From Pseudoxanthomonas koreensis (lineage in GTDB: Bacteria > Pseudomonadota > Gammaproteobacteria > Xanthomonadales > Xanthomonadaceae): a stretch of 64,000 bases of DNA. Location: assembly GCF_010093225.1 (NCBI RefSeq), contig NZ_PDWM01000014.1, positions 1-64,000 on the forward strand, in the 5' to 3' direction. The notes under the pieces are model-generated. The model searched no databases. It had not been told where the DNA came from and saw nothing but the letters and a program-made list of their open reading frames with translations. Shown piece by piece: positions 1-64,000 of the stretch (position 1 is its first letter; the number at the start of each line of letters is the position of its first letter). The translations under genes and the position numbers were made by a program.

Positions 1-408
1 GAGGACGCGCCTTCGGCGCAGCCGCCCCCGCCGCCGGTGCTCGAGCCGGAAATGCTGGACGAACTGCGCGAGATCGCCGGCGACGAAGCGCTGTCGATCG
101 TCAACCTGTTCCTGGAGGACGCGCCGCGCCTGATCCGGCTGATGGAACAGGCCTCGGCGATCCCCGACCTGGAAGTGATGCGCGAGGCCGCGCACGCGCT
201 GAAGTCGTCCAGCGCCAACGTCGGTGCGCTGGCGCTGTCCGGCGCGGCCAAGCGGATCGAACTGGGCGCCCGCGCCCACGCGCTGGAACGGCCGGCGGTG
301 GCCGTGGCCCTGCTCATCGCCGAATACGCGCGCGCGCGCGTGGCCCTGCAGGGCTGGCTCTCGGCCAGCCAGGCCCCGGTTCAGTCCTCGAGCTTGCTCA
401 ACAGGTAG
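1..408 (+). CDS. Hybrid sensor kinase, C-terminal Hpt domain (partial)
   Basis: This is the C-terminal end of a protein that begins before the window; the frame is open from base 1. A Pro-rich linker is followed by a histidine phosphotransfer (Hpt) domain. The motif [13 protein letters not shown] carries the His that would accept phosphate from a receiver domain. Hpt modules at the end of a protein are typical of hybrid (BvgS/BarA-like) histidine kinases, so that parent is inferred. The gene converges on bacterioferritin and the two reading frames overlap by 28 bp, so no terminator fits between them. The upstream sensor part cannot be seen, so the signal is unknown. Confidence 0.8.
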
Positions 409-851
409 TTGGGCTCGCCGATCCGCCCGATCAGGTCGAGCTGGGTTTCCAGCCAGTCCACGTGCTCTTCCTCGTTGTCGAGGATCTTCACGAACAGCTG
501 GCGGCTGACGTAGTCGCCGATCGAATCGGCGTAGGCCACCGCCTCGCGCAGCAGCGGGATGCCTTCCATCTCCAGCGCCAGGTCGCACTCCAGCAGTTCG
601 CGCGGCGTCTCGCCGATGCGCAGCTTGCCCAGTGCCTGGAAGTTGGGCAGTCCTTCGAGGAACAGGATGCGTTCGGCGAGCCAGTCGGCGTGCCGCATCT
701 CGTCGATCGACTCCTTGTACTCGTGCTCGGCCAGCTCCTTCAGGCCCCAGTTCTTCAGCATCTTGGCGTGCAGGAAGTACTGGTTGATCGCGGTGAGTTC
801 GTTGTACAGCGCCTTGTTGAGGTACTCGATGACCTTGGCGTCGCCTCTCAT
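381..851 (-). CDS. bfr: Bacterioferritin
   Basis: Iron-storage protein of 156 residues, the normal length for the family. It forms a 24-mer shell that oxidises Fe(II) and stores it as ferric mineral. The ferroxidase ligands are all present: E18, E51, H54, E94, E127 and H130. M52, which binds heme between subunits, is conserved in the EMRHAD motif. The bacterioferritin-associated ferredoxin gene lies 116 bp upstream on the same strand. No separate iron box was recognised directly in front of bfr, so it may have its own promoter. Confidence 0.95.
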
Positions 852-967
852 GGCATCGCGCTCCGTGTTGCGGGAAACGCACGCACTCTAGCGCGCCGCG
901 CGTGGCGGCGAAGTAACGCGAATCGTGCTCATTCGCCGGCGCCTGCCGCGCCGGCCGGGAACGCGGC

Positions 968-1165
968 TCAGGCCGCGCAGGCCAGGACCGGCAGCGGCAG
1001 CTCGGCGCGCATCTGCTCGATCATCTCGGAGGCCATGTCCAGGCAGGAACCGCAGCTGGCCCCGCAGCCGGTGCGCATGGTCAGCTCGCCGACGCTGCTG
1101 CAGCCCTTGTCCACGGCTTCGCGGATGTGGCGGTCGGTGACACCGTTGCAGAGGCAGACGTACAC
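968..1165 (-). CDS. bfd: Bacterioferritin-associated ferredoxin
   Basis: A 65-residue [2Fe-2S] protein that reduces bacterioferritin so that stored iron is released. The cluster ligands C4, C6, C38 and C41 are at the same positions as in E. coli Bfd. The GTG at 1165 is chosen because it gives the family's standard N-terminus (VYVCLCNGV); longer readings add unrelated low-complexity sequence. A Fur-like box lies about 45 bp upstream, which agrees with induction of bfd under iron shortage in other bacteria. Confidence 0.9.
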   Translation of the reverse strand: MYVCLCNGVTDRHIREAVDKGCSSVGELTMRTGCGASCGSCLDMASEMIEQMRAELPLPVLACAA

Positions 1166-1208
1166 GGGGGCGGGTCCGGCGGGAAGGCTGGCGCCATTCC
1201 AGCAAGGA

Positions 1209-1223
1209 TGAGAATCGTTGTCA
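1209..1223 (-). promoter_or_regulatory. Fur-box-like inverted repeat upstream of bfd
   Basis: The sequence TGAGAATCGTTGTCA matches 11 of 15 bases of the Fur 7-1-7 consensus (TGATAATNATTATCA) and sits 44 bp upstream of the bfd start. The position suits repression by Fur with iron. It was found by eye; binding is inferred. Confidence 0.55.
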
Positions 1224-1266
1224 ATTGTGAGGGAGTCGCATCGGCCGCTGGCCCGCCTCCGGTCGT

Positions 1267-1866
1267 TCAGCCAGATGAACGACGCCCGCGTGCGCCCCGC
1301 GGCCTGCGCCTTGGGCGGTCGTGGCCGGCATTGCTGCCCGGCAGCCAGGCCTCCAGCGCCGCCGCGGACATCTGCTGCAGGGCGGCCCCCGTGCTTTCGG
1401 CCACCGGCGCCAGGTGGCGCAGCGCCCGGGCGTAGACCCCGCGCTTGAAACTGACCACATGCTCGACCGGATACCAGAAGTCGACCCAGCGCCAGTGGTC
1501 GAATTCCGGGGTCTCGGTGGCATCGAAGCGGACCAGCGACTCGTCCCCGACCAGGCGCAGCAGGAACCAGACCTGCTTCTGGCCGATGCACACCGGCCCC
1601 TCGCCACCGCGGCGGACCGCCCGCCCCGGCAGGCGATAGCGCAGCCAGCCGGGCGTGGCGCCGAGCAGTTCCACGTGCTCGGGCGACAGGCCGGTCTCCT
1701 CGTGCAGCTCGCGGTACATGGCCTCGGTCGGGGTCTCGTCGCTGCGCATGCCCCCCTGCGGGAACTGCCAGCCATCCCGGCGCACCCTGCGCGCCCAGAA
1801 CACCTGGCCATCCGCGCGCATCAGGACGATGCCGACGTTCGGCCTGTATCCGTCCGGATCGATCAC
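1267..1866 (-). CDS. rppH: RNA pyrophosphohydrolase (Nudix)
   Basis: RppH removes pyrophosphate from the 5' triphosphate end of mRNA and so starts RNase E-dependent decay. The Nudix box is complete, from GGM through REL to EETGL. The GTG at 1866 gives the family N-terminus [16 protein letters not shown], matching E. coli [12 protein letters not shown]; the longer frame upstream adds residues not seen in the family. The protein is 199 residues with a basic C-terminal tail rich in Arg. It is a stand-alone gene between bfd and the tRNA. Confidence 0.92.
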
Positions 1867-1979
1867 GATGCGGACTCCAGAAAATTCGACTGTCCCGACT
1901 CTGCCATGGCCCCGGCGGGCCGACAAGCGGCGCATTGACACCGCGGTCGGGAAGGTGAAGAATTCGCGGTTCTCCGCGT

Positions 1980-2056
1980 GGCTATGTAGCTCAGCCGGTT
2001 AGAGCACAGCACTCATAATGCTGGGGTCGGTGGTTCGAGTCCACCCATAGCCACCA
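1980..2056 (+). tRNA. tRNA-Met (CAT)
   Basis: A full cloverleaf folds from 77 bases. The acceptor stem pairs GGCTATG with CATAGCC and the 3' CCA is encoded. The anticodon stem CAGCA/TGCTG encloses the loop CTCATAA with anticodon CAT. The T-arm GGTGG/CCACC has the TTCGAGT loop. The 1-72 base pair is G-C, as in the elongator type rather than the initiator. CAT could also be a lysidine-modified tRNA-Ile, but the overall sequence fits elongator Met best. Confidence 0.93.
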
Positions 2057-2061
2057 TATCG

Positions 2062-2086
2062 AAAGCCCCGCCGATGCGGGGCTTTT
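2062..2086 (+). terminator. Rho-independent terminator after tRNA-Met
   Basis: A perfect stem AAAGCCCCGC/GCGGGGCTTT with a CGAT loop, ending in TTTT, starts 6 bp after the tRNA. Confidence 0.9.
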
Positions 2087-2115
2087 GCGTTTCAGGGAGT
2101 TCCGCCCGCACCAGC

Positions 2116-2622
2116 TCATCGAGTGCGACGAAGCGCCTCCAGCAGGTGCGGCAGGCTCAACATCACCGTCAACGGCTCGATGGGTGAAGGAATAAAGCCG
2201 CGTTGCAGGTAGAAGGCTCTCGCGGTCTCGTCGCTGGCATGACAGAGCAGGGCGCGAATGCCCAGTTCCTGCGCAGTGAGCGCGACCCGCAGAACGGCAT
2301 CCTTCAGCAGGCCGCTGCCGACGCCGCGGCCCGCCCAGTCCTCATGCACGGCCAGGCGGCCCAGTACCGCGACGGGAATCGGGTCTGGCATGTTGCGCCG
2401 GACGCTGCCCGGCGCGGCCTCATGCGACAGCGATCCTGCAGCGAGCGCGTAGTAGCCGACCACGTCACGCCGCTCGTCGCAGACGACGAAGCAACGGGAA
2501 GCCCCGTCCTGGTGGTTCTTGCGCGCACGTTCGATCAGCCAGCGGGTGAGTCCGGGCGATGCACAGCGGAAGCCGTCCAGCCGATGCGTGTCGTCCAGCA
2601 GGCCAGGCGCGCTGATCGCCAA
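2116..2622 (-). CDS. GNAT acetyltransferase toxin (TacT-like)
   Basis: A 168-residue GNAT acetyltransferase of the kind paired with DUF1778 antitoxins. In the TacT/AtaT family the enzyme acetylates charged aminoacyl-tRNA and stops translation. The acetyl-CoA loop GRGVGSGLL and the catalytic-tyrosine motif FYLQRGF are visible. The TTG start at 2622 lies 3 bp after the antitoxin stop, so the pair is translationally coupled, antitoxin first. The target tRNA cannot be told from sequence. Confidence 0.88.
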   Translation of the reverse strand: MAISAPGLLDDTHRLDGFRCASPGLTRWLIERARKNHQDGASRCFVVCDERRDVVGYYALAAGSLSHEAAPGSVRRNMPDPIPVAVLGRLAVHEDWAGRGVGSGLLKDAVLRVALTAQELGIRALLCHASDETARAFYLQRGFIPSPIEPLTVMLSLPHLLEALRRTR

Positions 2623-2625
2623 GGG

Positions 2626-2898
2626 TCAACGCTCCCAGGGCGCCGGCGTGTCCAGCAGTCGGCGCAACGCCTCGGGGTCGGCGAGGGGCGCTTCCACCAA
2701 CTCGTTGAACCGCTGCATGACCTTGCGGCTGGCCACGAAGTGGGTCTGGTCGGCCAGCACTTCGCGCGCCTTCTCGCAGGACGCGTCCAGGATGAACTCG
2801 GTGCGGTTCTTGCCGGACACCTCCGCGGCACGGTCGATCAACGCCTGCTTGGCGGCAGGCGCCCGGAAGTTGATGGTCTTGGTGGCGGCGGCGGGCAT
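2626..2898 (-). CDS. DUF1778 ribbon-helix-helix antitoxin (TacA-like)
   Basis: A 90-residue antitoxin. The N-terminal segment TKTINFRAPAAKQALIDRAA is a ribbon-helix-helix DNA-binding fold, and the C-terminal part should wrap and inhibit the GNAT partner. The ATG at 2898 is chosen because the family begins just before this segment; the longer frame adds a poor extension that runs through the likely operator. The pair is probably autorepressed, with palindromic half-sites immediately upstream. Confidence 0.88.
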   Translation of the reverse strand: MPAAATKTINFRAPAAKQALIDRAAEVSGKNRTEFILDASCEKAREVLADQTHFVASRKVMQRFNELVEAPLADPEALRRLLDTPAPWER

Positions 2899-2916
2899 GC
2901 ACAGCACTCCTGAGGC

Positions 2917-2935
2917 TGTGCACACATTGTATACA
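2917..2935 (-). promoter_or_regulatory. Putative operator of the toxin-antitoxin pair
   Basis: Two perfect 8-bp palindromes, TGTGCACA (2917-2924) and TGTATACA (2928-2935), lie 19-38 bp upstream of the antitoxin. Their centres are 11 bp apart, one helical turn, as expected for cooperative binding of ribbon-helix-helix dimers. The role is inferred. Confidence 0.5.
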
Positions 2936-3012
2936 CAACCTGTGGGGCGGGCAACGCCACCCAACGGGAAACCAGCCCTGCGGCAGACGAGGCGGTGCGC
3001 GTAGCGGTCGCC

Positions 3013-4407
3013 CTACAGCGTGTCCTTGTAGACCACCCCGTCCTTCATGATCACCTTGAAGCTCTGCTCGGGCCGGGTGACCAGCGAGATGTCCACGGTC
3101 GGGTCGCCGTCGACCAGCAGCAGATCGGCGAGCGCGCCTTCCTTCACCACGCCGACCTCGCCCGGGTAGGGATTGCGCTTGCCGCTCAGCTGCAGCAGTT
3201 CGCCGTTGGTGCCGGTGGCCATGACCAGTGCCTCGGCCGGGGTGTACCAGCGGGTCAGGCTGGCCAGGATCGCGCCCTGCTGCGCCGCCAGTGCAGCGGA
3301 GAACAGCACGTCGGTGCCCCAGGCGGTCTTGAGCTTGTACTTCTTCGCCAGGTCGTAGGCGTGGTTGTTGCCGGCGAACACCTCGTCGGCCTTCTGCCGC
3401 TCGAACGAGCCCGGCGGGAACGCTTCTGCCAGCGCGTCGGGGAACGGCTGGATGCTCAGCCAGACGCCCTTCTGCGCGAGCAGGCGCGCGGTGTCTTCGT
3501 CCATCAGGCTGCCGTGCTCGATGACCTTGACCCCCGCCTCCACCGCCTGGCGCACCGCTTCGGCGGTGTAGGCGTGCACGGTGACGTAGGTGCCCCAGTT
3601 GCCGGCCGCCTCGGTCGCCGCTCGCAGTTCGGCCGGGGTGAAGGTGATCGCATCCAGCGGGCTGTGCGGCGAGGACACACCGCCGCCGGCGGTCAGCTTG
3701 ACCTGCGCGGCGCCGCGCATGAGCTGCTCGCGCACGCGCATGCGCACCTCATCGGGGCTGTCGGCGATGGCGGTGTCGCCGTCCATGTCGGTGGGGCCGG
3801 GCGCGCCCATCGTCCGTGGCAGGTCACCGGCCTGGCGGAAGTCGCCGTGGCCGCTGGTCACGCTGATCATCGCACCGGCCGCGTAGATGCGCGGGCCGGG
3901 CAGCACGCCTTCGTCCACTGCCCGCTTGAGGCCGAAGGAGTTGCCGCCGACGTCGCGCACGCTGGTGAAGCCGCGCATCAGGGTGCGGGTGGATTCGGCG
4001 GCGGCGATCGCGGTCAGGTAGCGCTCGTCGCCGCCCAGGATCGCGGCCAGCGGCGGGGCGGCCATCATGCTGTGCCAGTGCGCGTCGATCAGGCCGGGCA
4101 TGAGCACCCGCCCGCCGCCGTCGATCACCTGCGCGCCGGATTCGGCTTCCAGTCCCGCGGCGATGCGTTCGATCCGGTTGCCGCGGACCAGCACGTCCTG
4201 CGCGCCGGAAAGGCCGCCGGACACGCCGTCGAAGACGCGGACGTTGCGGAACAGCACCGCCTGCGGCGCGGCGCTTGCCGCAGGCGCGGCGGCGGCCTGT
4301 GCAGGCTCCGCCCGGGTAGCGGTGGAGCCGGGGGTGGCGACATCACCGGTGCAGGCCGCGACGAGCAGGCAGGCCGCCGCCAGCGGGCTTCGGACAAGGA
4401 TGCGCAT
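3013..4407 (-). CDS. Lipoprotein amidohydrolase (imidazolonepropionase-like)
   Basis: A 464-residue metal-dependent hydrolase of the amidohydrolase superfamily, close to the Xaa-Pro dipeptidase/imidazolonepropionase-like group. The N-terminus has a lipoprotein signal ending LLVAAC, so it is probably anchored in the envelope. Metal-binding features are DAHWH after the first strand, VHAYT and EHGSL in the middle, and WGTD near the end. The ATG at 4407 follows a GGAGAG ribosome site. The substrate is unknown; secreted members cut dipeptides or carboxyl-capped peptides. It stands alone downstream of nap and shows no tie to nitrate metabolism. Confidence 0.85.
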   Translation of the reverse strand: MRILVRSPLAAACLLVAACTGDVATPGSTATRAEPAQAAAAPAASAAPQAVLFRNVRVFDGVSGGLSGAQDVLVRGNRIERIAAGLEAESGAQVIDGGGRVLMPGLIDAHWHSMMAAPPLAAILGGDERYLTAIAAAESTRTLMRGFTSVRDVGGNSFGLKRAVDEGVLPGPRIYAAGAMISVTSGHGDFRQAGDLPRTMGAPGPTDMDGDTAIADSPDEVRMRVREQLMRGAAQVKLTAGGGVSSPHSPLDAITFTPAELRAATEAAGNWGTYVTVHAYTAEAVRQAVEAGVKVIEHGSLMDEDTARLLAQKGVWLSIQPFPDALAEAFPPGSFERQKADEVFAGNNHAYDLAKKYKLKTAWGTDVLFSAALAAQQGAILASLTRWYTPAEALVMATGTNGELLQLSGKRNPYPGEVGVVKEGALADLLLVDGDPTVDISLVTRPEQSFKVIMKDGVVYKDTL

Positions 4408-4543
4408 TCTCGCTCTCCAGAAGTGGGCCACCACAAAATGACATACATCCACGCACGTATGCGTGACCGCTGTGCAGCCGGGGCTCCGGCAAGCCGACCG
4501 TCGCCCCGTCCGCGGGCGCCGCCTCGCCGTGGCCGCCCGGTAT

Positions 4544-4676
4544 TCAGCGGATGAAGTCGTACTTGAGCGAGGCCTGGAAGCGGAACACGTCGCCATCCTC
4601 CCCGCCGTCCCGGCCCATGCCCAGCAGGCCGCCGACGTCGGCGGCGAGCACCAGCTGGTTGCCCGCCGAATCCGGC
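4544..4676 (-). pseudogene. 3' remnant of an outer-membrane protein gene
   Basis: Directly after the napC stop, one frame encodes about 44 residues ending VFRFQASLKYDFIR and a stop at 4544-4546. Alternating polar and hydrophobic residues and the closing aromatic strand look like the last beta-strands of an outer-membrane barrel. There is no start codon or ribosome site, and the frame runs out at napC. It looks like the tail of a gene cut when the nap operon arrived or rearranged. The parent family is not identified. Confidence 0.4.
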
Positions 4677-5276
4677 CTAGCCTTGCGGCACTCCCGCCAT
4701 GTTCGGCAGCTGGTGGGCGATGCCCTTGTGGCAGTCGATGCAGGTGCGCTCGCCGGTGCGCAGCCACAGGCCGTGGATCTGCGCCGCGCGCGGGCTCTGC
4801 CGGGTCAGGTCCATCGAGTCGAAGTCATGGCAGTTGCGGCATTCCAGCGAGTCGTTGGCCTTCAGTCGCGACCATTCGTGGCCGGCCAGCACCAGGCGTT
4901 CGTCGAGGAATTTCTCGCGGGTGTTGATGGTGCCGAAGATCTTGCCCCAGACCTCCTTGGAGGCCTGCATCTTGCGCGCGATCTTGTCGGTCCAGTTGTG
5001 CGGCACGTGGCAGTCCGGGCAGGTGGCGCGCACGCCGGAGCGGTTGGTGTAGTGGATGGTGCTCTTCAGCTCCTGGAACACGTTGTCGCGCATCTCGTGG
5101 CAGCTGGTGCAGAACTTCTCGGTATTGGTCGCCTCCAGCGCGGTGTTGAATCCGCCCCAGAACAGGATCCCGGCGACGAACCCGGCCACGGTCAGGAAGC
5201 CCAGGCTGTAGTAGCGGCTGGGCGAACGCAGCGTCCGCCAGGTCGACCGTACCCAGGCCTTGGTCTTCGCCCACAT
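4677..5276 (-). CDS. napC: Tetraheme c-type quinol dehydrogenase NapC
   Basis: Membrane-anchored cytochrome that takes electrons from quinol and passes them to NapB and NapA in the periplasm. The 199-residue protein has one N-terminal membrane helix (about residues 22-42) and four CxxCH heme motifs: CTSCH, CPDCH, CRNCH and CIDCH. It belongs to the NapC/NirT family. It is the last gene of napEFDABC, 3 bp after napB. As napG and napH are absent, NapC should be the only quinol route to NapA. Confidence 0.95.
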
Positions 5277-5279
5277 GGT

Positions 5280-5849
5280 TCAGTGCCCTCCCGATGGCGG
5301 CGCTTCGGCCGCCAGCACGCTGTCGATGTCCTTGAAGCCGTTGGCCACCAGCGTGGGCGCATCGGTCTGGACCACGTGGCACTGGCTGCAGAAGTAGCGC
5401 CGCGGCGAGATCGTGGCCAGGAACTGGGCGTCGCGGTCCATGTAGTGGGTCACGCTGACCGGGGGTGCCTGGAAGGTGGCGGCGTTGGAGCGGCCGTGGC
5501 AGAGCATGCAGCGGTTGCTGTTGAGGTCCACCTGGTAGCCGTCGATGGTGTGCGGGATGGTCGGCGGCTGCATCGGGTAGTTGCGCACCCGGCGGATGTC
5601 GGTGTTCTCCACCCGTGCCATCGGCGGCGGGTGGCCTTCCTTGTCGACCGGGACGCCGCGGCGGATCGCGTCGATCTGGCCGCCGCCGGGGATGAAGATG
5701 GCGCGTGCGTCCACCGGCACGCTGGCCGTGGCCGGCGTGGCCTCGTCGCCACCGGAACGCTTGCTGCCGAACATCCAGCCGGCGGCGAACACCAGCACCG
5801 ACAGCAGCGCCACCAGCGCGACCACGACCACCAGGGGTTTGTTGCGCAT
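5280..5849 (-). CDS. napB: Diheme cytochrome NapB
   Basis: Small electron-transfer subunit of periplasmic nitrate reductase. The 189-residue protein has an N-terminal hydrophobic export segment and two heme c motifs, CMLCH and CSQCH, with distal His candidates in the IPHTI and VTHYM segments. It bridges NapC and NapA. The gene starts 16 bp after napA and ends 3 bp before napC. Confidence 0.94.
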   Translation of the reverse strand: MRNKPLVVVVALVALLSVLVFAAGWMFGSKRSGGDEATPATASVPVDARAIFIPGGGQIDAIRRGVPVDKEGHPPPMARVENTDIRRVRNYPMQPPTIPHTIDGYQVDLNSNRCMLCHGRSNAATFQAPPVSVTHYMDRDAQFLATISPRRYFCSQCHVVQTDAPTLVANGFKDIDSVLAAEAPPSGGH

Positions 5850-5865
5850 GGGAATCCTCCTGGGC

Positions 5866-8361
5866 CTAGGCCGTGACGACCTTGACCGCGCACTTCTTGA
5901 AGTCGGTCTGCTTGGAGATCGGGTCGGTCGCGTCGAGCGTGACCTTGTTGATCAGCTGGCCGGCGTCGAACCAGGGCACGAAGATCACGCCCTTGGGCAT
6001 CCGGTTGCGGCCGCGCGTCTCCACCCGCGAACGCATCTCCCCGCGCCGCGACACCACCCGCACCTCGTCGCCGCGCTTGAGGCCGCGCGCGCGCGCGTCG
6101 TCCGGGTTCATGAACACGCACGCGGCCGGGAACGAGCGGTACAGCTCGGGGATGCGCATGGTCATCGAGCCGGAGTGCCAGTGCTCCAGCACCCGCCCGG
6201 TGACCAGCCACATGTCGTAGTCGGCGTCGGGCGACTCGGCCGGCGGCTCGTACGGCAGCGCCCACACCACCGCGCGGTTGTCGGGGAAGCCGTAGAACTT
6301 GTGGCCCTCGCCCGGCTTCACGTACGGGTCGGCACCCTCGATGTAGCGGCGGCGGGTCTCCTTGCCGTCCACCACCGGCCAGCGCAGGCCGCGGGCCTGG
6401 TGGTACATCTCGAACGGCGCCAGGTCGTGGCCGTGGCCGCGGCCGAAGGTGGCGTATTCCTCGAACAGGCCCTTCTGCACGTAGAAGCCGAAGTGCTCGG
6501 ACTCGTGGTTGGAATAGCCTTCTTCGATGTCCGAGAGCGGGAAGCTGTCGACCTGGCCGTTGGCGAACAGCACTTCGAACAGGGTCTTGCCCTTGAACTC
6601 CGGGTTGGCCGCCAGCAGTTCGGCCGGCCAGCACTCGTCGGTGGTGAAACGCTTGGAGAACTCCATCAGCTGCCACAGGTCCGACTTCGCGTCGCCCGGC
6701 GCGTCGACCATCTGGTGCCAGAACTGGGTGCGGCGCTCGGCATTGCCGTAGGCGCCCTCCTTCTCCACCCACATCGCGGTGGGCAGGATCAGGTCGGCCG
6801 CCTGGCAGGTGACGGTGGGATAGGCGTCGGAGACGACGATGAAGTTGTCCGGGTTGCGGTAGCCCGGCCAGGCCTCCTCGAGGATGTTGGCCGAGGCCTG
6901 CATGTTGTTGTTGACCTGCACCCAGTAGGCGTTGAGCTTGCCGTCGCGCAGCATGCGGTTCTGCTGCACGGCGTGGTAGCCCGGCTTGGGGTTGAGCGTG
7001 CCCTCCGGGATCTTCCAGATGCCTTCGGCGAACTTGCGGTGCTCGGGGTTGGCGATCGCCAGGTCCGCCGGCAGGCGGTGGCTGAAGGTGCCGACCTCGC
7101 GCGCGGTGCCGCAGGCCGAGGGCTGCCCGGTCAGCGAGAACGGGCTGTTGCCCGGGGTGGAGATCTTCCCGGTCAGCAGGTGGATGTTGTAGACCATGTT
7201 GTTGGCCCACACCCCGCGGGTGTGCTGGTTGAAGCCCATGGTCCAGAACGAGGTGACCTTCACCTCCGGGTTGGCGTACAGCTCGGCCAGCTGCTGCAGC
7301 CAGCCGCGGTCCACGCCGCTCATCTCCGCGGTCTTCTCCAGCGTGTACGGCTTCACGAACTCGGCGAATTCCTCGAACGTGATCGGCTCGCCGCCGCCCG
7401 GGTCGTCGGCGTTCTCGGCCGCCTGCTCCAGCGGGTGCTCCGGGCGCAGGCCGTAGCCGATGTTGGTGTTGCCGCGCTTGAAGTTCAGCCGGCTGTCGAC
7501 GAAGGCCTTGTTGACGTTGCCGGACTGGATGATGTGGTTGGCGATGTAGTTGAGGATGTACAGGTCGGTCTGCGGCTTGAACACGATCGGGATGTCGGCC
7601 AGCTCGAAGCTGCGGTGCTCGAAGGTCGACATCACCGCGACCTTGACGTGCGGGTTCGACAGCCGGCGGTCGGTGACCCGGGTCCACAGGATCGGGTGCA
7701 TCTCGGCCATGTTCGAGCCCCACAGCACGAACGCGTCGGCGGCCTCGATGTCGTCGTAGCAGCCCATCGGCTCGTCCATGCCGAAGGGGCGCATGAAGCC
7801 CATCACCGCCGAGGCCATGCAGTGCCGCGCGTTGGGGGCGATGTGGGTGCTGCGGAAGCCGGCCTTCATCAGCTTGTTGGCCGCGTAGCCCTCCCAGATC
7901 GTCCACTGGCCCGAGCCGAACATGCCGATGCCGTCGCCGCCCTTGGCCTTGAGCACCTTCTTGAACTGCTCGGCCATCACGTCGAAGGCCTCGTCCCACT
8001 CCACCGGAGTGAAGTCCCCGTCCTTGGCGTAGGCGCCGTTCTTCTTGCGCAGCAGCGGTTTGGTCAGGCGGTCCTCGCCGTACATCACCTTGGACAGGAA
8101 GTAGCCCTTGACGCAGTTGATGCCGCGGTTGACCTCCGAATGCACGTCGCCGTGGGTGGCGACCACGCGCCCGTCGCGCACGGCCACGTTCACCCCGCAG
8201 CCGGTGCCGCAGTAGCGGCACGGCGCCTTGCTCCATTTCAGCGAGGTCAGGTCGCCTTCGGTGATGAGGTTGCTGCCGCCGCCGGGCAGCGGCAGGCCGG
8301 CGGCGGCCGCGGCGGTGGCGATGGCGCTGCTGCGGATGAAATCGCGACGTGTGGTGCTCAT
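5866..8361 (-). CDS. napA: Periplasmic nitrate reductase catalytic subunit NapA
   Basis: Reduces nitrate to nitrite in the periplasm with a bis-MGD molybdenum cofactor and one [4Fe-4S] cluster. The 831-residue length is normal for NapA. A twin-arginine signal [11 protein letters not shown] begins the protein, so it is exported folded by Tat. The cluster motif [10 protein letters not shown] follows near residue 50, and the Cys in [12 protein letters not shown] is the expected Mo ligand. The start overlaps the napD stop by 4 bp (ATGA). As the first step of denitrification here it feeds NirK and NorB. Confidence 0.97.
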
Positions 8362-8666
8362 GCGTGGGCTCCGCTCGCGGTGGCGGTGGGCAGGGGTTCG
8401 TCGAGCGCGTGGCGCGGCTCGGCATGGTGGTGGACCAGCAGGACGTTCAGCACGCCGGGGACCTCCTTGAGCTGGTCGACGCGGTCCATCACCGCGTGGC
8501 GGTCGGCCGTCTCGCACAGCACGACGCTGCGGGTCGGGCTGGACAGGGCCAGTTCCAGGTCGGCCTGCGCGGCCACCATCGCGGCCAGTGCGGCGCCGGC
8601 GTCGTCGCGGTGCTGGACCACGAAGCTGGCGATGTGGACCTCGTCGTCGCGTGCCGGGGCGCTCAT
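8358..8666 (-). CDS. napD: NapA chaperone NapD
   Basis: A 102-residue cytoplasmic chaperone that binds the NapA Tat signal and holds it until the cofactor is inserted. The ferredoxin-like fold is suggested by the segments IASFVVQHR and the helix EVPGVLNV typical of NapD. It overlaps napF and napA by 4 bp at each end, so translation of the three genes is coupled. Confidence 0.88.
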
Positions 8667-9166
8667 GCCGGCACCTCCAGCGGCGCATGTGAAAGGGCGA
8701 TCGCGGCGGTGGGGCAGATGCCGACGCAGGCGCCGCAGCCGCTGCAGCGCTCGGCGTCGACCACGGCCGCGCCGCGCCCGCCGGGCGGGACCCGGATCGC
8801 GGACTCGGGACAGATCTCGCGGCAGCTGGCGCAGACCACGCCGTGCGCCGGCAGGCAGCCGTCGCCGACCCGGGCGCGCAGCTCCCAGGGCGGGGAGAGG
8901 GTGGCGTCGAGTGCGCCGGTGGCGCAGGCCGCCGCGCAGTCGCCGCAGAAGGTGCATTCGCCGGCAACGGCGTCGAAGCGCGGCAATCCGTCGGGCCCGC
9001 GCGCGAGCACCTGCTCGGGGCAGGCGCGCACGCAGGCGTCGCAGCGCGTGCAGCGGGAGGCGAAGGCGGCCTCGGCCAGCGCCCACGGCGGGCGCAGCGC
9101 CGGAGCCGCGGGCGCGGTGCGACCGAAGAGCAAGGCACGGCGGGTCAGGGGAGCGGACACGGCCAT
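8663..9166 (-). CDS. napF: Ferredoxin-type protein NapF
   Basis: Cytoplasmic iron-sulfur protein of 167 residues that helps mature NapA. Four Cys clusters are seen: [33 protein letters not shown] and [12 protein letters not shown], as in NapF. An N-terminal TRRALLFG motif recalls a twin-arginine signal, but NapF is known to stay in the cytoplasm. It starts 4 bp after napE and overlaps napD. Confidence 0.92.
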
Positions 9167-9170
9167 CGGC

Positions 9171-9335
9171 TCACGCGGTCGGCGGCCCGGCGAAGAACAC
9201 CTGCCACATCCACACCAAAAAGCCGTAGCCGGCGACGATCATGATCGCCAGCAGCGGAAAGATCACTCCCACCAGCAACAGGAACGCGATGCGCTCCTGG
9301 TTGCGGGTCCGGACTTCCTGGCCGTTCTGCTCCAT
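9171..9335 (-). CDS. napE: Small membrane protein NapE
   Basis: First gene of the nap operon. The 54-residue protein has a short charged N-terminus (MEQNGQEVRTRNQERIA) and one long hydrophobic segment, matching NapE/TorE. Its biochemical role is not known in any species. The ATG at 9335 is preferred to the longer reading because it gives the family's usual start. The 99 bp upstream hold the operon promoter, but no FNR box could be recognised there. Confidence 0.85.
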   Translation of the reverse strand: MEQNGQEVRTRNQERIAFLLLVGVIFPLLAIMIVAGYGFLVWMWQVFFAGPPTA

Positions 9336-9434
9336 GTGCCTGGCCTTTGCAGGTTGGGAACGCAGCAGTGCGTTGCTTTGGCCGAAGGCTACCACAGGGG
9401 TACGGCGCCTGCATTGCGCGCCGCGAGGCGGCGA

Positions 9435-10802
9435 TCAGGCGTTCGATTCCCGGGAACCCGCTGCCTGCCAGTCGATCGCGACCTGCAGGCCGCCCAGGGT
9501 CGATGTAGCGAACTGCAGCCTGCCTTGGCTCGAACCGACCAGGTCGCGGACGATGAGCAGTCCCAGCCCGTCGCCGGCGTAGCCGCTGCTGTCGAGCAGA
9601 TCGCCCCGGTCGTGCTGCAGCGCGTGCAGCCGCGCAGGCGGCAAGCCCGGACCGTCGTCTTCCACCGCCGCGCGCACGCCGGTGGCGGTGGGTGCCGCCG
9701 TCACCCGGATCTGGCGGACCGCGTGGCGTGCGGCGTTCTCCATCAGAGCGCCCATGATCTCCGACAGCTGCTCGGGTTCGAGCGGCAAGCGCAGGCCCGC
9801 TGCGATGTCGATGCCAAGCGCCAGCGTCTCGCCCTTCTCGGTGTGCTCGATCACGCTGGCCAGGCGTTCCACCACCTCGCCGACGTCGGCGCTGCCACGG
9901 CTCCGGCGCAAGCGCGCCAGGCGCATGCGCGCCAGCTCGCCGTCGACCACCAGCTTGATCGTGGAGATCGCCTGCTCCATCCCATCGGCCGCTTCTGTCG
10001 CCCCGGCCTCGCGCGCACGCCGACTCTGCGCGGCCAGCGCGGCCAGCGGGGTCTTCAGGCCGTGTGCCAGGTCCGAGGCACGGCGGCGCGCCTGCTCCAG
10101 GTCCTTCTGCCGCGCGTCGGCGAGCGCGTTGATCGAATCCACCAGCGGTTGCACCTCCTGCAGCGACTGCGGCGGCAGGCGCGCATCGGCGCTGCGCTCC
10201 AGCGCTTCGAGCCCGGCCGGGATGCGCCGCAGCGGGCGCAGGCCGACACTGACCTGCAGCCAGGCCGCCGCGGTGAGCACGCACCACAGCAGCAGCAGGA
10301 ACACCGCCAGCTCGCGGCCGAACTCGCCGCGGGCGGTGGACAGCGCGGCGGTGTCCTGGGCCAGTTGCACCACCACTGCAGGGCGGTCGGAATCGAACTG
10401 CAGCGTGCGCTCCAGCACCATGGCCGGCTGCTCGAACGGACCAGGCCGACGCTGCAGCCGCCACCCATCGGTGGGCACCTGCGGTGGAACCGGCAGCACG
10501 CTGTCCCACAGCGAGCGCGAGCGCAGCACGCCGGCCGGCGAGGACACCTGCCAGTAGTAGCCGCCCGCCGGCTTGTCCATGCGCGCATCGCCGGGCTGGC
10601 GCTCCAGCGCCAGCCGGCCCTGCGCATCGAACACCAGGTCCGCCACCAGGCCCAGCGCGTCCCGGGTCATCTCCGCTTCGAGCCGGCGCTCCAGATGGCG
10701 CTCGAACAGCAGGGTCATGAACACCCATGCGAGGGCGAGCGCGAGCAGGATCGCACCGGCCGCGGCCAGCAGCAGCCGCCAGCGCAGGGAGCGTGCGATC
10801 AC
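9435..10802 (-). CDS. PhoQ-type sensor histidine kinase
   Basis: A 455-residue membrane kinase. Two membrane helices (about residues 10-32 and 165-187) flank a periplasmic sensor of about 130 residues. The phospho-accepting His is in DLAHGLKTPLAAL, very like the PhoQ H-box. The ATP-binding part shows the N box LMENAARHA and the G boxes EDDGPGLP and GDGLGL. The GTG start overlaps the response regulator stop by 4 bp. The signal is not known; Mg2+ or antimicrobial peptides would fit PhoQ. Confidence 0.88.
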   Translation of the reverse strand: MIARSLRWRLLLAAAGAILLALALAWVFMTLLFERHLERRLEAEMTRDALGLVADLVFDAQGRLALERQPGDARMDKPAGGYYWQVSSPAGVLRSRSLWDSVLPVPPQVPTDGWRLQRRPGPFEQPAMVLERTLQFDSDRPAVVVQLAQDTAALSTARGEFGRELAVFLLLLWCVLTAAAWLQVSVGLRPLRRIPAGLEALERSADARLPPQSLQEVQPLVDSINALADARQKDLEQARRRASDLAHGLKTPLAALAAQSRRAREAGATEAADGMEQAISTIKLVVDGELARMRLARLRRSRGSADVGEVVERLASVIEHTEKGETLALGIDIAAGLRLPLEPEQLSEIMGALMENAARHAVRQIRVTAAPTATGVRAAVEDDGPGLPPARLHALQHDRGDLLDSSGYAGDGLGLLIVRDLVGSSQGRLQFATSTLGGLQVAIDWQAAGSRESNA

Positions 10803-11458
10803 TCGCCCTCCAGCAGGTAGCCGAAGCCGCGACGGGTGCGGATGAGATCGTTGCCGAACTTGCGGCGCAGGCGCGCCACGATCGCCTCGATCGCGTTGGC
10901 ATCGCCGCTGCCGTCCACGCCGTAGAGATGCTCGGCCAGCTCGCCGGCGGACACGGCGCGGCCGGCCTGGTGCGCGAGGTGGTCGAGCAGCCGGAACTCC
11001 AGCGGCGAGATCCGCACCGGCGCACCGTCGAAGGTCGCGGTCATGCGCACGGTATCCAGGCGCAGCCGCCCGGCCACCAGCGTGGGCGAAAGCCGGCCGG
11101 CGCCACGCCGCACGACCCCGCGCACGCGCGCCACCAGCTCTCCCATCTGGAAAGGCTTCGCCAGGTAATCGTCGGCGCCGGCCTCGATGCCCTCGACCTT
11201 CTCGGTCCAGTCGCCGCGCGCGGACACCACGATCACCGGGAACGCGCGGCCGGCGGTGCGCCAGCGACGCAGCACGCTCAGGCCATCCAGGCGCGGCAAG
11301 CCCAGGTCGAGCACGGCCACGTCGTAGTCCTCGACGTCGCCCTGGAACCAGGCGGACTCGCCATCGCCCACCGCGTCGACAGTGAAGCCGGCCGCCTCCA
11401 GCGCGCGCGCCAAGTCGGCGCGGATCTCAGGTTCGTCCTCGACCACCAGGCAACGCAT
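10799..11458 (-). CDS. OmpR/PhoP-family response regulator
   Basis: A 219-residue regulator. The receiver domain has the acidic pair E7/D8, the phospho-acceptor D51 in VAVLDLGLP and the conserved Lys in YLAKPF. The C-terminal half is an OmpR winged helix (LEFRLLDHL to RRGFGYLLEGE). The ATG at 11458 overlaps the stop of the PepSY gene by one base; a TTG one codon earlier is less likely. Order PepSY-regulator-kinase suggests one operon. Confidence 0.92.
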   Translation of the reverse strand: MRCLVVEDEPEIRADLARALEAAGFTVDAVGDGESAWFQGDVEDYDVAVLDLGLPRLDGLSVLRRWRTAGRAFPVIVVSARGDWTEKVEGIEAGADDYLAKPFQMGELVARVRGVVRRGAGRLSPTLVAGRLRLDTVRMTATFDGAPVRISPLEFRLLDHLAHQAGRAVSAGELAEHLYGVDGSGDANAIEAIVARLRRKFGNDLIRTRRGFGYLLEGE

Positions 11459-11820
11459 CAATCATCCTTGATCTTCAGCACCGCGCCGTTGCGCGCGTCC
11501 AGGTAGAGCTTGCGCACGCGCCCGGTGGGCGTCAGCACCTTGACCTTGTATTCCCACAGGCCGTCCTCGCGTTCGAGCTCGACTTCGATCACGTCGCCGG
11601 GCACGCGCTGCTGGACGACGTCGAGGATCCGCGCCAGCGGCACGATCTCGCCGCGCCTGAGCAGCTCGCGCGCTTCGATGTGGTCGTCCTTGTCGGCCAG
11701 CGCCTGGTGCGCCGGCACCATGGCCAGCAGCGCGGCCAGGATCAGGAGGGGAGCGCGGCGTCGCATGCGCGACGCCGTCCGGGAGGTGGTCTTGGCTGTC
11801 GTGTTCATGGCGCCGAGCAT
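11458..11820 (-). CDS. Exported PepSY-domain protein
   Basis: A 120-residue secreted protein with a signal peptide (RRRAPLLILAALLAMVPAHQALA) and a C-terminal PepSY domain ending LYLDARNGAVLKIKDD. PepSY domains inhibit proteases or sense periplasmic state. The ATG at 11820 is chosen because AGGA lies 12 bp before it; an in-frame ATG at 11808 is the alternative. It heads the operon with the PhoPQ-like pair, so it may tune that sensor (inference). Confidence 0.75.
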   Translation of the reverse strand: MLGAMNTTAKTTSRTASRMRRRAPLLILAALLAMVPAHQALADKDDHIEARELLRRGEIVPLARILDVVQQRVPGDVIEVELEREDGLWEYKVKVLTPTGRVRKLYLDARNGAVLKIKDD

Positions 11821-11944
11821 GGGGAAGGCTTCCTGACAGCGACCTGACATGCGCAGTCGACGGCATGTCAGCGGCGCCAGTCTAGCCTGCCGGCCATTCT
11901 CCGGGAATCGGTCGCCCATGCGCCCAGACAGGAAACACACCCTC

Positions 11945-13954
11945 ATGCACCGCTGCCTGCTGCTGGCGGCCGCCTGCGCCTTCCAGGCCCATGCGCAGGA
12001 CGCGGCCCCCGCCCAGGACGGGCGCAGCGCCTACCTGCCCGGGTACTTCAGCGACAACGCGCCCGCCAATGCCTACGACATGGTCCTGCGGCTTCCCGGC
12101 TTCACCCTGGTCGAAGCCGATGCCGACGTGCGTGGCTATGCCGGTGCCTCCGGCAACGTGCTGTTCGACGGGGCGCGCCCCACGAGCAAGCGCGAGAGCC
12201 TGGCCGGCCTGCTCAAGCGCATCCCGGCGCGTTCGGTGGAGCGCATCGAGCTGATCCAGGCTGGCACGCCCGGTGTGGACATGGGCGGTTACCCGGTGCT
12301 GGCCAATGTCGTGCGCCGCAGCGATGCCAGTACCGAACTGGCGCTGGAGGCCGGGCTGAGCGCCTCGCCGGATGGCTGGATCGCTCCGCAGGGCGAGCTG
12401 GAGTACGGCCGTCGCTGGAACGGGCAGGCGCTGGACCTGAGCCTGAAGCTGGAACCGGAACTGGACGACGACACCGGCAAGGGCAGCATCGTGGAGCAGG
12501 ACATCGGCGGCGACAGCGTGCGCAGCGACTGGGACACGCGCACCACCAAGCGCAAGGAAGAAGCCAGCGCGAGCTGGCGGCGACCGCTCGGCGCAGGCCA
12601 GTTGAGCCTGGTCGGCGCCGCGCGCGCGGAGTACACCGACACCGACGGCACGATCAGCGGCGGCGATGAGGACGACCAGGTCAGCCGCGAACGTGAGACC
12701 TACCGCGAAACCGAGCTGGGGGCACGCTATGTGCTGCAGATGCGCGGCCGCAGCACGCTGGAGATGATGGCCAGCCGCCAGCGTGCGGATATCGACAACG
12801 TGGAGGAGTCGCGCGAGGGCGATGACGAGGAACGCTTCGACGAGGACGGGCGCAGCGGCGAAACCATCGCCCGCCTGGACCTGACCCATGCGACCTCCGA
12901 CACGCTGGCATTCAACGCCAGCATCGAGGGCGCCGACAATTTCCTGGAGCGCCACAACCGCCTGCTGGAGAACGGCGGAGTCGTGGAGGTCCCCGGATCT
13001 CAGGTGCGCGTGAGCGAACGCCGCATCGAGGCGGCCGCAGGCCTGACCTGGCAGCCGGCCGACGACTGGACCCTGGAGGCGGGCATGCGCCTGGAGAAAT
13101 CGGACCTGGCCCAGACCGGCGACGAAGACCTCGAACGCCGCTTCACCTATCCCAAGCCGCGCGTCGCGCTGCGCTGGAATCCGGACGAGGCCAACCAGTG
13201 GCGCCTGTCGGTCTCGCGCGAGGTCGGCCAGCTGGACTTCTCCGACTTCGCCGCATCGGCCTCGCTGGAAGGCGGCACGATCAGCGCGGGCAACGCGCAG
13301 CTGAAGCCGGACAGCAGCTGGCGCACCGCGTTCTCCTGGGAACACCATTTCAGCGAGGACGCGGCGGTGACCCTGGGCTGGACCCACGACCGGATCAGCG
13401 ACGTGGTCGACCGGGTGCTGGTGCAGCAGGGCGACGAGATCTTCGATGCGCCCGGCAACATCGGCGACGGCCGTCGCGACACGCTGTCGCTGGACCTGTC
13501 GGTGCCGATCGCCGTACTGCCCAATGCGCGCCTGCGCACCACAGCGCTGTGGCGCACGAGCACGGTCACCGACCCGGTGACCGGACAGGCGCGCGGGATT
13601 TCGGAAGAGAAGCCGTTCGAAGGCGAAATCGAGTTCACCCAGGAGCTGGCGTCGCTGCAGCTCAATTGGGGCATCCTGCTCGAACACCTGGGCGAGCGCG
13701 AGACCAAGTACCGCTACGACCGCGTCACCCGCGAGTCTGAGGACGCCGGCTGGACCCTGTTCGCCGAGCGCCGCATGGGCGAGCACTGGCGGTTGCGGGC
13801 TGAAGTCACCGACCTGTTCGGACGCGACTTCCGCGAGCAGCGCTGGAACTGGGACGACACCCGCGCCGACGGCCCGGTGTCCGATACCGAACTGCGCAAG
13901 CGCGTCTCGCCCGGGACGGTCAGTCTGACGATCCGTCGTAGTGTGGGCGGCTAG
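11945..13954 (+). CDS. TonB-dependent receptor-like outer-membrane protein
   Basis: A 669-residue outer-membrane protein. A signal peptide (MHRCLLLAAACAFQAHA) is followed by a plug domain at about residues 40-140 (ANAYDMVLRLPG, ARSVERIELIQAG) and a long barrel of alternating charged strands. No clear TonB box was found. The ATG at 11945 has AGGAAA 9 bp upstream. It is divergent from the PepSY/PhoPQ-type unit and may be its target. It converges on phoD with a 35-bp overlap. The ligand is unknown. Confidence 0.8.
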   Translation: MHRCLLLAAACAFQAHAQDAAPAQDGRSAYLPGYFSDNAPANAYDMVLRLPGFTLVEADADVRGYAGASGNVLFDGARPTSKRESLAGLLKRIPARSVERIELIQAGTPGVDMGGYPVLANVVRRSDASTELALEAGLSASPDGWIAPQGELEYGRRWNGQALDLSLKLEPELDDDTGKGSIVEQDIGGDSVRSDWDTRTTKRKEEASASWRRPLGAGQLSLVGAARAEYTDTDGTISGGDEDDQVSRERETYRETELGARYVLQMRGRSTLEMMASRQRADIDNVEESREGDDEERFDEDGRSGETIARLDLTHATSDTLAFNASIEGADNFLERHNRLLENGGVVEVPGSQVRVSERRIEAAAGLTWQPADDWTLEAGMRLEKSDLAQTGDEDLERRFTYPKPRVALRWNPDEANQWRLSVSREVGQLDFSDFAASASLEGGTISAGNAQLKPDSSWRTAFSWEHHFSEDAAVTLGWTHDRISDVVDRVLVQQGDEIFDAPGNIGDGRRDTLSLDLSVPIAVLPNARLRTTALWRTSTVTDPVTGQARGISEEKPFEGEIEFTQELASLQLNWGILLEHLGERETKYRYDRVTRESEDAGWTLFAERRMGEHWRLRAEVTDLFGRDFREQRWNWDDTRADGPVSDTELRKRVSPGTVSLTIRRSVGG

Positions 13955-15392
13955 GCCAGCCCTCGGGCGGATCGAAGCCGTAGTAGCCCTTGCCCTCGCG
14001 GAAGCGCTGCAGCCGCTCCAGCTCCTTCGGATCGGACTTGCGGTCCCAGGTACGCACGCCGTTGCGCAGGTCGTCCGGGGTCAGCACCAGCGGGTCCCAC
14101 ACCGGCTCGCCCATCACGTCGTGCAGGGCGTAGGTGAGCGTGGGCGTATCGCCGGTCATGTCGAAGCGCATCAGGCCGACGTTGACCGAGCGGGTCCAGG
14201 TATCGCGCACGCGTACTTCCGGCACCTGGCGGATGTTCTTGTTGGCCGGCATCTGCGCCAGCGGCGAGGAACATAGGTCGTAGATGTCGTAGCCGCCCTG
14301 CTCCGAACGCGGAATGCAGTTGAGCTCGCCCATGTGCGAGTCGCCGGAAATGCACACCACCCCGCCGATGTTCTCGTCGCGGATGAAATCGAAGATCTCG
14401 TTGCGTTCGGTCAGGTAGACGGCCCAGGAATCGCCGCCGTCCTCGTTCTCCGCCGACGACCAGCCACCGCCGATGGCCAGCACCTTGAACGGCGTGCGCG
14501 AAGCCTTGAGCTCGCGCTTGAGCCAGGCCTTCTGGCGCGCACCAAGCATGGTCTTGTTGGCATCGTCGACCTGGTCGGTCGGGTCGCGGTGGTAGCGTCC
14601 GTCGAGCACGAAGAAATCCACGCCGCCGTAGTGCTGCCTGAAGTAGACGCCGGGGTTGTCGGCCTCGCCATACGACGGATTGGCCCAGAAGTTGCGGAAT
14701 ACACGCAGCGATTGCGCCTTGAACGGGCTGCGGCCGTCGGAGTTGTTGAAGCCGAAGTCGTGGTCGTCCCAGGTCGCCAGCTGCGGGGTGGAGCGCAGCA
14801 GCGGCTCCAGCCGCTCCACCGCGCGGCCACGGCCGTACTGGTCGACCAGGGTCGGAACCTGGTCGCTGTCGGCATAGATGTTGTCGCCCAGCCAGATGAA
14901 CATGTCCGGCTCCAGCGCGCGCACCGCATTCCAGATCCGCTGGTCGGGGTCGTACTGCAGCCGGCAGCACGAGCCGAACGCGATCCGGAAATCGGCCGCG
15001 CCGGCCGGCGCGGTGCGGGTGCGGTGCGGCAGCGGCTGGAAGCGGTCGAGCTCGCCATCGAAGCGCAGCCGGTACCAGTACGCGGTATCGGGCTTCAGGC
15101 CGGTGGCGCGCAGCACCACGCAGGCCTCGTCGTCGGCGCGGGCGCGTGCCGTCGGACCGGTGACGAAACTGGCGAAGTCGCGGTCGGTCGAATACTCCAG
15201 GGTCACGTCGAACAGGCCGCTGGCGCGTACCCACACGCTGAAATGATCCGGCCCGGGCGCTCCGATCATCGGCCCCTGCAGCGCGCGCGGGTAGCCGAGC
15301 GCCTCGGCCTGCGCGCGCGACCAGGGGCCCAGCAGCGCAACCAGCCCGCCCAGGCCACCCAGTTTGGCGAAACCGCGTCGGGAAATCTTCAT
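13920..15392 (-). CDS. phoD: PhoD-like alkaline phosphatase
   Basis: A 490-residue phosphodiesterase/phosphomonoesterase exported by Tat (SRRGFAKLGG near the N-terminus). PhoD hallmarks are the N-terminal Fn3-like domain, FGSCC, WLGDNIYAD, TWDDHDFGFNNSDG and SGDSHMGE, which hold Fe and Ca in the active site. It overlaps inositol monophosphatase by 4 bp and ends an eight-gene operon that starts with iolC. Here it could remove phosphate from inositol phosphates or from phosphate diesters (inference). Confidence 0.9.
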   Translation of the reverse strand: MKISRRGFAKLGGLGGLVALLGPWSRAQAEALGYPRALQGPMIGAPGPDHFSVWVRASGLFDVTLEYSTDRDFASFVTGPTARARADDEACVVLRATGLKPDTAYWYRLRFDGELDRFQPLPHRTRTAPAGAADFRIAFGSCCRLQYDPDQRIWNAVRALEPDMFIWLGDNIYADSDQVPTLVDQYGRGRAVERLEPLLRSTPQLATWDDHDFGFNNSDGRSPFKAQSLRVFRNFWANPSYGEADNPGVYFRQHYGGVDFFVLDGRYHRDPTDQVDDANKTMLGARQKAWLKRELKASRTPFKVLAIGGGWSSAENEDGGDSWAVYLTERNEIFDFIRDENIGGVVCISGDSHMGELNCIPRSEQGGYDIYDLCSSPLAQMPANKNIRQVPEVRVRDTWTRSVNVGLMRFDMTGDTPTLTYALHDVMGEPVWDPLVLTPDDLRNGVRTWDRKSDPKELERLQRFREGKGYYGFDPPEGWPSRPHYDGSSD

Positions 15393-16207
15393 GCGCCACC
15401 GTCCCGCGCCTGGTTGAGCACGTCGATCAGCACGCCATGCACGGCGCCGTTGGAGACGCACACGTTCTGGCCGTGCAGGTCCAGCGGCGATCCGTCCACC
15501 GCGCTGGCCACGCCACCGGCTTCCTGCACCAGGATCACGCCCGGTGCCATGTCCCAGGCGTTGAGTGCCCGTTCCCAGTAAGCGTCCCAGCGCCCGGCCG
15601 CGACCCAGGCCATGTCCACCGCGCAGGCGCCGGTGCGGCGGATGCCGGCGACCTTGGCGCTGAGCAGGGCCATCTCGCGCGCGAACACCGGATGGTCGGG
15701 CTTGCCCGCGAACGGAATGCCGCAGGCGAGCACCGACTCGATCAGCGTACCCCGCGCGGACACGTGGATCCGTTGCCCGTTGAGCCAGCAGCCCTTGCCC
15801 TGCTCGGCCACGTACAGCTCGTCGATCATCGGCAGCCAGGTCACCCCGGCGATCACCTGGCCGTCGCGGGCCAGCGCCACGTTGACGCCCCACAGCGGGT
15901 TGCCGAACAGGAAGTTGGTAGTGCCGTCGAGCGGATCGACGATCCACAGGTGGCGCGCGTCGCCGCCGCCGAAGGTCCCGCCCTCCTCGCCGAGGAAGCC
16001 ATAGTCCGGGCGCGCCTGGGCCAGGATCGCGCGCGTGGTGCGCTCGGCTTCCTCGTCGGCGACGGACACCAGGTCGGCCGGGCCGCTCTTGGCGCGCACG
16101 CCCAGTTCGGACAGGCGCGCGAAATGCGCCTGCAGCCCGGCGCCGGCCGCCTGTGCGGCCTGGATCATCGCCTTCAATTCGTCGGAAGCCTGCAGCACGT
16201 CGCTCAT
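15389..16207 (-). CDS. Inositol monophosphatase family protein
   Basis: A 272-residue Mg-dependent phosphatase. Metal and substrate residues lie in GEEGG, WIVDPLDGTTNFLFG and WDMAPG, the three signatures of inositol monophosphatases. In this operon the natural role is hydrolysis of inositol monophosphate to free myo-inositol for IolG. Family members also act on fructose-1,6-bisphosphate or histidinol phosphate, but the context favours inositol. The ATG at 16207 gives the usual start and follows GAGGCGGTGAAG. Confidence 0.9.
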   Translation of the reverse strand: MSDVLQASDELKAMIQAAQAAGAGLQAHFARLSELGVRAKSGPADLVSVADEEAERTTRAILAQARPDYGFLGEEGGTFGGGDARHLWIVDPLDGTTNFLFGNPLWGVNVALARDGQVIAGVTWLPMIDELYVAEQGKGCWLNGQRIHVSARGTLIESVLACGIPFAGKPDHPVFAREMALLSAKVAGIRRTGACAVDMAWVAAGRWDAYWERALNAWDMAPGVILVQEAGGVASAVDGSPLDLHGQNVCVSNGAVHGVLIDVLNQARDGGA

Positions 16208-16245
16208 CACTTCACCGCCTCGATCGCTGTCAGCCGCGCAACGGA

Positions 16246-17586
16246 TCAGTCGCGCAAGCGGGTACGCCACAGGCTGGCCGCCAGCAGCATGGAAACCACC
16301 GACGATCCGATCCAGAACCAGATCACCGGCCCGAAATCATAGGTGCGCACGCCTTCGACCACCTGCATGCCGCGCTCGATCAGGCTGCCCGACACCTGTT
16401 CCTGCACGGCGGCACCGATGTAGCTGAAGATGCCGATCACGCCCATCGTCGCGCCGGCCACGCGCTTGGGCGCGATGTCCACCGCGAACAGGCCGCCCAG
16501 CGAGGTCACCAGGCCAGTCAGGCCCATGCCGAACAGCAGCATCGACAGGATCAGCATCGGCATGGTGTTGGGGCCGAAGAAGAACAGGCACAGCCCGGTC
16601 AGTTCGAGCACTCCGAACAGCAGGTTGGCCGGCGGGCGGCGCGCGCCGAACCACTTGTCCGAGATGAAGCCGAATGCGACCGCGCCGGCGATGCCGGCCA
16701 GCGTGCTGGTCATCAGCAGCGTGCCGGCTGCCGGCAGCGAGAAGCCACGCGCTTCCTGCAGGTACAGGATTCCCCACGAGTTGATCGCGTAGCGGGTCAC
16801 GTAGGTGGTCGCGCTGGCCAGGCACAGCACCCATATCGCCGGGATCTTCAGGATCGACAGCTGCAGGGCCAGCACCGACTTCATACCCGGTTTGTTGCCC
16901 TGGTCGTAGCGGTCCTGCTTCCAGTCGTTGATGTTGGGCAGGCCCAGCGTGCCGGGCCGGTCCTGGATCAGCAGGTAGCAACCCAGCGCGGTGAACAGGC
17001 CGATCAGGCCCGGACCCCAGAAACCCCAGCGCCAGCCCAGCGAACTGACGGCCACGCCCACCACCAGGAAAGTCAGGCCCTCGCCAATCGAATGCGCCGT
17101 GCTCCAGACACCGTAAGCGCGGCCGCGCTCGCGATTGGAGAACCAGTGGGTCATCGCCACCACGCCGCCTGGCGCGCCGAAGCTCTGGAACCAGCCATTG
17201 AGTCCCCACAGCACCACCGCCAGCCACAGGGTGGTCGCAAAGCCCATCGCCAGGTTGCACAGCGCCGTCATCATGAAGGCGAAAGCGAGGAACCGCTTCA
17301 TGTTGGCGTGGTCGGCGAGGAACCCATTGGTCAGCTTTCCGATCGCGTAGGTGTAGAACAGCGCCGAGCCGATCAGCCCCAGGTCGGCCGGCGAGAACAC
17401 GCCTGCGTCGATCAACGGCTTCTTGACCACGCCCAGCGCCAGGCGGCAGGTATAGATCAGGCCGTAGCCCAGGGTGATGGCGAGCATCACCCGGATCCGG
17501 TGCTTGCGGAACAGCTCGGCGATCCGGCCGCTGTCGTCGAGCGGTGTGCGATCGGCACCGGTGGCGAAGAACCTCAGGAATCCCAT
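16246..17586 (-). CDS. MFS transporter, GlpT/UhpT organophosphate antiporter family
   Basis: A 446-residue, 12-helix transporter. The N-terminal pattern GYGLIYTCRLALGVVKKPL and the long central loop follow the organophosphate:phosphate antiporter family (GlpT, UhpT, PgtP). That family exchanges sugar phosphates for phosphate. Between inositol monophosphatase and iolA it may import inositol phosphates left after phytase action (inference); plain inositol uptake is the alternative. GGAGGG before the ATG at 17586 fixes the start. A 7-bp hairpin (17617-17633) lies in the gap to iolA. Confidence 0.85.
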   Translation of the reverse strand: MGFLRFFATGADRTPLDDSGRIAELFRKHRIRVMLAITLGYGLIYTCRLALGVVKKPLIDAGVFSPADLGLIGSALFYTYAIGKLTNGFLADHANMKRFLAFAFMMTALCNLAMGFATTLWLAVVLWGLNGWFQSFGAPGGVVAMTHWFSNRERGRAYGVWSTAHSIGEGLTFLVVGVAVSSLGWRWGFWGPGLIGLFTALGCYLLIQDRPGTLGLPNINDWKQDRYDQGNKPGMKSVLALQLSILKIPAIWVLCLASATTYVTRYAINSWGILYLQEARGFSLPAAGTLLMTSTLAGIAGAVAFGFISDKWFGARRPPANLLFGVLELTGLCLFFFGPNTMPMLILSMLLFGMGLTGLVTSLGGLFAVDIAPKRVAGATMGVIGIFSYIGAAVQEQVSGSLIERGMQVVEGVRTYDFGPVIWFWIGSSVVSMLLAASLWRTRLRD

Positions 17587-17651
17587 CACGCTCCCCTCCC
17601 AGGAATGCATGGCGACGTGCGCGACCCGCGCACAGGGCCAAGCAAAGTCAG

Positions 17652-19151
17652 TCAGCGCATGGTCGGTATCACGAAACTCTGGTCGGCCACCGCGCCGCCG
17701 CGCGGCCAGCGCTGGGTCACAGTCTTGGTGCGGGTGAAGAAGCGCACGCCATCCTGGCCGTACTGGTTCAGGTCGCCGAAGCCCGAACGCTTCCAGCCGC
17801 CGAAGCTGTGGTACGCCACCGGTACCGGGATCGGCACGTTGATGCCGACCATGCCCACCTCGACCTGCTCGGCGAACTCGCGCGCCGCGTCGCCGTTGCG
17901 GGTGAAGATCGTCACGCCGTTGCCGTACTGGTGCTGGCTGGGCAGCGCCAGCGCCTGCTCGAAGCTGTCGGCGCGCACGATCTGCAGCACCGGGCCGAAG
18001 ATCTCTTCGCGGTAAGTGGTCATCTTGTCGGTGACCCGGTCGAACAGGCTGGGTCCGAGGAAGAAGCCGTCCCCATGCCCTGGCAGGCGGAAGCCGCGCC
18101 CGTCGACCACCAGTTCGGCGCCCTCGTCCACGCCCATCTGGATGTACTGTTCGATGCGCGCGCGGTGCGCGGCGGTCACCACCGGCCCGAACTGCGCCTG
18201 CGGATCGCTGGACACGCCCACGCGCAGGTCCGGAATTCGCGCGACCAGCTTCTCGCGCAGCGCCTGCGCGGTGGCCTCGCCCACTGGCACCACCACCGGC
18301 AGCGCCATGCAACGCTCGCCGGCCGAACCGTAGGCGGCGCCGAGGATGTCGGCCACCGCCTGGTCCAGGTCGGCGTCGGGCAGGACGATGCCGTGGTTCT
18401 TGGCCCCGCCCATGCACTGCACGCGCTTGCCGTGCTGGGCGCCCAGCGCATACACCGACTGTGCGATGTCGGAAGACCCGACGAAACTCACCGCACGGAT
18501 CTGCGGGTGCTTGAGGATCGCCTCGACCACGTCCTTGTCGCCGTGCACGACATTGAGTACGCCCTCGGGCAGGCCGGCCTCGATCATCAGCTCGGCCAGG
18601 CGCAGCGGCACCGACGGATCGCGTTCGGACGGCTTGAGGATGAAGGCGTTGCCGGCGGCGATGGCCGGGCCGAACATCCACATCGGGATCATCGCCGGGA
18701 AGTTGAACGGAGTGATGCCGGCGACCACGCCCAGCGGCTGCCGCATCGAGTACACGTCGATGCCCGGGCCGGCGCCCTGGGTGTACTCGCCCTTGAGCAG
18801 ATGCGGGATGCCGCAGGCGAACTCGATCACCTCCAGCCCGCGTTGGATGTCGCCCCGCGAATCGCCGTGGACCTTGCCATGCTCGCTGGACAGCAGCGCC
18901 GCCAGCTCGTCCATGTGCACCTCGAGCAGGCGCTTGAATTCGAACATCACCCGTGCGCGCCGCTGCGGATTGACCTTTGCCCAGCCACGCTGGGCGAGTA
19001 CGGCACTCTGCACGGCGCGATCCAGCTCGGCCGTGTTGGCCAGGGCCACGTGCGCCTGCACCTGGCCGCTGTTGGGGTCGAACACATCGCCGTGCCGGCC
19101 CGAAGTACCCGCGACGCGGCGTCCGTCGATGAAATGGTCGATATTGCGCAT
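17652..19151 (-). CDS. iolA: Methylmalonate-semialdehyde dehydrogenase
   Basis: A 499-residue CoA-acylating aldehyde dehydrogenase. It converts malonate semialdehyde to acetyl-CoA and methylmalonate semialdehyde to propionyl-CoA, using NAD and CoA. The catalytic Cys is in SAGERCMALPV and the NAD motif region is FVGSSDIAQ. Being last of the iol enzymes in the operon, it is the final step of inositol breakdown; the same enzyme (mmsA) works in valine breakdown, so the name rests on context. Confidence 0.94.
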   Translation of the reverse strand: MRNIDHFIDGRRVAGTSGRHGDVFDPNSGQVQAHVALANTAELDRAVQSAVLAQRGWAKVNPQRRARVMFEFKRLLEVHMDELAALLSSEHGKVHGDSRGDIQRGLEVIEFACGIPHLLKGEYTQGAGPGIDVYSMRQPLGVVAGITPFNFPAMIPMWMFGPAIAAGNAFILKPSERDPSVPLRLAELMIEAGLPEGVLNVVHGDKDVVEAILKHPQIRAVSFVGSSDIAQSVYALGAQHGKRVQCMGGAKNHGIVLPDADLDQAVADILGAAYGSAGERCMALPVVVPVGEATAQALREKLVARIPDLRVGVSSDPQAQFGPVVTAAHRARIEQYIQMGVDEGAELVVDGRGFRLPGHGDGFFLGPSLFDRVTDKMTTYREEIFGPVLQIVRADSFEQALALPSQHQYGNGVTIFTRNGDAAREFAEQVEVGMVGINVPIPVPVAYHSFGGWKRSGFGDLNQYGQDGVRFFTRTKTVTQRWPRGGAVADQSFVIPTMR

Positions 19152-19171
19152 GTCGTGCCTGCCTTGCTGAT

Positions 19172-19981
19172 TCAGCCCTTGCGCACGATCCAGTCGTGCG
19201 CCGGGTCGTTGCGGAAGATCCAGCGGCGCTCGGGCCCCGCCATCACGTTGAGGTAGTACAGGTCGTAGCCGTGCGGGGCGCCGACCGGGTGGTAGCCGCG
19301 CGGCACCATCACCACATCGCCATCCTCCACCGCCACGGCCTGGTCGATGGAGCGGTCATCGGTATAGACGCGCTGGAACGCGAAACCCTGCGGCGGCTGC
19401 AGCCGGTGGTAATAGGTCTCCTCCAGCAGCGTTTCCTCGCCGACGGTGGCCGTATCGTGCTTGTGAGGCGGATAGCTGGACCAGTGGCCGCCGGGGGTGA
19501 TCACCTCCACCACCAGCAGGCTCTGCGCCGGCTCGCCCTCGGGCAGGATGTTGCGCACGTAGCGGGTGTTGGTGCCGCCGCCACGCGTTTCGCGCGACAT
19601 GCGCGCCGCATCGATCGCGCGGACTTCGCCGTCACCGGTGCCGGGCGCGGTGCACACCGCCAGCTCGACCGCGCCACGCGCGGTGACCGTGTAAGCGACA
19701 CCGGCGGGCACGTAGACCGCGCCCGGCGCGCGGTCCTCGAACGGCGAGGCGCGCCCACCCAGTCCGTCGAAGCGACTGTCGGCGGCGATGATGTCGGCAC
19801 TGCCGGCCACCAGCACCAGGCAGGCTTCCCTGCCCGGCTCGCCGCCGGAATACGACTGCCCGTCGTCCAGCTTCACCACGCGGAAGCCGACATGGTCCCA
19901 CCCCGCGCTGGCGGGGGTGACCGCCAGCACCGTGCCGTCGGCATCCGGCGCATGCGGGCGCACGCGCAGCGAGCCGTTCAT
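19172..19981 (-). CDS. iolB: 5-deoxy-glucuronate isomerase
   Basis: A 269-residue two-cupin enzyme that turns 5-deoxy-glucuronate into 5-keto-2-deoxygluconate. The metal site shows PPHKHD, then a Glu in EETLLEETYYH, and MVPRGYHP. The start overlaps the iolE stop by 4 bp. It sits between iolE and iolA, as expected for the pathway. Confidence 0.94.
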   Translation of the reverse strand: MNGSLRVRPHAPDADGTVLAVTPASAGWDHVGFRVVKLDDGQSYSGGEPGREACLVLVAGSADIIAADSRFDGLGGRASPFEDRAPGAVYVPAGVAYTVTARGAVELAVCTAPGTGDGEVRAIDAARMSRETRGGGTNTRYVRNILPEGEPAQSLLVVEVITPGGHWSSYPPHKHDTATVGEETLLEETYYHRLQPPQGFAFQRVYTDDRSIDQAVAVEDGDVVMVPRGYHPVGAPHGYDLYYLNVMAGPERRWIFRNDPAHDWIVRKG

Positions 19982-20868
19982 TGCAGGCCCGCCTTCGACG
20001 CCTCGTTGCGCAGCGTGCGCAGCCCGAGCTCGGCGTAGGTGCGCGGATCGGCCAGTGCAGGATCCTGCTCGGCCTCGATCACGATCCAGCCCGAATAGTC
20101 GATGCGCTTGAGCTCGGCCATCACCTGTGCGTAATCCAGCCCGCCGTCGCCGGGTACGGTGAACATCCCGGCCAGCACACCATCGAGGAAACTGGCGCGG
20201 TCCTGCACGACCTTGTCGAAGGTCGCGCCACGCACGTCCTTGCAATGCACATGCGCCACGCGGCCGGGATGTTCGCGAATGACCTTCAACGCATCGATGC
20301 CGCCGAGCGCGGCGTGGCCCGTGTCCACGGTCAGGCCGACCGATGGGCCGGTGTGGGCGATGAAGGCATCCAGGTCTTCGCCGCGCTCGACCACCGTGCC
20401 CAGGTGGTGGTGATAGGCGAACCTGATTCCCTGGGAACGCACGTAGTCGGCGACCTGGGTCAGGCGCTGGCCGAATTCCGCCCAACCCGCTGCCGGCAGG
20501 CGTGGCGTGTCGGACAGCGCGACACCGCGATTGCCGTGGACCGCATTGCTGGTCTCGGCGAACACGAACACGGTGCTGCCCAGCGCCTTGAGCAGGGCCA
20601 GGTGGTCCTGCATCGCGGCGATCTCGGCCTGCGCGTCCTGGACCAGCAGCGAACCGCTGTACCAGCCGCCGATCAGGTCCAGCCGGTAGCGCGCGAGCAG
20701 CGCCTTGAGGGTGGCCGGATCGCGCGGGAACTTCCCGCCCAGCTCCACGCCCTCGAAGCCTACTTCCTGGATGTCGCGCAGGATGTCCTCCAGCGGTGTG
20801 TCGCCGCCCAGCTCGGGCATGTCGTCATTGGCCCAGGCAATGGGGCTCACACCAAAACGTATGCTCAT
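19978..20868 (-). CDS. iolE: 2-keto-myo-inositol (inosose) dehydratase
   Basis: A 296-residue TIM-barrel enzyme of the xylose-isomerase-like family. It removes water from 2-keto-myo-inositol to give the diketone used by IolD. Conserved elements include FGVSPIAWAND at the start, YHHHLGT, TVDTGHA and HCKD in the metal site. It overlaps both iolD and iolB by 4 bp. Confidence 0.94.
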   Translation of the reverse strand: MSIRFGVSPIAWANDDMPELGGDTPLEDILRDIQEVGFEGVELGGKFPRDPATLKALLARYRLDLIGGWYSGSLLVQDAQAEIAAMQDHLALLKALGSTVFVFAETSNAVHGNRGVALSDTPRLPAAGWAEFGQRLTQVADYVRSQGIRFAYHHHLGTVVERGEDLDAFIAHTGPSVGLTVDTGHAALGGIDALKVIREHPGRVAHVHCKDVRGATFDKVVQDRASFLDGVLAGMFTVPGDGGLDYAQVMAELKRIDYSGWIVIEAEQDPALADPRTYAELGLRTLRNEASKAGLQ

Positions 20869-22709
20869 GACAGGTCCCGTTTCATGCGCGCGCCGGCCTC
20901 GTAGGCACGGCGCGCTTCGTTGACTTCAGCGCGCGCGGAGACTTCCGGCACGGCCACATCCCACCACCAGCCGCCGGCTTCGGTGGTCTTGCGCGGATCG
21001 GTATCGATGACCACCACGTGCGTGCGGTCCGCCGCACGCGCGCGCCCGAGTGCCGCGCGCAGTTCCCCGAGGGTGCCCACGTGCTCGGCGTCGGCTCCCA
21101 GGCTGCGCGCGTGCGCGGCGAAATCGATCGCCGGCAGCGTCTCGTGCGCACTGTCGGCCAGCAGGTTGTTGAAGCCCGCCCCGCCGGTGGCGTGCTGCAA
21201 CCGGTTGATGCAGCCGAAGCCGCGGTTGTCCAGCACCACCACGACCAGGTTGAGGCCGAGCATCACCGAGGTGCTCAGCTCCGAATTCATCATCAGGTAG
21301 CTGCCGTCACCGACCATGACCACGACCTGCCGGTCGGGTTGCGCCAGCTTCACCCCCAGCGCGCCGGCGATCTCGTAACCCATGCACGAGTAGCCGTACT
21401 CCAAGTGGTAGCCGCCCGGTCGGGCGCAGCGCCACAGCTTGTGCAGCTCGCCCGGCAGGCCGCCGGCGGCGCAGACCACCACCGCGTCATCGCCCACGCT
21501 CGCCTGTACCGCGCCGATCACCTGCGCGTCGCTGGGCAGCCGCATGTCGGCCGCGCCGGCGGTGGCCGCCTGCACGTTCGCGTTCCAGCGCGACAGTTCA
21601 CCGGCATCGATGTCCTGCACGCCCTGCGCCACGTGCCAGCCGGCCAACCGTTCGCGCAGCGCGGCGAGCACCACGTGCGCATCGCCCACCACGGGCACGG
21701 CGCCGTGCTTGTGCGCATCGAACGGCTGCAGGTTCACCTGGAACAGGCGCGCGTCCGGGAACAGGCTGCGCGAGCCCGTGGTGAAATCCTGCAGGCGCGT
21801 ACCCAGGCCGACCACGACATCGGCCGATTGCGCCGCAGCGTTGGCGGCGCTGGATCCGGTGACGCCAATCGAACCCAGGTTGCGCGGATGGTCCCAGGGC
21901 AAGCCGCCCTTGCCAGCCTGCGTTTCGGCGACCGGCAGGCCGGTGGCATCGGCCAGCGCGGCCAGTTCGCCTTCGGCCAGGCTGTAGAGCACGCCGCCGC
22001 CGGCGACCAGCAACGGACGCTTCGCTGTGCGGATGGCAGCGACCAGCGCGTCGAGTTCGGCTGCATCCGGCGGCGGACGCCGCGTGGGCCAGAAGCGCGG
22101 CGCGAAGAATTCCACCGGATAGTCGAACGCCTCGGCCTGCACGTCCTGGCAGAACGCCAGGGTCGCCGGACCGCAGGCCGCCGGATCGCGCAGCACGGCC
22201 ATCGCCTTGGGCAGCGCATCCAGGATCTGCTCGGGCCGCATGATGCGGTCGAAATAGCGCGAGACCGGGCGGAAGCAGTCGTTGGCCGACACGGTGCCGT
22301 CGGCGAAGTTCTCCACCTGCTGCAGCACCGGATCCGGGCGCCGGCTGGCATAGACGTCGCCGGGCAGGAACAACACCGGCAGGCGGTTCACATGCGCCAC
22401 GGCCGCAGCGGTGACCATGTTGGTCGCGCCCGGCCCGATCGAGCTGGTGCATACCATCGCCCGTTGCCGGCGCATCTGCTTGGCGTAGGCCACCGCGGCA
22501 TGCGCCATGCCCTGCTCGTTGTGCGCGCGCAAGGTCGGCAGCACATCGCGGTGCGCATACAGCGCCTCGCCCAGGCCTGCGACATTGCCGTGGCCGAAGA
22601 TCGCCCAGGCGCCGGCGAAATACGGCACGCGCGCACCATCGACCTCCACCTGCTGGGCCGCCAGCCAGCGCACGGTCGCCTGCGCGGCGGTGAGTCGGAT
22701 CCTGTCCAT
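20865..22709 (-). CDS. iolD: 3D-(3,5/4)-trihydroxycyclohexane-1,2-dione hydrolase
   Basis: A 614-residue thiamine-diphosphate enzyme that opens the inositol ring. The catalytic Glu is in AHNEQGMAHAAVAYAK and the ThDP motif is GDGSYLMMNSELSTS. The start at 22709 (MDRIRLTAAQAT) is the normal one; the upstream frame extension lies inside iolC. It begins 4 bp after iolC and overlaps iolE. Confidence 0.94.
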   Translation of the reverse strand: MDRIRLTAAQATVRWLAAQQVEVDGARVPYFAGAWAIFGHGNVAGLGEALYAHRDVLPTLRAHNEQGMAHAAVAYAKQMRRQRAMVCTSSIGPGATNMVTAAAVAHVNRLPVLFLPGDVYASRRPDPVLQQVENFADGTVSANDCFRPVSRYFDRIMRPEQILDALPKAMAVLRDPAACGPATLAFCQDVQAEAFDYPVEFFAPRFWPTRRPPPDAAELDALVAAIRTAKRPLLVAGGGVLYSLAEGELAALADATGLPVAETQAGKGGLPWDHPRNLGSIGVTGSSAANAAAQSADVVVGLGTRLQDFTTGSRSLFPDARLFQVNLQPFDAHKHGAVPVVGDAHVVLAALRERLAGWHVAQGVQDIDAGELSRWNANVQAATAGAADMRLPSDAQVIGAVQASVGDDAVVVCAAGGLPGELHKLWRCARPGGYHLEYGYSCMGYEIAGALGVKLAQPDRQVVVMVGDGSYLMMNSELSTSVMLGLNLVVVVLDNRGFGCINRLQHATGGAGFNNLLADSAHETLPAIDFAAHARSLGADAEHVGTLGELRAALGRARAADRTHVVVIDTDPRKTTEAGGWWWDVAVPEVSARAEVNEARRAYEAGARMKRDLS

Positions 22710-22713
22710 GCCG

Positions 22714-24630
22714 TCAGCGGGCTCCCTGGTTCGCCTTGGCCGCACGCCAGGCATCGACCAGCACGCTGAAGCGGCGCGCCAGGTCCTCGATCGCAGCCTC
22801 ATCGTCGATCTTGCCGGTCAGCCAGCGCTCGGCGGCGTCGGCGAAGATCGTGCGACCGACCGCAAAGCCCTTGACCACCGGCACCGACGCGGCGGCCTGG
22901 AACGAGGCGATCAGTTCGTCTTCCGGCGCCGACAGGCCCAGCAGCACCACGCCGCGGCAGCGCGGATCGTTGGCGGCGATCCCCGCCTCGATGTTGCGCC
23001 AGGCGCGGGCGCTGTCGTTGGGCTCCAGCTTCCACCAGTCCGGACGCATGCCCAGATCGTACATGCGCTGCATGGCGCGGGCGACCGTGGCATCGTCCAC
23101 CACGCCATTGCGCGAAGCGATGATCTCCACCAGCAGCTCGTGGCGGGTCTGGCGCGCGGCGTCGTGCAGCCGCAGCAGCTGGCGCTCCTGGCGCTCGCGC
23201 AGGTCGGCCGGATCGTCCGGGTGGTAGAACACCAGGCACTTGACCACGTGGTTGGCCGGCCAGGTCGACAGCTCGGTGGCCACGTCCGGGCTGCTTTCGA
23301 ACTCGAGCGGGCACGAGCCGGGCAGTTCGATCGGCCGGCCGATCCAGTACGGATGATCGGCCGCCGCCTCCAGCCCGCGCATGCCGAAGCGACCATCGAG
23401 CAGCAGGCCGAACCCGGGGTCTCCGCCGGCCAGCCGGTCGACCGCCTTGAGCGCCAGCGCCTTGAACCGCGGGATCAGCGCCGGGTCGGCGCCGGTCTGT
23501 TCGCACAGCGCCTCGAACTGGCTGCGATGGTCCATCGCCAGCACGGTCAGGTGCGGCCAGTCGCCCACGCGGGTGGTGGCCCAATGGGTCTGTTCCAGCG
23601 CCAGGTCATCGCGCAGGCGATGCGGATGGGTGCTGGCCAGGAACTGCTGCAGCTCGTCCCAGGTCGGCATCGCCGGCGAGCAGCCGTGCCGCGACACCAC
23701 GATCGCCCCGCAGGCATTGGCGTAGCTGCACGACTGCTCCAGCGGCTCATCGCGCAGCCATCCACGCAGGAAGCCGGCCATGAACGCATCGCCGGCGCCA
23801 AGCACGTTGAACACCTCCACACTGAAGCCGCGACCGACCACGCCCTGCTCCAGGCGGTCGGGCACCTGCGCGGGGAAGGCGACGCAGCCCAGTGGTCCGC
23901 GCTTGCACACCAGCAGCGCATCGGATTTCTCGCGGATCGCGCGTAACGCAGCGATCGTGTCGGTGGTCCCGCCGAGGATGTGCACCTCTTCCTCGGTGCC
24001 CACGATCAGGTCGCACAGCGGCAGTACCTGCTGCAGGCGCGCGGTGACACCGGCATCGGCGACGAAGCGGTTCTCACCCATGTCCTTGCGGGTCAGTCCC
24101 CACAGGACCGGCCGGTAATCGATGTCGAACACCACGCGCGCGCCATTGGCGCGGGCGATCGTGCAGGCACGCAGGCACGCATCGAAGACGTTGTCGCGCG
24201 ACAGGTGGGTGCCGTTGATCAGCACCGCACCGGCCGAGCGGATGAAGGCCTCGTCCACGTCGCCGGCTTCCAGCGCCATGTCCGCGCAGTTCTCGCGGTA
24301 GAAGATCAGCGGGAAGGTTTCCGGGTCGCGGATGCCCAGGAACACCAGCGCGGTCAGCCGCGACGGGTCCTCCAGAACGCCGGCGGTGACCACGCCTTCG
24401 CGCGCGAGTTGCTCGCGGATGAAACGGCCGAAGTGGTCGGCGCCGACCCGGGTCAGCAGGCCGCTGCGCAGGCCCAGGCGTGACGCCCCGACCGCGGTAT
24501 TGGTCGGGCTGCCGCCGATGTACTTGGCGAAGGACGCCATGTCCTCCAGCCGTCCGCCGATCTGCTCGCCATAGAGGTCGATGCAGGACCGGCCGATCGT
24601 GATCAGGTCCAGTTGTCGCTCCGCCGCCAT
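22714..24630 (-). CDS. iolC: 5-dehydro-2-deoxygluconokinase fused to DUF2090 domain
   Basis: A 638-residue two-domain enzyme and first gene of the iol operon. The N-terminal half (about 1-320) is a PfkB-family kinase with IGGSPTNTAVG and the active-site motif NVLGAGDAFMAGFL; it phosphorylates 5-dehydro-2-deoxygluconate. The C-terminal half (about 330-625) is DUF2090, with a DhnA-aldolase-like layout (LAMDHRSQFE, WKLEPNDSA, VVKGFAVGR). No separate iolJ aldolase is present, so DUF2090 probably cleaves the phosphorylated product (inference). Many proteobacteria carry the same fusion. The ATG at 24630 is preferred to one 13 codons upstream. Confidence 0.92.
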   Translation of the reverse strand: MAAERQLDLITIGRSCIDLYGEQIGGRLEDMASFAKYIGGSPTNTAVGASRLGLRSGLLTRVGADHFGRFIREQLAREGVVTAGVLEDPSRLTALVFLGIRDPETFPLIFYRENCADMALEAGDVDEAFIRSAGAVLINGTHLSRDNVFDACLRACTIARANGARVVFDIDYRPVLWGLTRKDMGENRFVADAGVTARLQQVLPLCDLIVGTEEEVHILGGTTDTIAALRAIREKSDALLVCKRGPLGCVAFPAQVPDRLEQGVVGRGFSVEVFNVLGAGDAFMAGFLRGWLRDEPLEQSCSYANACGAIVVSRHGCSPAMPTWDELQQFLASTHPHRLRDDLALEQTHWATTRVGDWPHLTVLAMDHRSQFEALCEQTGADPALIPRFKALALKAVDRLAGGDPGFGLLLDGRFGMRGLEAAADHPYWIGRPIELPGSCPLEFESSPDVATELSTWPANHVVKCLVFYHPDDPADLRERQERQLLRLHDAARQTRHELLVEIIASRNGVVDDATVARAMQRMYDLGMRPDWWKLEPNDSARAWRNIEAGIAANDPRCRGVVLLGLSAPEDELIASFQAAASVPVVKGFAVGRTIFADAAERWLTGKIDDEAAIEDLARRFSVLVDAWRAAKANQGAR

Positions 24631-24683
24631 GCAGGCCGCCCCTTGCCCGTGCGCGGCGACCATCGCCACGACACGTGTAACGT

Positions 24684-24700
24684 ATATTCTATTTTTTATC
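24684..24700 (-). promoter_or_regulatory. Putative RpiR operator upstream of iolC
   Basis: An AT-rich block holding ATTCTATTT (24686-24694) lies 54-70 bp upstream of the iolC start, inside an otherwise GC-rich region. The same core occurs in front of iolG and between the TonB receptor and the phytase. The role as an operator of the neighbouring RpiR protein is inferred. Confidence 0.5.
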
Positions 24701-24712
24701 CCAACGCAACAT

Positions 24713-25600
24713 TCATTTCATTTTTTTACCGGCCTTCTTCGCCCCGCGGGCCGGGGTGCCGCCGCCGGTCGTAGCGAACGCGTACGAGATCACCAGGGCC
24801 TGGGCCAGGCACATCGACGCCGACAGCGAGCGGAACTTGCGGATCTCCGCCTCGCGCACCTGCAGCACCTGGGTGGCCGGCTTGGCCACCGGGCTGACCA
24901 GGCTGTCGCTGATCGACAGCACCTTGCAGCCGCGATCGGCGGCCGCGTGCACCAGTTGCACGCTTTCCTCGGCGTACGGGTGGTAGCTGACCGCCACCAG
25001 CAGGTCGCGCGGGGACAGCGCATGGGCCTGCTGCATCGCCATGCCGCCGATGCCGTCGATCAGCACCGTGCGCTTGTCGGCCTGGTGCAGCGAATAGGCC
25101 AGGTACGAAGCCACCGCGAAGGATCGGCGGAAGCCGGCGATGAACACCGTCTCGGCCTGGACCAGCAACTTGACCGCGCGGGCCAGCTCGTCGCGGCTGA
25201 CCATCTTGGCCAGGTTTTCCAGCGCCAGCGTGTTGCCCTCGACGAACTCTGCCAGCACCTGCCCCGGATCGCCGACAGCCTTGTTGTCCACCGCCTGGGT
25301 GAACTCGCGCACGCGCTCGCCGTAACCCTGCTGGGCGCTGCCGAGCAGGCCGTCGACGAACAGCCGCTGCATCTGGCTGGCACCATCGAAGCCGAAATGC
25401 TTGGCGAAGCGCACGATCGCCGACGGCTGCACCTCGGTGCGCTCGGCCAGCACCGCCACCGTTTCCAGCGCCACCGCGCTGGGCTCGTCCAGCACGTAGC
25501 GCGCGATCTGCTTGAGTCGTTTGCTCAGCTCCTCGTACTGCTCGAGGATCGCCGAGCGCAATTCCTCTGCGGTCGCGGGCGGGACATTGCGCTGGGTCAT
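24713..25600 (-). CDS. RpiR-family transcriptional regulator of inositol genes
   Basis: A 295-residue regulator with an N-terminal RpiR helix-turn-helix (about 1-80, TEVQPSAIVRFAKHFGF) and a C-terminal SIS sugar-phosphate domain (about 130-270, FIAGFRRSFAVASYLAYSL). SIS domains bind phosphorylated sugars, so the effector could be an inositol-pathway phosphate. It lies between iolC and the divergent iolG genes, the usual place for the pathway regulator. The name IolR is avoided because that is a DeoR protein in Bacillus. Confidence 0.9.
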   Translation of the reverse strand: MTQRNVPPATAEELRSAILEQYEELSKRLKQIARYVLDEPSAVALETVAVLAERTEVQPSAIVRFAKHFGFDGASQMQRLFVDGLLGSAQQGYGERVREFTQAVDNKAVGDPGQVLAEFVEGNTLALENLAKMVSRDELARAVKLLVQAETVFIAGFRRSFAVASYLAYSLHQADKRTVLIDGIGGMAMQQAHALSPRDLLVAVSYHPYAEESVQLVHAAADRGCKVLSISDSLVSPVAKPATQVLQVREAEIRKFRSLSASMCLAQALVISYAFATTGGGTPARGAKKAGKKMK

Positions 25601-25670
25601 GCGGGGCTCCTTGCGGTTCGCGGGGGTCAGGAGCGGTCCGGCCGGGTGGTCGCTCGCTACGGGCAGTGTA

Positions 25671-25712
25671 AATTCTATTTGCATTCCAAAAAAGAACAAA
25701 TATTCTATCTGC
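25671..25712 (+). promoter_or_regulatory. Tandem putative RpiR operators between rpiR and iolG
   Basis: Two copies of the motif, ATTCTATTTGC (25672-25682) and ATTCTATCTGC (25702-25712), 30 bp apart, about three helical turns. The second is preceded by GAACAAAT, the same context as the site at the phytase promoter. The region must hold both divergent promoters. Confidence 0.55.
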
Positions 25713-25737
25713 TGCATCCAGCGCCGTGGAGGGCATT

Positions 25738-26724
25738 GTGGAGCGAATCGATGTCGCGCTGATCGGCGCCGGCAGGATGGGACAGGTCCATGGGACCAAT
25801 GCCGCCACCCACCCGGCCCTGCGCCTGAAGTACGTGGTCGACCCGCGCCCGGAGGCCGCCGCCGCCATGGCCGGCCGCTTCGACGCGCAGGTCGCGCCGC
25901 TGGAACAGGCCCTGGCCGACCCGTCGGTGGCCGGCGTACTGGTCTGCAGCTCCACCGACCAGCACCTGCAGCACGCGCTGGCCGCGGTGCGCGCCGGCAA
26001 GGCGGTGTTCTGCGAAAAGCCCATCGACCTGGACCTGGACAAGGTCCGCGGGGCGGCGCCGGAATTCGCAGGCGCCCGCTTCCAGCTCGGCTTCAACCGG
26101 CGCTTCGACCCGCACTTCCGTGCGCTGCGGCAGCGCCTGCTCGGCGGCGAGATCGGCGTTCTGGAGACGCTGCACATCGTCAACCACGATCCGGCCGCCC
26201 CGCCGCCAGGCTTCGTTCCCACCAGCGGCGGGCTGTTCAAGGACTTCACGATCCATGACCTGGACATGGCCCGCTGGCTGCTGGGCGAGGAGCCCAGCGA
26301 GGTGTTCGCCCTGGCCAGCTGCCTGGTGGACCCGGAAATCGGCCGGCTCGGCGACGTGGATACCGCGCGCACCCTGCTGCGCACGCCCAGCGGCCGGTTG
26401 TGCGTGATCTCCAACACCCGCCGCAGTGGCTATGGCTACGACCAGCGGATCGAGGCCTGCGGCTCCGGCGGCATGCTGGCGGCCGGCAATGTCCAGGCCG
26501 ATACCGTGCTGGCGCTGACCGATGGCGGCACGGCAGGCGCGCCGATCCAGCCCGATTTCCCGCGGCGCTACGGCGAGGCCTATCGGCTGCAGCTGGATCA
26601 CTTCGCCAGCGTGCTGCGCGGGCAGGCGCAACCGCAGGTCGGTTATGCCGATGGCATCGCCGCGCTCGTGCTGGCCGAGGCCTGCCAGCAATCCGTGCGC
26701 TCCGGCGCCCCCGTCTTCCTCTGA
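25738..26724 (+). CDS. iolG: Inositol 2-dehydrogenase (first copy)
   Basis: A 328-residue NAD-dependent oxidoreductase of the Gfo/Idh/MocA family that oxidises myo-inositol to 2-keto-myo-inositol. The Rossmann motif ALIGAGRMGQ, the CEKPID motif with the active-site Lys, and KDFTIHDLDMARWLL are visible. GTG at 25738 is chosen because GGAGG lies just upstream; another GTG 12 bp earlier is the alternative. A second, closely similar copy follows 10 bp later. Confidence 0.92.
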   Translation: MERIDVALIGAGRMGQVHGTNAATHPALRLKYVVDPRPEAAAAMAGRFDAQVAPLEQALADPSVAGVLVCSSTDQHLQHALAAVRAGKAVFCEKPIDLDLDKVRGAAPEFAGARFQLGFNRRFDPHFRALRQRLLGGEIGVLETLHIVNHDPAAPPPGFVPTSGGLFKDFTIHDLDMARWLLGEEPSEVFALASCLVDPEIGRLGDVDTARTLLRTPSGRLCVISNTRRSGYGYDQRIEACGSGGMLAAGNVQADTVLALTDGGTAGAPIQPDFPRRYGEAYRLQLDHFASVLRGQAQPQVGYADGIAALVLAEACQQSVRSGAPVFL

Positions 26725-26734
26725 AGGAACCGCC

Positions 26735-27712
26735 ATGCATGACATCGTCCTGATCGGCGCCGGCCGCATCGGCCGCATCCACGCCCGCAACGCGGCGCTC
26801 GATCCCCGCCTGCGCCTGGCCGGCATCGTCGATCCGGTGGACGCGGCCGCCCAGGCGCTGGCCACCGAATGGAACACCGCCGTCACCACCCTGGACCAGG
26901 CGCTGGCCGATCCGGCGGTGGCCGGCGTGATCATCGCCAGTTCCACCGATACGCACCTGGAGTACAGCCTGCGCGCCGCGGCGGCCGGCAAGGCGGTGTT
27001 CTGCGAGAAGCCGATCGACCAGGACCTGGCGCGGGCCCGCCCGGCCGCGCGCGAACTGCCCGCCGCGCGCCTGCTGCTGGCCTTCAACCGCCGCTTCGAT
27101 CCCAACTTCCAGGCGCTCAAGGCGCGCCTGGATGGCGGCAGCGTCGGCAGCCTGGAAACCCTGCAGATCACCTCCAACGATCCCTCGCCGCCGCCGCCTG
27201 CGTATGTCGCCATTTCCGGCGGCCTGTTCAAGGACATGGCCATCCACGACTTCGACATGGCCCGCTGGCTGCTGGGCGAAGAGCCGGTGGCGGTGTTTGC
27301 CAGCGGCAGCTGCCTGGTCGATCCGGAAATCGGCAAGCTGGGCGACGTGGACACCGCCCGCACCCTGCTGCGCACCGCGTCGGGCAAGCTGTGCGTGATC
27401 TCCAACAGCCGGCGTTCGGGCTTCGGCTACGACCAGCGTATCGAGGCCTACGCCTCGGCCGGCATGGTCCGCGCCGACAACGTCACCGAATCCACTGTGC
27501 AGGTATGGGGCGAAGGCGGCGCGGCGGCCGATCGCTTCCAGAACTTCTTCCTCGACCGCTACGCCGAAGCGTATCGCCGCGAGATGGAGCACTTCGCCGA
27601 TATCCTCGACGGCGCGCAGCCTTCGGTGGGTTATGTCGATGGCGTGGCCGCACTTGCGCTGGCCGAGGCGGCCGCCGAATCGGCGCGCACCGGCAAGGTC
27701 GTGCAGCCCTGA
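26735..27712 (+). CDS. iolG: Inositol 2-dehydrogenase (second copy)
   Basis: A 325-residue Gfo/Idh/MocA dehydrogenase with VLIGAGRIGRIHARNAA, CEKPID and KDMAIHDFDMARWLL. It is similar to the gene before it along the whole length, so the pair is a tandem duplication. The copies may prefer different inositol isomers, such as myo- and scyllo- or D-chiro-inositol (inference). GAAGGAAC precedes the ATG. A terminator follows directly. Confidence 0.92.
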   Translation: MHDIVLIGAGRIGRIHARNAALDPRLRLAGIVDPVDAAAQALATEWNTAVTTLDQALADPAVAGVIIASSTDTHLEYSLRAAAAGKAVFCEKPIDQDLARARPAARELPAARLLLAFNRRFDPNFQALKARLDGGSVGSLETLQITSNDPSPPPPAYVAISGGLFKDMAIHDFDMARWLLGEEPVAVFASGSCLVDPEIGKLGDVDTARTLLRTASGKLCVISNSRRSGFGYDQRIEAYASAGMVRADNVTESTVQVWGEGGAAADRFQNFFLDRYAEAYRREMEHFADILDGAQPSVGYVDGVAALALAEAAAESARTGKVVQP

Positions 27713-27737
27713 GTCCAGGGCTGCATTGGCGGGAATG

Positions 27738-27766
27738 AGAAGACCCGGCAATGCCGGGTCTTCTTT
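27738..27766. terminator. Bidirectional terminator between iolG and acid phosphatase
   Basis: A 12-bp perfect stem (AGAAGACCCGGC and its complement) with the loop AAT and a T-rich tail. It ends the rightward iolG pair and the leftward phosphatase gene, whose 3' ends face each other. Confidence 0.85.
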
Positions 27767-27822
27767 CTTGTGGCAGTAGATGTCGCCGCAGAAGTCACGC
27801 CGGGGCGGCCAGCCCGCCTCCG

Positions 27823-29124
27823 TCAATGCGTGGCTTCGGCGGCGGCGTGCAACGGCGCGATCAACCTGCCGCGGACCAGTTCGCCGAAGCGTTCGAGACT
27901 GCAGGGTTCGGCGCACCCGGGAATCGGCAGGTACTCGTGCGCGGCCGGATTGGAGGCATCCAGCACCTGCAGTTCACGCACCTGCGGCATGGTCTGCGAG
28001 CGGTAGAACGCGCGCACGAACTGCTGCCCCTTCGCATCGGACAGCACCTCGAAGCCGAGCGCACCGCCCGGCGGCGGGTCGTCGCGCGGATAGCCGGGCA
28101 CGGTCCAGTGCAGGTCCAGGAACCCGCCCAGGTCTGCGATGTTGGTGTCGTGGCCGACCAGCACCGTCAGCCTCGGCCCGCCCTCCATCGCCGCCAGCAT
28201 GCGCGTGGCCAGCGGTGAGGCCGCGCGCGCGGCCACGTAGGGCGCGCGCCCTTCGTAGCGGAACTTGAGGGAATGGAATTCCAGCAGCTGCCCGATCTGC
28301 TCCGGCGTAAGCCGGCCCCAGGCCACCTCCTCCATCGGCTTGCCTTCCAGGTACTCGAGCAGGAAGGTCTGGCTGATGGTGGAGGCCAGGCCGAACGGAT
28401 CGCCCACGTCGGGACGGTCGTCCTCGTTGCGCACGATGCCCGGCGTCATGCGCGAGATGTCGCAGGCCTGGCCGGGCTCGCAACCCAGCGCCTGGTTCAG
28501 CAGCGCAAACAGCGGCGCCTGCGCGCGCAGCTCGGCCTCCATCCCGCCGGCAGGCGCCATGGCCTGCACCGCGCGCAAGGCCTCGTCCGGATCGATCGGC
28601 ATCGCGCCGGCATCCAGTGGATGGAATTCCACGTCCGCTTCGGGACTCGCAGGAAAAGCGATATCCACTGCGCAGCCGGGCCACATGCCGGCCACCAGCG
28701 CGCGCGCGGTGTCCTGCGTGCGCGGTTTGGAACTGGCCGCCACTTCGACGTCGCCCGCCGCAGGACAGCCGTTGGACGCCAGCAGCCCGCGCTGGCGCCA
28801 TTGCGCGATGTCCCAGGCGCCCAGCCGCTCCACGGCGTCGAAGCCGTGCGGAGTGAGCTGGCCGAACTCGACCGGCCACGCCGGCCAGGGCTGGTCGGCG
28901 ACGCCATCGGGCGCCACCTTGGCCTTGGTCGGTGGGCGCACGCCGTGGCGCATCAGCATCACCACGCGATCGAGCTTGAGCGGTTCCTGCGCTTCGGCGG
29001 CATCGACGGCGGCCGGTGCGTCGGCCTGCGCCTGCGGCGCCTGCGCGCCGCGGTCGGTACAGCCGGCGATCGCCGCCACGACGGACGCGGCCAACAGGCC
29101 GCGCAGCAAGGGGATGGTCTTCAT
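27823..29124 (-). CDS. Histidine acid phosphatase lipoprotein (AppA-type phytase candidate)
   Basis: A 433-residue phosphatase. The signal ends AAIAGC, a lipobox, so it should be an envelope lipoprotein. The active-site motif RHGVRPP (R59, H60, R63) forms the phosphohistidine, and GHDTN near residue 325 gives the HD proton donor. AppA and Agp of E. coli are the closest known types; they act on phytate or glucose-1-phosphate. The gene is downstream of the TonB receptor on the same strand, with a hairpin between them, which supports a phytate role. Confidence 0.88.
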   Translation of the reverse strand: MKTIPLLRGLLAASVVAAIAGCTDRGAQAPQAQADAPAAVDAAEAQEPLKLDRVVMLMRHGVRPPTKAKVAPDGVADQPWPAWPVEFGQLTPHGFDAVERLGAWDIAQWRQRGLLASNGCPAAGDVEVAASSKPRTQDTARALVAGMWPGCAVDIAFPASPEADVEFHPLDAGAMPIDPDEALRAVQAMAPAGGMEAELRAQAPLFALLNQALGCEPGQACDISRMTPGIVRNEDDRPDVGDPFGLASTISQTFLLEYLEGKPMEEVAWGRLTPEQIGQLLEFHSLKFRYEGRAPYVAARAASPLATRMLAAMEGGPRLTVLVGHDTNIADLGGFLDLHWTVPGYPRDDPPPGGALGFEVLSDAKGQQFVRAFYRSQTMPQVRELQVLDASNPAAHEYLPIPGCAEPCSLERFGELVRGRLIAPLHAAAEATH

Positions 29125-29141
29125 GTTATGCGACTCCGGAC

Positions 29142-29167
29142 AAAACCGGCGGCCCCGCAGGGCCGCC
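29142..29167 (-). terminator. Hairpin between TonB receptor and phosphatase
   Basis: On the minus strand an 8-bp stem GGCGGCCC/GGGCCGCC with a 4-base loop is followed by GGTTTT. It lies 18 bp before the phosphatase start. It could partly stop transcripts from the receptor gene so that less phosphatase is made. Confidence 0.5.
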
Positions 29168-29193
29168 GCAAGCACATCAGCACGCGGGGAGCG

Positions 29194-31764
29194 TCAGAAC
29201 TTGTATTGCAGGCCCAGGCGGACAGTGGCGCCGTAGATCTCCGTCTCGCCCAGCCGGTCGCGGTAGCCCATGTAGGTGCGCATGGCCGCATCGTTGAGGT
29301 TGCTGCCCTCCAAGAACACGGTCAGGTCTTCACCGAAGGTGTAGGCCACGCGCGCATCCCACTGGTCCAGGCGATCCAGGTAGACGTCTTCCCCGGGATC
29401 TCCGCCCACTTCCATCAGCTGCTCGGAGCGGTAGGTATAGGCCAGGCGCGCCGAGAAACCGTACTTCTCGTAGGAGATCTGCGCCGAAGCGACCCGGTCG
29501 GACTGGTCGATCAGCGGCAGCGTATCGTCGCGATCGGGGATGCCCGAAGCCTCCGAATCGGAGAACGTCATGTTGGCACCCACGCTGAAACCGTCGAATG
29601 GCGCCGGCAGGAAGCTGAGCTCGTACTGCGCGTTGAGCTCCAGGCCCTTGAGCTTGGCCGAATCGGCATTGGTCCAGCTGCTGACTTCGGCATTGGTCAG
29701 GTCCATGCCGCCGAACGTGCCGTCCTGCCCGCCGTTGGTCGACTCGAAGATCGGGTTCTCGATGTCCTTGTAGAACACCGCCGCCGACAGCAGGCCGCGA
29801 TTGCCGACGTAGTACTCGATCGACAGGTCGAAGTTGTTCGAGTACAGCGGCTTCAGGTCCGGATTACCCATCGATACCTCCGGCTCGGAGCTGCTCGCAT
29901 CCTCGATCTCCACGAACGGCGCCAGCGACTCGTAGTTCGGCCGGCCGATCGCCCGGGTCGCCGCGGCGCGCACGACCAGGTTCTCCTTGGGGTCGAAACG
30001 TACGTTCAGGCCCGGGAAGAAGTCGGTGTAGCTGCGCGATCCAAAGCTGTTGAACGGATCGTCCAGCGACGCGTTGTCCAGGTCGAACGCATAGGCCGCG
30101 TAATCACCCTGGGTGTGCTCCATGCGCACGCCGGGGATCCAGGTCACGTCGCCGTAGCGCAGCCGGCCCATGATGTAGGCCGAGGTGATCTTCTCGGTGA
30201 TGCGGAAATCGCCGGCCAGCGAGGCGGACAACGTGCCTGCCTCGTCCTCTTCGAACTCGCCGGTATTGGCATTGAAGTAGGCATTGGCCGCCGGACCGTT
30301 GATCGTCGGCCCGAAACGATAGCGCCCGTTCCAGATGCTGCCGATCGGCCTGCCTGCGACATCGGCCAGGGTCAGGTCGCCGTCATCGTATTCCCAGGCC
30401 TCGCCGTTCTGGTCGTTGGTCTTGCGACGGTCGATGTACTTGGCGCCGAACTGCAGGTCCGAGCCGTCGCCGATCGCGATCGGCATCATGTAATCCACGC
30501 GCGCCTGGTACAGGTCCTCCACGGCGCGACGCGACTCGGGCTCGTAGAAGTCCGGCTCGTACAGCGAGGCGTCGTACGGATCCTCGCCCCACGGCACGAC
30601 CAGGTACGGGTCGGGCACCAGGTTGTACTCGCCGCTCACGTCGCCCTGCTTGAAGCCCCACTCGTCGCGGTGCGGGTCGCGCTTGTCGGCGCGCGAGTAG
30701 GTCAGTTCGGTGCGCAGCTCGCTGTCGTCGAACTTGAACTTGCCGCCGATCGAGGACGTGAAGGTGCTGGTGTCCTCCTGGCGGGTACGCAGCGCGCGCG
30801 CGCCCTCGGCGTCGGTGAAGTTTCCGCCATCCGGGCCGAGCGGGATGATGCCGTCCTCGTCGAATTCCACCGAGAACCGGTCGCGGGTCTCGGAGTCCTC
30901 GTACTTGGAGTACATCAGGCGCAGGAACATGCTGGTGTCGTCGTTGGGCCGCCAGTCGAAGTTGGCGACCGCGCCACTGCGCGTGCGGTTGGTGTTGTAC
31001 TGGCGCAAGTCCAGACCTTCGGGGACGATTTCGTCGTCGACCTCGATCCAGTCGCCGGTGTTCTGTACGTTCTGCGTTCCGATCTTGCGGTCGGAATAGT
31101 TCAGCGCCACCACCGCGCCGAACTGCCCGTCTGCGCCGAAGCGGCCGCCGTAAGCGCCGTCGAACTCGTACGGATTGGAGTTGTTGAGGTCGTTGTGCCC
31201 GTACGCGCCGCGCAGGTTGCCGAAGTTGCCCTGGCGATCAAACGCACTGAGGGTTTCGATATTCACCGCACCGGCGATCGAGTTGGCGTCCATGTCCGGG
31301 GTGATCGTCTTGGACACGGTGACCGCGCCGATCAGCGCCGACGGAATGTCGTCCAGCTTCACCTGCCGGCCATCCGGCTCCGGTGCCGGCGCCGTCTGGC
31401 CGTTGAGTGACACGTTCAGCAGGTCGGGCGAGACGCCGCGCACCGTCAGGTAACGGCCTTCGCCCTGATCGTTCTGGGTGGTGACGCCGGGCAGGCGCCG
31501 TACCGCCTCGGCCACGTTCTGGTCGGGCAGCCGGCCGACGTCGTCGGAACGGATCGCATCGACCTGTGCATCGGCGAAACGCTTGTCGTCGATCGCCGCC
31601 CGATCCGCCGCCCGTCGGCCGGTCACCTGCACGGTGTCCAGCTGGGTGGGGTCGGTGTCTGCCGCTGCCGCACTGTTTGGATCCTGGGCCGATACCTGGC
31701 CCGCCATGACTGCAAGGTTGCTCAATATGAATGCCGCCAAGGCATTCCTTCGGATCTTACGCAT
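29194..31764 (-). CDS. TonB-dependent receptor, phytate/inositol-phosphate uptake candidate
   Basis: An 856-residue outer-membrane receptor. After a signal peptide come a TonB-box-like DTVQVTG (about residues 43-49), a plug (RSDDVGRLPDQNVAEAVRRLPG, split here as VGRLPDQNVAEAV and RRLPG) and a 22-strand barrel ending LGLQYKF with the C-terminal Phe. The layout is that of large carbohydrate-type receptors in Xanthomonadaceae and Caulobacter. Its divergent partner is a phytase and its downstream gene is an acid phosphatase, so the ligand is inferred to be phytate or its products. A motif shared with the iol promoters lies in the divergent region. Confidence 0.88.
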   Translation of the reverse strand: MRKIRRNALAAFILSNLAVMAGQVSAQDPNSAAAADTDPTQLDTVQVTGRRAADRAAIDDKRFADAQVDAIRSDDVGRLPDQNVAEAVRRLPGVTTQNDQGEGRYLTVRGVSPDLLNVSLNGQTAPAPEPDGRQVKLDDIPSALIGAVTVSKTITPDMDANSIAGAVNIETLSAFDRQGNFGNLRGAYGHNDLNNSNPYEFDGAYGGRFGADGQFGAVVALNYSDRKIGTQNVQNTGDWIEVDDEIVPEGLDLRQYNTNRTRSGAVANFDWRPNDDTSMFLRLMYSKYEDSETRDRFSVEFDEDGIIPLGPDGGNFTDAEGARALRTRQEDTSTFTSSIGGKFKFDDSELRTELTYSRADKRDPHRDEWGFKQGDVSGEYNLVPDPYLVVPWGEDPYDASLYEPDFYEPESRRAVEDLYQARVDYMMPIAIGDGSDLQFGAKYIDRRKTNDQNGEAWEYDDGDLTLADVAGRPIGSIWNGRYRFGPTINGPAANAYFNANTGEFEEDEAGTLSASLAGDFRITEKITSAYIMGRLRYGDVTWIPGVRMEHTQGDYAAYAFDLDNASLDDPFNSFGSRSYTDFFPGLNVRFDPKENLVVRAAATRAIGRPNYESLAPFVEIEDASSSEPEVSMGNPDLKPLYSNNFDLSIEYYVGNRGLLSAAVFYKDIENPIFESTNGGQDGTFGGMDLTNAEVSSWTNADSAKLKGLELNAQYELSFLPAPFDGFSVGANMTFSDSEASGIPDRDDTLPLIDQSDRVASAQISYEKYGFSARLAYTYRSEQLMEVGGDPGEDVYLDRLDQWDARVAYTFGEDLTVFLEGSNLNDAAMRTYMGYRDRLGETEIYGATVRLGLQYKF

Positions 31765-31840
31765 CGTCGAGTCCCTCCCAAGGACAACGGCCGCGAGCCC
31801 GTGCAATACCGCCGGACCGGAGGCTGCGGGAGCAGATTAC

Positions 31841-31860
31841 GAACAAAAATTCTATTTTGC
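31841..31860. promoter_or_regulatory. Putative RpiR operator between TonB receptor and phytase
   Basis: GAACAAAAATTCTATTTTGC stands 77 bp upstream of the receptor and 91 bp upstream of the phytase. Its first 15 bases match the site before iolG at 14 positions. It is embedded in a 50-bp AT-rich tract holding a second, weaker version (AATTTCTCTTGCAA, 31872-31885). Confidence 0.55.
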
Positions 31861-31950
31861 AACAGTCTTAGAATTTCTCTTGCAAATCGCCGAAATCGCC
31901 CTGTAAGGTGGCCGCACGCCCGACGCGGCGCTCTACGGGGAGGAGACCTG

Positions 31951-34035
31951 ATGAAATCCAAGCACGCCCTTGCCTTCGGCATCGCGGCCGCGCTCGCGCT
32001 GCCATTCGTCGCCGGCTGCCGGTCGCAGGAGGGGGCCGCAGGCGCGGACAGGACTGCCGCCGCGACTCTCGTTCCGGCCACCACGCAGACCGAGCCGACC
32101 GCCAGCGGCGAGACCAACGCGGCCATCCTGGTCCGCGACGACGCCGATCCGGCGCGCGCGCAGCTGATCGCCACCGCCGCCCTGGGCGGCCTGGAAACCT
32201 ACGGCGTCGACGGCAAGCGCGTGGCCACCACCGCCGCCGGCGAAGTCGCCGCGCTGGATATCGCCAGTGGCGTGCGCCTGGGCGGCGGCCGCGTGGCCGA
32301 TGTCGTGGCTGCCGTGGATACGACCGGCAATTTCCTGCGGCTGTTCCAGCGCACCGGCGAAGGCCTGGTCGAGGTCGGCGCGCGTCCGCTGCCGCTGGGC
32401 TTCGCCGGCGAAGGCATCTGCCTGTACCAGCACCGGCTGGACGGCTCGCTGCATGCGTTCATCGTCGGCGACGGCGGCGAGGTGGATCAGCAGGTGATCT
32501 TCGACGCCGGCGACGGCAAGCTCGACGCCCGGCCGGTGCGCCGCATCAGCCTGCCCTCCCCGCTCAAGCAGTGCGTGGTCGACACCAACGGCCATGTGTT
32601 CGCTTCCGAGGAAGCAGTCGGCATCTGGCGCTTCAACGCCGATCCGGAGGCCGACGTGTCGGCCACGCTGATCGACGCGCCGCGACTGGGCCACATCGAA
32701 GAGGAAGTGTCCGGCCTGGCCGTGCACGACGGCGGCGAGGGCCACCAGTGGCTGTTCGCCTCCGATGCCACCGCCGGCCGCATCAACATCTACGACCGCG
32801 CCAAGGACGGTGCCTACCTGGGCAGCTTCCAGGTCTCCGCTCCCGGCCAGGACGCCGAAGCGGTGAAGGAACCGGGCCTGCTGTTCGCCGACAGCCGGCC
32901 GCTGGGTACCGACTTCCCCGCCGGCGTGCTGCTGGTCAACGACGAGGACGGCGCGAACACCAAGCTGGTTTCGCTGGCCGCGATCGGCAAGGCGCTGGGC
33001 CTGGATCCGGGCAAGCCCGTGCCGGCGGCCGCGCCGCCGAAGGTGGCCGCGGTGACCGCGCGCGTGGAAACCGTGCCGGCCGGCAGCTATGGCGATGCGG
33101 CCGACGACCCGGCGATCTGGGCGCATCCGACCGATCCGTCGCGCAGCCTGGTCATTGCCACCGACAAGAAAGCCGGCCTGTACGTGTACGACATGCAGGG
33201 CCAGGTGGTGCAGTTCCTGCCCGACGGCAAGATGAACAACGTCGACCTGCGCGAAGGCTTCGACCTGGGCGGCCGACCGGTGGTGCTGGTCACCTCCAGC
33301 AACCGCACCGACAAGAGCATCGCCATCTACGTGCTGGACACCGACAAGCGCCAGCTGGTCAACGTCGCCGACGGCGTGCAGCCGACCGGCCTGGGCGATC
33401 CCTACGGCCTGTGCATGTACCGCGCCGCCGGCAGCGGCGACACGTATGTGTTCATCAACGGCGACGACACCGCCATGCGCCAGTGGCGGCTGGTGCCCAC
33501 CACGGACGGCAAGGTCCGCGCCGAGCATGTCCGCGACCTGACCTTCGATTCGCAGACCGAAGGCTGCGTGGTCGACGACGCCAGCGGCACGCTCTACGTC
33601 AACGAGGAGGACGTCGCGCTGTGGCGCATGTCGGCCGATCCGGCCAGCGGCGATGTGAAGACCGCCGTGGCCCGCGTCGCCGACAACCCGGCGATGAAGG
33701 ACGACCTGGAAGGCATCGGCATGTACGACCTCGGCGATGGCCGGGGCTACCTGGTGTTCTCCAGCCAGGGCAACGACACCTATGCGGTCTACCGTCGCGA
33801 AGGCAAGCAGGAATACCTGGGCTCGTTCGCGGTGGTCGCCGATCCGGCGCGCGGCATCGACGGCATCTCCGAGACCGACGGCCTGGAAGTCACCAGCCGC
33901 AACCTCGGCCCTGGCTTCGAGCACGGCGCGATGATCGCCCAGGACGGGCGCAACGTCATGCCGGTGGAAAACCAGAACTACAAGTACGTTTCCTGGGAAG
34001 ACATCGCCAAGGCGCTGGGCCTGGAGATGCGCTGA
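31951..34035 (+). CDS. Two-domain beta-propeller phytase lipoprotein
   Basis: A 694-residue Ca-dependent phytase (3-phytase, BPP type) that removes phosphates from phytate. The signal ends PFVAGC, a lipobox. The C-terminal domain (about 370-694) has the full six-blade signature, with DDPAIWAHPTDPSRSLVIATDKK split here as DDPAIWAHPTDP and SLVIATDKK, plus KMNNVDLREGF. The N-terminal domain (about 50-350) is a diverged, incomplete propeller. Such dual-domain phytases are known, and the N-domain helps attack on low phosphate substrates. GGGGAGGAG before the ATG is a strong ribosome site. Confidence 0.92.
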   Translation: MKSKHALAFGIAAALALPFVAGCRSQEGAAGADRTAAATLVPATTQTEPTASGETNAAILVRDDADPARAQLIATAALGGLETYGVDGKRVATTAAGEVAALDIASGVRLGGGRVADVVAAVDTTGNFLRLFQRTGEGLVEVGARPLPLGFAGEGICLYQHRLDGSLHAFIVGDGGEVDQQVIFDAGDGKLDARPVRRISLPSPLKQCVVDTNGHVFASEEAVGIWRFNADPEADVSATLIDAPRLGHIEEEVSGLAVHDGGEGHQWLFASDATAGRINIYDRAKDGAYLGSFQVSAPGQDAEAVKEPGLLFADSRPLGTDFPAGVLLVNDEDGANTKLVSLAAIGKALGLDPGKPVPAAAPPKVAAVTARVETVPAGSYGDAADDPAIWAHPTDPSRSLVIATDKKAGLYVYDMQGQVVQFLPDGKMNNVDLREGFDLGGRPVVLVTSSNRTDKSIAIYVLDTDKRQLVNVADGVQPTGLGDPYGLCMYRAAGSGDTYVFINGDDTAMRQWRLVPTTDGKVRAEHVRDLTFDSQTEGCVVDDASGTLYVNEEDVALWRMSADPASGDVKTAVARVADNPAMKDDLEGIGMYDLGDGRGYLVFSSQGNDTYAVYRREGKQEYLGSFAVVADPARGIDGISETDGLEVTSRNLGPGFEHGAMIAQDGRNVMPVENQNYKYVSWEDIAKALGLEMR

Positions 34036-34045
34036 CCGGGCCGGC

Positions 34046-34071
34046 GGGCGCGTGGCCCAGGCCACGCGCCC
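34046..34071. terminator. Hairpin between phytase and cobA
   Basis: An 11-bp perfect stem GGGCGCGTGGC with the loop CCAG lies in the 109-bp gap between two convergent genes. There is no long T run, so it may work weakly or in both directions. Confidence 0.55.
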
Positions 34072-34144
34072 GTTCCGGTTGCCGCATCGCGACGCCGTCG
34101 CGATTGCCGGCACTCAGCATTGAAATCCGCGTGCCACGTCCGCG

Positions 34145-34972
34145 CTACCGCACCGCGCAGCGTTGCTGACCAGCGCCTGCATCCTGGCCTGTCGCCGGGC
34201 CATCGACGGCTTCGGCCAGTGCCGGCCCGACCAGGACCACGCCCGGCTGCCCCATCTCGAACGCATGCGGCGACCGCGCCAGCGCACGCAGTGGCAACAC
34301 GTGACGGCGCTCACCCTGCTGGCTGGCCGCCTGCACGACAGCCACCGGCGTATCGGCCGGCAGGTGCCGCAGCAGAGACGCGGCGATCGCATCGATGCGA
34401 CCCATTCCCATATAGATCGCCAGGGTGGTGGCGGCGCGGCACAGCGCCTCCCAGTCCGGCTCGCCATGGTCGGCGGTGTGCGCGGTGACGAAGGTGACGC
34501 CGTGGCAATGCCCGCGGTGGGTCAGCGATACGCCCAGCGAGGCGGCCGCGGCGAAGGCGGCGCTGACGCCGTTGACGATGCGCACCGGCACGCCGGCCGC
34601 GCGCAGGAACGCGATCTCCTCGCCGGCGCGGCCGAACAGCAGCGCATCGCCGCCCTTGACCCGGACCACGCGCAGGCCCTGCAGCGCGTAGCGGCGCATC
34701 AGCCGGCAGATGAAGGCCTGCGGCGTGGACCGGCAGCCGCCGCGCTTGCCCACGCGCACCACGCGTGCGTGCGGGGCCAGCCCGACGATGTCCGGATCGA
34801 CCAGTTCGTCCAGCAACAGCACCTCGGCGCACTGCAGCGCGCGCACCGCCTTGAGGGTGAGCAGTTCCAGGTCGCCCGGGCCGGCGGAGAGCAGCACCAC
34901 TTCGGCCGGGATACGGCGCGGGGCGGCAGTGCCGTTCGTGTCGATGGCCATCGGCGTCTCCGTCGGGTTCAT
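34145..34972 (-). CDS. cobA: Uroporphyrinogen-III C-methyltransferase
   Basis: A 275-residue SAM-dependent methyltransferase that makes precorrin-2, the first step to siroheme. Motifs are VVLLSAGPGDLELLTLKA, RVKGGDALLFGR and GVSAAFAAAASLGVSLTHRG. Siroheme is the cofactor of NirB, and the gene overlaps nasA by 4 bp as the last gene of the assimilation operon. The oxidase/ferrochelatase activity of CysG is missing here and must come from elsewhere. Confidence 0.93.
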   Translation of the reverse strand: MNPTETPMAIDTNGTAAPRRIPAEVVLLSAGPGDLELLTLKAVRALQCAEVLLLDELVDPDIVGLAPHARVVRVGKRGGCRSTPQAFICRLMRRYALQGLRVVRVKGGDALLFGRAGEEIAFLRAAGVPVRIVNGVSAAFAAAASLGVSLTHRGHCHGVTFVTAHTADHGEPDWEALCRAATTLAIYMGMGRIDAIAASLLRHLPADTPVAVVQAASQQGERRHVLPLRALARSPHAFEMGQPGVVLVGPALAEAVDGPATGQDAGAGQQRCAVR

Positions 34973-37752
34973 GCGCTGGCCGCCTCGCGGGCCAGGCGGG
35001 TGAGCTGGGGAATGCAGGAGCCGCAGACCGTGCCGCAGCCCAGCTTCTGCTTGAGCGCCGGCACGTCCGCGCCGCGGCCGACCTCGGCGCGGATCGCCGA
35101 TTCGGTGACCTGCCGGCACACGCACACCAGCGGGTCGCGCGCGACGTCGGCCAGCGCCGAGAACGCGGCCAGCCGCGGCCCGCGCCACGCCGCGCCGGAC
35201 AGCGCGGTGCGCAGCAGCGCGTCGCCGCCGGGCTGCGCGTCGGTCCACAGCAGGCCGTCGATGAAATGCTGGCCGGCGTCGTCGCGCCAGGCCACGCGCT
35301 TGAGCAGGCCGCGGCGGACGTCGCGGTATTCGAGCGTGTCGGCGCCGGCGGCCAGGGCCAGTGCCGCGTCCAGCGCCTGCAGCCAGGCCGCCGGCCTCGC
35401 CTCGGCCGCCGCCGCGCGCAGCACCAGCCAGGCGATGCCTTCGGGCGCGTCGGCCTCGGCCTGCAGCGACAGGCCGGCATAGCCGCAATCCCGGAGCAGC
35501 GGCTGCACCGCCTCGCGCATCGCCAGCACATCGCCGCGGCGCGCGGCCAGCAGATGCCAGCCGAACGGCGCCGGTTCCACCCGCACTGCCGCGTGCTTGA
35601 GCTCGGGCTGGCGCGAACGCGCGTCCACCGCCGGCAGGCTGACTTCGTTGATGCCGCCGCTGGACAGGTGCTGCCCGTTCCAGTGCATCGCCGCGAACAC
35701 GGTCCCCGAGCCGACCTCGTCGGACAGTTCCAGCGGCAGCACCAGTTCGCCGCGCTTGCTGCTCACCCGGACCAGTTCGCCCGCCTTCAAGCCGCGCCGC
35801 GCCGCGTCGTCCGGATGCATGCGCAGGCCCGGCTCGGGGCTGTGCGCGAACAGTCCCGGCACCCGCCCGGTGCGCGACATGCCGTGCCACTGGTCGCGCA
35901 GGCGGCCGGTCAGCAGGTGCAGCGGGAAGCGCGCCGATGTCGGTTCGGCCACCGGCCGGTAGGGCGTGGCGTGGAAGCGGGCGCGGCCGTCGGCGGTGGC
36001 GAACACGCCATCGGCGTAGCGCCGCGCCTGGCCGTGCGCGCTGCCGGCGGGAAACGGCCACTGCTGCGGGCCGTCGGCTTCCAGCCGGGCGTAGTCGAGG
36101 CCGCCGATGTCCAGGTCGCGGCCGACGGTGAGCGCGCGGTGTTCGTCGAACACCTGCGCCGGCGTTTCGGCCTCGAACAGCGACGCGGCGCCGGGCGCGG
36201 CCAGCCGCGCCTCGATCCGGCGCGCGACCTCGCGCACGATCCACCCGTCCGGCCTGGCCTGCCCCGGCGCGGCCACCGCCGCGCGCACCCGCGAGATGCG
36301 CCGCTCGGAATTGGTGACCGTGCCTTCCTTCTCGCCCCAGGTCGCCGCCGGCAGCAACGCGTCGGCGTAGGGCACGGTGTCGGTGCCGGTGAACGCTTCC
36401 TGCACGATCACGTACTCGGCGCGCTGCAGCGCCTCGCGCACCTGGCCGATGTCGGGCATGGAGTGGACCGGGTTGGTGCAGGCGATCCACACCGCCTTGA
36501 CCTTGCCGGAACGCACGGCGTCGAACAGTTCCACCGCCGCCAGCCCGGGCCGCGGCGACAGCGTGCCGGGGGCCAGCTTCCACAGCGCCTCGACCTCGGC
36601 GCGGTGCGCGGGATCGTCGATCTCGCGGTGCGCGGCCAGCATCGTGGCCATGCCGCCGACCTCGCGCCCGCCCATCGCGTTGGGCTGGCCGGTGAGCGAG
36701 AACGGGCCGGCGCCGGGGCGGCCAAGCTGACGGGTGGCCAGGTGCAGGTGGATCAGCGCCAGGTTCTTGTCGGTGCCGTGCGCGGACTGGTTCAGGCCCA
36801 TGCAGTACAGCGACAGCGCCGCCGGGCTGCGGCCGAACCATTCGGCGGCGGTGACCAGGTCCTGCGCGGGGATGCCGCAGATCTCCGCCGACATGCGCGG
36901 GGTGTACTCGCGCAGCAGGTTTTTCAGTTCGGCGAAGCCGGTGGTGTGCGCGTCGATGAACGCCTGGTCCAGCAGGCCCTCCCACACCAGGTGGTGGAGC
37001 ATGCCGTTGAACAGGGCCACGTCGGTGCCCGGCTGGATCGGCAGGTGCAGGTCGGCCATCGCCGCGGTGTCGGTGCGGCGCGGGTCGACCACGATCCAGC
37101 GCACGTCCGGGTCGGCCGCCTTCGCCGCCTCCAGCCGGCGGAACAGCACCGGGTGCGCGTAAGCGGCATTGCTGCCGGCGAACAGCACCGTCTTCGCGTG
37201 TTCCAGGTCCTCGTAGCAGGTGGGCGGGCCGTCGGTGCCGAAGGCCAGTTTGTAGCCGGCGACCGCGCTGGACATGCAGAGGCGCGAATTGGTGTCGATG
37301 TTGTTGGTGCCCAGCAGGCCCTTGGCCAGCTTGTTGAAGACGTAGTAGTCCTCGGTCAGCAGCTGGCCGGACAGGTAGAACGCCACCGCGTCCGGGCCGT
37401 GGCGCTCGACGATCCCGGCCAGGCGCTCGGCCACCGTGTCCAGCGCCAGCGACCAGTCCACCGGCCGCCGCGCATCCTGGCGGTGGTTGCGCAGCTCCGG
37501 CCACAGCGCGCGCCCGTGCAGGCTGCGCGCGCTGTCGGCCAGGGCGCGGCCCTTGCTGCACAGGCGGCCGAAGTTGGCAGGATGCTGCGGGTCGCCTTCC
37601 ACCCCGGTGATGCGTCCGCGGCCGTCGCCGCCGTGCTCGCTGTGCACCAGCACGCCGCAGCCGACGCCGCAGTAGCAGCAGGTCGAAGGCGTGGTGCGGC
37701 GCTGCACGCCCGCGGCGCCGGCCTCGCCCGCCGGGACGCCGGCGCCATCCAT
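34969..37752 (-). CDS. nasA: Assimilatory nitrate reductase catalytic subunit
   Basis: A 927-residue molybdopterin enzyme that reduces nitrate in the cytoplasm. The N-terminal [4Fe-4S] motif CCYCGVGCGV, the MGD-binding blocks and the ligand Cys region SRLCMSSAVAGYK are seen. An added C-terminal BFD-type [2Fe-2S] domain (about residues 860-920, CVCRQVTES and CGTVCGSC) should receive electrons. There is no signal peptide. The gene overlaps nirD by one base and cobA by four. Confidence 0.95.
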   Translation of the reverse strand: MDGAGVPAGEAGAAGVQRRTTPSTCCYCGVGCGVLVHSEHGGDGRGRITGVEGDPQHPANFGRLCSKGRALADSARSLHGRALWPELRNHRQDARRPVDWSLALDTVAERLAGIVERHGPDAVAFYLSGQLLTEDYYVFNKLAKGLLGTNNIDTNSRLCMSSAVAGYKLAFGTDGPPTCYEDLEHAKTVLFAGSNAAYAHPVLFRRLEAAKAADPDVRWIVVDPRRTDTAAMADLHLPIQPGTDVALFNGMLHHLVWEGLLDQAFIDAHTTGFAELKNLLREYTPRMSAEICGIPAQDLVTAAEWFGRSPAALSLYCMGLNQSAHGTDKNLALIHLHLATRQLGRPGAGPFSLTGQPNAMGGREVGGMATMLAAHREIDDPAHRAEVEALWKLAPGTLSPRPGLAAVELFDAVRSGKVKAVWIACTNPVHSMPDIGQVREALQRAEYVIVQEAFTGTDTVPYADALLPAATWGEKEGTVTNSERRISRVRAAVAAPGQARPDGWIVREVARRIEARLAAPGAASLFEAETPAQVFDEHRALTVGRDLDIGGLDYARLEADGPQQWPFPAGSAHGQARRYADGVFATADGRARFHATPYRPVAEPTSARFPLHLLTGRLRDQWHGMSRTGRVPGLFAHSPEPGLRMHPDDAARRGLKAGELVRVSSKRGELVLPLELSDEVGSGTVFAAMHWNGQHLSSGGINEVSLPAVDARSRQPELKHAAVRVEPAPFGWHLLAARRGDVLAMREAVQPLLRDCGYAGLSLQAEADAPEGIAWLVLRAAAAEARPAAWLQALDAALALAAGADTLEYRDVRRGLLKRVAWRDDAGQHFIDGLLWTDAQPGGDALLRTALSGAAWRGPRLAAFSALADVARDPLVCVCRQVTESAIRAEVGRGADVPALKQKLGCGTVCGSCIPQLTRLAREAASA

Positions 37753-38120
37753 CAGGCCGCGGCCTCCGTGGCCCCGGCGTCCGCGTCCGCAGCCACGGCC
37801 AGCGAAAGCCACACCTCGCCGCCGCGCAGCTGCACCGGGTACCTGCGCGCGCAGCCCACGTCCGGGGCGCAGGCCTGGCCGCTGTCGAGCTGGATGTTCC
37901 AGCCGTGCAGCGGGCAGGTCACGGTGTCGCCGCTGACAATCCCCTGCGACAGCGGCCCGCCCTTGTGCGGGCAGCGGTCGGCCAGCGCGAACACGCGCGC
38001 GGCCGCCGGCCGGAACAGGGCGATGTTGTCGCCCTCGCCGCACTCCAGCACCCGCGACCCCAGCAGCGGGATCTCGTCGATCGCGCAGACGCGGACCCAG
38101 GCATCGTCCGTTGCGTCCAT
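37752..38120 (-). CDS. nirD: Nitrite reductase (NADH) small subunit
   Basis: A 122-residue Rieske-type protein. Two cluster motifs, CPHKGG and CPLHGW, keep the Cys and His ligands, so a true [2Fe-2S] center is likely; some NirD proteins have lost it. It pairs with NirB, whose gene ends 1 bp upstream. Confidence 0.92.
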   Translation of the reverse strand: MDATDDAWVRVCAIDEIPLLGSRVLECGEGDNIALFRPAAARVFALADRCPHKGGPLSQGIVSGDTVTCPLHGWNIQLDSGQACAPDVGCARRYPVQLRGGEVWLSLAVAADADAGATEAAA

Positions 38121-38121
38121 C

Positions 38122-40596
38122 TCAGTCCTCCAGGGCCACGGCGATGCGGCGGTCGGGCGGGGGTGCATCCAGTTTCAGTGGCGCGTACTCGCGCGCCTGG
38201 GTGCCGGCGATCCGCGCCGCCCACGGGTCGGGCAGGCCTTCCAGCGCGTACAGCAGGCGCTCGTACAGGGCGCGGCGGTTGCCTGCGTCCTCGACCACCT
38301 TGCGCTTGATGTAGTCCAGGCCGACGCGTTCGATGTAGTGCACGGTGCGGTCGAGGTAGTAGGCCTCCTCGCGGTACAGCTGCAGGAAGGCGCCGGTGTA
38401 TTCCTTCACCTCGTCCGGCGTCTTCACCTTGACCAGGAAGCGCGCGACCTCGGTCTTGATCCCGCCGTTGCCGCCGACGTGGATCTCCCAGCCCGAGTCC
38501 ACGGCGATGATGCCCACGTCCTTGATCCCCGATTCGGCGCAGTTGCGCGGGCAGCCGGACACCGCCAGCTTGACCTTGTGTGGGCTCCACATGTTGGCGA
38601 GCATCGTTTCCAGGTCGATGCCCATCTGCGTGCTGTTCTGGGTGCCGAAGCGGCAGAACTCGCTGCCCACGCAGGTCTTCACCGTGCGGATCGACTTGCC
38701 GTAGGCGTGGCCGGAGTTCATGCCCAGGTCCTTCCACACGCCGACCAGGTCCTCCTTCTTCACCCCGAGCAGGTCGATGCGCTGGCCGCCGGTGACCTTG
38801 ACCATCGGGATGGCGTACTTGTCGGCCACGTCGGCGATGCGGCGCAGCTCGCCGGCGTTGGTGACGCCGCCCTTCATCTGCGGGATCACCGAGAAGGTGC
38901 CGTCCTTCTGGATGTTGGCGTGGGCGCGCTCGTTGATGAAGCGGCTCTGCGGGTCGTCCACCGCCTCGCGCGGCCAAGTCGAGAGCAGGTAGTAGTTGAT
39001 CGCCGGGCGGCAGGTGGCGCAGCCGTTGGGCGTGCGCCATTCCATGAAGGCGTAGGCCTGGGCGTGGCTGACCAGGTGGTGCCCGCGGATGGCCTGGCGC
39101 ACCTCGCCGTGGCTGAGCGTGGTGCAGCCGCACACCGCCTTGGTCTTCGGCGTCTCCTGGAAGTTGGAACCCAGGCAGTTCATCAGGATCTGCTCGACCA
39201 GGCCGGTGCACGAGCCGCAGGAGCTGGCTGCCTTGGTCTGCTTCTTGACGTCGTCGACCGTGAACAGGCCCTGTTCGCGGATCGCCCGGACAATGGTGCC
39301 CTTGCACACGCCATTGCAGCCGCAGACCTCGTCGCTGTCGGCCATGCTCGCGGCACGGTCCTGGCCGGCGGTTCCGGCGTCGCCCAGGGCGGTCTCGCCG
39401 AAGGCCAGGGTGTCGCGGCGGTCGCCGACCGCGCTGCCGTCCTTGATCTGCTTGAAGTACCAGGCACCGTCGCCGGTATCGCCGTACAGGCAGGCGCCGA
39501 CCAGCCTGTCGTCCTTGATCACCAGCTTCTTGTACATGCCGCCGGCCGGGTCGGAGAGCACGATCTCCTCGGTGCCCTCGCCGCCCATGAACTCGCCGGC
39601 CGAGAACAGGTCGATGCCGGTGACCTTGAGCTTGGTCGACACCGCCGAGCCCTTGTAGATGCCGATGCCGTAGGTAGCCAGGTGGTTGGCGCAGATCTTC
39701 GCCTGCTCGAACAGCGGCGCGACCAGGCCGTAGGCGATGCCGCGGTGGGCGGCGCATTCGCCCACCGCGTATACGCGCGGGTCGTAGGTCTGCAGGGTGT
39801 CGTTGACCACGATGCCGCGGTTGCAGTGGATGCCCGCAGCCTGGGCCAGGGTGGTGTTGGGGCGGATGCCGGCGGCCATCACCACCAGCTCGGCGGGGAT
39901 CTCCTCGCCGTCGGAGAAGCGCACTGCGCTCACCTCGCCGGCCTCGTTGCCGAGGATCGCGGTGGTGGAGGTGTTGAGGCGGAACGACAGCCCACGCTCG
40001 GCCAGCGACTTCTGCAGCAGCGCACCGGCCATCGGATCGAGCTGGCGCTCCAGCAGCCAGCCGGCCAGATGCACGACGGTCACTTCCATCCCGCGCAGCT
40101 TCAGGCCGTTGGCCGCCTCCAGCCCGAGTAGGCCGCCGCCGATCACCACCGCATGCTTCTTCACCCTGGCGGTGTCGATCATGGTCTGCGTGTCGTGGAT
40201 GTCGCGGTAGCCGATCACGCCTTTCAGGTCGTTGCCCGGCACCGGCAGGATGAAGGGCACCGAGCCGGTGGCCAGCAGCAGGCGGTCGTACTCCGCTTCG
40301 GTGCCGTCGGCAGCGATGACCTTGCGGCGCACGCGGTCGATCGTGGTGACTTCCTTGCCCAGGTGCAGGGTGATGCCGTTGTCGGCGTACCAGGACAGCG
40401 GGTTGAGCACGATCTCGTCGAAGGCCTGCTCGCCGGCCAGCACCGGCGAGAGCAGGATGCGGTTGTAGTTCGGGTGCGGCTCGGCACCGAACACGGTGAT
40501 TTCGTACATGTCCGGCACCAGCTTCAGCAGCTCCTCGAGCGTGCGGATGCCGGCCATGCCGTTGCCCACCACCACCAGTCCTGGCTTCTTCATCAT
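38122..40596 (-). CDS. nirB: Nitrite reductase (NADH) large subunit
   Basis: An 824-residue siroheme enzyme that reduces nitrite to ammonium with NADH. An FAD/NAD domain (about 1-300, VVVGNGMAGIRTLEEL and AVVIGGGLLGLEAANGLK) is followed by BFD-type domains (CGCNGVCKG, CGSC) and the sulfite-reductase-like core with CVGSEFC and CPRNC ligating the coupled siroheme-[4Fe-4S]. The ATG at 40596 has AAGGGGAA upstream. It is the second gene after the transporter. Confidence 0.95.
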   Translation of the reverse strand: MMKKPGLVVVGNGMAGIRTLEELLKLVPDMYEITVFGAEPHPNYNRILLSPVLAGEQAFDEIVLNPLSWYADNGITLHLGKEVTTIDRVRRKVIAADGTEAEYDRLLLATGSVPFILPVPGNDLKGVIGYRDIHDTQTMIDTARVKKHAVVIGGGLLGLEAANGLKLRGMEVTVVHLAGWLLERQLDPMAGALLQKSLAERGLSFRLNTSTTAILGNEAGEVSAVRFSDGEEIPAELVVMAAGIRPNTTLAQAAGIHCNRGIVVNDTLQTYDPRVYAVGECAAHRGIAYGLVAPLFEQAKICANHLATYGIGIYKGSAVSTKLKVTGIDLFSAGEFMGGEGTEEIVLSDPAGGMYKKLVIKDDRLVGACLYGDTGDGAWYFKQIKDGSAVGDRRDTLAFGETALGDAGTAGQDRAASMADSDEVCGCNGVCKGTIVRAIREQGLFTVDDVKKQTKAASSCGSCTGLVEQILMNCLGSNFQETPKTKAVCGCTTLSHGEVRQAIRGHHLVSHAQAYAFMEWRTPNGCATCRPAINYYLLSTWPREAVDDPQSRFINERAHANIQKDGTFSVIPQMKGGVTNAGELRRIADVADKYAIPMVKVTGGQRIDLLGVKKEDLVGVWKDLGMNSGHAYGKSIRTVKTCVGSEFCRFGTQNSTQMGIDLETMLANMWSPHKVKLAVSGCPRNCAESGIKDVGIIAVDSGWEIHVGGNGGIKTEVARFLVKVKTPDEVKEYTGAFLQLYREEAYYLDRTVHYIERVGLDYIKRKVVEDAGNRRALYERLLYALEGLPDPWAARIAGTQAREYAPLKLDAPPPDRRIAVALED

Positions 40597-40675
40597 CGGT
40601 TCCCCTTGGTGCGGCCCGTCACGGTGCCGGTCGTGCAGGTGCCGTGGCCTGCTTCGCGTATCGCCTGCGCATGGC

Positions 40676-41884
40676 TCAGACCCGGGCCGCGCCCGGCTGG
40701 GCCCAGTGCAGGCGCCAGCGCTGCTTGACCCCGACCAGGCACAGCGATGCGGCCAGCGCGATGCCGGCGAACAGCCACAGGCCCGGCGCGTAGGAACCGG
40801 CGTGCTGCCTGGCCACGCCCAGCCCGGCCGCAAGCAGGAAACCGCCGACGCCGCCGGCCATCCCGATCAGGCCGGTCATCAGGCCGATCTCGGCGCCGAA
40901 ACGCTGCGGCACCAGCTGGAACACCGCGCCGTTGCCTGCGCCCAGGCACAGCAGGGTCAGCACGAACAGCGCCACCGTCGCCACCGGTCCGCCGATCCCC
41001 AGCGCCGCGGTGGCGACCAGTGCGGTGACCGCGACGTACACCATCTGCAGCGAGCGCGTACCGCCGATGCGGTCGGCGATCACGCCGCCGAGCGGACGCA
41101 TCAGCGATCCCGCCAGCACGCAGGCGGCGGTGGCCCAGCCGGCGACCTTCGGCGCGAAGCCGAACTCGTCGTGGAAATAGCCCGGAAGCGCGCTGGCGAA
41201 CCCGGCGAAGCCGCCGAAGGTGATCGCGTAGAAGAACATGAACCACCACGAGTCGCGGTTGCCGACCAGGGCCCGCGCGTAGTCGCCCAGGGTCTTGCGC
41301 GCGACCGGTACCGGCGCATCCCTGGCACAGGCGGCGAAGATCGCCAGCACCACCAGCAGCGGGATCGCGGCCAGGCCGAATACGTTCTGGAAGCCGAAGG
41401 CGGTGGCCAGCACCGGTGCGAAAAGGGCCGCGAACACCGTGCCCGAGTTGCCGGCACCGGCAATGCCCATCGCCGTGCCCTGGTGTTCGGGCGGATACCA
41501 GCGCGAGGCCAGCGGCAGCGCCACCGCGAACGAGGCACCGGCCACGCCGAGCATCGCGCCCAGCAACAGCGCCTGGCCGAAGCTGTGCACGCCCAGCCGC
41601 CACGCGGCGAGCAGCGCCAGGATCACCACCCCCTGCGCGAGCAGGCCGGTACGCCTGGCGCCGATGCGGTCGGCCAGCAGGCCGAGGAACAGCCGCAGCA
41701 CCGCGCCGCACAGGATCGGCACGGCGACCATCAGCGCGCGCTGCTGGGTATCGAGCTGCAGCGCCTGCGCGATCTGCACCTGCAACGGGCCGAGCAGGTA
41801 CCAGACCATGAAGCTCATGTCGAAGTAGAGGAACGCCGACAGCAGGGTGGGTGCGTGCCCGGCTTTCCAGAACGATCGATTCAT
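40676..41884 (-). CDS. MFS nitrate/nitrite transporter (NarK/NasA type)
   Basis: A 402-residue, 12-helix transporter of the nitrate/nitrite porter family. The signatures AGAGNSGTVFAALFAP and GAGNGAVFQLVPQRF are the family's two glycine-rich nitrate motifs. As first gene of the assimilation operon it should import nitrate for NasA. GGAGATGG lies before the ATG. The leader from the predicted sigma54 start is about 79 nt. Confidence 0.9.
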   Translation of the reverse strand: MNRSFWKAGHAPTLLSAFLYFDMSFMVWYLLGPLQVQIAQALQLDTQQRALMVAVPILCGAVLRLFLGLLADRIGARRTGLLAQGVVILALLAAWRLGVHSFGQALLLGAMLGVAGASFAVALPLASRWYPPEHQGTAMGIAGAGNSGTVFAALFAPVLATAFGFQNVFGLAAIPLLVVLAIFAACARDAPVPVARKTLGDYARALVGNRDSWWFMFFYAITFGGFAGFASALPGYFHDEFGFAPKVAGWATAACVLAGSLMRPLGGVIADRIGGTRSLQMVYVAVTALVATAALGIGGPVATVALFVLTLLCLGAGNGAVFQLVPQRFGAEIGLMTGLIGMAGGVGGFLLAAGLGVARQHAGSYAPGLWLFAGIALAASLCLVGVKQRWRLHWAQPGAARV

Positions 41885-41972
41885 CGGCAGCCATCTCCGG
41901 AAGTGGGGTGCGGCGGTTGGCGCAGGCACGATGCGTGCGCAGGCACGCCGTCGCGCCTTCACGATGCTGCAA

Positions 41973-41989
41973 TGCAATGCCCATGCCAG
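41973..41989 (-). promoter_or_regulatory. Sigma54 promoter of the nitrate assimilation operon
   Basis: On the minus strand CTGGCATGGGCATTGCA fits YTGGCAYG-N4-TTGCW at every fixed base. The predicted start is near 41962, 78 bp before the transporter ATG. Confidence 0.85.
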
Positions 41990-42099
41990 AACCTGACGCG
42001 GTGCAGCAACGCGCTCGAAAGCCACATGGAATCAGGTACTTGTCGCACCCCGCACGGCGCCGGCCGATGGCCCTGGCGCACCCTCGTGGCGAACTGCAG

Positions 42100-42116
42100 T
42101 GCACCGCCTGGGTGCA
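42100..42116. promoter_or_regulatory. NtrC enhancer site
   Basis: TGCACCGCCTGGGTGCA is a perfect TGCACC-N5-GGTGCA palindrome, the NtrC consensus. Its centre is 146 bp upstream of the predicted sigma54 start, a usual enhancer distance. The rest of the 357-bp gap (41885-42241) shows no gene; a weak second half-site may lie at 42077-42092. Confidence 0.85.
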
Positions 42117-42241
42117 AAGCGCACTGCGAACGTGCATCACCGGCCTGGCGTCGCACGCGCACCGGATAGTGGCTCCGGCTTCCATTCACCCGGCAATACG
42201 GACCTGCGCGCCTCCCCTCCCGGGGAAGCCCGCCCGCTGCG

Positions 42242-42676
42242 TCACAGGTGGAACATCGCCTTGGCCAGGAACGTGATCGCGAGGACGTGCAGCAGCACGC
42301 TGCGGTGCAGCCAGTGCGAACGGCGGCCGGAGAGGCGGCCGCGGCGCTGCCAGGCCATCGCCAGCAGGAAATGGCCGAAAACGCTGGCCGCCAGCGCGAT
42401 CTTGATCGACAGCAGCAGGCCGAATGTGCTCGCCAGCGGCTGCGCCAATGCGCCGCGGTGGTGCCAGGCCAGGCCCAGGCCGGCCGTGTACAGCACCAGC
42501 AGCACCCAGGGCATCACCCGCCGCGCCTGCGCGGCGAAGGCCGCTTCCAGCCGCACGCCCACCGCCGCGGGCAGGCGCCGGCGCACGCCCGGCAGGAACA
42601 GCACCTCCACCAGCACCGTGCCGATGAAGGCGATGGCGGCCAGCAGGTGGAGCAGCAGCAGCGGCAGGTAGGCCAT
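42242..42676 (-). CDS. CopD-like four-helix membrane protein
   Basis: A 144-residue protein with four predicted helices and His residues near their ends (LLLHLLAAIAFIG, AWHHRG, VFGHFLLAM, SVLLHVL). The pattern resembles the CopD/HemJ type of membrane protein, which binds copper or heme. It is divergent from hemN across an FNR box. In a region with copper nitrite reductase and heme enzymes either metal role is possible; the function is unknown. Confidence 0.65.
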   Translation of the reverse strand: MAYLPLLLLHLLAAIAFIGTVLVEVLFLPGVRRRLPAAVGVRLEAAFAAQARRVMPWVLLVLYTAGLGLAWHHRGALAQPLASTFGLLLSIKIALAASVFGHFLLAMAWQRRGRLSGRRSHWLHRSVLLHVLAITFLAKAMFHL

Positions 42677-42794
42677 GGCACCAGCGTGGACGCAACGATG
42701 TGGCTGCGCCTTGATCCCGGTCAGGCGCGCATGCGGGCGCGCACGCACCGGCATGACCACGCCCGCTTCGGCGGCGATGGTACGACCGCCCGGA

Positions 42795-42808
42795 TTGACC
42801 TGCATCAA
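42795..42808 (+). promoter_or_regulatory. FNR box of hemN
   Basis: TTGACCTGCATCAA fits TTGAY-N4-ATCAA. TAGCCT at 42831-42836 is at the -10 distance of a class II FNR promoter. The predicted start, near 42843, falls at the hemN ATG. Confidence 0.8.
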
Positions 42809-42843
42809 GGACAGGCCAGGCGTACGGTCCTAGCCTGTGCTCC

Positions 42844-44244
42844 ATGGCCAGTCTCTCCGCCCTCTTCGACCCGCAGCTGCTCCAGCGCTACGACGTGCCG
42901 GGGCCGCGCTATACCTCGTATCCGACCGCGCCGCAGTTCTCGCCCGGCTTCGGCGAGGCCGAGCTGCGCAAGGTCGCCGCGGAGAGCAACGGCGATCCGA
43001 TCCCGCGGCCGATCTCGCTGTACCTGCACATCCCGTTCTGCACCAGCCCGTGCTTCTACTGCGGCTGCAACCGGATCATCACCCGCGACAAGACCCGCGG
43101 CGCCGCGTACCTGACCCGGCTGTACCGCGAGATCGCCATGGCTTCGTCCATGTTCGACCGCGACCGCGACGTGGAGCAGGTGCATTTCGGCGGCGGCACG
43201 CCCAACTTCCTCGACCCGGAGCAGATCGCCGAGGTGGTGGACGTGCTGCGCCGGCACTTCACCTTCGCCCGCCGCTCGAAGATGGACTGTTCGATCGAGC
43301 TGGACCCGCGCTTCATCACCCCTGGCAAAGTCGGCCAGTTGGCCGAGGCCGGCTTCAACCGCGCCAGCCTGGGCGTGCAGGACTTCGACCCGGTGGTGCA
43401 GGAAGCGGTCAACCGCGTGCAGGGCGTGGAGCAGACCCTGGGAATTATTGACGCGTGCCGACGGCACGGTTTCCGCTCGGTCAACGTCGACCTGATCTAC
43501 GGCCTGCCGAAGCAGACCCTGGAAGGCTTCTCGCGCACCCTGGACATCACCCTGCAGGCGCGCCCGGACCGGCTGGCGATCTACGGCTACGCGCACCTGC
43601 CCAACCTGTTCCGCCCGCAGCAGCGCATCAACGCCGCCGACCTGCCCTCGGCGCAGGCCAAGCTGGACCTGCTGCGCCTGGCGATCGACAAGCTCGGCGC
43701 CGCCGGCTACGAGTACATCGGCATGGACCACTTCGCCCTGCCCGAGGACGAGCTGGCGCGCGCGCAGCGCGACGGCAGCCTGCACCGCAACTTCATGGGC
43801 TACACCACCCACGCCGAAAGCGACCTGCTGGGCCTGGGGGTGAGCGCGATCAGCCACATCGGCGCCAGCTTCAGCCAGAACCCGCGCGACCTCCCCGGCT
43901 GGGAGCACGCGATCGACGCCGGCCGCCTGCCGGTGTGGCGCGGCATGGAGATGGACCCGGACGACGTGATCCGCGCCGACGTGATCCAGTCGCTGATGTG
44001 CCATGGTGAGCTGGATTTCGAGGTGGTGGGCCGCCGCCACGTGATCGATTTCCGCGACTATTTCCGCGATTCGCTGGCGCGGCTGGCGCCGCTGCAGGAC
44101 GACGGCCTGGTCGAAGTGGACCGCCGCGGGCTGCACGCGACCTCGCGCGGGCGGCTGTTGCTGCGTATCATTGCCATGTGCTTCGACCGCTATCTCACCC
44201 CGGCCGCCGACGCGGCATCGCCCCGGTATTCGCGCACCGTCTGA
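42844..44244 (+). CDS. hemN: Oxygen-independent coproporphyrinogen III oxidase
   Basis: A 466-residue radical-SAM enzyme that makes protoporphyrinogen IX without oxygen, needed for cytochromes under denitrification. The cluster motif is CTSPCFYCGC, with the extra Cys typical of true HemN, and FGGGTPNFL follows. The length matches E. coli HemN (457). No ribosome site is seen before the ATG, and the predicted transcript begins at the start codon. The regulator gene follows 19 bp downstream. Confidence 0.95.
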   Translation: MASLSALFDPQLLQRYDVPGPRYTSYPTAPQFSPGFGEAELRKVAAESNGDPIPRPISLYLHIPFCTSPCFYCGCNRIITRDKTRGAAYLTRLYREIAMASSMFDRDRDVEQVHFGGGTPNFLDPEQIAEVVDVLRRHFTFARRSKMDCSIELDPRFITPGKVGQLAEAGFNRASLGVQDFDPVVQEAVNRVQGVEQTLGIIDACRRHGFRSVNVDLIYGLPKQTLEGFSRTLDITLQARPDRLAIYGYAHLPNLFRPQQRINAADLPSAQAKLDLLRLAIDKLGAAGYEYIGMDHFALPEDELARAQRDGSLHRNFMGYTTHAESDLLGLGVSAISHIGASFSQNPRDLPGWEHAIDAGRLPVWRGMEMDPDDVIRADVIQSLMCHGELDFEVVGRRHVIDFRDYFRDSLARLAPLQDDGLVEVDRRGLHATSRGRLLLRIIAMCFDRYLTPAADAASPRYSRTV

Positions 44245-44263
44245 TCCTGGCGGAGAGGCGCGC

Positions 44264-45022
44264 ATGAACCCGTCGGGCGTCGTCTTCCCGCGCACCGGCC
44301 CCGGCGTGATGGCCGACGACGGCGATGCGCTGACTTTCTGCTCCACCTGCGCCTTTTCCCAGGCCTGCCTGTCGCAGGGCATGGACAAGAGCGCGCTGAT
44401 GGACCTGCACGTGCTGGTCGAGCACGTCGGCCCGCTGCACCCGGGCGAACACCTGTTCCGCGAGGGCGATCCGTTCACCGCGATCGCCGCGGTGCGCGCC
44501 GGCACGGTCAAGACCTACCAGATCGACCGCAACGGGCATGAACAGGTACTGGGCTTCCACCTGCCCGGCGAAGTGATCGGGCTCAACGGCATCCACGACG
44601 ACCGCTACCCGTGCAATGCGGTGGCGCTGGACACGGTGATGCTGTGCCGGTTCTCGTTCCCGAAGATCGCCCTGCTCGCCGCGCGCCTGCCCAACCTGCA
44701 GCAGCACCTGTTCCGGCTGATGAGCCGCGACATCGGCGTGGCTTCGCTGTTCGCCCGCGACAACACCGCCGACGAGCGCATGGCCGCGTTCCTGATCGGC
44801 CTGTCGCGGCGGCTGGCCGCGCGCGGGTTCTCGCCGCGGCGGTTCCAGCTGACCATGTCGCGCACCGACATCGCCAACTACCTGCGCCAGGCCCCGGAGA
44901 CGGTCAGCCGCGTGCTGCGCCGCTTCGAGACCGAAGGCCTGCTGCACATCAAGCAGCGCGACGTGGAGATCGTGGACATGCCGCGGCTGGAAGCCCTGGC
45001 CCTGGCGGTCCTGCGCGAGTAG
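44264..45022 (+). CDS. fnr: FNR-family anaerobic regulator
   Basis: A 252-residue CRP/FNR protein. Cysteines C26, C29 and C35 have the C-x2-C-x5-C spacing of FNR, and C117 stands for the fourth ligand, so an oxygen-labile [4Fe-4S] cluster is expected. The helix-turn-helix has ETVSR, the E-x2-SR recognition set for TTGAT-N4-ATCAA. Many such boxes lie in the next 20 kb. GGAGAGG precedes the ATG at 44264. It forms an operon with hemN. Confidence 0.93.
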   Translation: MNPSGVVFPRTGPGVMADDGDALTFCSTCAFSQACLSQGMDKSALMDLHVLVEHVGPLHPGEHLFREGDPFTAIAAVRAGTVKTYQIDRNGHEQVLGFHLPGEVIGLNGIHDDRYPCNAVALDTVMLCRFSFPKIALLAARLPNLQQHLFRLMSRDIGVASLFARDNTADERMAAFLIGLSRRLAARGFSPRRFQLTMSRTDIANYLRQAPETVSRVLRRFETEGLLHIKQRDVEIVDMPRLEALALAVLRE

Positions 45023-45058
45023 CCCCCGGCCCCGGGCCGGCACCCCGCCTGCCCGCGC

Positions 45059-45133
45059 TGCGCCCTGCGCTCTGTGCACTTGCACCCTGCACCCTTGCGC
45101 CCTGTGCGCTTGCGCGCTGCGCCCTGCGCTCCC
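45059..45133 (+). repeat. Degenerate 15-bp tandem repeat
   Basis: Five units of about 15 bp in a row, such as TGTGCACTTGCACCC, TGCACCCTTGCGCCC and TGTGCGCTTGCGCGC. The array runs from shortly after fnr to the left arm of the palindromic repeat that follows. No function is known. Confidence 0.6.
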
Positions 45134-45264
45134 TGTAGGAGCCCGCATGAGGGCGACCCGGTGGCGCCGGAAGGCGGCATCGTTCAACGCGCCGGGTCCG
45201 GAAGATCGCGTTGACCGCCGCGTGTCCGGGCCACGCGGGGTCGCCCTCATGCGGGCTCCTACAG
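45133..45264. repeat. Palindromic GTAG (SMAG/REP-like) element
   Basis: Two perfect 27-bp inverted arms (45133-45159 and 45238-45264), each containing GTAGGAGCCCGCATGAGGGC or its complement, enclose 78 bp. The GTAG start is the hallmark of the SMAG elements of Stenotrophomonas and related REPs. With the tandem repeat it fills the 334-bp gap between fnr and norB. Confidence 0.75.
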
Positions 45265-45280
45265 GGGAAGCGGGCGCGGC

Positions 45281-45294
45281 TTGACCTGTGTCAT
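45281..45294 (+). promoter_or_regulatory. FNR box of norB
   Basis: TTGACCTGTGTCAT matches the FNR pattern except at the last base. GATGAT at 45318-45323 is a suitable -10, giving a start near 45329 and a 28-nt leader. Confidence 0.75.
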
Positions 45295-45356
45295 GGAGGG
45301 CCGCGGCCGCGCGGGCCGATGATGCGGGCGTTTCCCCGCAGCGAGAGAGCCACGCC

Positions 45357-47654
45357 ATGAATTCCACCCGCAAGCTTTGGGCAGGCCTGGCGGTCCTGCT
45401 CATCGCCTCGTTCGCCGCCCTGCTATGGGTGGGCAGCGAGATCCACCGCCAGGCGCCACCGATGCCCGAACAGGTGGTCACCACCGACGGCACCGTGGTC
45501 TACACCCGCAAGGACATCGAGACCGGCCGCCAGGTGTGGCAGTCGATCGGCGGCCAGCAGCTGGGCTCGATCTGGGGCCACGGCGGCTACGTCGCCCCGG
45601 ACTGGGGCGCGGACTGGCTGCACCGCGAGGCCGAAGCGGTCCTCGACACCTGGGCCGCGCGCGAGCACGGCGTGGACAGCTACAAGACCCTGGATGCCGC
45701 CACCCAGGCCGCCTACACACAGCGCGTGCAGGCCCTGCTGCGGCCCAACACCTACGACGCGGCCACCGGCACCATCACCATCGACGCCGACCGCGCCGAG
45801 GCGATGGCCAAGGTCGCCGCGCACTACCAGCTGCTGTTCGGCAACGATCCGTCCACGGCGGAACTGCGCGAGGCCTATGCCATGCGCAACGACACCGTGC
45901 CCGACGCCGAACACCGCCGCCAGCTCACCGCGTTCTACTGGTGGGCCGCCTGGTCCTCGGTGACCCAGCGTCCGGGCGCGGACATCACCTACACCGCCAA
46001 CTGGCCGCACGACGAGCTGGTCGGCAACACCCCGCCGTCGAACCTGTTCATGTGGACGGTGTTCAGCGTGCTGTTCCTGATCGCCGGCATCGGCCTGCTC
46101 GGCTGGCACTACGCGGTCAGCCACGGCGAAGAAATGGTGCCGGTGCTGCCCAAGAGCGACCCGCTGGCCGCGATCAAGGTCACCCCGTCGATGCGCGCCA
46201 CCGCCAAGTACTTCTGGGTGGTGATCGCGCTGTTCCTGGTGCAGATCCTGCTGGGCGCGACCACCGCGCACTACCAGGTCGAGGGCCAGGAGGCCTACGG
46301 CTTCGCCCTGGCCGAGATCCTGCCCTACTCGCTGACCCGCACCTGGCACACCCAGCTGGCGGTGCTGTGGATCGCCACCGCCTGGCTGGGCATGGGCCTG
46401 TACATCGCCCCGGCGATCTCCGGGCACGAGCCGAAGTTCCAGCGCCTGGGGGTGAACTTCCTCTGGACCTGCCTGATCGTGATCGTGGTCGGTTCCTTCG
46501 CCGGGCAGTGGTTCGCGGTGATGCAGAAGCTGGGCCTGGACAAGAACTTCTGGTTCGGCCACCAGGGCTGGGAGTACGTGGACCTGGGCCGGTTCTGGCA
46601 GTGGTTCCTGTTCATCGGCCTGCTGCTGTGGCTGACCCTGGTCGGCCGCGCACTGTGGCCGGCGATGCGCAAGGGCGCCGAGTCGCGCTCGATCGTCAGC
46701 CTGCTGTTCCTGTCGGTGGTGGCGATCGGCATCTTCTACTCGGCCGGCCTGATGTGGGGCGAGCACAGCCACCTGTCGATGGTCGAGTACTGGCGCTGGT
46801 GGGTCGTACACCTGTGGGTCGAGGGCTTCTTCGAGGTGTTCGCGGTGGCGGTGATCGCCTTCCTGTTCACCCGCCTGGGCCTGCTGCAGGTGAAGTCGGC
46901 CACGATCGCGGTGCTGTTCGCCACGATCATCTTCATGGCCGGCGGCGTGCTTGGCACCCTGCACCACCTGTACTTCACCGGTACGCCGACGGCGGTGATC
47001 GCCCTGGGCGCGAGCTTCTCGGCGCTGGAAGTGGTGCCGCTGGCCTATGTCGGCTTCGAGGCCTACCACAACTACAAGCTGGGCAAGGCGACTCCGTGGA
47101 TGGCCAGGTACAAGTGGCCGATCATGTTCTTCCTGGCGGTGTCGTTCTGGAACCTGGTGGGCGCCGGCCTGTTCGGCTTCCTGATCAACCCGCCGCTGCC
47201 GCTGTACTACATGCAGGGCCTGAACCTGACCGCCAACCATGGCCACACCGCGATGTTCGGCGTGTACGGCATGCTCGGCATCGGCCTGATGCTGTTCTGC
47301 CTGCGCGGGCTGAAGCCTGACCTGGTGTGGAGCGAGCGGCTGCTGAAGACTTCGTTCTGGTCGCTCAACATCGGCCTGGCCGGAATGTCGCTGCTCACGC
47401 TGCTGCCGCTGGGCATCCTGCAGCTCAACGCGGCGATCGACAACGGCTACTGGTACGCGCGTTCGGCCGAGTTCATGCAGCAGCCGATCGTGGACCTGCT
47501 GGTGTGGATGCGGGTACCGGCCGACACGCTGTTCAGCGTCGGCGCGCTGGCACTGGCCTGGTTCGTGTTCCGGCTGTGGGTGTCGCCGAAGCGGGAAGCG
47601 CCGGTGCCGTCGGCGACCGCGGTTGCCGCGGCGGCGATCGTGCCGAAGCACTGA
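45357..47654 (+). CDS. norB: Quinol-dependent nitric oxide reductase
   Basis: A 765-residue single-subunit qNor that reduces two NO to N2O with quinol. The N-terminal extension replaces NorC: one helix, then a large periplasmic part (about 40-220, WQSIGGQQLGSIWGHG). The catalytic core keeps the heme and FeB histidines in RTWHTQLAVLW, LHHLYFTG and NHGHTAMFG. No norC is present. The ATG at 45357 has GAGAGAG upstream. A strong terminator follows. Confidence 0.95.
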   Translation: MNSTRKLWAGLAVLLIASFAALLWVGSEIHRQAPPMPEQVVTTDGTVVYTRKDIETGRQVWQSIGGQQLGSIWGHGGYVAPDWGADWLHREAEAVLDTWAAREHGVDSYKTLDAATQAAYTQRVQALLRPNTYDAATGTITIDADRAEAMAKVAAHYQLLFGNDPSTAELREAYAMRNDTVPDAEHRRQLTAFYWWAAWSSVTQRPGADITYTANWPHDELVGNTPPSNLFMWTVFSVLFLIAGIGLLGWHYAVSHGEEMVPVLPKSDPLAAIKVTPSMRATAKYFWVVIALFLVQILLGATTAHYQVEGQEAYGFALAEILPYSLTRTWHTQLAVLWIATAWLGMGLYIAPAISGHEPKFQRLGVNFLWTCLIVIVVGSFAGQWFAVMQKLGLDKNFWFGHQGWEYVDLGRFWQWFLFIGLLLWLTLVGRALWPAMRKGAESRSIVSLLFLSVVAIGIFYSAGLMWGEHSHLSMVEYWRWWVVHLWVEGFFEVFAVAVIAFLFTRLGLLQVKSATIAVLFATIIFMAGGVLGTLHHLYFTGTPTAVIALGASFSALEVVPLAYVGFEAYHNYKLGKATPWMARYKWPIMFFLAVSFWNLVGAGLFGFLINPPLPLYYMQGLNLTANHGHTAMFGVYGMLGIGLMLFCLRGLKPDLVWSERLLKTSFWSLNIGLAGMSLLTLLPLGILQLNAAIDNGYWYARSAEFMQQPIVDLLVWMRVPADTLFSVGALALAWFVFRLWVSPKREAPVPSATAVAAAAIVPKH

Positions 47655-47679
47655 CAGCGGTTGCAGCGATGGGGGGGGG

Positions 47680-47711
47680 CCGGGGCCGCGCGAGCGGCCC
47701 CGGTTTTTTTT
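47680..47711 (+). terminator. Rho-independent terminator after norB
   Basis: A 10-bp stem CCGGGGCCGC/GCGGCCCCGG with the loop GCGA is followed by eight T. Confidence 0.92.
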
Positions 47712-47796
47712 ATTCTTCGGAGGCAAGAGCGTACGCCCCGGTCGGTGCGTCGCGTTCGAAGGCGCCAAAGCTCTCGGCTCCGGCGGGGGCCGCCGC

Positions 47797-47890
47797 ACCC
47801 TGGGTATATGACCCACCCTTCGGGACGACATCCTGTCTTTACTCAGGGCCGTGGCACATCCATGTGCCACTTGGGCCATATACCCAGGGT
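47797..47890. repeat. Nested palindromic intergenic element, copy 1
   Basis: Outer arms ACCCTGGGTATATG (47797-47810) and CATATACCCAGGGT (47877-47890) are perfect inverted copies. Inside lies a second palindrome, GTGGCACATCCATGTGCCAC (47851-47870). Confidence 0.8.
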
Positions 47891-47965
47891 ACGGCGTCCT
47901 TCGCGATCTTTTAGGGCGTGGCTTCTATTGGCCTTCGGCCAGCGGCACGGCCATGTGTTGCGCTT

Positions 47966-47995
47966 TTGTAGAGCGGGGCAAGCCCCGCTCTACAA
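47966..47995. repeat. REP-type GTAG hairpin
   Basis: Perfect 14-bp arms TTGTAGAGCGGGGC and GCCCCGCTCTACAA with a 2-base loop. The GTAG motif again recalls REP elements mobilised by RAYT transposases. Confidence 0.75.
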
Positions 47996-48104
47996 GAGAC
48001 AACCGCGTGCGTTTGATCGGAGCCACGCCCCAACAGGGCCAACCGCGCACTGCGGTCCGGCGGGGACAACAGAAACCGTGGACTCAACGCCGCGACAGGA
48101 CGTC

Positions 48105-48202
48105 GTTCTGTCGCATTGGGGGTCGAGCGGCACATGGATGTGCCGCGCTCGCGAACTGGGCAGGGACGCCGACGTGAGCGACGGCCCCCAGTGCGGCAGA
48201 AC
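48105..48202. repeat. Nested palindromic intergenic element, copy 2
   Basis: Outer arms at 48105-48125 and 48182-48202 match in 18 of 21 positions as inverted copies. The inner palindrome GCGGCACATGGATGTGCCGC (48127-48146) resembles that of copy 1, and the size is nearly the same (98 and 94 bp). Confidence 0.75.
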
Positions 48203-48342
48203 GGCGGCCCCCGCCGAAGCCGACGCTTCTCGAGCTTTTCGTGCTTTCCAGGCCCCGCCCCAACGCACCCGGCAATCGGGAGAAGAGTCCCGGCTGCCCG
48301 CGCACGGTGCAGCGCGTAGACTCGTGCACGGCTGCCGCTGGC

Positions 48343-48356
48343 CTGACCTGGGTCAA
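48343..48356 (+). promoter_or_regulatory. FNR box of nnrS
   Basis: CTGACCTGGGTCAA fits the FNR pattern with one weak base in the left half. A class II promoter would start near 48391. Confidence 0.7.
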
Positions 48357-48411
48357 GGCACGGCCAGGCCGGCTGGCACAGACTGCCTCCATGCACATCG
48401 AGGTCGCTCCC

Positions 48412-49650
48412 ATGCCCCCTGCGCGGCGTCCTGCCGCCTCACCCCGCTGGCTGGCGCACGCGCCGCACCGGCTGATGTTCTTCGTCGGCGCGTCCAACGT
48501 GCTGCTGGCGATGCTGTGGTGGGCGCTGTGGCTGGCGTCGGTGCGCTGGGGCCTGTGGACCATGCCGCAGCTGGCGATCCCGCCGGGCTGGCTGCACGCC
48601 TTCCTGATGCAGTACCTGGTGCTGCCCAGCTTCATCTTCGGCTTCCTGCTGACCGTGTTCCCGCGCTGGATGGGCCTGCCCGACCTCAAGCGCTGGCATT
48701 ACGTGCCGGTGGGGCTGGGGCTGATGGGCGGCCAGCTGGCGATCCTGCTCGGCGCCGCCGGCTGGGAAGCGGGGCTGACCGTGGGCCTGTGGATGGCGCT
48801 GGGCGGCTGGACCGCGGGGCTGGCGATCCTGGGCCGGCTGCTGGCCGACGAGAAGGGCAAGACCTGGCATGCGCGTTCGTGCTTCGCCGCGCTGGTGCTG
48901 GGCTGGCTGGGCATCGCCATGTTCATCGCCTTCGTGCTTGGTACCGATGCGCGCTGGGCGTTCGCCAGCATCAAGCTCGGCGGTTTCGGACTGCTGCTGC
49001 CGGTGTACGTGACCGTGGCCCATCGCATGTTCCCGTTCTTCGCCGGCAACGCGGTGCCCGGTTACAGGGCGTGGCGGCCGCTGTGGCTGCTGGGCGCGGT
49101 GTGGGTGCTGGTGATGCTGCACCTGGGCCTGGAGCTGGTGCATGCCTACGCCTGGCTGTGGCTGGCCGACGCGCCGTTGCTGGCGCTTACCGGTTACGCG
49201 GTGTGGCGCTGGTGGCCGCGCCGCCTCGCCGGCGGGCCGCGCATGCCGGGACTGCTGGCGGTGCTGTTCATCGGCACGGCGTGGCTGCCGGTCACTTTCG
49301 CGCTGTACCTGGCGCAGAGCCTGTCCTACCTGCTGGGTGGTGAATTCATCCTCGGCCGCGCGCCGATGCATGCGCTGTTCGTCGGTTTCTTCGGCAGCGT
49401 GCTGGTGGCGATGGTCACGCGGGTGACGCAGGGTCATTCGGGCCGGCCGCTGCGGATGTACGGCATCGCCTGGTTCGCCTTCGTGGCGATCCAGGTGGTG
49501 GCGACCGTGCGCATCCTCGCCGACGTGCTGCCCGACCCGGGCCTGTGGCAGGCCGTGGCCGCGGTCGGCTGGCTGCTGGCGCTGTCGCCGTGGGTGGCGC
49601 GGATCGGCCACATCTACCTGACCCCGCGACGCGACGGACGGCCCGGTTGA
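48412..49650 (+). CDS. nnrS: NnrS family membrane protein
   Basis: A 412-residue protein with about 12 membrane helices and the NnrS pattern (APHRLMFFVGASNVLLAMLWW split as APHRLMFF and GASNVLLAMLWW; VAHRMFPFF; GRAPMHALFVGFFGSVLVAM). NnrS is a heme- and copper-containing protein that protects cells from nitric oxide and accompanies nitrite and NO reductases. The ATG at 48412 is preferred to one at 48391, because the predicted transcript begins near 48391 and CGAGG lies before the later ATG. Confidence 0.88.
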   Translation: MPPARRPAASPRWLAHAPHRLMFFVGASNVLLAMLWWALWLASVRWGLWTMPQLAIPPGWLHAFLMQYLVLPSFIFGFLLTVFPRWMGLPDLKRWHYVPVGLGLMGGQLAILLGAAGWEAGLTVGLWMALGGWTAGLAILGRLLADEKGKTWHARSCFAALVLGWLGIAMFIAFVLGTDARWAFASIKLGGFGLLLPVYVTVAHRMFPFFAGNAVPGYRAWRPLWLLGAVWVLVMLHLGLELVHAYAWLWLADAPLLALTGYAVWRWWPRRLAGGPRMPGLLAVLFIGTAWLPVTFALYLAQSLSYLLGGEFILGRAPMHALFVGFFGSVLVAMVTRVTQGHSGRPLRMYGIAWFAFVAIQVVATVRILADVLPDPGLWQAVAAVGWLLALSPWVARIGHIYLTPRRDGRPG

Positions 49651-49672
49651 GGCGCAGGGAAACGCGAACCGC

Positions 49673-50074
49673 ATGATCACCTTCTACCCCGACATCAAGC
49701 TGGTCCACATCGCCTCGGCGCTGGCCAGCGGCGCATTCTTCGCCCTGCGCGCGCTGGCCCTGCTGGCCGGCATGCGCTGGCCGCGGCTGGCACCGGTGCG
49801 CTACCTGAGCTACACCATCGACACGGCGCTGCTGACCGCCGCGCTCATGCTGCTGACGATCCTGCCCAGCGGTCTGTTCGCCAACGGCTGGCTGTGGGTG
49901 AAGCTGCTGTTCGTGGCCGCGTACGTGGTGCTGGGCATCCTCGCGTTCCGCCGCGAACGCCGCGGCGCGGCGCGCGCGATGCTGGTAGTGGGCGCGGGGC
50001 TGTGCTTCCTGCAGGTCTACGGCATCGCCCGCTTCCACCATCCGCTGGGCTGGTTGCTGTTGCTGGGAGGATGA
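49673..50074 (+). CDS. SirB2-like membrane protein
   Basis: A 133-residue protein with four predicted helices and the SirB pattern (IKLVHIASALASGAFFALRAL, given here as IKLVHIASALAS; YLSYTIDTALLTAALML). SirB-type genes often accompany nnrS and nor genes; the function is unknown. It starts 23 bp after nnrS and is the second gene of a four-gene unit. Confidence 0.8.
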   Translation: MITFYPDIKLVHIASALASGAFFALRALALLAGMRWPRLAPVRYLSYTIDTALLTAALMLLTILPSGLFANGWLWVKLLFVAAYVVLGILAFRRERRGAARAMLVVGAGLCFLQVYGIARFHHPLGWLLLLGG

Positions 50075-50077
50075 GCC

Positions 50078-50236
50078 ATGGGTGGACTGCACGACATCGC
50101 GCTGCCGGAAGCGGCCTGCCCGCAGGCGGGATGCCTGCTCGAATCGATGGACGCGGCCGGCATGTCCCTGGACTGCGGCGTGGAACACGGCAGCGACGAC
50201 GACGCGTTCGACCTCGTGGAAGACGACACACCATGA
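50078..50236 (+). CDS. Small acidic Cys-containing protein, unknown
   Basis: A 52-residue frame, not recognised. GGGAGG stands 7 bp before its ATG, and its stop overlaps the next gene by ATGA, so it is probably translated. The sequence has three Cys (CPQAGC and LDCGVEHG) and an acidic tail (GSDDDAFDLVEDD). It has no signal or membrane segment. The cysteines might bind metal (inference). Confidence 0.6.
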   Translation: MGGLHDIALPEAACPQAGCLLESMDAAGMSLDCGVEHGSDDDAFDLVEDDTP

Positions 50237-50487
50237 CCGCACTGCACCTGGACCTGCGCGACCGCCCGCCGCCGGAGCCGATGGAGCGCATCCTCGAAAC
50301 CCTGCGCCTGCTGCCGCCCGGCTGGCACCTGGTCGCGCTGACGCCGATGCGGCCGCTGCCGCTGCTGCCGTTGCTCGACGCGGACGGCTTCGCCTGGCGC
50401 ATGCGCGACCTGGTCCAGGGCGGCGCCGCGCTCACCATCTGCCGCAACGACGAACGCCACCTGCTGGACGCCACGGGCGACGGGTAA
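50233..50487 (+). CDS. DUF2249 domain protein
   Basis: An 84-residue protein that is almost wholly a DUF2249 domain (LDLRDRPPPEPMERILETL at the start, LTICRNDERHLL at the end). DUF2249 belongs to the SirA/TusA-like fold and is frequent in nitric-oxide and denitrification loci, but its biochemistry is unknown. It ends the nnrS-sirB2 unit and is translationally coupled to the gene before it. Confidence 0.8.
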   Translation: MTALHLDLRDRPPPEPMERILETLRLLPPGWHLVALTPMRPLPLLPLLDADGFAWRMRDLVQGGAALTICRNDERHLLDATGDG

Positions 50488-50489
50488 GC

Positions 50490-50527
50490 GGCCGGGAGGT
50501 GGCGGGCCTGTCGCCCGCCACCCGGCC
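50490..50527. terminator. Hairpin between DUF2249 gene and porin
   Basis: A long interrupted stem, with GTGGCGGGC (50499-50507) pairing GCCCGCCAC (50513-50521) and an outer GGCCGG/CCGGCC, lies between two convergent genes. No T run. Confidence 0.55.
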
Positions 50528-50530
50528 GGC

Positions 50531-51775
50531 TCAGTACGCGTACTGCAGTTGCAGCCAGAACTTGTCGGTATCCAGCGTGCGAGTGGCGTCATCGCTGCGG
50601 TAGCGCGCCAGCTTGACCAGGCCGGCCAGGCCCTTCACCCCCGGCACCGGCCGCGCCCAGGACAGGTCGATCTCCTTGCCGTAGCGCCCGCCGCCGCGCT
50701 CGGGCACGAAGTCGTGGTACCAGGCCTGCAGGCTGCCACCCCCCAGCGGCACGGTCACCCCGGCGTAGCGGTCGTCCACGCCCTGCGCCGGCGTGGTCAG
50801 GAACATGTCGGCCCAACCCTGGAAGGCGTGCTTGGTCGCCAGCGGGGTCTGGAAGGCGCGGTTGCCGCCGCCCTCGCCGCCGCCGAGCGATTCGAAGCCG
50901 GCCTTGAGCACCGCCTTGCGCAGCGCATAGCCCAGTTCGGCCAGGCGATAGCGGCTGTCCAGCCGCCACGGGTTGGAATCCAGTTCGCGCTGGTACGCGT
51001 ACTCGCCGGCGTAGCTCCACGGGCCCTGCTTGCCTTCCAGGCGCAGGCCGCTGGTGCGGCTGGACAGCGTGCCCAGCGGCGCGGTGGCGGTGACCGCCAG
51101 GTCGTCCAGCTCCAGCCGGTAGTGGTAGGCGGTGGCCGAAAACGCCGGCGCCAGCCGCAACGTGGCCTGCAGCAGGTGGCTGTCGCCGCCGTTGTCGGAA
51201 CGATTGGCGGCGTTGGACGCATCGCTGTCGGCGGGACCGAAAACGGTGTTGACCCCGCCGATCCACGCATATTCCAGCGCCACGCGCTCGCCCGGCGTCG
51301 CCTGCAGCCGCACGCCGTCGAAGGTCTGCTCGTTCTGGCGCCAGGCCGAACCGCCGACGAAGCGCTGGTTGCCCAGGTTGATCCGCTGCCGGCCGAAGGT
51401 GGCGACGTGGCCGTCGCCGGCGTGGCGCAGCAGCGCCTGGTTGATCTCCGCGCCGACCGGGTCGGCGATCACCGGGTACTGGCGCTGGCCATTGCGGGTG
51501 TCGTTGTGGCGGTCGCCGCCCAGGCCCAGTACCGCGTCGGCCTCGGCCAGCGCCGACCAGCCGTGCCAGGAAACGCTGCGATAGCCGGCGCGCACGCGCA
51601 GGGTGTCGGCGACCGCGTCGCGGTCGAAGCCGGACTGGTCGACCTGCTCGTGGCGGTAGCGCAGGTCGAGGATCGGGGCAGCGCTTTCGCTGGCGGCGAC
51701 CGCGAGCAGTGGCGACAACGCCAGCGGCAGCGCCAGCAGGGTAGGGAAGGTACGTCGCGCGCAACGCGTTTTCAT
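50531..51775 (-). CDS. Alginate-export-type outer-membrane porin
   Basis: A 414-residue beta-barrel protein. A signal peptide ends LLAVAA. The alginate-export family pattern is seen in GRQRINLGNQRFVGG, FDGVRLQATPGERVALEYAW (given as FDGVRLQATPG) and a final WLQLQYAY strand. The gene has its own FNR box with start near 51796 and a GAGGA ribosome site. In this setting it may pass nitrate, nitrite or another anion rather than alginate (inference). Confidence 0.85.
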   Translation of the reverse strand: MKTRCARRTFPTLLALPLALSPLLAVAASESAAPILDLRYRHEQVDQSGFDRDAVADTLRVRAGYRSVSWHGWSALAEADAVLGLGGDRHNDTRNGQRQYPVIADPVGAEINQALLRHAGDGHVATFGRQRINLGNQRFVGGSAWRQNEQTFDGVRLQATPGERVALEYAWIGGVNTVFGPADSDASNAANRSDNGGDSHLLQATLRLAPAFSATAYHYRLELDDLAVTATAPLGTLSSRTSGLRLEGKQGPWSYAGEYAYQRELDSNPWRLDSRYRLAELGYALRKAVLKAGFESLGGGEGGGNRAFQTPLATKHAFQGWADMFLTTPAQGVDDRYAGVTVPLGGGSLQAWYHDFVPERGGGRYGKEIDLSWARPVPGVKGLAGLVKLARYRSDDATRTLDTDKFWLQLQYAY

Positions 51776-51830
51776 GGAGCGTCCTCGTGTGGGGTGCGCG
51801 CAACGTAGTGAATGCGTGCACGCGTTCTCC

Positions 51831-51844
51831 ATGACCAGGATCAA
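51831..51844 (-). promoter_or_regulatory. FNR box of the porin gene
   Basis: On the minus strand TTGATCCTGGTCAT; only the last base departs from the pattern. The box is 56-69 bp upstream of the porin ATG. Confidence 0.75.
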
Positions 51845-51868
51845 TCCGGCGCGCGATTGCGCCGCAGC

Positions 51869-51882
51869 CTGATGCAGGTCAA
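51869..51882 (+). promoter_or_regulatory. FNR box of the mini-DUF2249/membrane protein unit
   Basis: CTGATGCAGGTCAA; the first base departs from the pattern. The expected start is near 51917, 23 bp before the GTG at 51940. Confidence 0.7.
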
Positions 51883-51939
51883 GGCAAGGCCATCGCCGCT
51901 CCGCGAAGCTGGCCGCAGCCTCGCCCCCTGGAGCAAGCC

Positions 51940-52053
51940 GTGTCCGCGCCGCTGGACCTGCGCCACCTGCCACCGCCGGAACCGATGCAGCGCATGACGA
52001 TCCGCCACGGGGAGGATCGCGCGCTTCTTGCCGCCGAACCCGCGGCGGAATGA
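51940..52053 (+). CDS. Internally deleted DUF2249 mini-protein
   Basis: A 37-residue frame starting with GTG, with GGAG 8 bp before it. Its first part (LDLRHLPPPEPMQRM) matches the start of the DUF2249 protein at 50233, and its end (TIRHGEDRALLAAE) matches that protein's end. About 45 central residues are missing without loss of frame. Its stop overlaps the next ATG, so it may live on mainly as a leader for coupled translation. Confidence 0.55.
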   Translation: MSAPLDLRHLPPPEPMQRMTIRHGEDRALLAAEPAAE

Positions 52054-53336
52054 GCGGACTCGCGCTGACCCACGCACCGCCGTCGGCGCGGCCGCTGCGC
52101 TTCCTGCTCACCGCGCCGCTGTGGGGCGTGGTGGCCGGCGTGCTGCTGGTGTTCGACGGCGATGCGCTGGCGCTGGGGCGCTGGGCGCCGCCAGCGGTGG
52201 TACTGGTGCACCTGTTCACCCTGGGCGTGCTCGGCAACGCGATGCTGGGCAGCCTGCTGCAGTTCCTGCCCGTGGCCGCGGCCACGCCGCTGCCCGGCGC
52301 GCGCGTGCTGGCGCCGCTGGCGCATGCCGCGCTCAACCTCGGACTGCTGCTGTTCGCCGTCGGCCTGTACCGCTCGCACGCGCTGCTGGCACCGGCTTCG
52401 CTGCTGCTGGCCGGCGCATTGCTGGCCGTGGTGCTGCCACCGTTGCCCGCCCTGCTCCGGCGTGGCGCCGGGCGGCTGCTGCGCGCCGGCATCGGCGTGG
52501 CGCTGCTGGCGCTGCTGGCCACCGTCGCCCTGGGCGTGCTGGCCGCAGCCGTGCTCGGTGGCCGCATCGCCCTGCCGCTGGACCGCGTGGTCGATGCTCA
52601 TGCCATGCTCGGTGCCGGCGGCTGGATGCTGTGCCTGCTCGGTGCGGTGGCGAGCACCACGCTGCCGATGTTCCAGGGCACCGTGGCGGTACCGCCACGC
52701 GTGCTGCGTGCGTGGCTGGCCGCGACCGCGGTGCTGCTGGTTGCCGGCGTGACCGCACGCCTGGCCGGAGCGGCGCCGCTGTGGCCGGCACTGGCACTGG
52801 CGTTGCCGGCGGCCACGTTCGCGCTGGCGGTGCTGTGGCTGCAATGGCGCGCGCCGCACCGGCGCAACCCGGCACTGTTGCGCTTCTGGCGGGCCGGCAG
52901 CATCGCCCTGCTGCTGGCCGGGCTGGCGCTGTGCACGGCGGCCGCCGGTGGTGGCACCGGCACAGGGCCGCGCGCGGGCATGTTCGCCGGACTGTTCGCG
53001 CTCGGCATCGGCGTGCCGCTGCTGGTCAACGGCATGCTGCTGGAGATCACCAGCTTCATCACCTGGGTCGCGCTGCGCGGCCGCTGCCCGCGCGGGGTGC
53101 GGATCCTGGCGGTGGGCCGCCTGCTGCCGGATGAAGACAAGCACCTGGCGCTGTGTGCGCACCTGGCCGCCGCGGTGCTGCTGGTGCTGGCCGTGGCCTG
53201 GCCACCGCTGGCAATGCTGGCCGGGATCCTGCTGGCGGTGGCCTCCGCCACCAGCATCGGCTGCATGCTGCGCTGCCTGCACCGGGCACGGGCGTTCGCG
53301 CTCGAGCACGGAGCGCCGCGCATCGCCACGGCTTGA
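52050..53336 (+). CDS. Polytopic membrane protein of the denitrification region
   Basis: A 428-residue, very hydrophobic protein with about 12 predicted helices. Not assigned to a named family with certainty; it recalls NnrS and heme-copper oxidase subunit I in layout. Conserved-looking His residues are in VLVHLFTLGVLGNAMLGSL and VVDAHAMLGAGGWM. It lies under an FNR box and beside nnrS-type genes, which suggests a role with NO or heme. Its stop codon lies in the FNR box of the next gene. Confidence 0.65.
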   Translation: MSGLALTHAPPSARPLRFLLTAPLWGVVAGVLLVFDGDALALGRWAPPAVVLVHLFTLGVLGNAMLGSLLQFLPVAAATPLPGARVLAPLAHAALNLGLLLFAVGLYRSHALLAPASLLLAGALLAVVLPPLPALLRRGAGRLLRAGIGVALLALLATVALGVLAAAVLGGRIALPLDRVVDAHAMLGAGGWMLCLLGAVASTTLPMFQGTVAVPPRVLRAWLAATAVLLVAGVTARLAGAAPLWPALALALPAATFALAVLWLQWRAPHRRNPALLRFWRAGSIALLLAGLALCTAAAGGGTGTGPRAGMFAGLFALGIGVPLLVNGMLLEITSFITWVALRGRCPRGVRILAVGRLLPDEDKHLALCAHLAAAVLLVLAVAWPPLAMLAGILLAVASATSIGCMLRCLHRARAFALEHGAPRIATA

Positions 53337-53346
53337 CCTGGATCAG
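53333..53346 (+). promoter_or_regulatory. FNR box of the ubiT fusion-nadA-nadB operon
   Basis: TTGACCTGGATCAG with TAGCAT at 53369-53374 as -10. The expected start is near 53381, giving a 25-nt leader. The box overlaps the stop codon of the previous gene. Confidence 0.8.
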
Positions 53347-53405
53347 GAGCCCCCCGCCCGGCGGCCGCTAGCATCGCTGCGCATCACCCCGCCGCGCCCG
53401 ACCGC

Positions 53406-54290
53406 ATGTACAGACCTCCCCGTCCCCCGCGGCCCATCCGTGGTCCGGCGCGCCGGATCGCCTCCGGCACCCTGGCCGGCGCGCGCCATGCGATCGACCA
53501 CGTCGACGATGCGGTGGTGGTGCTGGCCGGCGTCCGCCGGCACCTGGTCGGTGCCGTGCGTCACGGCAAACACCTGGCCGGCTTGCCGGTGCGCGACGGC
53601 GACCGCGAGGCGCACGTGCTGTCGCGCGCCCGTTCGGTGGCCGCACGCGTGGCCGTGCCCGGCGACACCGCCGACGCGCTGATGCGCACGCTGATCTCCG
53701 ATGCCTGCCGGCAGCAGGCCCAGTCCGGTGCCACCGGACCCCGCTTCCCGGCCCCGATGATCACTCCGCCCGCCTCTGTCCGCCTGTCCCTGTCCCCGGC
53801 CGCCGCCGGCAACCGGCTGCTGCGCCTGCTGCCGCCGCCGCGGCGCTGGAAGCCGCTGCTGAGCCGCCTGCCGCGCGCCAGCCACGAACCGCTGGCCGAG
53901 CGCGCGCTGGGCCGGGCGTTGGCCAGCCTCGACGCCGACACCCTGGCGATCGTGCACGACCGCCGCCTCGGCATCAGCGTGGACGACCTCGGCCTGGAAT
54001 GGGTGTTCACCTGGAATGGCGAACGCCTGCGCGCCTGCCGCGAACCGGCCGAGGCGACCGTGCGCGGCAGCGCCACCGACCTGGCCCTGCTGGCCAGCCG
54101 CCTGGAGGATGCCGACACCCTGTTCTTCCAGCGCCGCCTGGTCCTGACCGGCGACACCGAGCTGGGCCTGACCGTGCGCAACCTGCTCGACCGGCTGCCG
54201 TGGGAAGACCTGCCGCTGGGGCTGCGCGTGCTCCTGCACCGCAGCAGCAGCCTGCTGCGTGCCGCGCGCGAGGCCCACCGCAATGGCTGA
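53406..54290 (+). CDS. Chorismate mutase-UbiT (SCP2) fusion protein
   Basis: A 294-residue two-domain protein. Residues about 20-106 form an AroQ-type chorismate mutase: R27, R44, K55, D64, R67, E68 and Q104 stand at exactly the spacing of the E. coli active-site residues R11, R28, K39, D48, R51, E52 and Q88. Residues about 130-285 form an SCP2 lipid-binding domain like UbiT, which serves oxygen-independent ubiquinone synthesis with UbiU and UbiV, both encoded nearby. Chorismate is the source of the ubiquinone ring, so the fusion is suggestive; its real activity is unknown. Confidence 0.8.
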   Translation: MYRPPRPPRPIRGPARRIASGTLAGARHAIDHVDDAVVVLAGVRRHLVGAVRHGKHLAGLPVRDGDREAHVLSRARSVAARVAVPGDTADALMRTLISDACRQQAQSGATGPRFPAPMITPPASVRLSLSPAAAGNRLLRLLPPPRRWKPLLSRLPRASHEPLAERALGRALASLDADTLAIVHDRRLGISVDDLGLEWVFTWNGERLRACREPAEATVRGSATDLALLASRLEDADTLFFQRRLVLTGDTELGLTVRNLLDRLPWEDLPLGLRVLLHRSSSLLRAAREAHRNG

Positions 54291-55350
54291 CGGCCGGCCC
54301 GCGTCGCCCGCACGGGCCGGTGTCCCCGCCCGCCCCGGCATGAGCTGGAGCCCGGAACTGGAAGCACGCTACGCCGAACTGGGCGCGCGGCTCGAACCGC
54401 TGCTGCCCTGCCTGGAATGGCCGCTGCACCTGCCGTGGATCGATGCGATCCGCCCGCTCAAGCGCGAGCGCGGCGCGGGGATCATGGCCCACAGCTACCA
54501 GTCGCCGGAGATCTTCCACGGCGTGGCTGACGTCACCGGCGACTCGCTGGCGCTGGCCCGCGCCGCCGCCGACTGCGACGCGCAGCTGATCGTGTTGGCC
54601 GGCGTGCACTTCATGGCCGAAAGCGCCAAGATCCTGGCCCCCGACAAGACCGTGCTGATCCCGGACCTGGAAGCGGGCTGCTCGCTCGCCGCCTCGATCA
54701 CCGCCGCCGACGTGCGCGGGTTGCGCGAGCGCCATCCAGGTGCGCCGGTGGTCAGCTACGTCAACACCAGCGCCGAGGTGAAGGCCGAATCCGACGCCTG
54801 CTGCACCTCGGCCAACGCCACCCGGGTGGTGGAAGCGATGGCCGCCGCGTCCGGCTCCAGCAAGGTGATCTTCCTGCCCGACCGCTTCCTCGGCCACCAC
54901 GTCGCCCAGCAGACCGGGATCGACCTGGTGCTGTGGGACGGCCGCTGCGAAGTGCATGAGCAGTTCACCGCGCAGCAGGCGCGGCACGCGCGCGAACGCT
55001 TCGACGCGAAGCTGGTCGCCCACCCCGAGTGCCCGCCGGACGTCCAGGACGAGGCCGATTTCGTCGGTTCGACCACGGCGATGGGCGCCTGGCTCGAACG
55101 CGAGCAGCCGTCGCGGGTGGCACTGATCACCGAATGCTCGATGGCCGACAACCTGCGCGCGCGCTTCCCGAAGACCGAATTCATCAAGCCCTGCAACCTG
55201 TGCCCGCACATGCAGCGGATCACCCTGCCCAACATCCACGCCTGCCTGCAGGAACTGAAGCACGAAGTGGTGGTGCCGCCGGAGATCGCCGCGCGCGCGC
55301 GCACCGCACTGGAACGGATGCTGGCGGTCGGCCGCCACGACCGCGCGTGA
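54283..55350 (+). CDS. nadA: Quinolinate synthase A
   Basis: A 355-residue [4Fe-4S] enzyme that joins iminoaspartate and dihydroxyacetone phosphate to quinolinate, on the way to NAD. Motifs are MAHSYQSPEIF, ADVTGDSLALARAA and the cluster Cys in VHFMAES-CSLAASI, CTSANATRVVE and FIKPCNLCPHM. It overlaps ubiT by 8 bp, so NAD synthesis is tied to an anaerobic promoter. The nadB reading frame overlaps its end. Confidence 0.94.
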   Translation: MADGRPASPARAGVPARPGMSWSPELEARYAELGARLEPLLPCLEWPLHLPWIDAIRPLKRERGAGIMAHSYQSPEIFHGVADVTGDSLALARAAADCDAQLIVLAGVHFMAESAKILAPDKTVLIPDLEAGCSLAASITAADVRGLRERHPGAPVVSYVNTSAEVKAESDACCTSANATRVVEAMAAASGSSKVIFLPDRFLGHHVAQQTGIDLVLWDGRCEVHEQFTAQQARHARERFDAKLVAHPECPPDVQDEADFVGSTTAMGAWLEREQPSRVALITECSMADNLRARFPKTEFIKPCNLCPHMQRITLPNIHACLQELKHEVVVPPEIAARARTALERMLAVGRHDRA

Positions 55351-56803
55351 GGGCGCCGCGCGCGCCGCTGGTGGTGGTCGGCAGCGGCGGGCCGGCCTGT
55401 CGGTCGCCCTGGCCGCGGCACCGCGGCCGGTGCTGCTGCTGGCGCGCGGCGCCGATGGCGCCGGCAGCACCACCGCACTGGCGCAGGGCGGCATCGCCGT
55501 GGCCCTGGGCGCCGGCGACTCGCCGGCCGCGCATGCGCTCGACACCCTGCTCGCCGGCGCGCACCACAACCACCGCGCCGCGGTGCGCCACCTGGTCACG
55601 CGGGCGCCGGCGGCGATCGCGCGCCTGCAGGCGCAGGGGCTGGACTTCGACCGCGACGGTGACGGCCTGTGCCTGGGCCGCGAGGGCGGCCATCGCGCCC
55701 ACCGGATCGTGCACGCCGGTGGCGACGCCAGCGGCGCGCGGCTGGTGGCCGCGCTGGCACGCGCGGTGCGCGCTGCCGGCCATGTCGAGGTACGCGGTGG
55801 CGTGCAGGTCCAGGCGCTGCTGCTGCGTGGAGGCGCGATTGCCGGCGTGCGCCTGCGCGCGGCATCCGGCCGCGCCACGATGGTGGAAACCGGCGACGTG
55901 GTCCTGGCCACCGGCGGCATCGGCGCGCTGTTCGCGGCCACCACCAATCCGGCCGGTGCCGACGGCAGCGGCCTGGCGCTGGGCCTGGCCGCCGGTGCGG
56001 CCGCGCGCGACCTGGAGTTCGTGCAGTTCCATCCGACTGCGCTGGCGGTGCCGGCGACGGCTGCGTCCGGCGGCGCCTTGCCGCTGGTCACCGAAGCGCT
56101 GCGCGGCGCCGGCGCACGGCTGTACGACGACCACGGCCGGCGCCTGATGGCCGGCCTGCATCCGCTGGAGGACCTCGCCCCGCGCGACCTGGTCGCACGC
56201 CGGGTCTGGCAGGAACTGCGCGACGGCGGCCGTGCCTGGCTGGACGCGACCCTGCTGGGCGATGCGTGGCCGTCGCGCTTCCCCACCGTGCATGCGGCCT
56301 GCCGCGCGCATGGCATCGACCCGGCGGTCGCGCGCATTCCCATCACCCCGGCCGCACATTTCCACATGGGCGGACTGGCCGTCGACCTGGATGGCCGCAC
56401 CGGCGTGCCCGGCCTGCATGCGGGGGGCGAAGTGGCCTGCAACGGCGTGCATGGCGCCAACCGGCTGGCGAGCAATTCGCTGCTGGCGGGGCTGGGGTTC
56501 GGCCATCGCATCGGCTGCCGCCTGGCGGGCGCCGGCGATGCCGCACCGCCGGCAGGCGGCGACTTCGCCTGGGCCGGCCCTGGCCAGGCCGCCAATGCCG
56601 ATGCGCTGGATCGGCTGCGCGCGCTGTTGTGGCACGCGCTGGGTCCGGTGCGCGATGCCGGCGGGCTGGTCGAAGCGCAGCGCAACCTGCGCGAGGATGC
56701 CCACGCCTGCGGCTGGCAGGGTCGGTTGGCGTCCCGGCTGGTCGAGGCGGCGCTGCAGCGTGGCGGCAGCCTGGGAGCGCACTGGCGCGGCGACGCGGAG
56801 TGA
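55347..56803 (+). CDS. nadB: L-aspartate oxidase, with apparent frameshift near the start
   Basis: NadB oxidises L-aspartate to iminoaspartate for NadA, using FAD; fumarate can accept electrons without oxygen. The GTG at 55347 overlaps the nadA stop by 4 bp and starts the right frame (PLVVVGSGG), but the frame then leaves the family. A single missing G in the run at 55389-55391 restores GSGGAGLSVALAA, the FAD-binding motif, and joins the long frame that runs to 56803. The main part shows GSTTALAQGGIA, FVQFHPTAL, HFHMGG and GVHGANRLASNSLL. A sequencing error or a true broken gene are both possible. Confidence 0.85.
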
Positions 56804-56815
56804 AAGCGCGCCGGC

Positions 56816-57712
56816 TCAGGCCGCGCCCGTGGCCACCGCCATCGCCAGCGCGGCCTTGCCCGGCAGGCCATCCCAGTAGCCGCTCGGTGGGCCCAACGGC
56901 TGCGGCAGTTCCGTCGCATCCAGGGCCTGGCGGAAACGCCCGACCACGCCGGCGGTGCCTTCGGCCTGCGGCGAGATCCGCAACACGCCCACGCCGCATG
57001 CGGCCAGTTCGTCGCGCAGCGGCGCCATGTCGATCACTTCGCTGCCCTGCACCTGGATGCCGTTGATGGTCAGGAACGGTTCGCCCTCGCGGGTGGACAG
57101 CGGCATGCCTTCGGGATGTTCGATGCAGCGGAACCCGCACTGGTCCTTGGGCAGGTCCAGCGCGCGTGCGGTGAAGCAGCGCGCCGACCACGCCAGCGGC
57201 AGCCGGCCCCAGGCCAGCATCTCCAGCTCCGGCATCGGCTTTTCATCGGCGGCCATCGCCTCGCGCATCTCCTGCAGCAGCACCCGGCCCTGCTCGGTGC
57301 CGGGCACCCAGCGGCGCAGGCCGTCTTCGACCAGCATCGCCAGCGCGCGGTGGTTGTACACGTTGAGGCTGGGGCCGCCGACGAAGGGCACGCCGCGCTC
57401 GCGGCACAGCTGCACCGCCGACAGGTCGTTGGCCTCGATCATGAAACGGTCGTTGCCGACCTGGCGGTGGACCACGCCCAGTTCCGACTCGGCCTCGACC
57501 AGGGCCAGGGTCGACAGCACCACTTCCTTGCCGGCCTCGGCAAGTTCTTCGGCCAGCGCCAGCCAGTCGCGGAAACCGAGTTCGCGGCGCTTGCTGCATA
57601 CCGTCTCGCCCAGGTAGACGATGTCCACCGGCCAGTCGGCGACGCTGCGATAGAACGCAAGGGTGGTGGCGCGCGGCCAGAAGTACTGCAGCGGGCCCAG
57701 GCTCAGCTTCAT
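56816..57712 (-). CDS. ubiV: Ubiquinone biosynthesis protein UbiV (U32 family)
   Basis: A 298-residue U32 peptidase-like protein. With UbiU it hydroxylates the ubiquinone ring without oxygen, using prephenate as oxygen donor. Four Cys for [4Fe-4S] are seen: one in ETVCSKRRE and three in RCFTARALDLPKDQCGFRC. The ATG at 57712 has GGAG at the right distance; one four codons upstream is the alternative. It follows ubiU by 23 bp. Confidence 0.93.
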   Translation of the reverse strand: MKLSLGPLQYFWPRATTLAFYRSVADWPVDIVYLGETVCSKRRELGFRDWLALAEELAEAGKEVVLSTLALVEAESELGVVHRQVGNDRFMIEANDLSAVQLCRERGVPFVGGPSLNVYNHRALAMLVEDGLRRWVPGTEQGRVLLQEMREAMAADEKPMPELEMLAWGRLPLAWSARCFTARALDLPKDQCGFRCIEHPEGMPLSTREGEPFLTINGIQVQGSEVIDMAPLRDELAACGVGVLRISPQAEGTAGVVGRFRQALDATELPQPLGPPSGYWDGLPGKAALAMAVATGAA

Positions 57713-57735
57713 CGTCGGCTCCATGGAGATCGCGC

Positions 57736-58737
57736 TCAGTGCCAGGCGCGGTGGTAGGGGCCGAGCGTGGTCTGCTGGCCCTCGGCGTGCGCCGACAGCG
57801 CGCGCTGCCAGTCGTCCTGCACCGACCAGCGTTGCGGATCGCCGCGGTAGCGGTCGATCGCCTGGCGCCAGGTGGACGCCACCGCGCGCACGTAGGCCAC
57901 GCCGCGCTGGCGGCCTTCGATCTTCAGCGCCGCCACGCCGGCCTCGGCCAGCCGCGGCAGCAGCTCCAGGGTGTTGAGGCTGGTCGGCTCCTCCAGCGCG
58001 TGGAAGATCTCGCCGCCGACGTCGTAGCGGCCCTTGCACACGGTGGGATAGCCGGCCGGCTCGCCCTCGGCGAAGCGGTCGATCAGCATGCCGTTGACGC
58101 GCACACTGCGGCTGTTGTCCTGCGGATGCTCTTCCCAGCGCACGAAGTTCGCCGGCGAGCACACGCCATGGCGGTTGGGCGACATGCCGGTGACGTAGCT
58201 GGATAGCTGGCAGCGGCCCTCGACCATGATGCACAGGCTGCCGAAGGCGAACACCTCGATCGCCACCGGCGAGGCCGCGCACAACCGCTCGACCTGCTGC
58301 ACCGACAGTACCCGCGGCAGCACCGCGCGGGCGATGCCGAAGCGCTCGTACGCGTACTTCAGCGCCGGCGCGGTGGTCGCCGAACCTTGCACCGACAGGT
58401 GCCGGGCCATCTGCGGATGGTGCCGGCAGGCGTAGTCGAGCACGCCCATCTCCGCGGCGATGATCGCGTCCACGCCCAGCTCGGCGGCCTGGTCGACCGC
58501 AGCCTGCCAGGCCGGCAGGCGCGCACTGTCCGGGTAGGTGTTCAGGGCCAGGTAGACCTGGCGGTCCAGCGCGTGCGCGTAGGCGATGCCCTGGCGCAGT
58601 TCGCGCTGGTCGAAGTTCAGGCCGGGGAACGCGCGCGCGTTGGTCTGGTCGCGGAAGCCGGCGTAGACCGCATCGGCGCCGGCGTCGATCGCCGCGCGCA
58701 ACGCCGGCAGGTTGCCGGCCGGACACACCAGTTGCAT
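57736..58737 (-). CDS. ubiU: Ubiquinone biosynthesis protein UbiU (U32 family)
   Basis: A 333-residue U32 protein, partner of UbiV. The cluster Cys are in SLCIMVEGRCQLSS, HGVCSPANF and PTVCKGRYD, as in E. coli UbiU. The N-terminus LVCPAGNLPALRAAIDAGAD is typical. It has an FNR box with a -10 (TAGGAT, 58766-58771) at the class II spacing. UbiU, UbiV and UbiT together are the known oxygen-independent ubiquinone set. Confidence 0.94.
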   Translation of the reverse strand: MQLVCPAGNLPALRAAIDAGADAVYAGFRDQTNARAFPGLNFDQRELRQGIAYAHALDRQVYLALNTYPDSARLPAWQAAVDQAAELGVDAIIAAEMGVLDYACRHHPQMARHLSVQGSATTAPALKYAYERFGIARAVLPRVLSVQQVERLCAASPVAIEVFAFGSLCIMVEGRCQLSSYVTGMSPNRHGVCSPANFVRWEEHPQDNSRSVRVNGMLIDRFAEGEPAGYPTVCKGRYDVGGEIFHALEEPTSLNTLELLPRLAEAGVAALKIEGRQRGVAYVRAVASTWRQAIDRYRGDPQRWSVQDDWQRALSAHAEGQQTTLGPYHRAWH

Positions 58738-58790
58738 GGTCGCTCTCCCGCTCGAAGGGAGCGCCATCCTAGGCGGCCGCGGCGGCGCGC

Positions 58791-60275
58791 TCATTGATCC
58801 ATGTCAGGTCCGGGCGTGCGGACCAGCGCCGACCACAACGCGTCCATGCGCTGTTCCACCCGCGGATCCTGCACGATCGGCCGGCCCCACTCGCGCGCCG
58901 ACTCGCCCGGCCACTTGCGGGTGGCGTCCAGGCCCAGCTTGGAGCCGAGCCCTGACACCGGCGTGGCGAAATCCAGGTAGTCGATCGGGGTGTTCTCCAC
59001 CAGCATGCTGTCGCGCGCCGGGTCGACCCGGGTCGAGATCGCCCAGATCACCTGGCTCCAGTCGCGCACGTCCACGTCCTCGTCGGTGACGATCACGAAC
59101 TTGGTGTAGGTGAACTGGCGCAGGTAGGACCAGACCGCCATCATGATCCGCCGCGCATGGCCCGGGTACTGCTTGCGGATGCTGACCACCGCGATCCGGT
59201 ACGAGCACGCCTCCGGCGGCAGGTAGAAGTCGACGATTTCCGGGAACACCTTGCGCAGGATCGGCACGAAGATGTCGTTGAGCGCCATCGACAGCACCGA
59301 CGGCTCGTCGTGCGGCGAGCGGCCCATGTAGCTGCCGTGGTAGATCGCGTCACGGCGCAGGCGCATCCGTTCCACGGTCAGCACCGGGAAGGTGCCCTGC
59401 GCGTTGTAGTAGCCGGTGTGGTCGCCGAACGGGCCTTCCAGTGCGGTGTCGCCGGGATGGATGAAGCCCTCGAGCAGGATCTCCGCGCCGGCCGGCGCGT
59501 CCAGCCCGGTCAGCCCGCTGCGCCAGACGCGGCTGCGCGAGCCGCGCAGCAGGCCGGCGAACTCGTACTCGGACAGCGAATCGGGCACCGGCGCCACCGC
59601 CGCCAGCATCGTCGCCGGGTCGGCGCCGATCGCCACCAGCACCGGGAACGGCTTGTCGGGGAAGGCCTGCTGCCAGGATGCGTAGTCCTGCGCACCGCCA
59701 CGGTGCGGCAGCCAGCGCATGATCACGCGGTTGCCGCCGAGCAGTTGCTGGCGGTAGATGCCCAGGTTCTGCCGCGGCTGGTGCACGCCACGGGTGATGA
59801 CCATGCCGAAGGTGACCAGGCGCCCTGCGTCCTCAGGCCAGCAGCGCTGCACCGGCAGCTTGGCCAGGTCGATGTCGGCGGCCTCCACCACCTGTTCGCA
59901 GAACGCGGCGTCCTCGACCCGCTTCGGCGCCACGTTGGCCAGCTGCGCCAGCCCGGGCCACTGCTCCAGCGCATCGCGCAGCGAGGCCGGCCAGCGCGGC
60001 TCCTTCAGCGCCGCCAGCAGTTCGCCCAGTTCGCGCAGCGAGGCGATCGGGCGGTCGCCGATGGCCAGCTCGATCCGGCGGCGGTGCCCGAACAGGTTGC
60101 CCAGCATCGGGTGGGTGGAACCGGTCGCGTTCTGCATCAGCAGCGCCGGCCCGCCCTCTCTGAGTGCGCGCAGGCACAGGCTGGTGCTTTCCAGCTCCGG
60201 ATCCACCGGCGCGTCGATCTCCAGCAGTTGCCGGTGGCGGAACAGGTGCTGGAGGAAGGCGCGCAGGTCGTGCAT
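58791..60275 (-). CDS. ubiD: 4-hydroxy-3-polyprenylbenzoate decarboxylase UbiD
   Basis: A 494-residue prenylated-FMN decarboxylase that removes the carboxyl group from the ubiquinone precursor. Motifs are [28 protein letters not shown] and [20 protein letters not shown], given here as [17 protein letters not shown]. The length matches E. coli UbiD (497). It has its own FNR box (60338-60351), and the FNR box of ubiU overlaps its stop codon. Confidence 0.94.
58794..58807 (-). promoter_or_regulatory. FNR box of ubiU-ubiV
   Basis: TTGATCCATGTCAG overlaps the end of ubiD. With TAGGAT at 58766-58771 it predicts a start near 58759, 22 bp before ubiU. Confidence 0.8.
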
Positions 60276-60337
60276 GGGGCGTGGTCCGGGAGCGGCGGAT
60301 GGCCCTCGAACGCTAGTGGCGGTGCTGGCCGGTGGCG

Positions 60338-60351
60338 ATGACGCAGGTCAA
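60338..60351 (-). promoter_or_regulatory. FNR box of ubiD
   Basis: On the minus strand TTGACCTGCGTCAT, with TAGCGT at 60310-60315 as -10; the predicted start is near 60303. Confidence 0.78.
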
Positions 60352-60377
60352 GCCACCGGTGCCCTGCCCCTGCGGGC

Positions 60378-62468
60378 TCAGTAGTTGAAGTTGAGCTTGA
60401 TCCAGCCGGTGCGGCCCGGTTCGGCGATGCGCTGCGGCTCGGCCGGGTAGCCGAAGGAGCTGTTGCCGGCCAGGTTGAGGTGCTCGCTGTACTCGCGGTC
60501 GAACAGGTTGTCGATGCCGGCGGTGAGCTGGATGCGGTCGCTGAAGCGGTAGCCGCCGTTGATCGAGAACACTTCGAAGCCGGGGCTTGGCCCCAGGTCG
60601 CGGCCGACCACGTTGCCCTGGTCGGTGTTGACCCGGTCCTGCGAGGCGGCCACGCGCAGCAGCGCGCCCCACGACCACGGCCCGCGCTCACCGCTGGCCG
60701 ACAGGCGTGCTTCCAGCGGCGGCATCTGCGGCAGCGGGCCCTCGTCCGTTTCGCCCCAGGCGTAGGCCAGCACGCCTGACAGCTTGAGCCCGTCGCGCGG
60801 CGTCCAGTCCACGCCCAGCTCGCCGCCGGCGATGTCGGCGTCAAGGTTCCGCGCGCGCGTGGTGGTGCCCATCATCCCTCCGCTCATGTAGTCGAACAGG
60901 ATGTAGTCGTCGATCCGGCCGGCGTACACCGACGCCCAGGCCTCGACCGCGCCGCTGCGGTACTGCAGGCCGGCATCGAGCTGGGTGGTGCGTTCGGGTT
61001 GCACGCCGGCAAAGGCGTTGGCGGCGCCGGCCGGGCCAAGGTTCGGCGAGAACAGCTCCCAGTAGTCGGGCATGCGCTCGGCATGGCCGATGCCGGCGTA
61101 CCAGCCCAGGCGGCCGGCCATGTCGCGCTCGTAGCGGATGAAGCCGCCCGGCAGGGTCTCGCTGCGCTGCTGGCCTGCGGTGGGATTGGGCAGCGGCATC
61201 ATGCCGCTGCCGGTGGTGGCTCGCAGGTCATCCACTTCGGCGCGGTCGATGCGCAGCCCGGACATGAGGTGGTTGGCCTCGTCCAGGTGCCAGTGCGATT
61301 CGGCGAACACGCCGACGGTGCGGAAGCGCGCGTCCTCGCTCCACGGCATGTTGCGGTAGTTACCCCGGCCCATCGCGCTGCGCTTGCGGTGTTCGCTCTG
61401 GCGGCCGTCGACGCCTGCGGTCACTTCCCAGCGGTCCTGCTGCCAGGTCAGCGCCACGCGGCCGCCCTGGCTGGTATCGCCGACGTTGCTGGCCATCGGC
61501 ATCGGCATGCTGCTGGACGGATCCGGATCGCGCAGCGTGTAGTTGTCCATGACGTGGTCGACCTCGTTGCGGTAGACGTTCGCCGCCACCGCGTCGAGCA
61601 CGCCGCCGATGTGTTTCTTCTCGAAGCGCAGGCCGAGGCTGTCGCGGCGGAACTGCGAGCCGTCCATGCCGCGCCCGGCGTAGCGCGCCTCAGCATCGCC
61701 GGCGCCGGCGCTGAGCTCCAGCACCGTGTCCTCGTCCGGGGTCCAGCCCAGCGCCGCGTCGGCGTTCCACTTTTCCCAGGCCGAGGGCACTTCGCGGCCG
61801 CCGCCGTCGCTGTAGTCGTCGGCTTCGGAGCGGTTGGCCGAGGCGCGCACATAGCCGCGCGGGGTGCCGGCACTGGCGTCGATCACCTGGTCGTTGCGGC
61901 CGTTGCTGCCGGCCAGCACGCTGCCGGCGGCGCGCACGCCCGCGCGGTCGAAGTAGGGGATCTCGCGCTCGAAGCGCACCGTGCCGGCCGAGGCACCGCC
62001 GCCCCACAGCACCGTCTGCGGGCCCTTGATCACGGTCAGCCGGTCGTAGGTTTCCGGTGCGATGTAGGACATGGCGTTGTCCATGCGCGAGGGGCAGGCG
62101 CCGCTGAGCGCGCCATCGTTGGTCAGCAGCGCGATGCGCGAGCCGAACATGCCGCGCAGCACCGGGTCGCCGTTGGTGCCGCCGCTGCGCAGGGTGCTGA
62201 AGCCGGGGATGGTCTTGAGGTAGTCGGCGCCGTCGCTGGCCGGGACCGGCTGCCGCGGCAGCTTCGGGTCGGTGACGAAGGTGCTTGCAGCAATCGGCGC
62301 CACGCCAATCACCACCACACCGTCGATCTGGGTGACCGCTGCGGTGGTCGGCGCGGCATGCACGTGCGCGGCTTCGGAGGGTTCCGGTGCAGGCGCCGGT
62401 GTCGCCACCGCCGCGGGCGGGACGAACAGGGCGCCGGCCAGGGCGCAGGCGAGCAGGGTCCTTTTCAT
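60378..62468 (-). CDS. TonB-dependent copper receptor (OprC/NosA type)
   Basis: A 696-residue outer-membrane receptor. After the signal peptide lie a plug (PGFSTLRSGGTNGDPVLRGM) and a barrel with Met-rich loops (SSSMPMPMASN, TGSGMMPLPN, MSGGMMGTTTRARN) that suit copper. The pattern GHAERMPDYWELFSPN and the TTTRARN-D stretch are those of OprC/NosA. It is divergent from nirK, whose enzyme needs copper, and FNR boxes lie in the shared promoter region. Confidence 0.9.
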   Translation of the reverse strand: MKRTLLACALAGALFVPPAAVATPAPAPEPSEAAHVHAAPTTAAVTQIDGVVVIGVAPIAASTFVTDPKLPRQPVPASDGADYLKTIPGFSTLRSGGTNGDPVLRGMFGSRIALLTNDGALSGACPSRMDNAMSYIAPETYDRLTVIKGPQTVLWGGGASAGTVRFEREIPYFDRAGVRAAGSVLAGSNGRNDQVIDASAGTPRGYVRASANRSEADDYSDGGGREVPSAWEKWNADAALGWTPDEDTVLELSAGAGDAEARYAGRGMDGSQFRRDSLGLRFEKKHIGGVLDAVAANVYRNEVDHVMDNYTLRDPDPSSSMPMPMASNVGDTSQGGRVALTWQQDRWEVTAGVDGRQSEHRKRSAMGRGNYRNMPWSEDARFRTVGVFAESHWHLDEANHLMSGLRIDRAEVDDLRATTGSGMMPLPNPTAGQQRSETLPGGFIRYERDMAGRLGWYAGIGHAERMPDYWELFSPNLGPAGAANAFAGVQPERTTQLDAGLQYRSGAVEAWASVYAGRIDDYILFDYMSGGMMGTTTRARNLDADIAGGELGVDWTPRDGLKLSGVLAYAWGETDEGPLPQMPPLEARLSASGERGPWSWGALLRVAASQDRVNTDQGNVVGRDLGPSPGFEVFSINGGYRFSDRIQLTAGIDNLFDREYSEHLNLAGNSSFGYPAEPQRIAEPGRTGWIKLNFNY

Positions 62469-62535
62469 GGTGCTCTTCCGTTCTCTTTTCCGTTTTCGAT
62501 GTGCAGATTCTGGGGCCGCGCAAGTCGCAGGGGAT

Positions 62536-62550
62536 TGGACAAAATGTCCA
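62536..62550. promoter_or_regulatory. Perfect 15-bp inverted repeat in the nirK-receptor region
   Basis: TGGACAAAATGTCCA, arms of six bases around AAA, 68-82 bp upstream of the receptor start. It differs from the FNR pattern and could bind another regulator, for instance one sensing copper or NO (inference). Confidence 0.45.
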
Positions 62551-62563
62551 CCTGAAGGGTTGC

Positions 62564-62577
62564 TTGACCTTTATCAA
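62564..62577. promoter_or_regulatory. FNR box 1 in the nirK-copper receptor region
   Basis: TTGACCTTTATCAA; 62570 is 41.5 bp from a predicted receptor start near 62529, so it probably serves the receptor gene. Confidence 0.8.
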
Positions 62578-62603
62578 GCAGACCGCCACCACCGCGCCCA
62601 GGC

Positions 62604-62617
62604 TTGATGCAAATCAA
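62604..62617 (+). promoter_or_regulatory. FNR box 2 in the nirK-copper receptor region
   Basis: TTGATGCAAATCAA is a perfect FNR consensus site, 68 bp upstream of the nirK ATG. The predicted start is near 62652. Confidence 0.88.
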
Positions 62618-62684
62618 GGAGCGCGACCATGCGCAGGCGCACGCTTTGTTCCGCAGACCAACGGACCCAACAGAGAGAACCGCA

Positions 62685-63755
62685 ATGAAGACCCGTCACT
62701 CCCCGCTCCTCGCCTGTGCGCTTGCCGGTGCCATCGCTGCCGTGTTCGCCGGCCAGGCCATCGCCGCCAAGCCGGCCGCCGACGCCAACCTGCCGGTGAT
62801 CCAGGCGCAGCTGACCGCGCCGCCGGAAGTACCGGCGCCGATCACGCGCAAGACGCCGGCCAAGATCGTCGTCGACCTGGAGATGGTCGAGAAGGACATG
62901 CGCCTGGCCGACGGCGTCACCTACAACTTCTGGACCTTCGGCGGCACGGTGCCGGGCAGCTTCATCCGCGTGCGCGAAGGCGACACGGTGGAGTTCAAGC
63001 TGAAGAACCACCACAGCTCGCACATGTCGCACAACATCGACCTGCACGCCGTCACCGGCCAGGGCGGTGGCGCCGAGGCCACGTTCACGCTGCCGGGCAA
63101 GGAAACGCAGTTCACCTTCAAGGCGCTCAACCCGGGCCTGTACGTCTACCACTGCGCGATGGCCCCGGTGGCGATGCACGTGGCCAACGGCATGTACGGC
63201 CTGATCCTGGTCGAGCCGGAGGAAGGCATGGAGCCGGTGGACCAGGAGTTCTACGTCATGCAGGGCGACTTCTACACCGAGGGCGAGCACGGCGAACCGG
63301 GCCTGCAGCCGTTCAGCCTGGAGAAGGGCATCGCCGAGCACCCGGACTACGTGGTGTTCAACGGTTCAGTCGGCGCCCTGACCGGCGACAACGCGCTGCA
63401 GGCCAAGGCCGGCGAGAAGATCCGCATGTTCGTCGGCAACGGCGGCCCGAACCTGGTGTCCAGCTTCCACGTCATCGGCGAGATCTTCGACAAGGTCTAC
63501 ATCGAGGGCGGCACCAAGTACCAGGAGAACGTGCAGACGACGCTGATCCCGGCCGGCGGTTCGGCCGTGGTCGAGTTCACCGCCGACGTCCCCGGCAACT
63601 TCGTGCTGGTCGACCACAGCATCTTCCGCGCCTTCCACAAGGGTGCGCTGGGCATCCTCAAGGTCGATGGCGAGCCGAAGCACGACATCTACACCGGCCA
63701 GCAGCACGACATCGACTACCCCGAAGGCATCCCGCAGGGCAACCAGTACAAGTAA
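62685..63755 (+). CDS. nirK: Copper-containing nitrite reductase
   Basis: A 356-residue periplasmic enzyme that reduces nitrite to nitric oxide. The signal peptide ends AGQAIA. Two cupredoxin domains carry the copper ligands: [18 protein letters not shown] for type 1 and 2 His, [18 protein letters not shown] for the type 1 Cys, His and Met, and [11 protein letters not shown] and [14 protein letters not shown] for the second domain. The ATG at 62685 follows AGAGAGAA. nirV starts 22 bp later. Confidence 0.97.
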
Positions 63756-63777
63756 GAGGCAGCACGCAGGCACCGAG

Positions 63778-64000
63778 ATGGAACGCATGTCCCGCCCGAA
63801 ACCGCTCCTGGCACTGGTTGCAGCCCTGGCCCTGGCACCGGCGCTTGCCGTTGCCGGCGGCCCGGACGCCAGCGCAGGCAACGGCGGCGCCAGGGACGGC
63901 ACGATCGCCTGGCAGGCGATCGCCGGCGGGCAGTTCCGTTCCTCGGTGCGGTTCGAGGAGGCCTCGGCCACCGTGCCGGTGGCCTCCTTCCAGCTGATGT
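63778..64000 (+). CDS. nirV: NirV-like formylglycine-generating-enzyme-domain protein (partial)
   Basis: The start of a gene cut by the window end. A signal peptide (LLALVAALALAPALAVAGG) is followed by IAWQAIAGGQFRSSV and VPVASFQLM, the opening of a sulfatase-modifying-factor (FGE-type) domain. NirV of this family often follows nirK. The first ATG is used; another three codons later is possible. Confidence 0.75.
   Translation, partial: MERMSRPKPLLALVAALALAPALAVAGGPDASAGNGGARDGTIAWQAIAGGQFRSSVRFEEASATVPVASFQLM

Follow-up and report, generated by a model that had tools for sequence, protein, structure and literature searches.

Nitrate assimilation operon of Pseudoxanthomonas koreensis with predicted NtrC/sigma54-type control and a probable loss of the NasS-NasT antitermination layer

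For the nirBD operon of Pseudomonas, a leader RNA designated NalA, the NasS-NasT pair and control via NtrC and sigma54 are described (PMC12830290). In the account of the nasTSABGHC cluster of Paracoccus denitrificans, nasTS is located upstream of the structural genes, together with a hairpin leader and general nitrogen control by NtrBC (PMC5424462). The nas operon of Klebsiella is reported to depend on NasR, which brings about ANTAR antitermination at the leader terminator (PMC3369931, PMC5424462). Both NasR and NasT are described as ANTAR proteins, and for the hexaloops of their target hairpins an A at position 1 and a G at position 4 are reported to matter for binding and induction (PMC3369931). 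An engineered nasT deletion of P. putida is termed 'nitrate-blind', loss of nasT alone abolishing growth on nitrate (PMC7261876), and for P. stutzeri A1501 a nasT mutant unable to grow on nitrate is mentioned as unpublished data (PMC8443478).

In this study, we analyzed an operon of the Pseudoxanthomonas koreensis genome located in a stretch of 64,000 nucleotides, referred to as the window. The operon shares with Pseudomonas nirBD the genes, the sigma54 promoter and NtrC as the presumed activator, and the close relatives of the window have both control layers, whereas the window is devoid of NasS, NasT and the terminator-bearing leader. Likewise, the layout in these relatives is that of the P. 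denitrificans cluster, and the nasTS layer appears to be lost in the window. The 12 close relatives used for comparison comprise 11 congeneric genomes and G032, a genome of another genus.

Homology and domain searches gave the gene order transporter-nirB-nirD-nasA-cobA on the minus strand, as had been predicted from the sequence, and the five genes, all of which are open, are presumably co-transcribed. The first one (40676..41884) encodes a NarK-type nitrate/nitrite MFS transporter, for which the best NCBIfam match was TIGR00886 with 265.7 bits, under the cut-off of 311.7. It is followed by nirB for the large subunit of NADH-nitrite reductase (38122..40569, delimited with a query beginning at an internal codon, so that the true start lies slightly upstream) and by nirD for the Rieske-type small subunit (37752..38168, homology search). 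The nasA gene (34969..37914, start not fixed) encodes a molybdopterin oxidoreductase with a C-terminal BFD-like domain, which is read as an assimilatory nitrate reductase from its domains and context. All its NCBIfam matches stayed under the cut-offs, including the best one to Fdh-alpha (509.2 bits) and those to two assimilatory nitrate reductase models (508.8 and 460.6 bits). Since the best matches of both transporter and reductase are below the curated cut-offs, these names rest on domains and context. The last gene (34145..34960) was identified by homology search as a cobA/cysG-type tetrapyrrole methylase. On the other side of the promoter region, the enhancer is adjoined by a gene for a small membrane protein without family match (42242..42676, minus strand), which we take to be CopD-like; in four of the 12 close relatives this gene lies between hemN and nasT, while the contig of one further relative (L052) begins too near to tell.

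Upstream of the transporter gene, the pattern scan detected a sigma54 -24/-12 promoter (TGGCATGGGCATTGCA; 41973..41988, minus strand) with the correct GG-N10-GC spacing, and an element is present at the same place in all 12 close relatives. The original prediction, according to which promoter and enhancer match the consensus without a mismatch, hinges for the promoter on the consensus chosen, as the strict and the loose form differ: the looser TGGCAYRNNNNTTGCW is matched exactly, with 41988..41973 (minus strand) as the sole match in 64 kb (mean of 0.04 expected; a match in 4 of 100 shuffles), whereas one mismatch separates TGGCATGGGCATTGCA from the strict TGGCAC-N5-TTGCW. The proximal NtrC-type site (42100..42116, pattern scan, similar sites in relatives) is likewise a perfect 6-5-6 palindrome when read as TGCACC-N5-GGTGCA, but has one mismatch to TGCACC-N4-TGGTGCA. 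The distance of 146 bp that had been given between promoter and enhancer applies from the predicted start site (~41962) to the enhancer center, while the enhancer is 128 bp away from the -24/-12 element. A distal NtrC-like site (TGCACGTTCGCAGTGCG; 42120..42136, minus strand), which had been overlooked, is located 20 bp further upstream, 148 bp from the -24/-12 element. In each of the 12 close relatives the sigma54 element is accompanied by at least one NtrC-like site 112-149 bp upstream, with a pair of sites in 10 relatives and a single one in two (L050 and L056). Among 80 wider loci, mostly from Pseudomonas and its relatives, the pattern scan found a sigma54 site in 37 and both sigma54 and NtrC sites in 19, so the promoter layout was not detected everywhere by these patterns.

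Profile searches revealed that NtrC (674.3 bits; cut-off 558.6) and RpoN (478 bits; cut-off 277.35) are encoded in the genome. TGCAC-N7-GTGCA occurs once in the window (42100-42116; mean of 0.22 expected, a match in 18 of 100 shuffles) and at three places in the genome, where by our own estimate from composition about three are expected; the backwards pattern is absent from the genome. The palindrome alone is therefore weak, and the weight is borne by its position and conservation. One of the three places lies inside an ORF that we take to be ccoG-like and one abuts the presumed ntrB, so that counts by themselves prove nothing. The latter gene precedes ntrC and is read by us as ntrB; a box (TGCACTAAATTGGTGCA; L147, position 22180 of G000:C3 in this genome) abuts its start, is identical in three of three relatives checked and looks like NtrC autoregulation. 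Together with the sites in 12 of 12 close relatives, the two encoded proteins support the proposed NtrC/sigma54 control, and the operon would thus depend on NtrC and RpoN. The nitrate-use genes are probably switched on by nitrogen shortage, as in the relatives. The predicted contrast to neighboring genes, nitrogen rather than oxygen driving the operon, is consistent with the distribution of FNR-like boxes: with up to one mismatch, 12 were found in the window against 1.23 expected, three of them exact, all on the hemN/norB side (42711-62617), and none lies between transporter and enhancer.

In all 12 close relatives, nasT and nasS are located upstream of the transporter gene on the same strand at a distance of up to about 3.7 kb; hemN, which was found in 9 of the 12 stretches, flanks them there. 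NasT of one relative (G003) contains a receiver and an ANTAR domain, and NasS is an NMT1-like binding protein. Each of the 12 leaders carries at least two hexaloop hairpins with A at position 1 and G at position 4, the loop being mostly AACGGC, and a terminator with a T-run. Over 92 loci, of which 91 are distinct because L060 and L051 (G008) are one record, a hairpin with the loop AACGGC and a stem of at least 4 was found in 85, versus 8 of 1840 shuffles; this is the stricter count, as the list of A1/G4 loops that covers 92 of 92 loci was drawn up after seeing the variants. Of the wider 80 loci, 73 have a T-run in the leader, and in the flanking stretches nasT was found in 66 and nasS in 62; a missing nasT or nasS may be located elsewhere or lie past the end of the contig.

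The hairpins are also supported by covariation. In 24 aligned leaders, 92.3% of cells in three hairpins were paired and both partners had changed in 10 of 17 pairs, compared with 33-49% paired and 1-3 such pairs in slid controls; one of the aligned rows had supplied the structure, which favors it somewhat. The alignment holds 24 rows (23 distinct) because L061, a leader with hexaloops and no sigma54 match, was left out; L064 lacks the first loop and L050 the second. In the third hairpin, variation is confined to one of its four pairs. Covariation supports the terminator less, since both partners had changed in 4 of 16 pairs and 28 of 500 shuffles reach this number. The 5' arm of the terminator overlaps the stem and loop of the third hairpin, so each excludes the other, as in the ANTAR mechanism described in PMC3369931. 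Versus Pseudomonas nirBD, an additional hexaloop hairpin is often located upstream as a third one in the leaders of the window's relatives; among the leaders L046-L096, three hexaloop hairpins are frequent, compared with the two described for ANTAR targets. The Rfam family RF03032 ('narK RNA') matches two Pseudomonas-type leaders (L105 and L109); at the gathering score it had no match in three leaders of the relatives with three hairpins that were scanned (L002, L006 and L056).

Two further observations were made in single genomes. G013 has a second hexaloop leader (L170; G013:C57:43903-44017, minus strand) that scores 90 bits with the leader model introduced below; it has its own sigma54-like element and precedes a gene which we presume to encode a formate/nitrite-transporter-like protein. 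NasT thus probably has a second target there. In L057 (G014:C1; completeness 57%), hemN, nasS, transporter, nirB and cobA match in several pieces, as does nasA with an out-of-frame query, which is perhaps due to sequencing errors.

In the window, the leader (41885..41972, minus strand) is shortened to 88 nt, compared with 156-208 nt in the 12 close relatives, and the sequence scan found no T-run, no terminator hairpin and no intact ANTAR hexaloop hairpin in it. A Shine-Dalgarno-like GGAG remains (41895..41898, minus strand; GGAGATGG common to several relatives). What is left of the hairpins is a decayed first one (41941..41958, minus strand; 7.9 bits, E 0.039), the best match when 1 kb was scanned without filters, with the loop GACGGC replacing AACGGC. 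Thereby, G stands at loop position 1 where 23 of 24 aligned relatives have A, and no paired A1/G4 hexaloop hairpin was found in the window leader. The fold z-score of the leader is -1.3, versus -3.5, -5.1 and -7.2 in three relatives. A search of window positions 33000-57000 with Rfam gave four matches up to E 5, all far under the gathering scores and none to narK RNA. For a search across genomes, a leader model was built from an alignment of 13 sequences outside the 17 genus genomes (12 contigs, and L056 from G032), which may be close to the genus, as three of the contigs are named Luteimonas. With the best 150 candidates per genome scored, all 11 operon-bearing congeners were matched with E 2.2e-12 or better, and this genome had no match at E 1.

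The absence of NasR- or NasT-type antiterminators, originally noted for the window, extends beyond it: since both are ANTAR proteins and the domain search of the whole genome found no ANTAR protein, the claim holds for the genome. A whole-genome search for NasS was negative as well, while both searches were positive in 11 of 17 genus genomes, and no nasT-nasS pair is located upstream of the transporter gene. A NIT-domain search gave no match anywhere, controls included, and therefore carries no weight. The full transporter is present in 12 of the 17 genus genomes (in pieces in G014), 11 of which have both regulators, this genome being the sole exception; the other five lack the full transporter (G012 with a partial match of 56 residues) and both regulators. 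For the family, 396 genomes were sampled evenly from a larger group, 95% being the minimum completeness requested; 65 of them contained the transporter and 77 an ANTAR protein. An ANTAR protein was found in 64 of the 65 transporter-bearing genomes, and the one without is this genome. As NasS, NasT and a terminator-bearing leader occur in 12 of 12 close relatives, the missing NasT is, judged from this comparison, a derived state.

From these data, the most likely reading is that NtrC/sigma54 control was kept and nitrate-responsive antitermination disappeared in two separate losses, one on either side of a promoter that stayed intact. Upon nitrogen shortage, phosphorylated NtrC would bind the two sites upstream of the -24/-12 element and activate sigma54-RNA polymerase, which would transcribe the operon. 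In the ancestor, as predicted for the close relatives, the transcript would have halted at the leader terminator unless NasT bound the hexaloop hairpins, nitrate or nitrite freeing NasT from NasS as a second layer. In this genome, one loss would have removed nasT-nasS on the upstream side of the enhancer, and a separate one the terminator together with the second and third hairpins on the downstream side of the promoter, with the promoter block left intact. Transcription would then read through the leader independently of nitrate, and the operon would be expressed on nitrogen shortage whether nitrate is present or not; most likely, it answers to nitrogen shortage alone. For this explanation as a whole, an NtrC/sigma54 operon minus the NasS-NasT and leader-terminator layer, we estimate a probability of roughly 85%.

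Other explanations concern the sites as well as the losses. Chance matches of both motifs in a GC-rich window would be conceivable for the NtrC palindrome by itself, given its genomic frequency close to the composition prediction and its presence in 18 of 100 window shuffles, but with only 0.04 promoter matches expected in the window and with position and spacing of the motifs kept in 12 of 12 close relatives this idea is already contradicted by conservation and has a negligible chance of being right. A different enhancer-binding protein or other regulator might bind the palindromes instead of NtrC, an idea that gains some room from the 39 matches of the ntrC model in the genome, which are mostly partial or under the cut-off; against this, the half-site is similar to the box conserved at the presumed ntrB start and the operon consists of nitrogen genes, which makes a different regulator quite improbable.

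As strong hairpins assemble poorly, it also had to be considered that nasT, nasS and the leader terminator are present in the organism and were collapsed or lost in the assembly. The 93 contigs and the very stable leader folds in relatives speak for such an artefact, which is nevertheless hardly probable in view of a completeness of 99.95%, the position of the region inside a contig of 70,664 bases, the finding of NasT and NasS nowhere in the genome, and the occurrence of two separate losses, along with an altered base in the first loop, within one unbroken sequence. Finally, the whole operon might be in decay, regulation having been lost since the pathway is no longer used. The full transporter is missing from 5 of 16 genus relatives, this genome is among the smaller ones, and nirB, nirD, nasA and cobA, four of the five operon genes, each show a nonsynonymous ratio slightly above that on the sister branch. 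However, all five reading frames are open, neither the promoter nor the enhancer is disrupted, and the summed substitutions, a crude branch count, are 115 synonymous and 92 nonsynonymous here and 131 and 91 on the sister, compared with 53 and 43 in control genes on the same branch and 78 and 66 on the sister. There is no clear excess of amino-acid changes in the operon on this branch, and decay is unlikely. Loss of the antitermination layer from a presumably functional operon remains our preferred reading, and it is rather probable that in one lineage NasS, NasT, the RNA hairpins and the terminator were removed by two separate events on both sides of the untouched NtrC/sigma54 promoter, turning a two-signal operon into a one-signal operon that still works.

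Compared with the described systems, the operon appears as a variant of a known one minus the nitrate-sensing layer, represented by one genome in 93 contigs. In Klebsiella, antitermination takes place at a leader terminator as predicted for the window's relatives; NasR has its own nitrate-sensing domain there, while no ANTAR protein was found in the genome studied here. The P. putida nasT deletion shares the absence of nasT with the window, in which the terminator is gone too, so that the operon is predicted to stay expressible, unlike in that deletion. As loss of nasT alone abolishes growth on nitrate in P. putida, the terminator was probably lost before or together with nasT. We found no description of a natural loss of NasS-NasT together with the terminator in the literature, in a search that is weak for subscription papers.

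The locus also illustrates that a statement such as 'no antiterminator nearby' needs testing against relatives and the whole genome. For the biology of these bacteria, the genome suggests a way round the loss of nasT, namely that the terminator is lost as well. Thereby, it may serve as a natural case for asking when nitrate-specific control pays, and whether an antiterminator and its target vanish in a fixed order.
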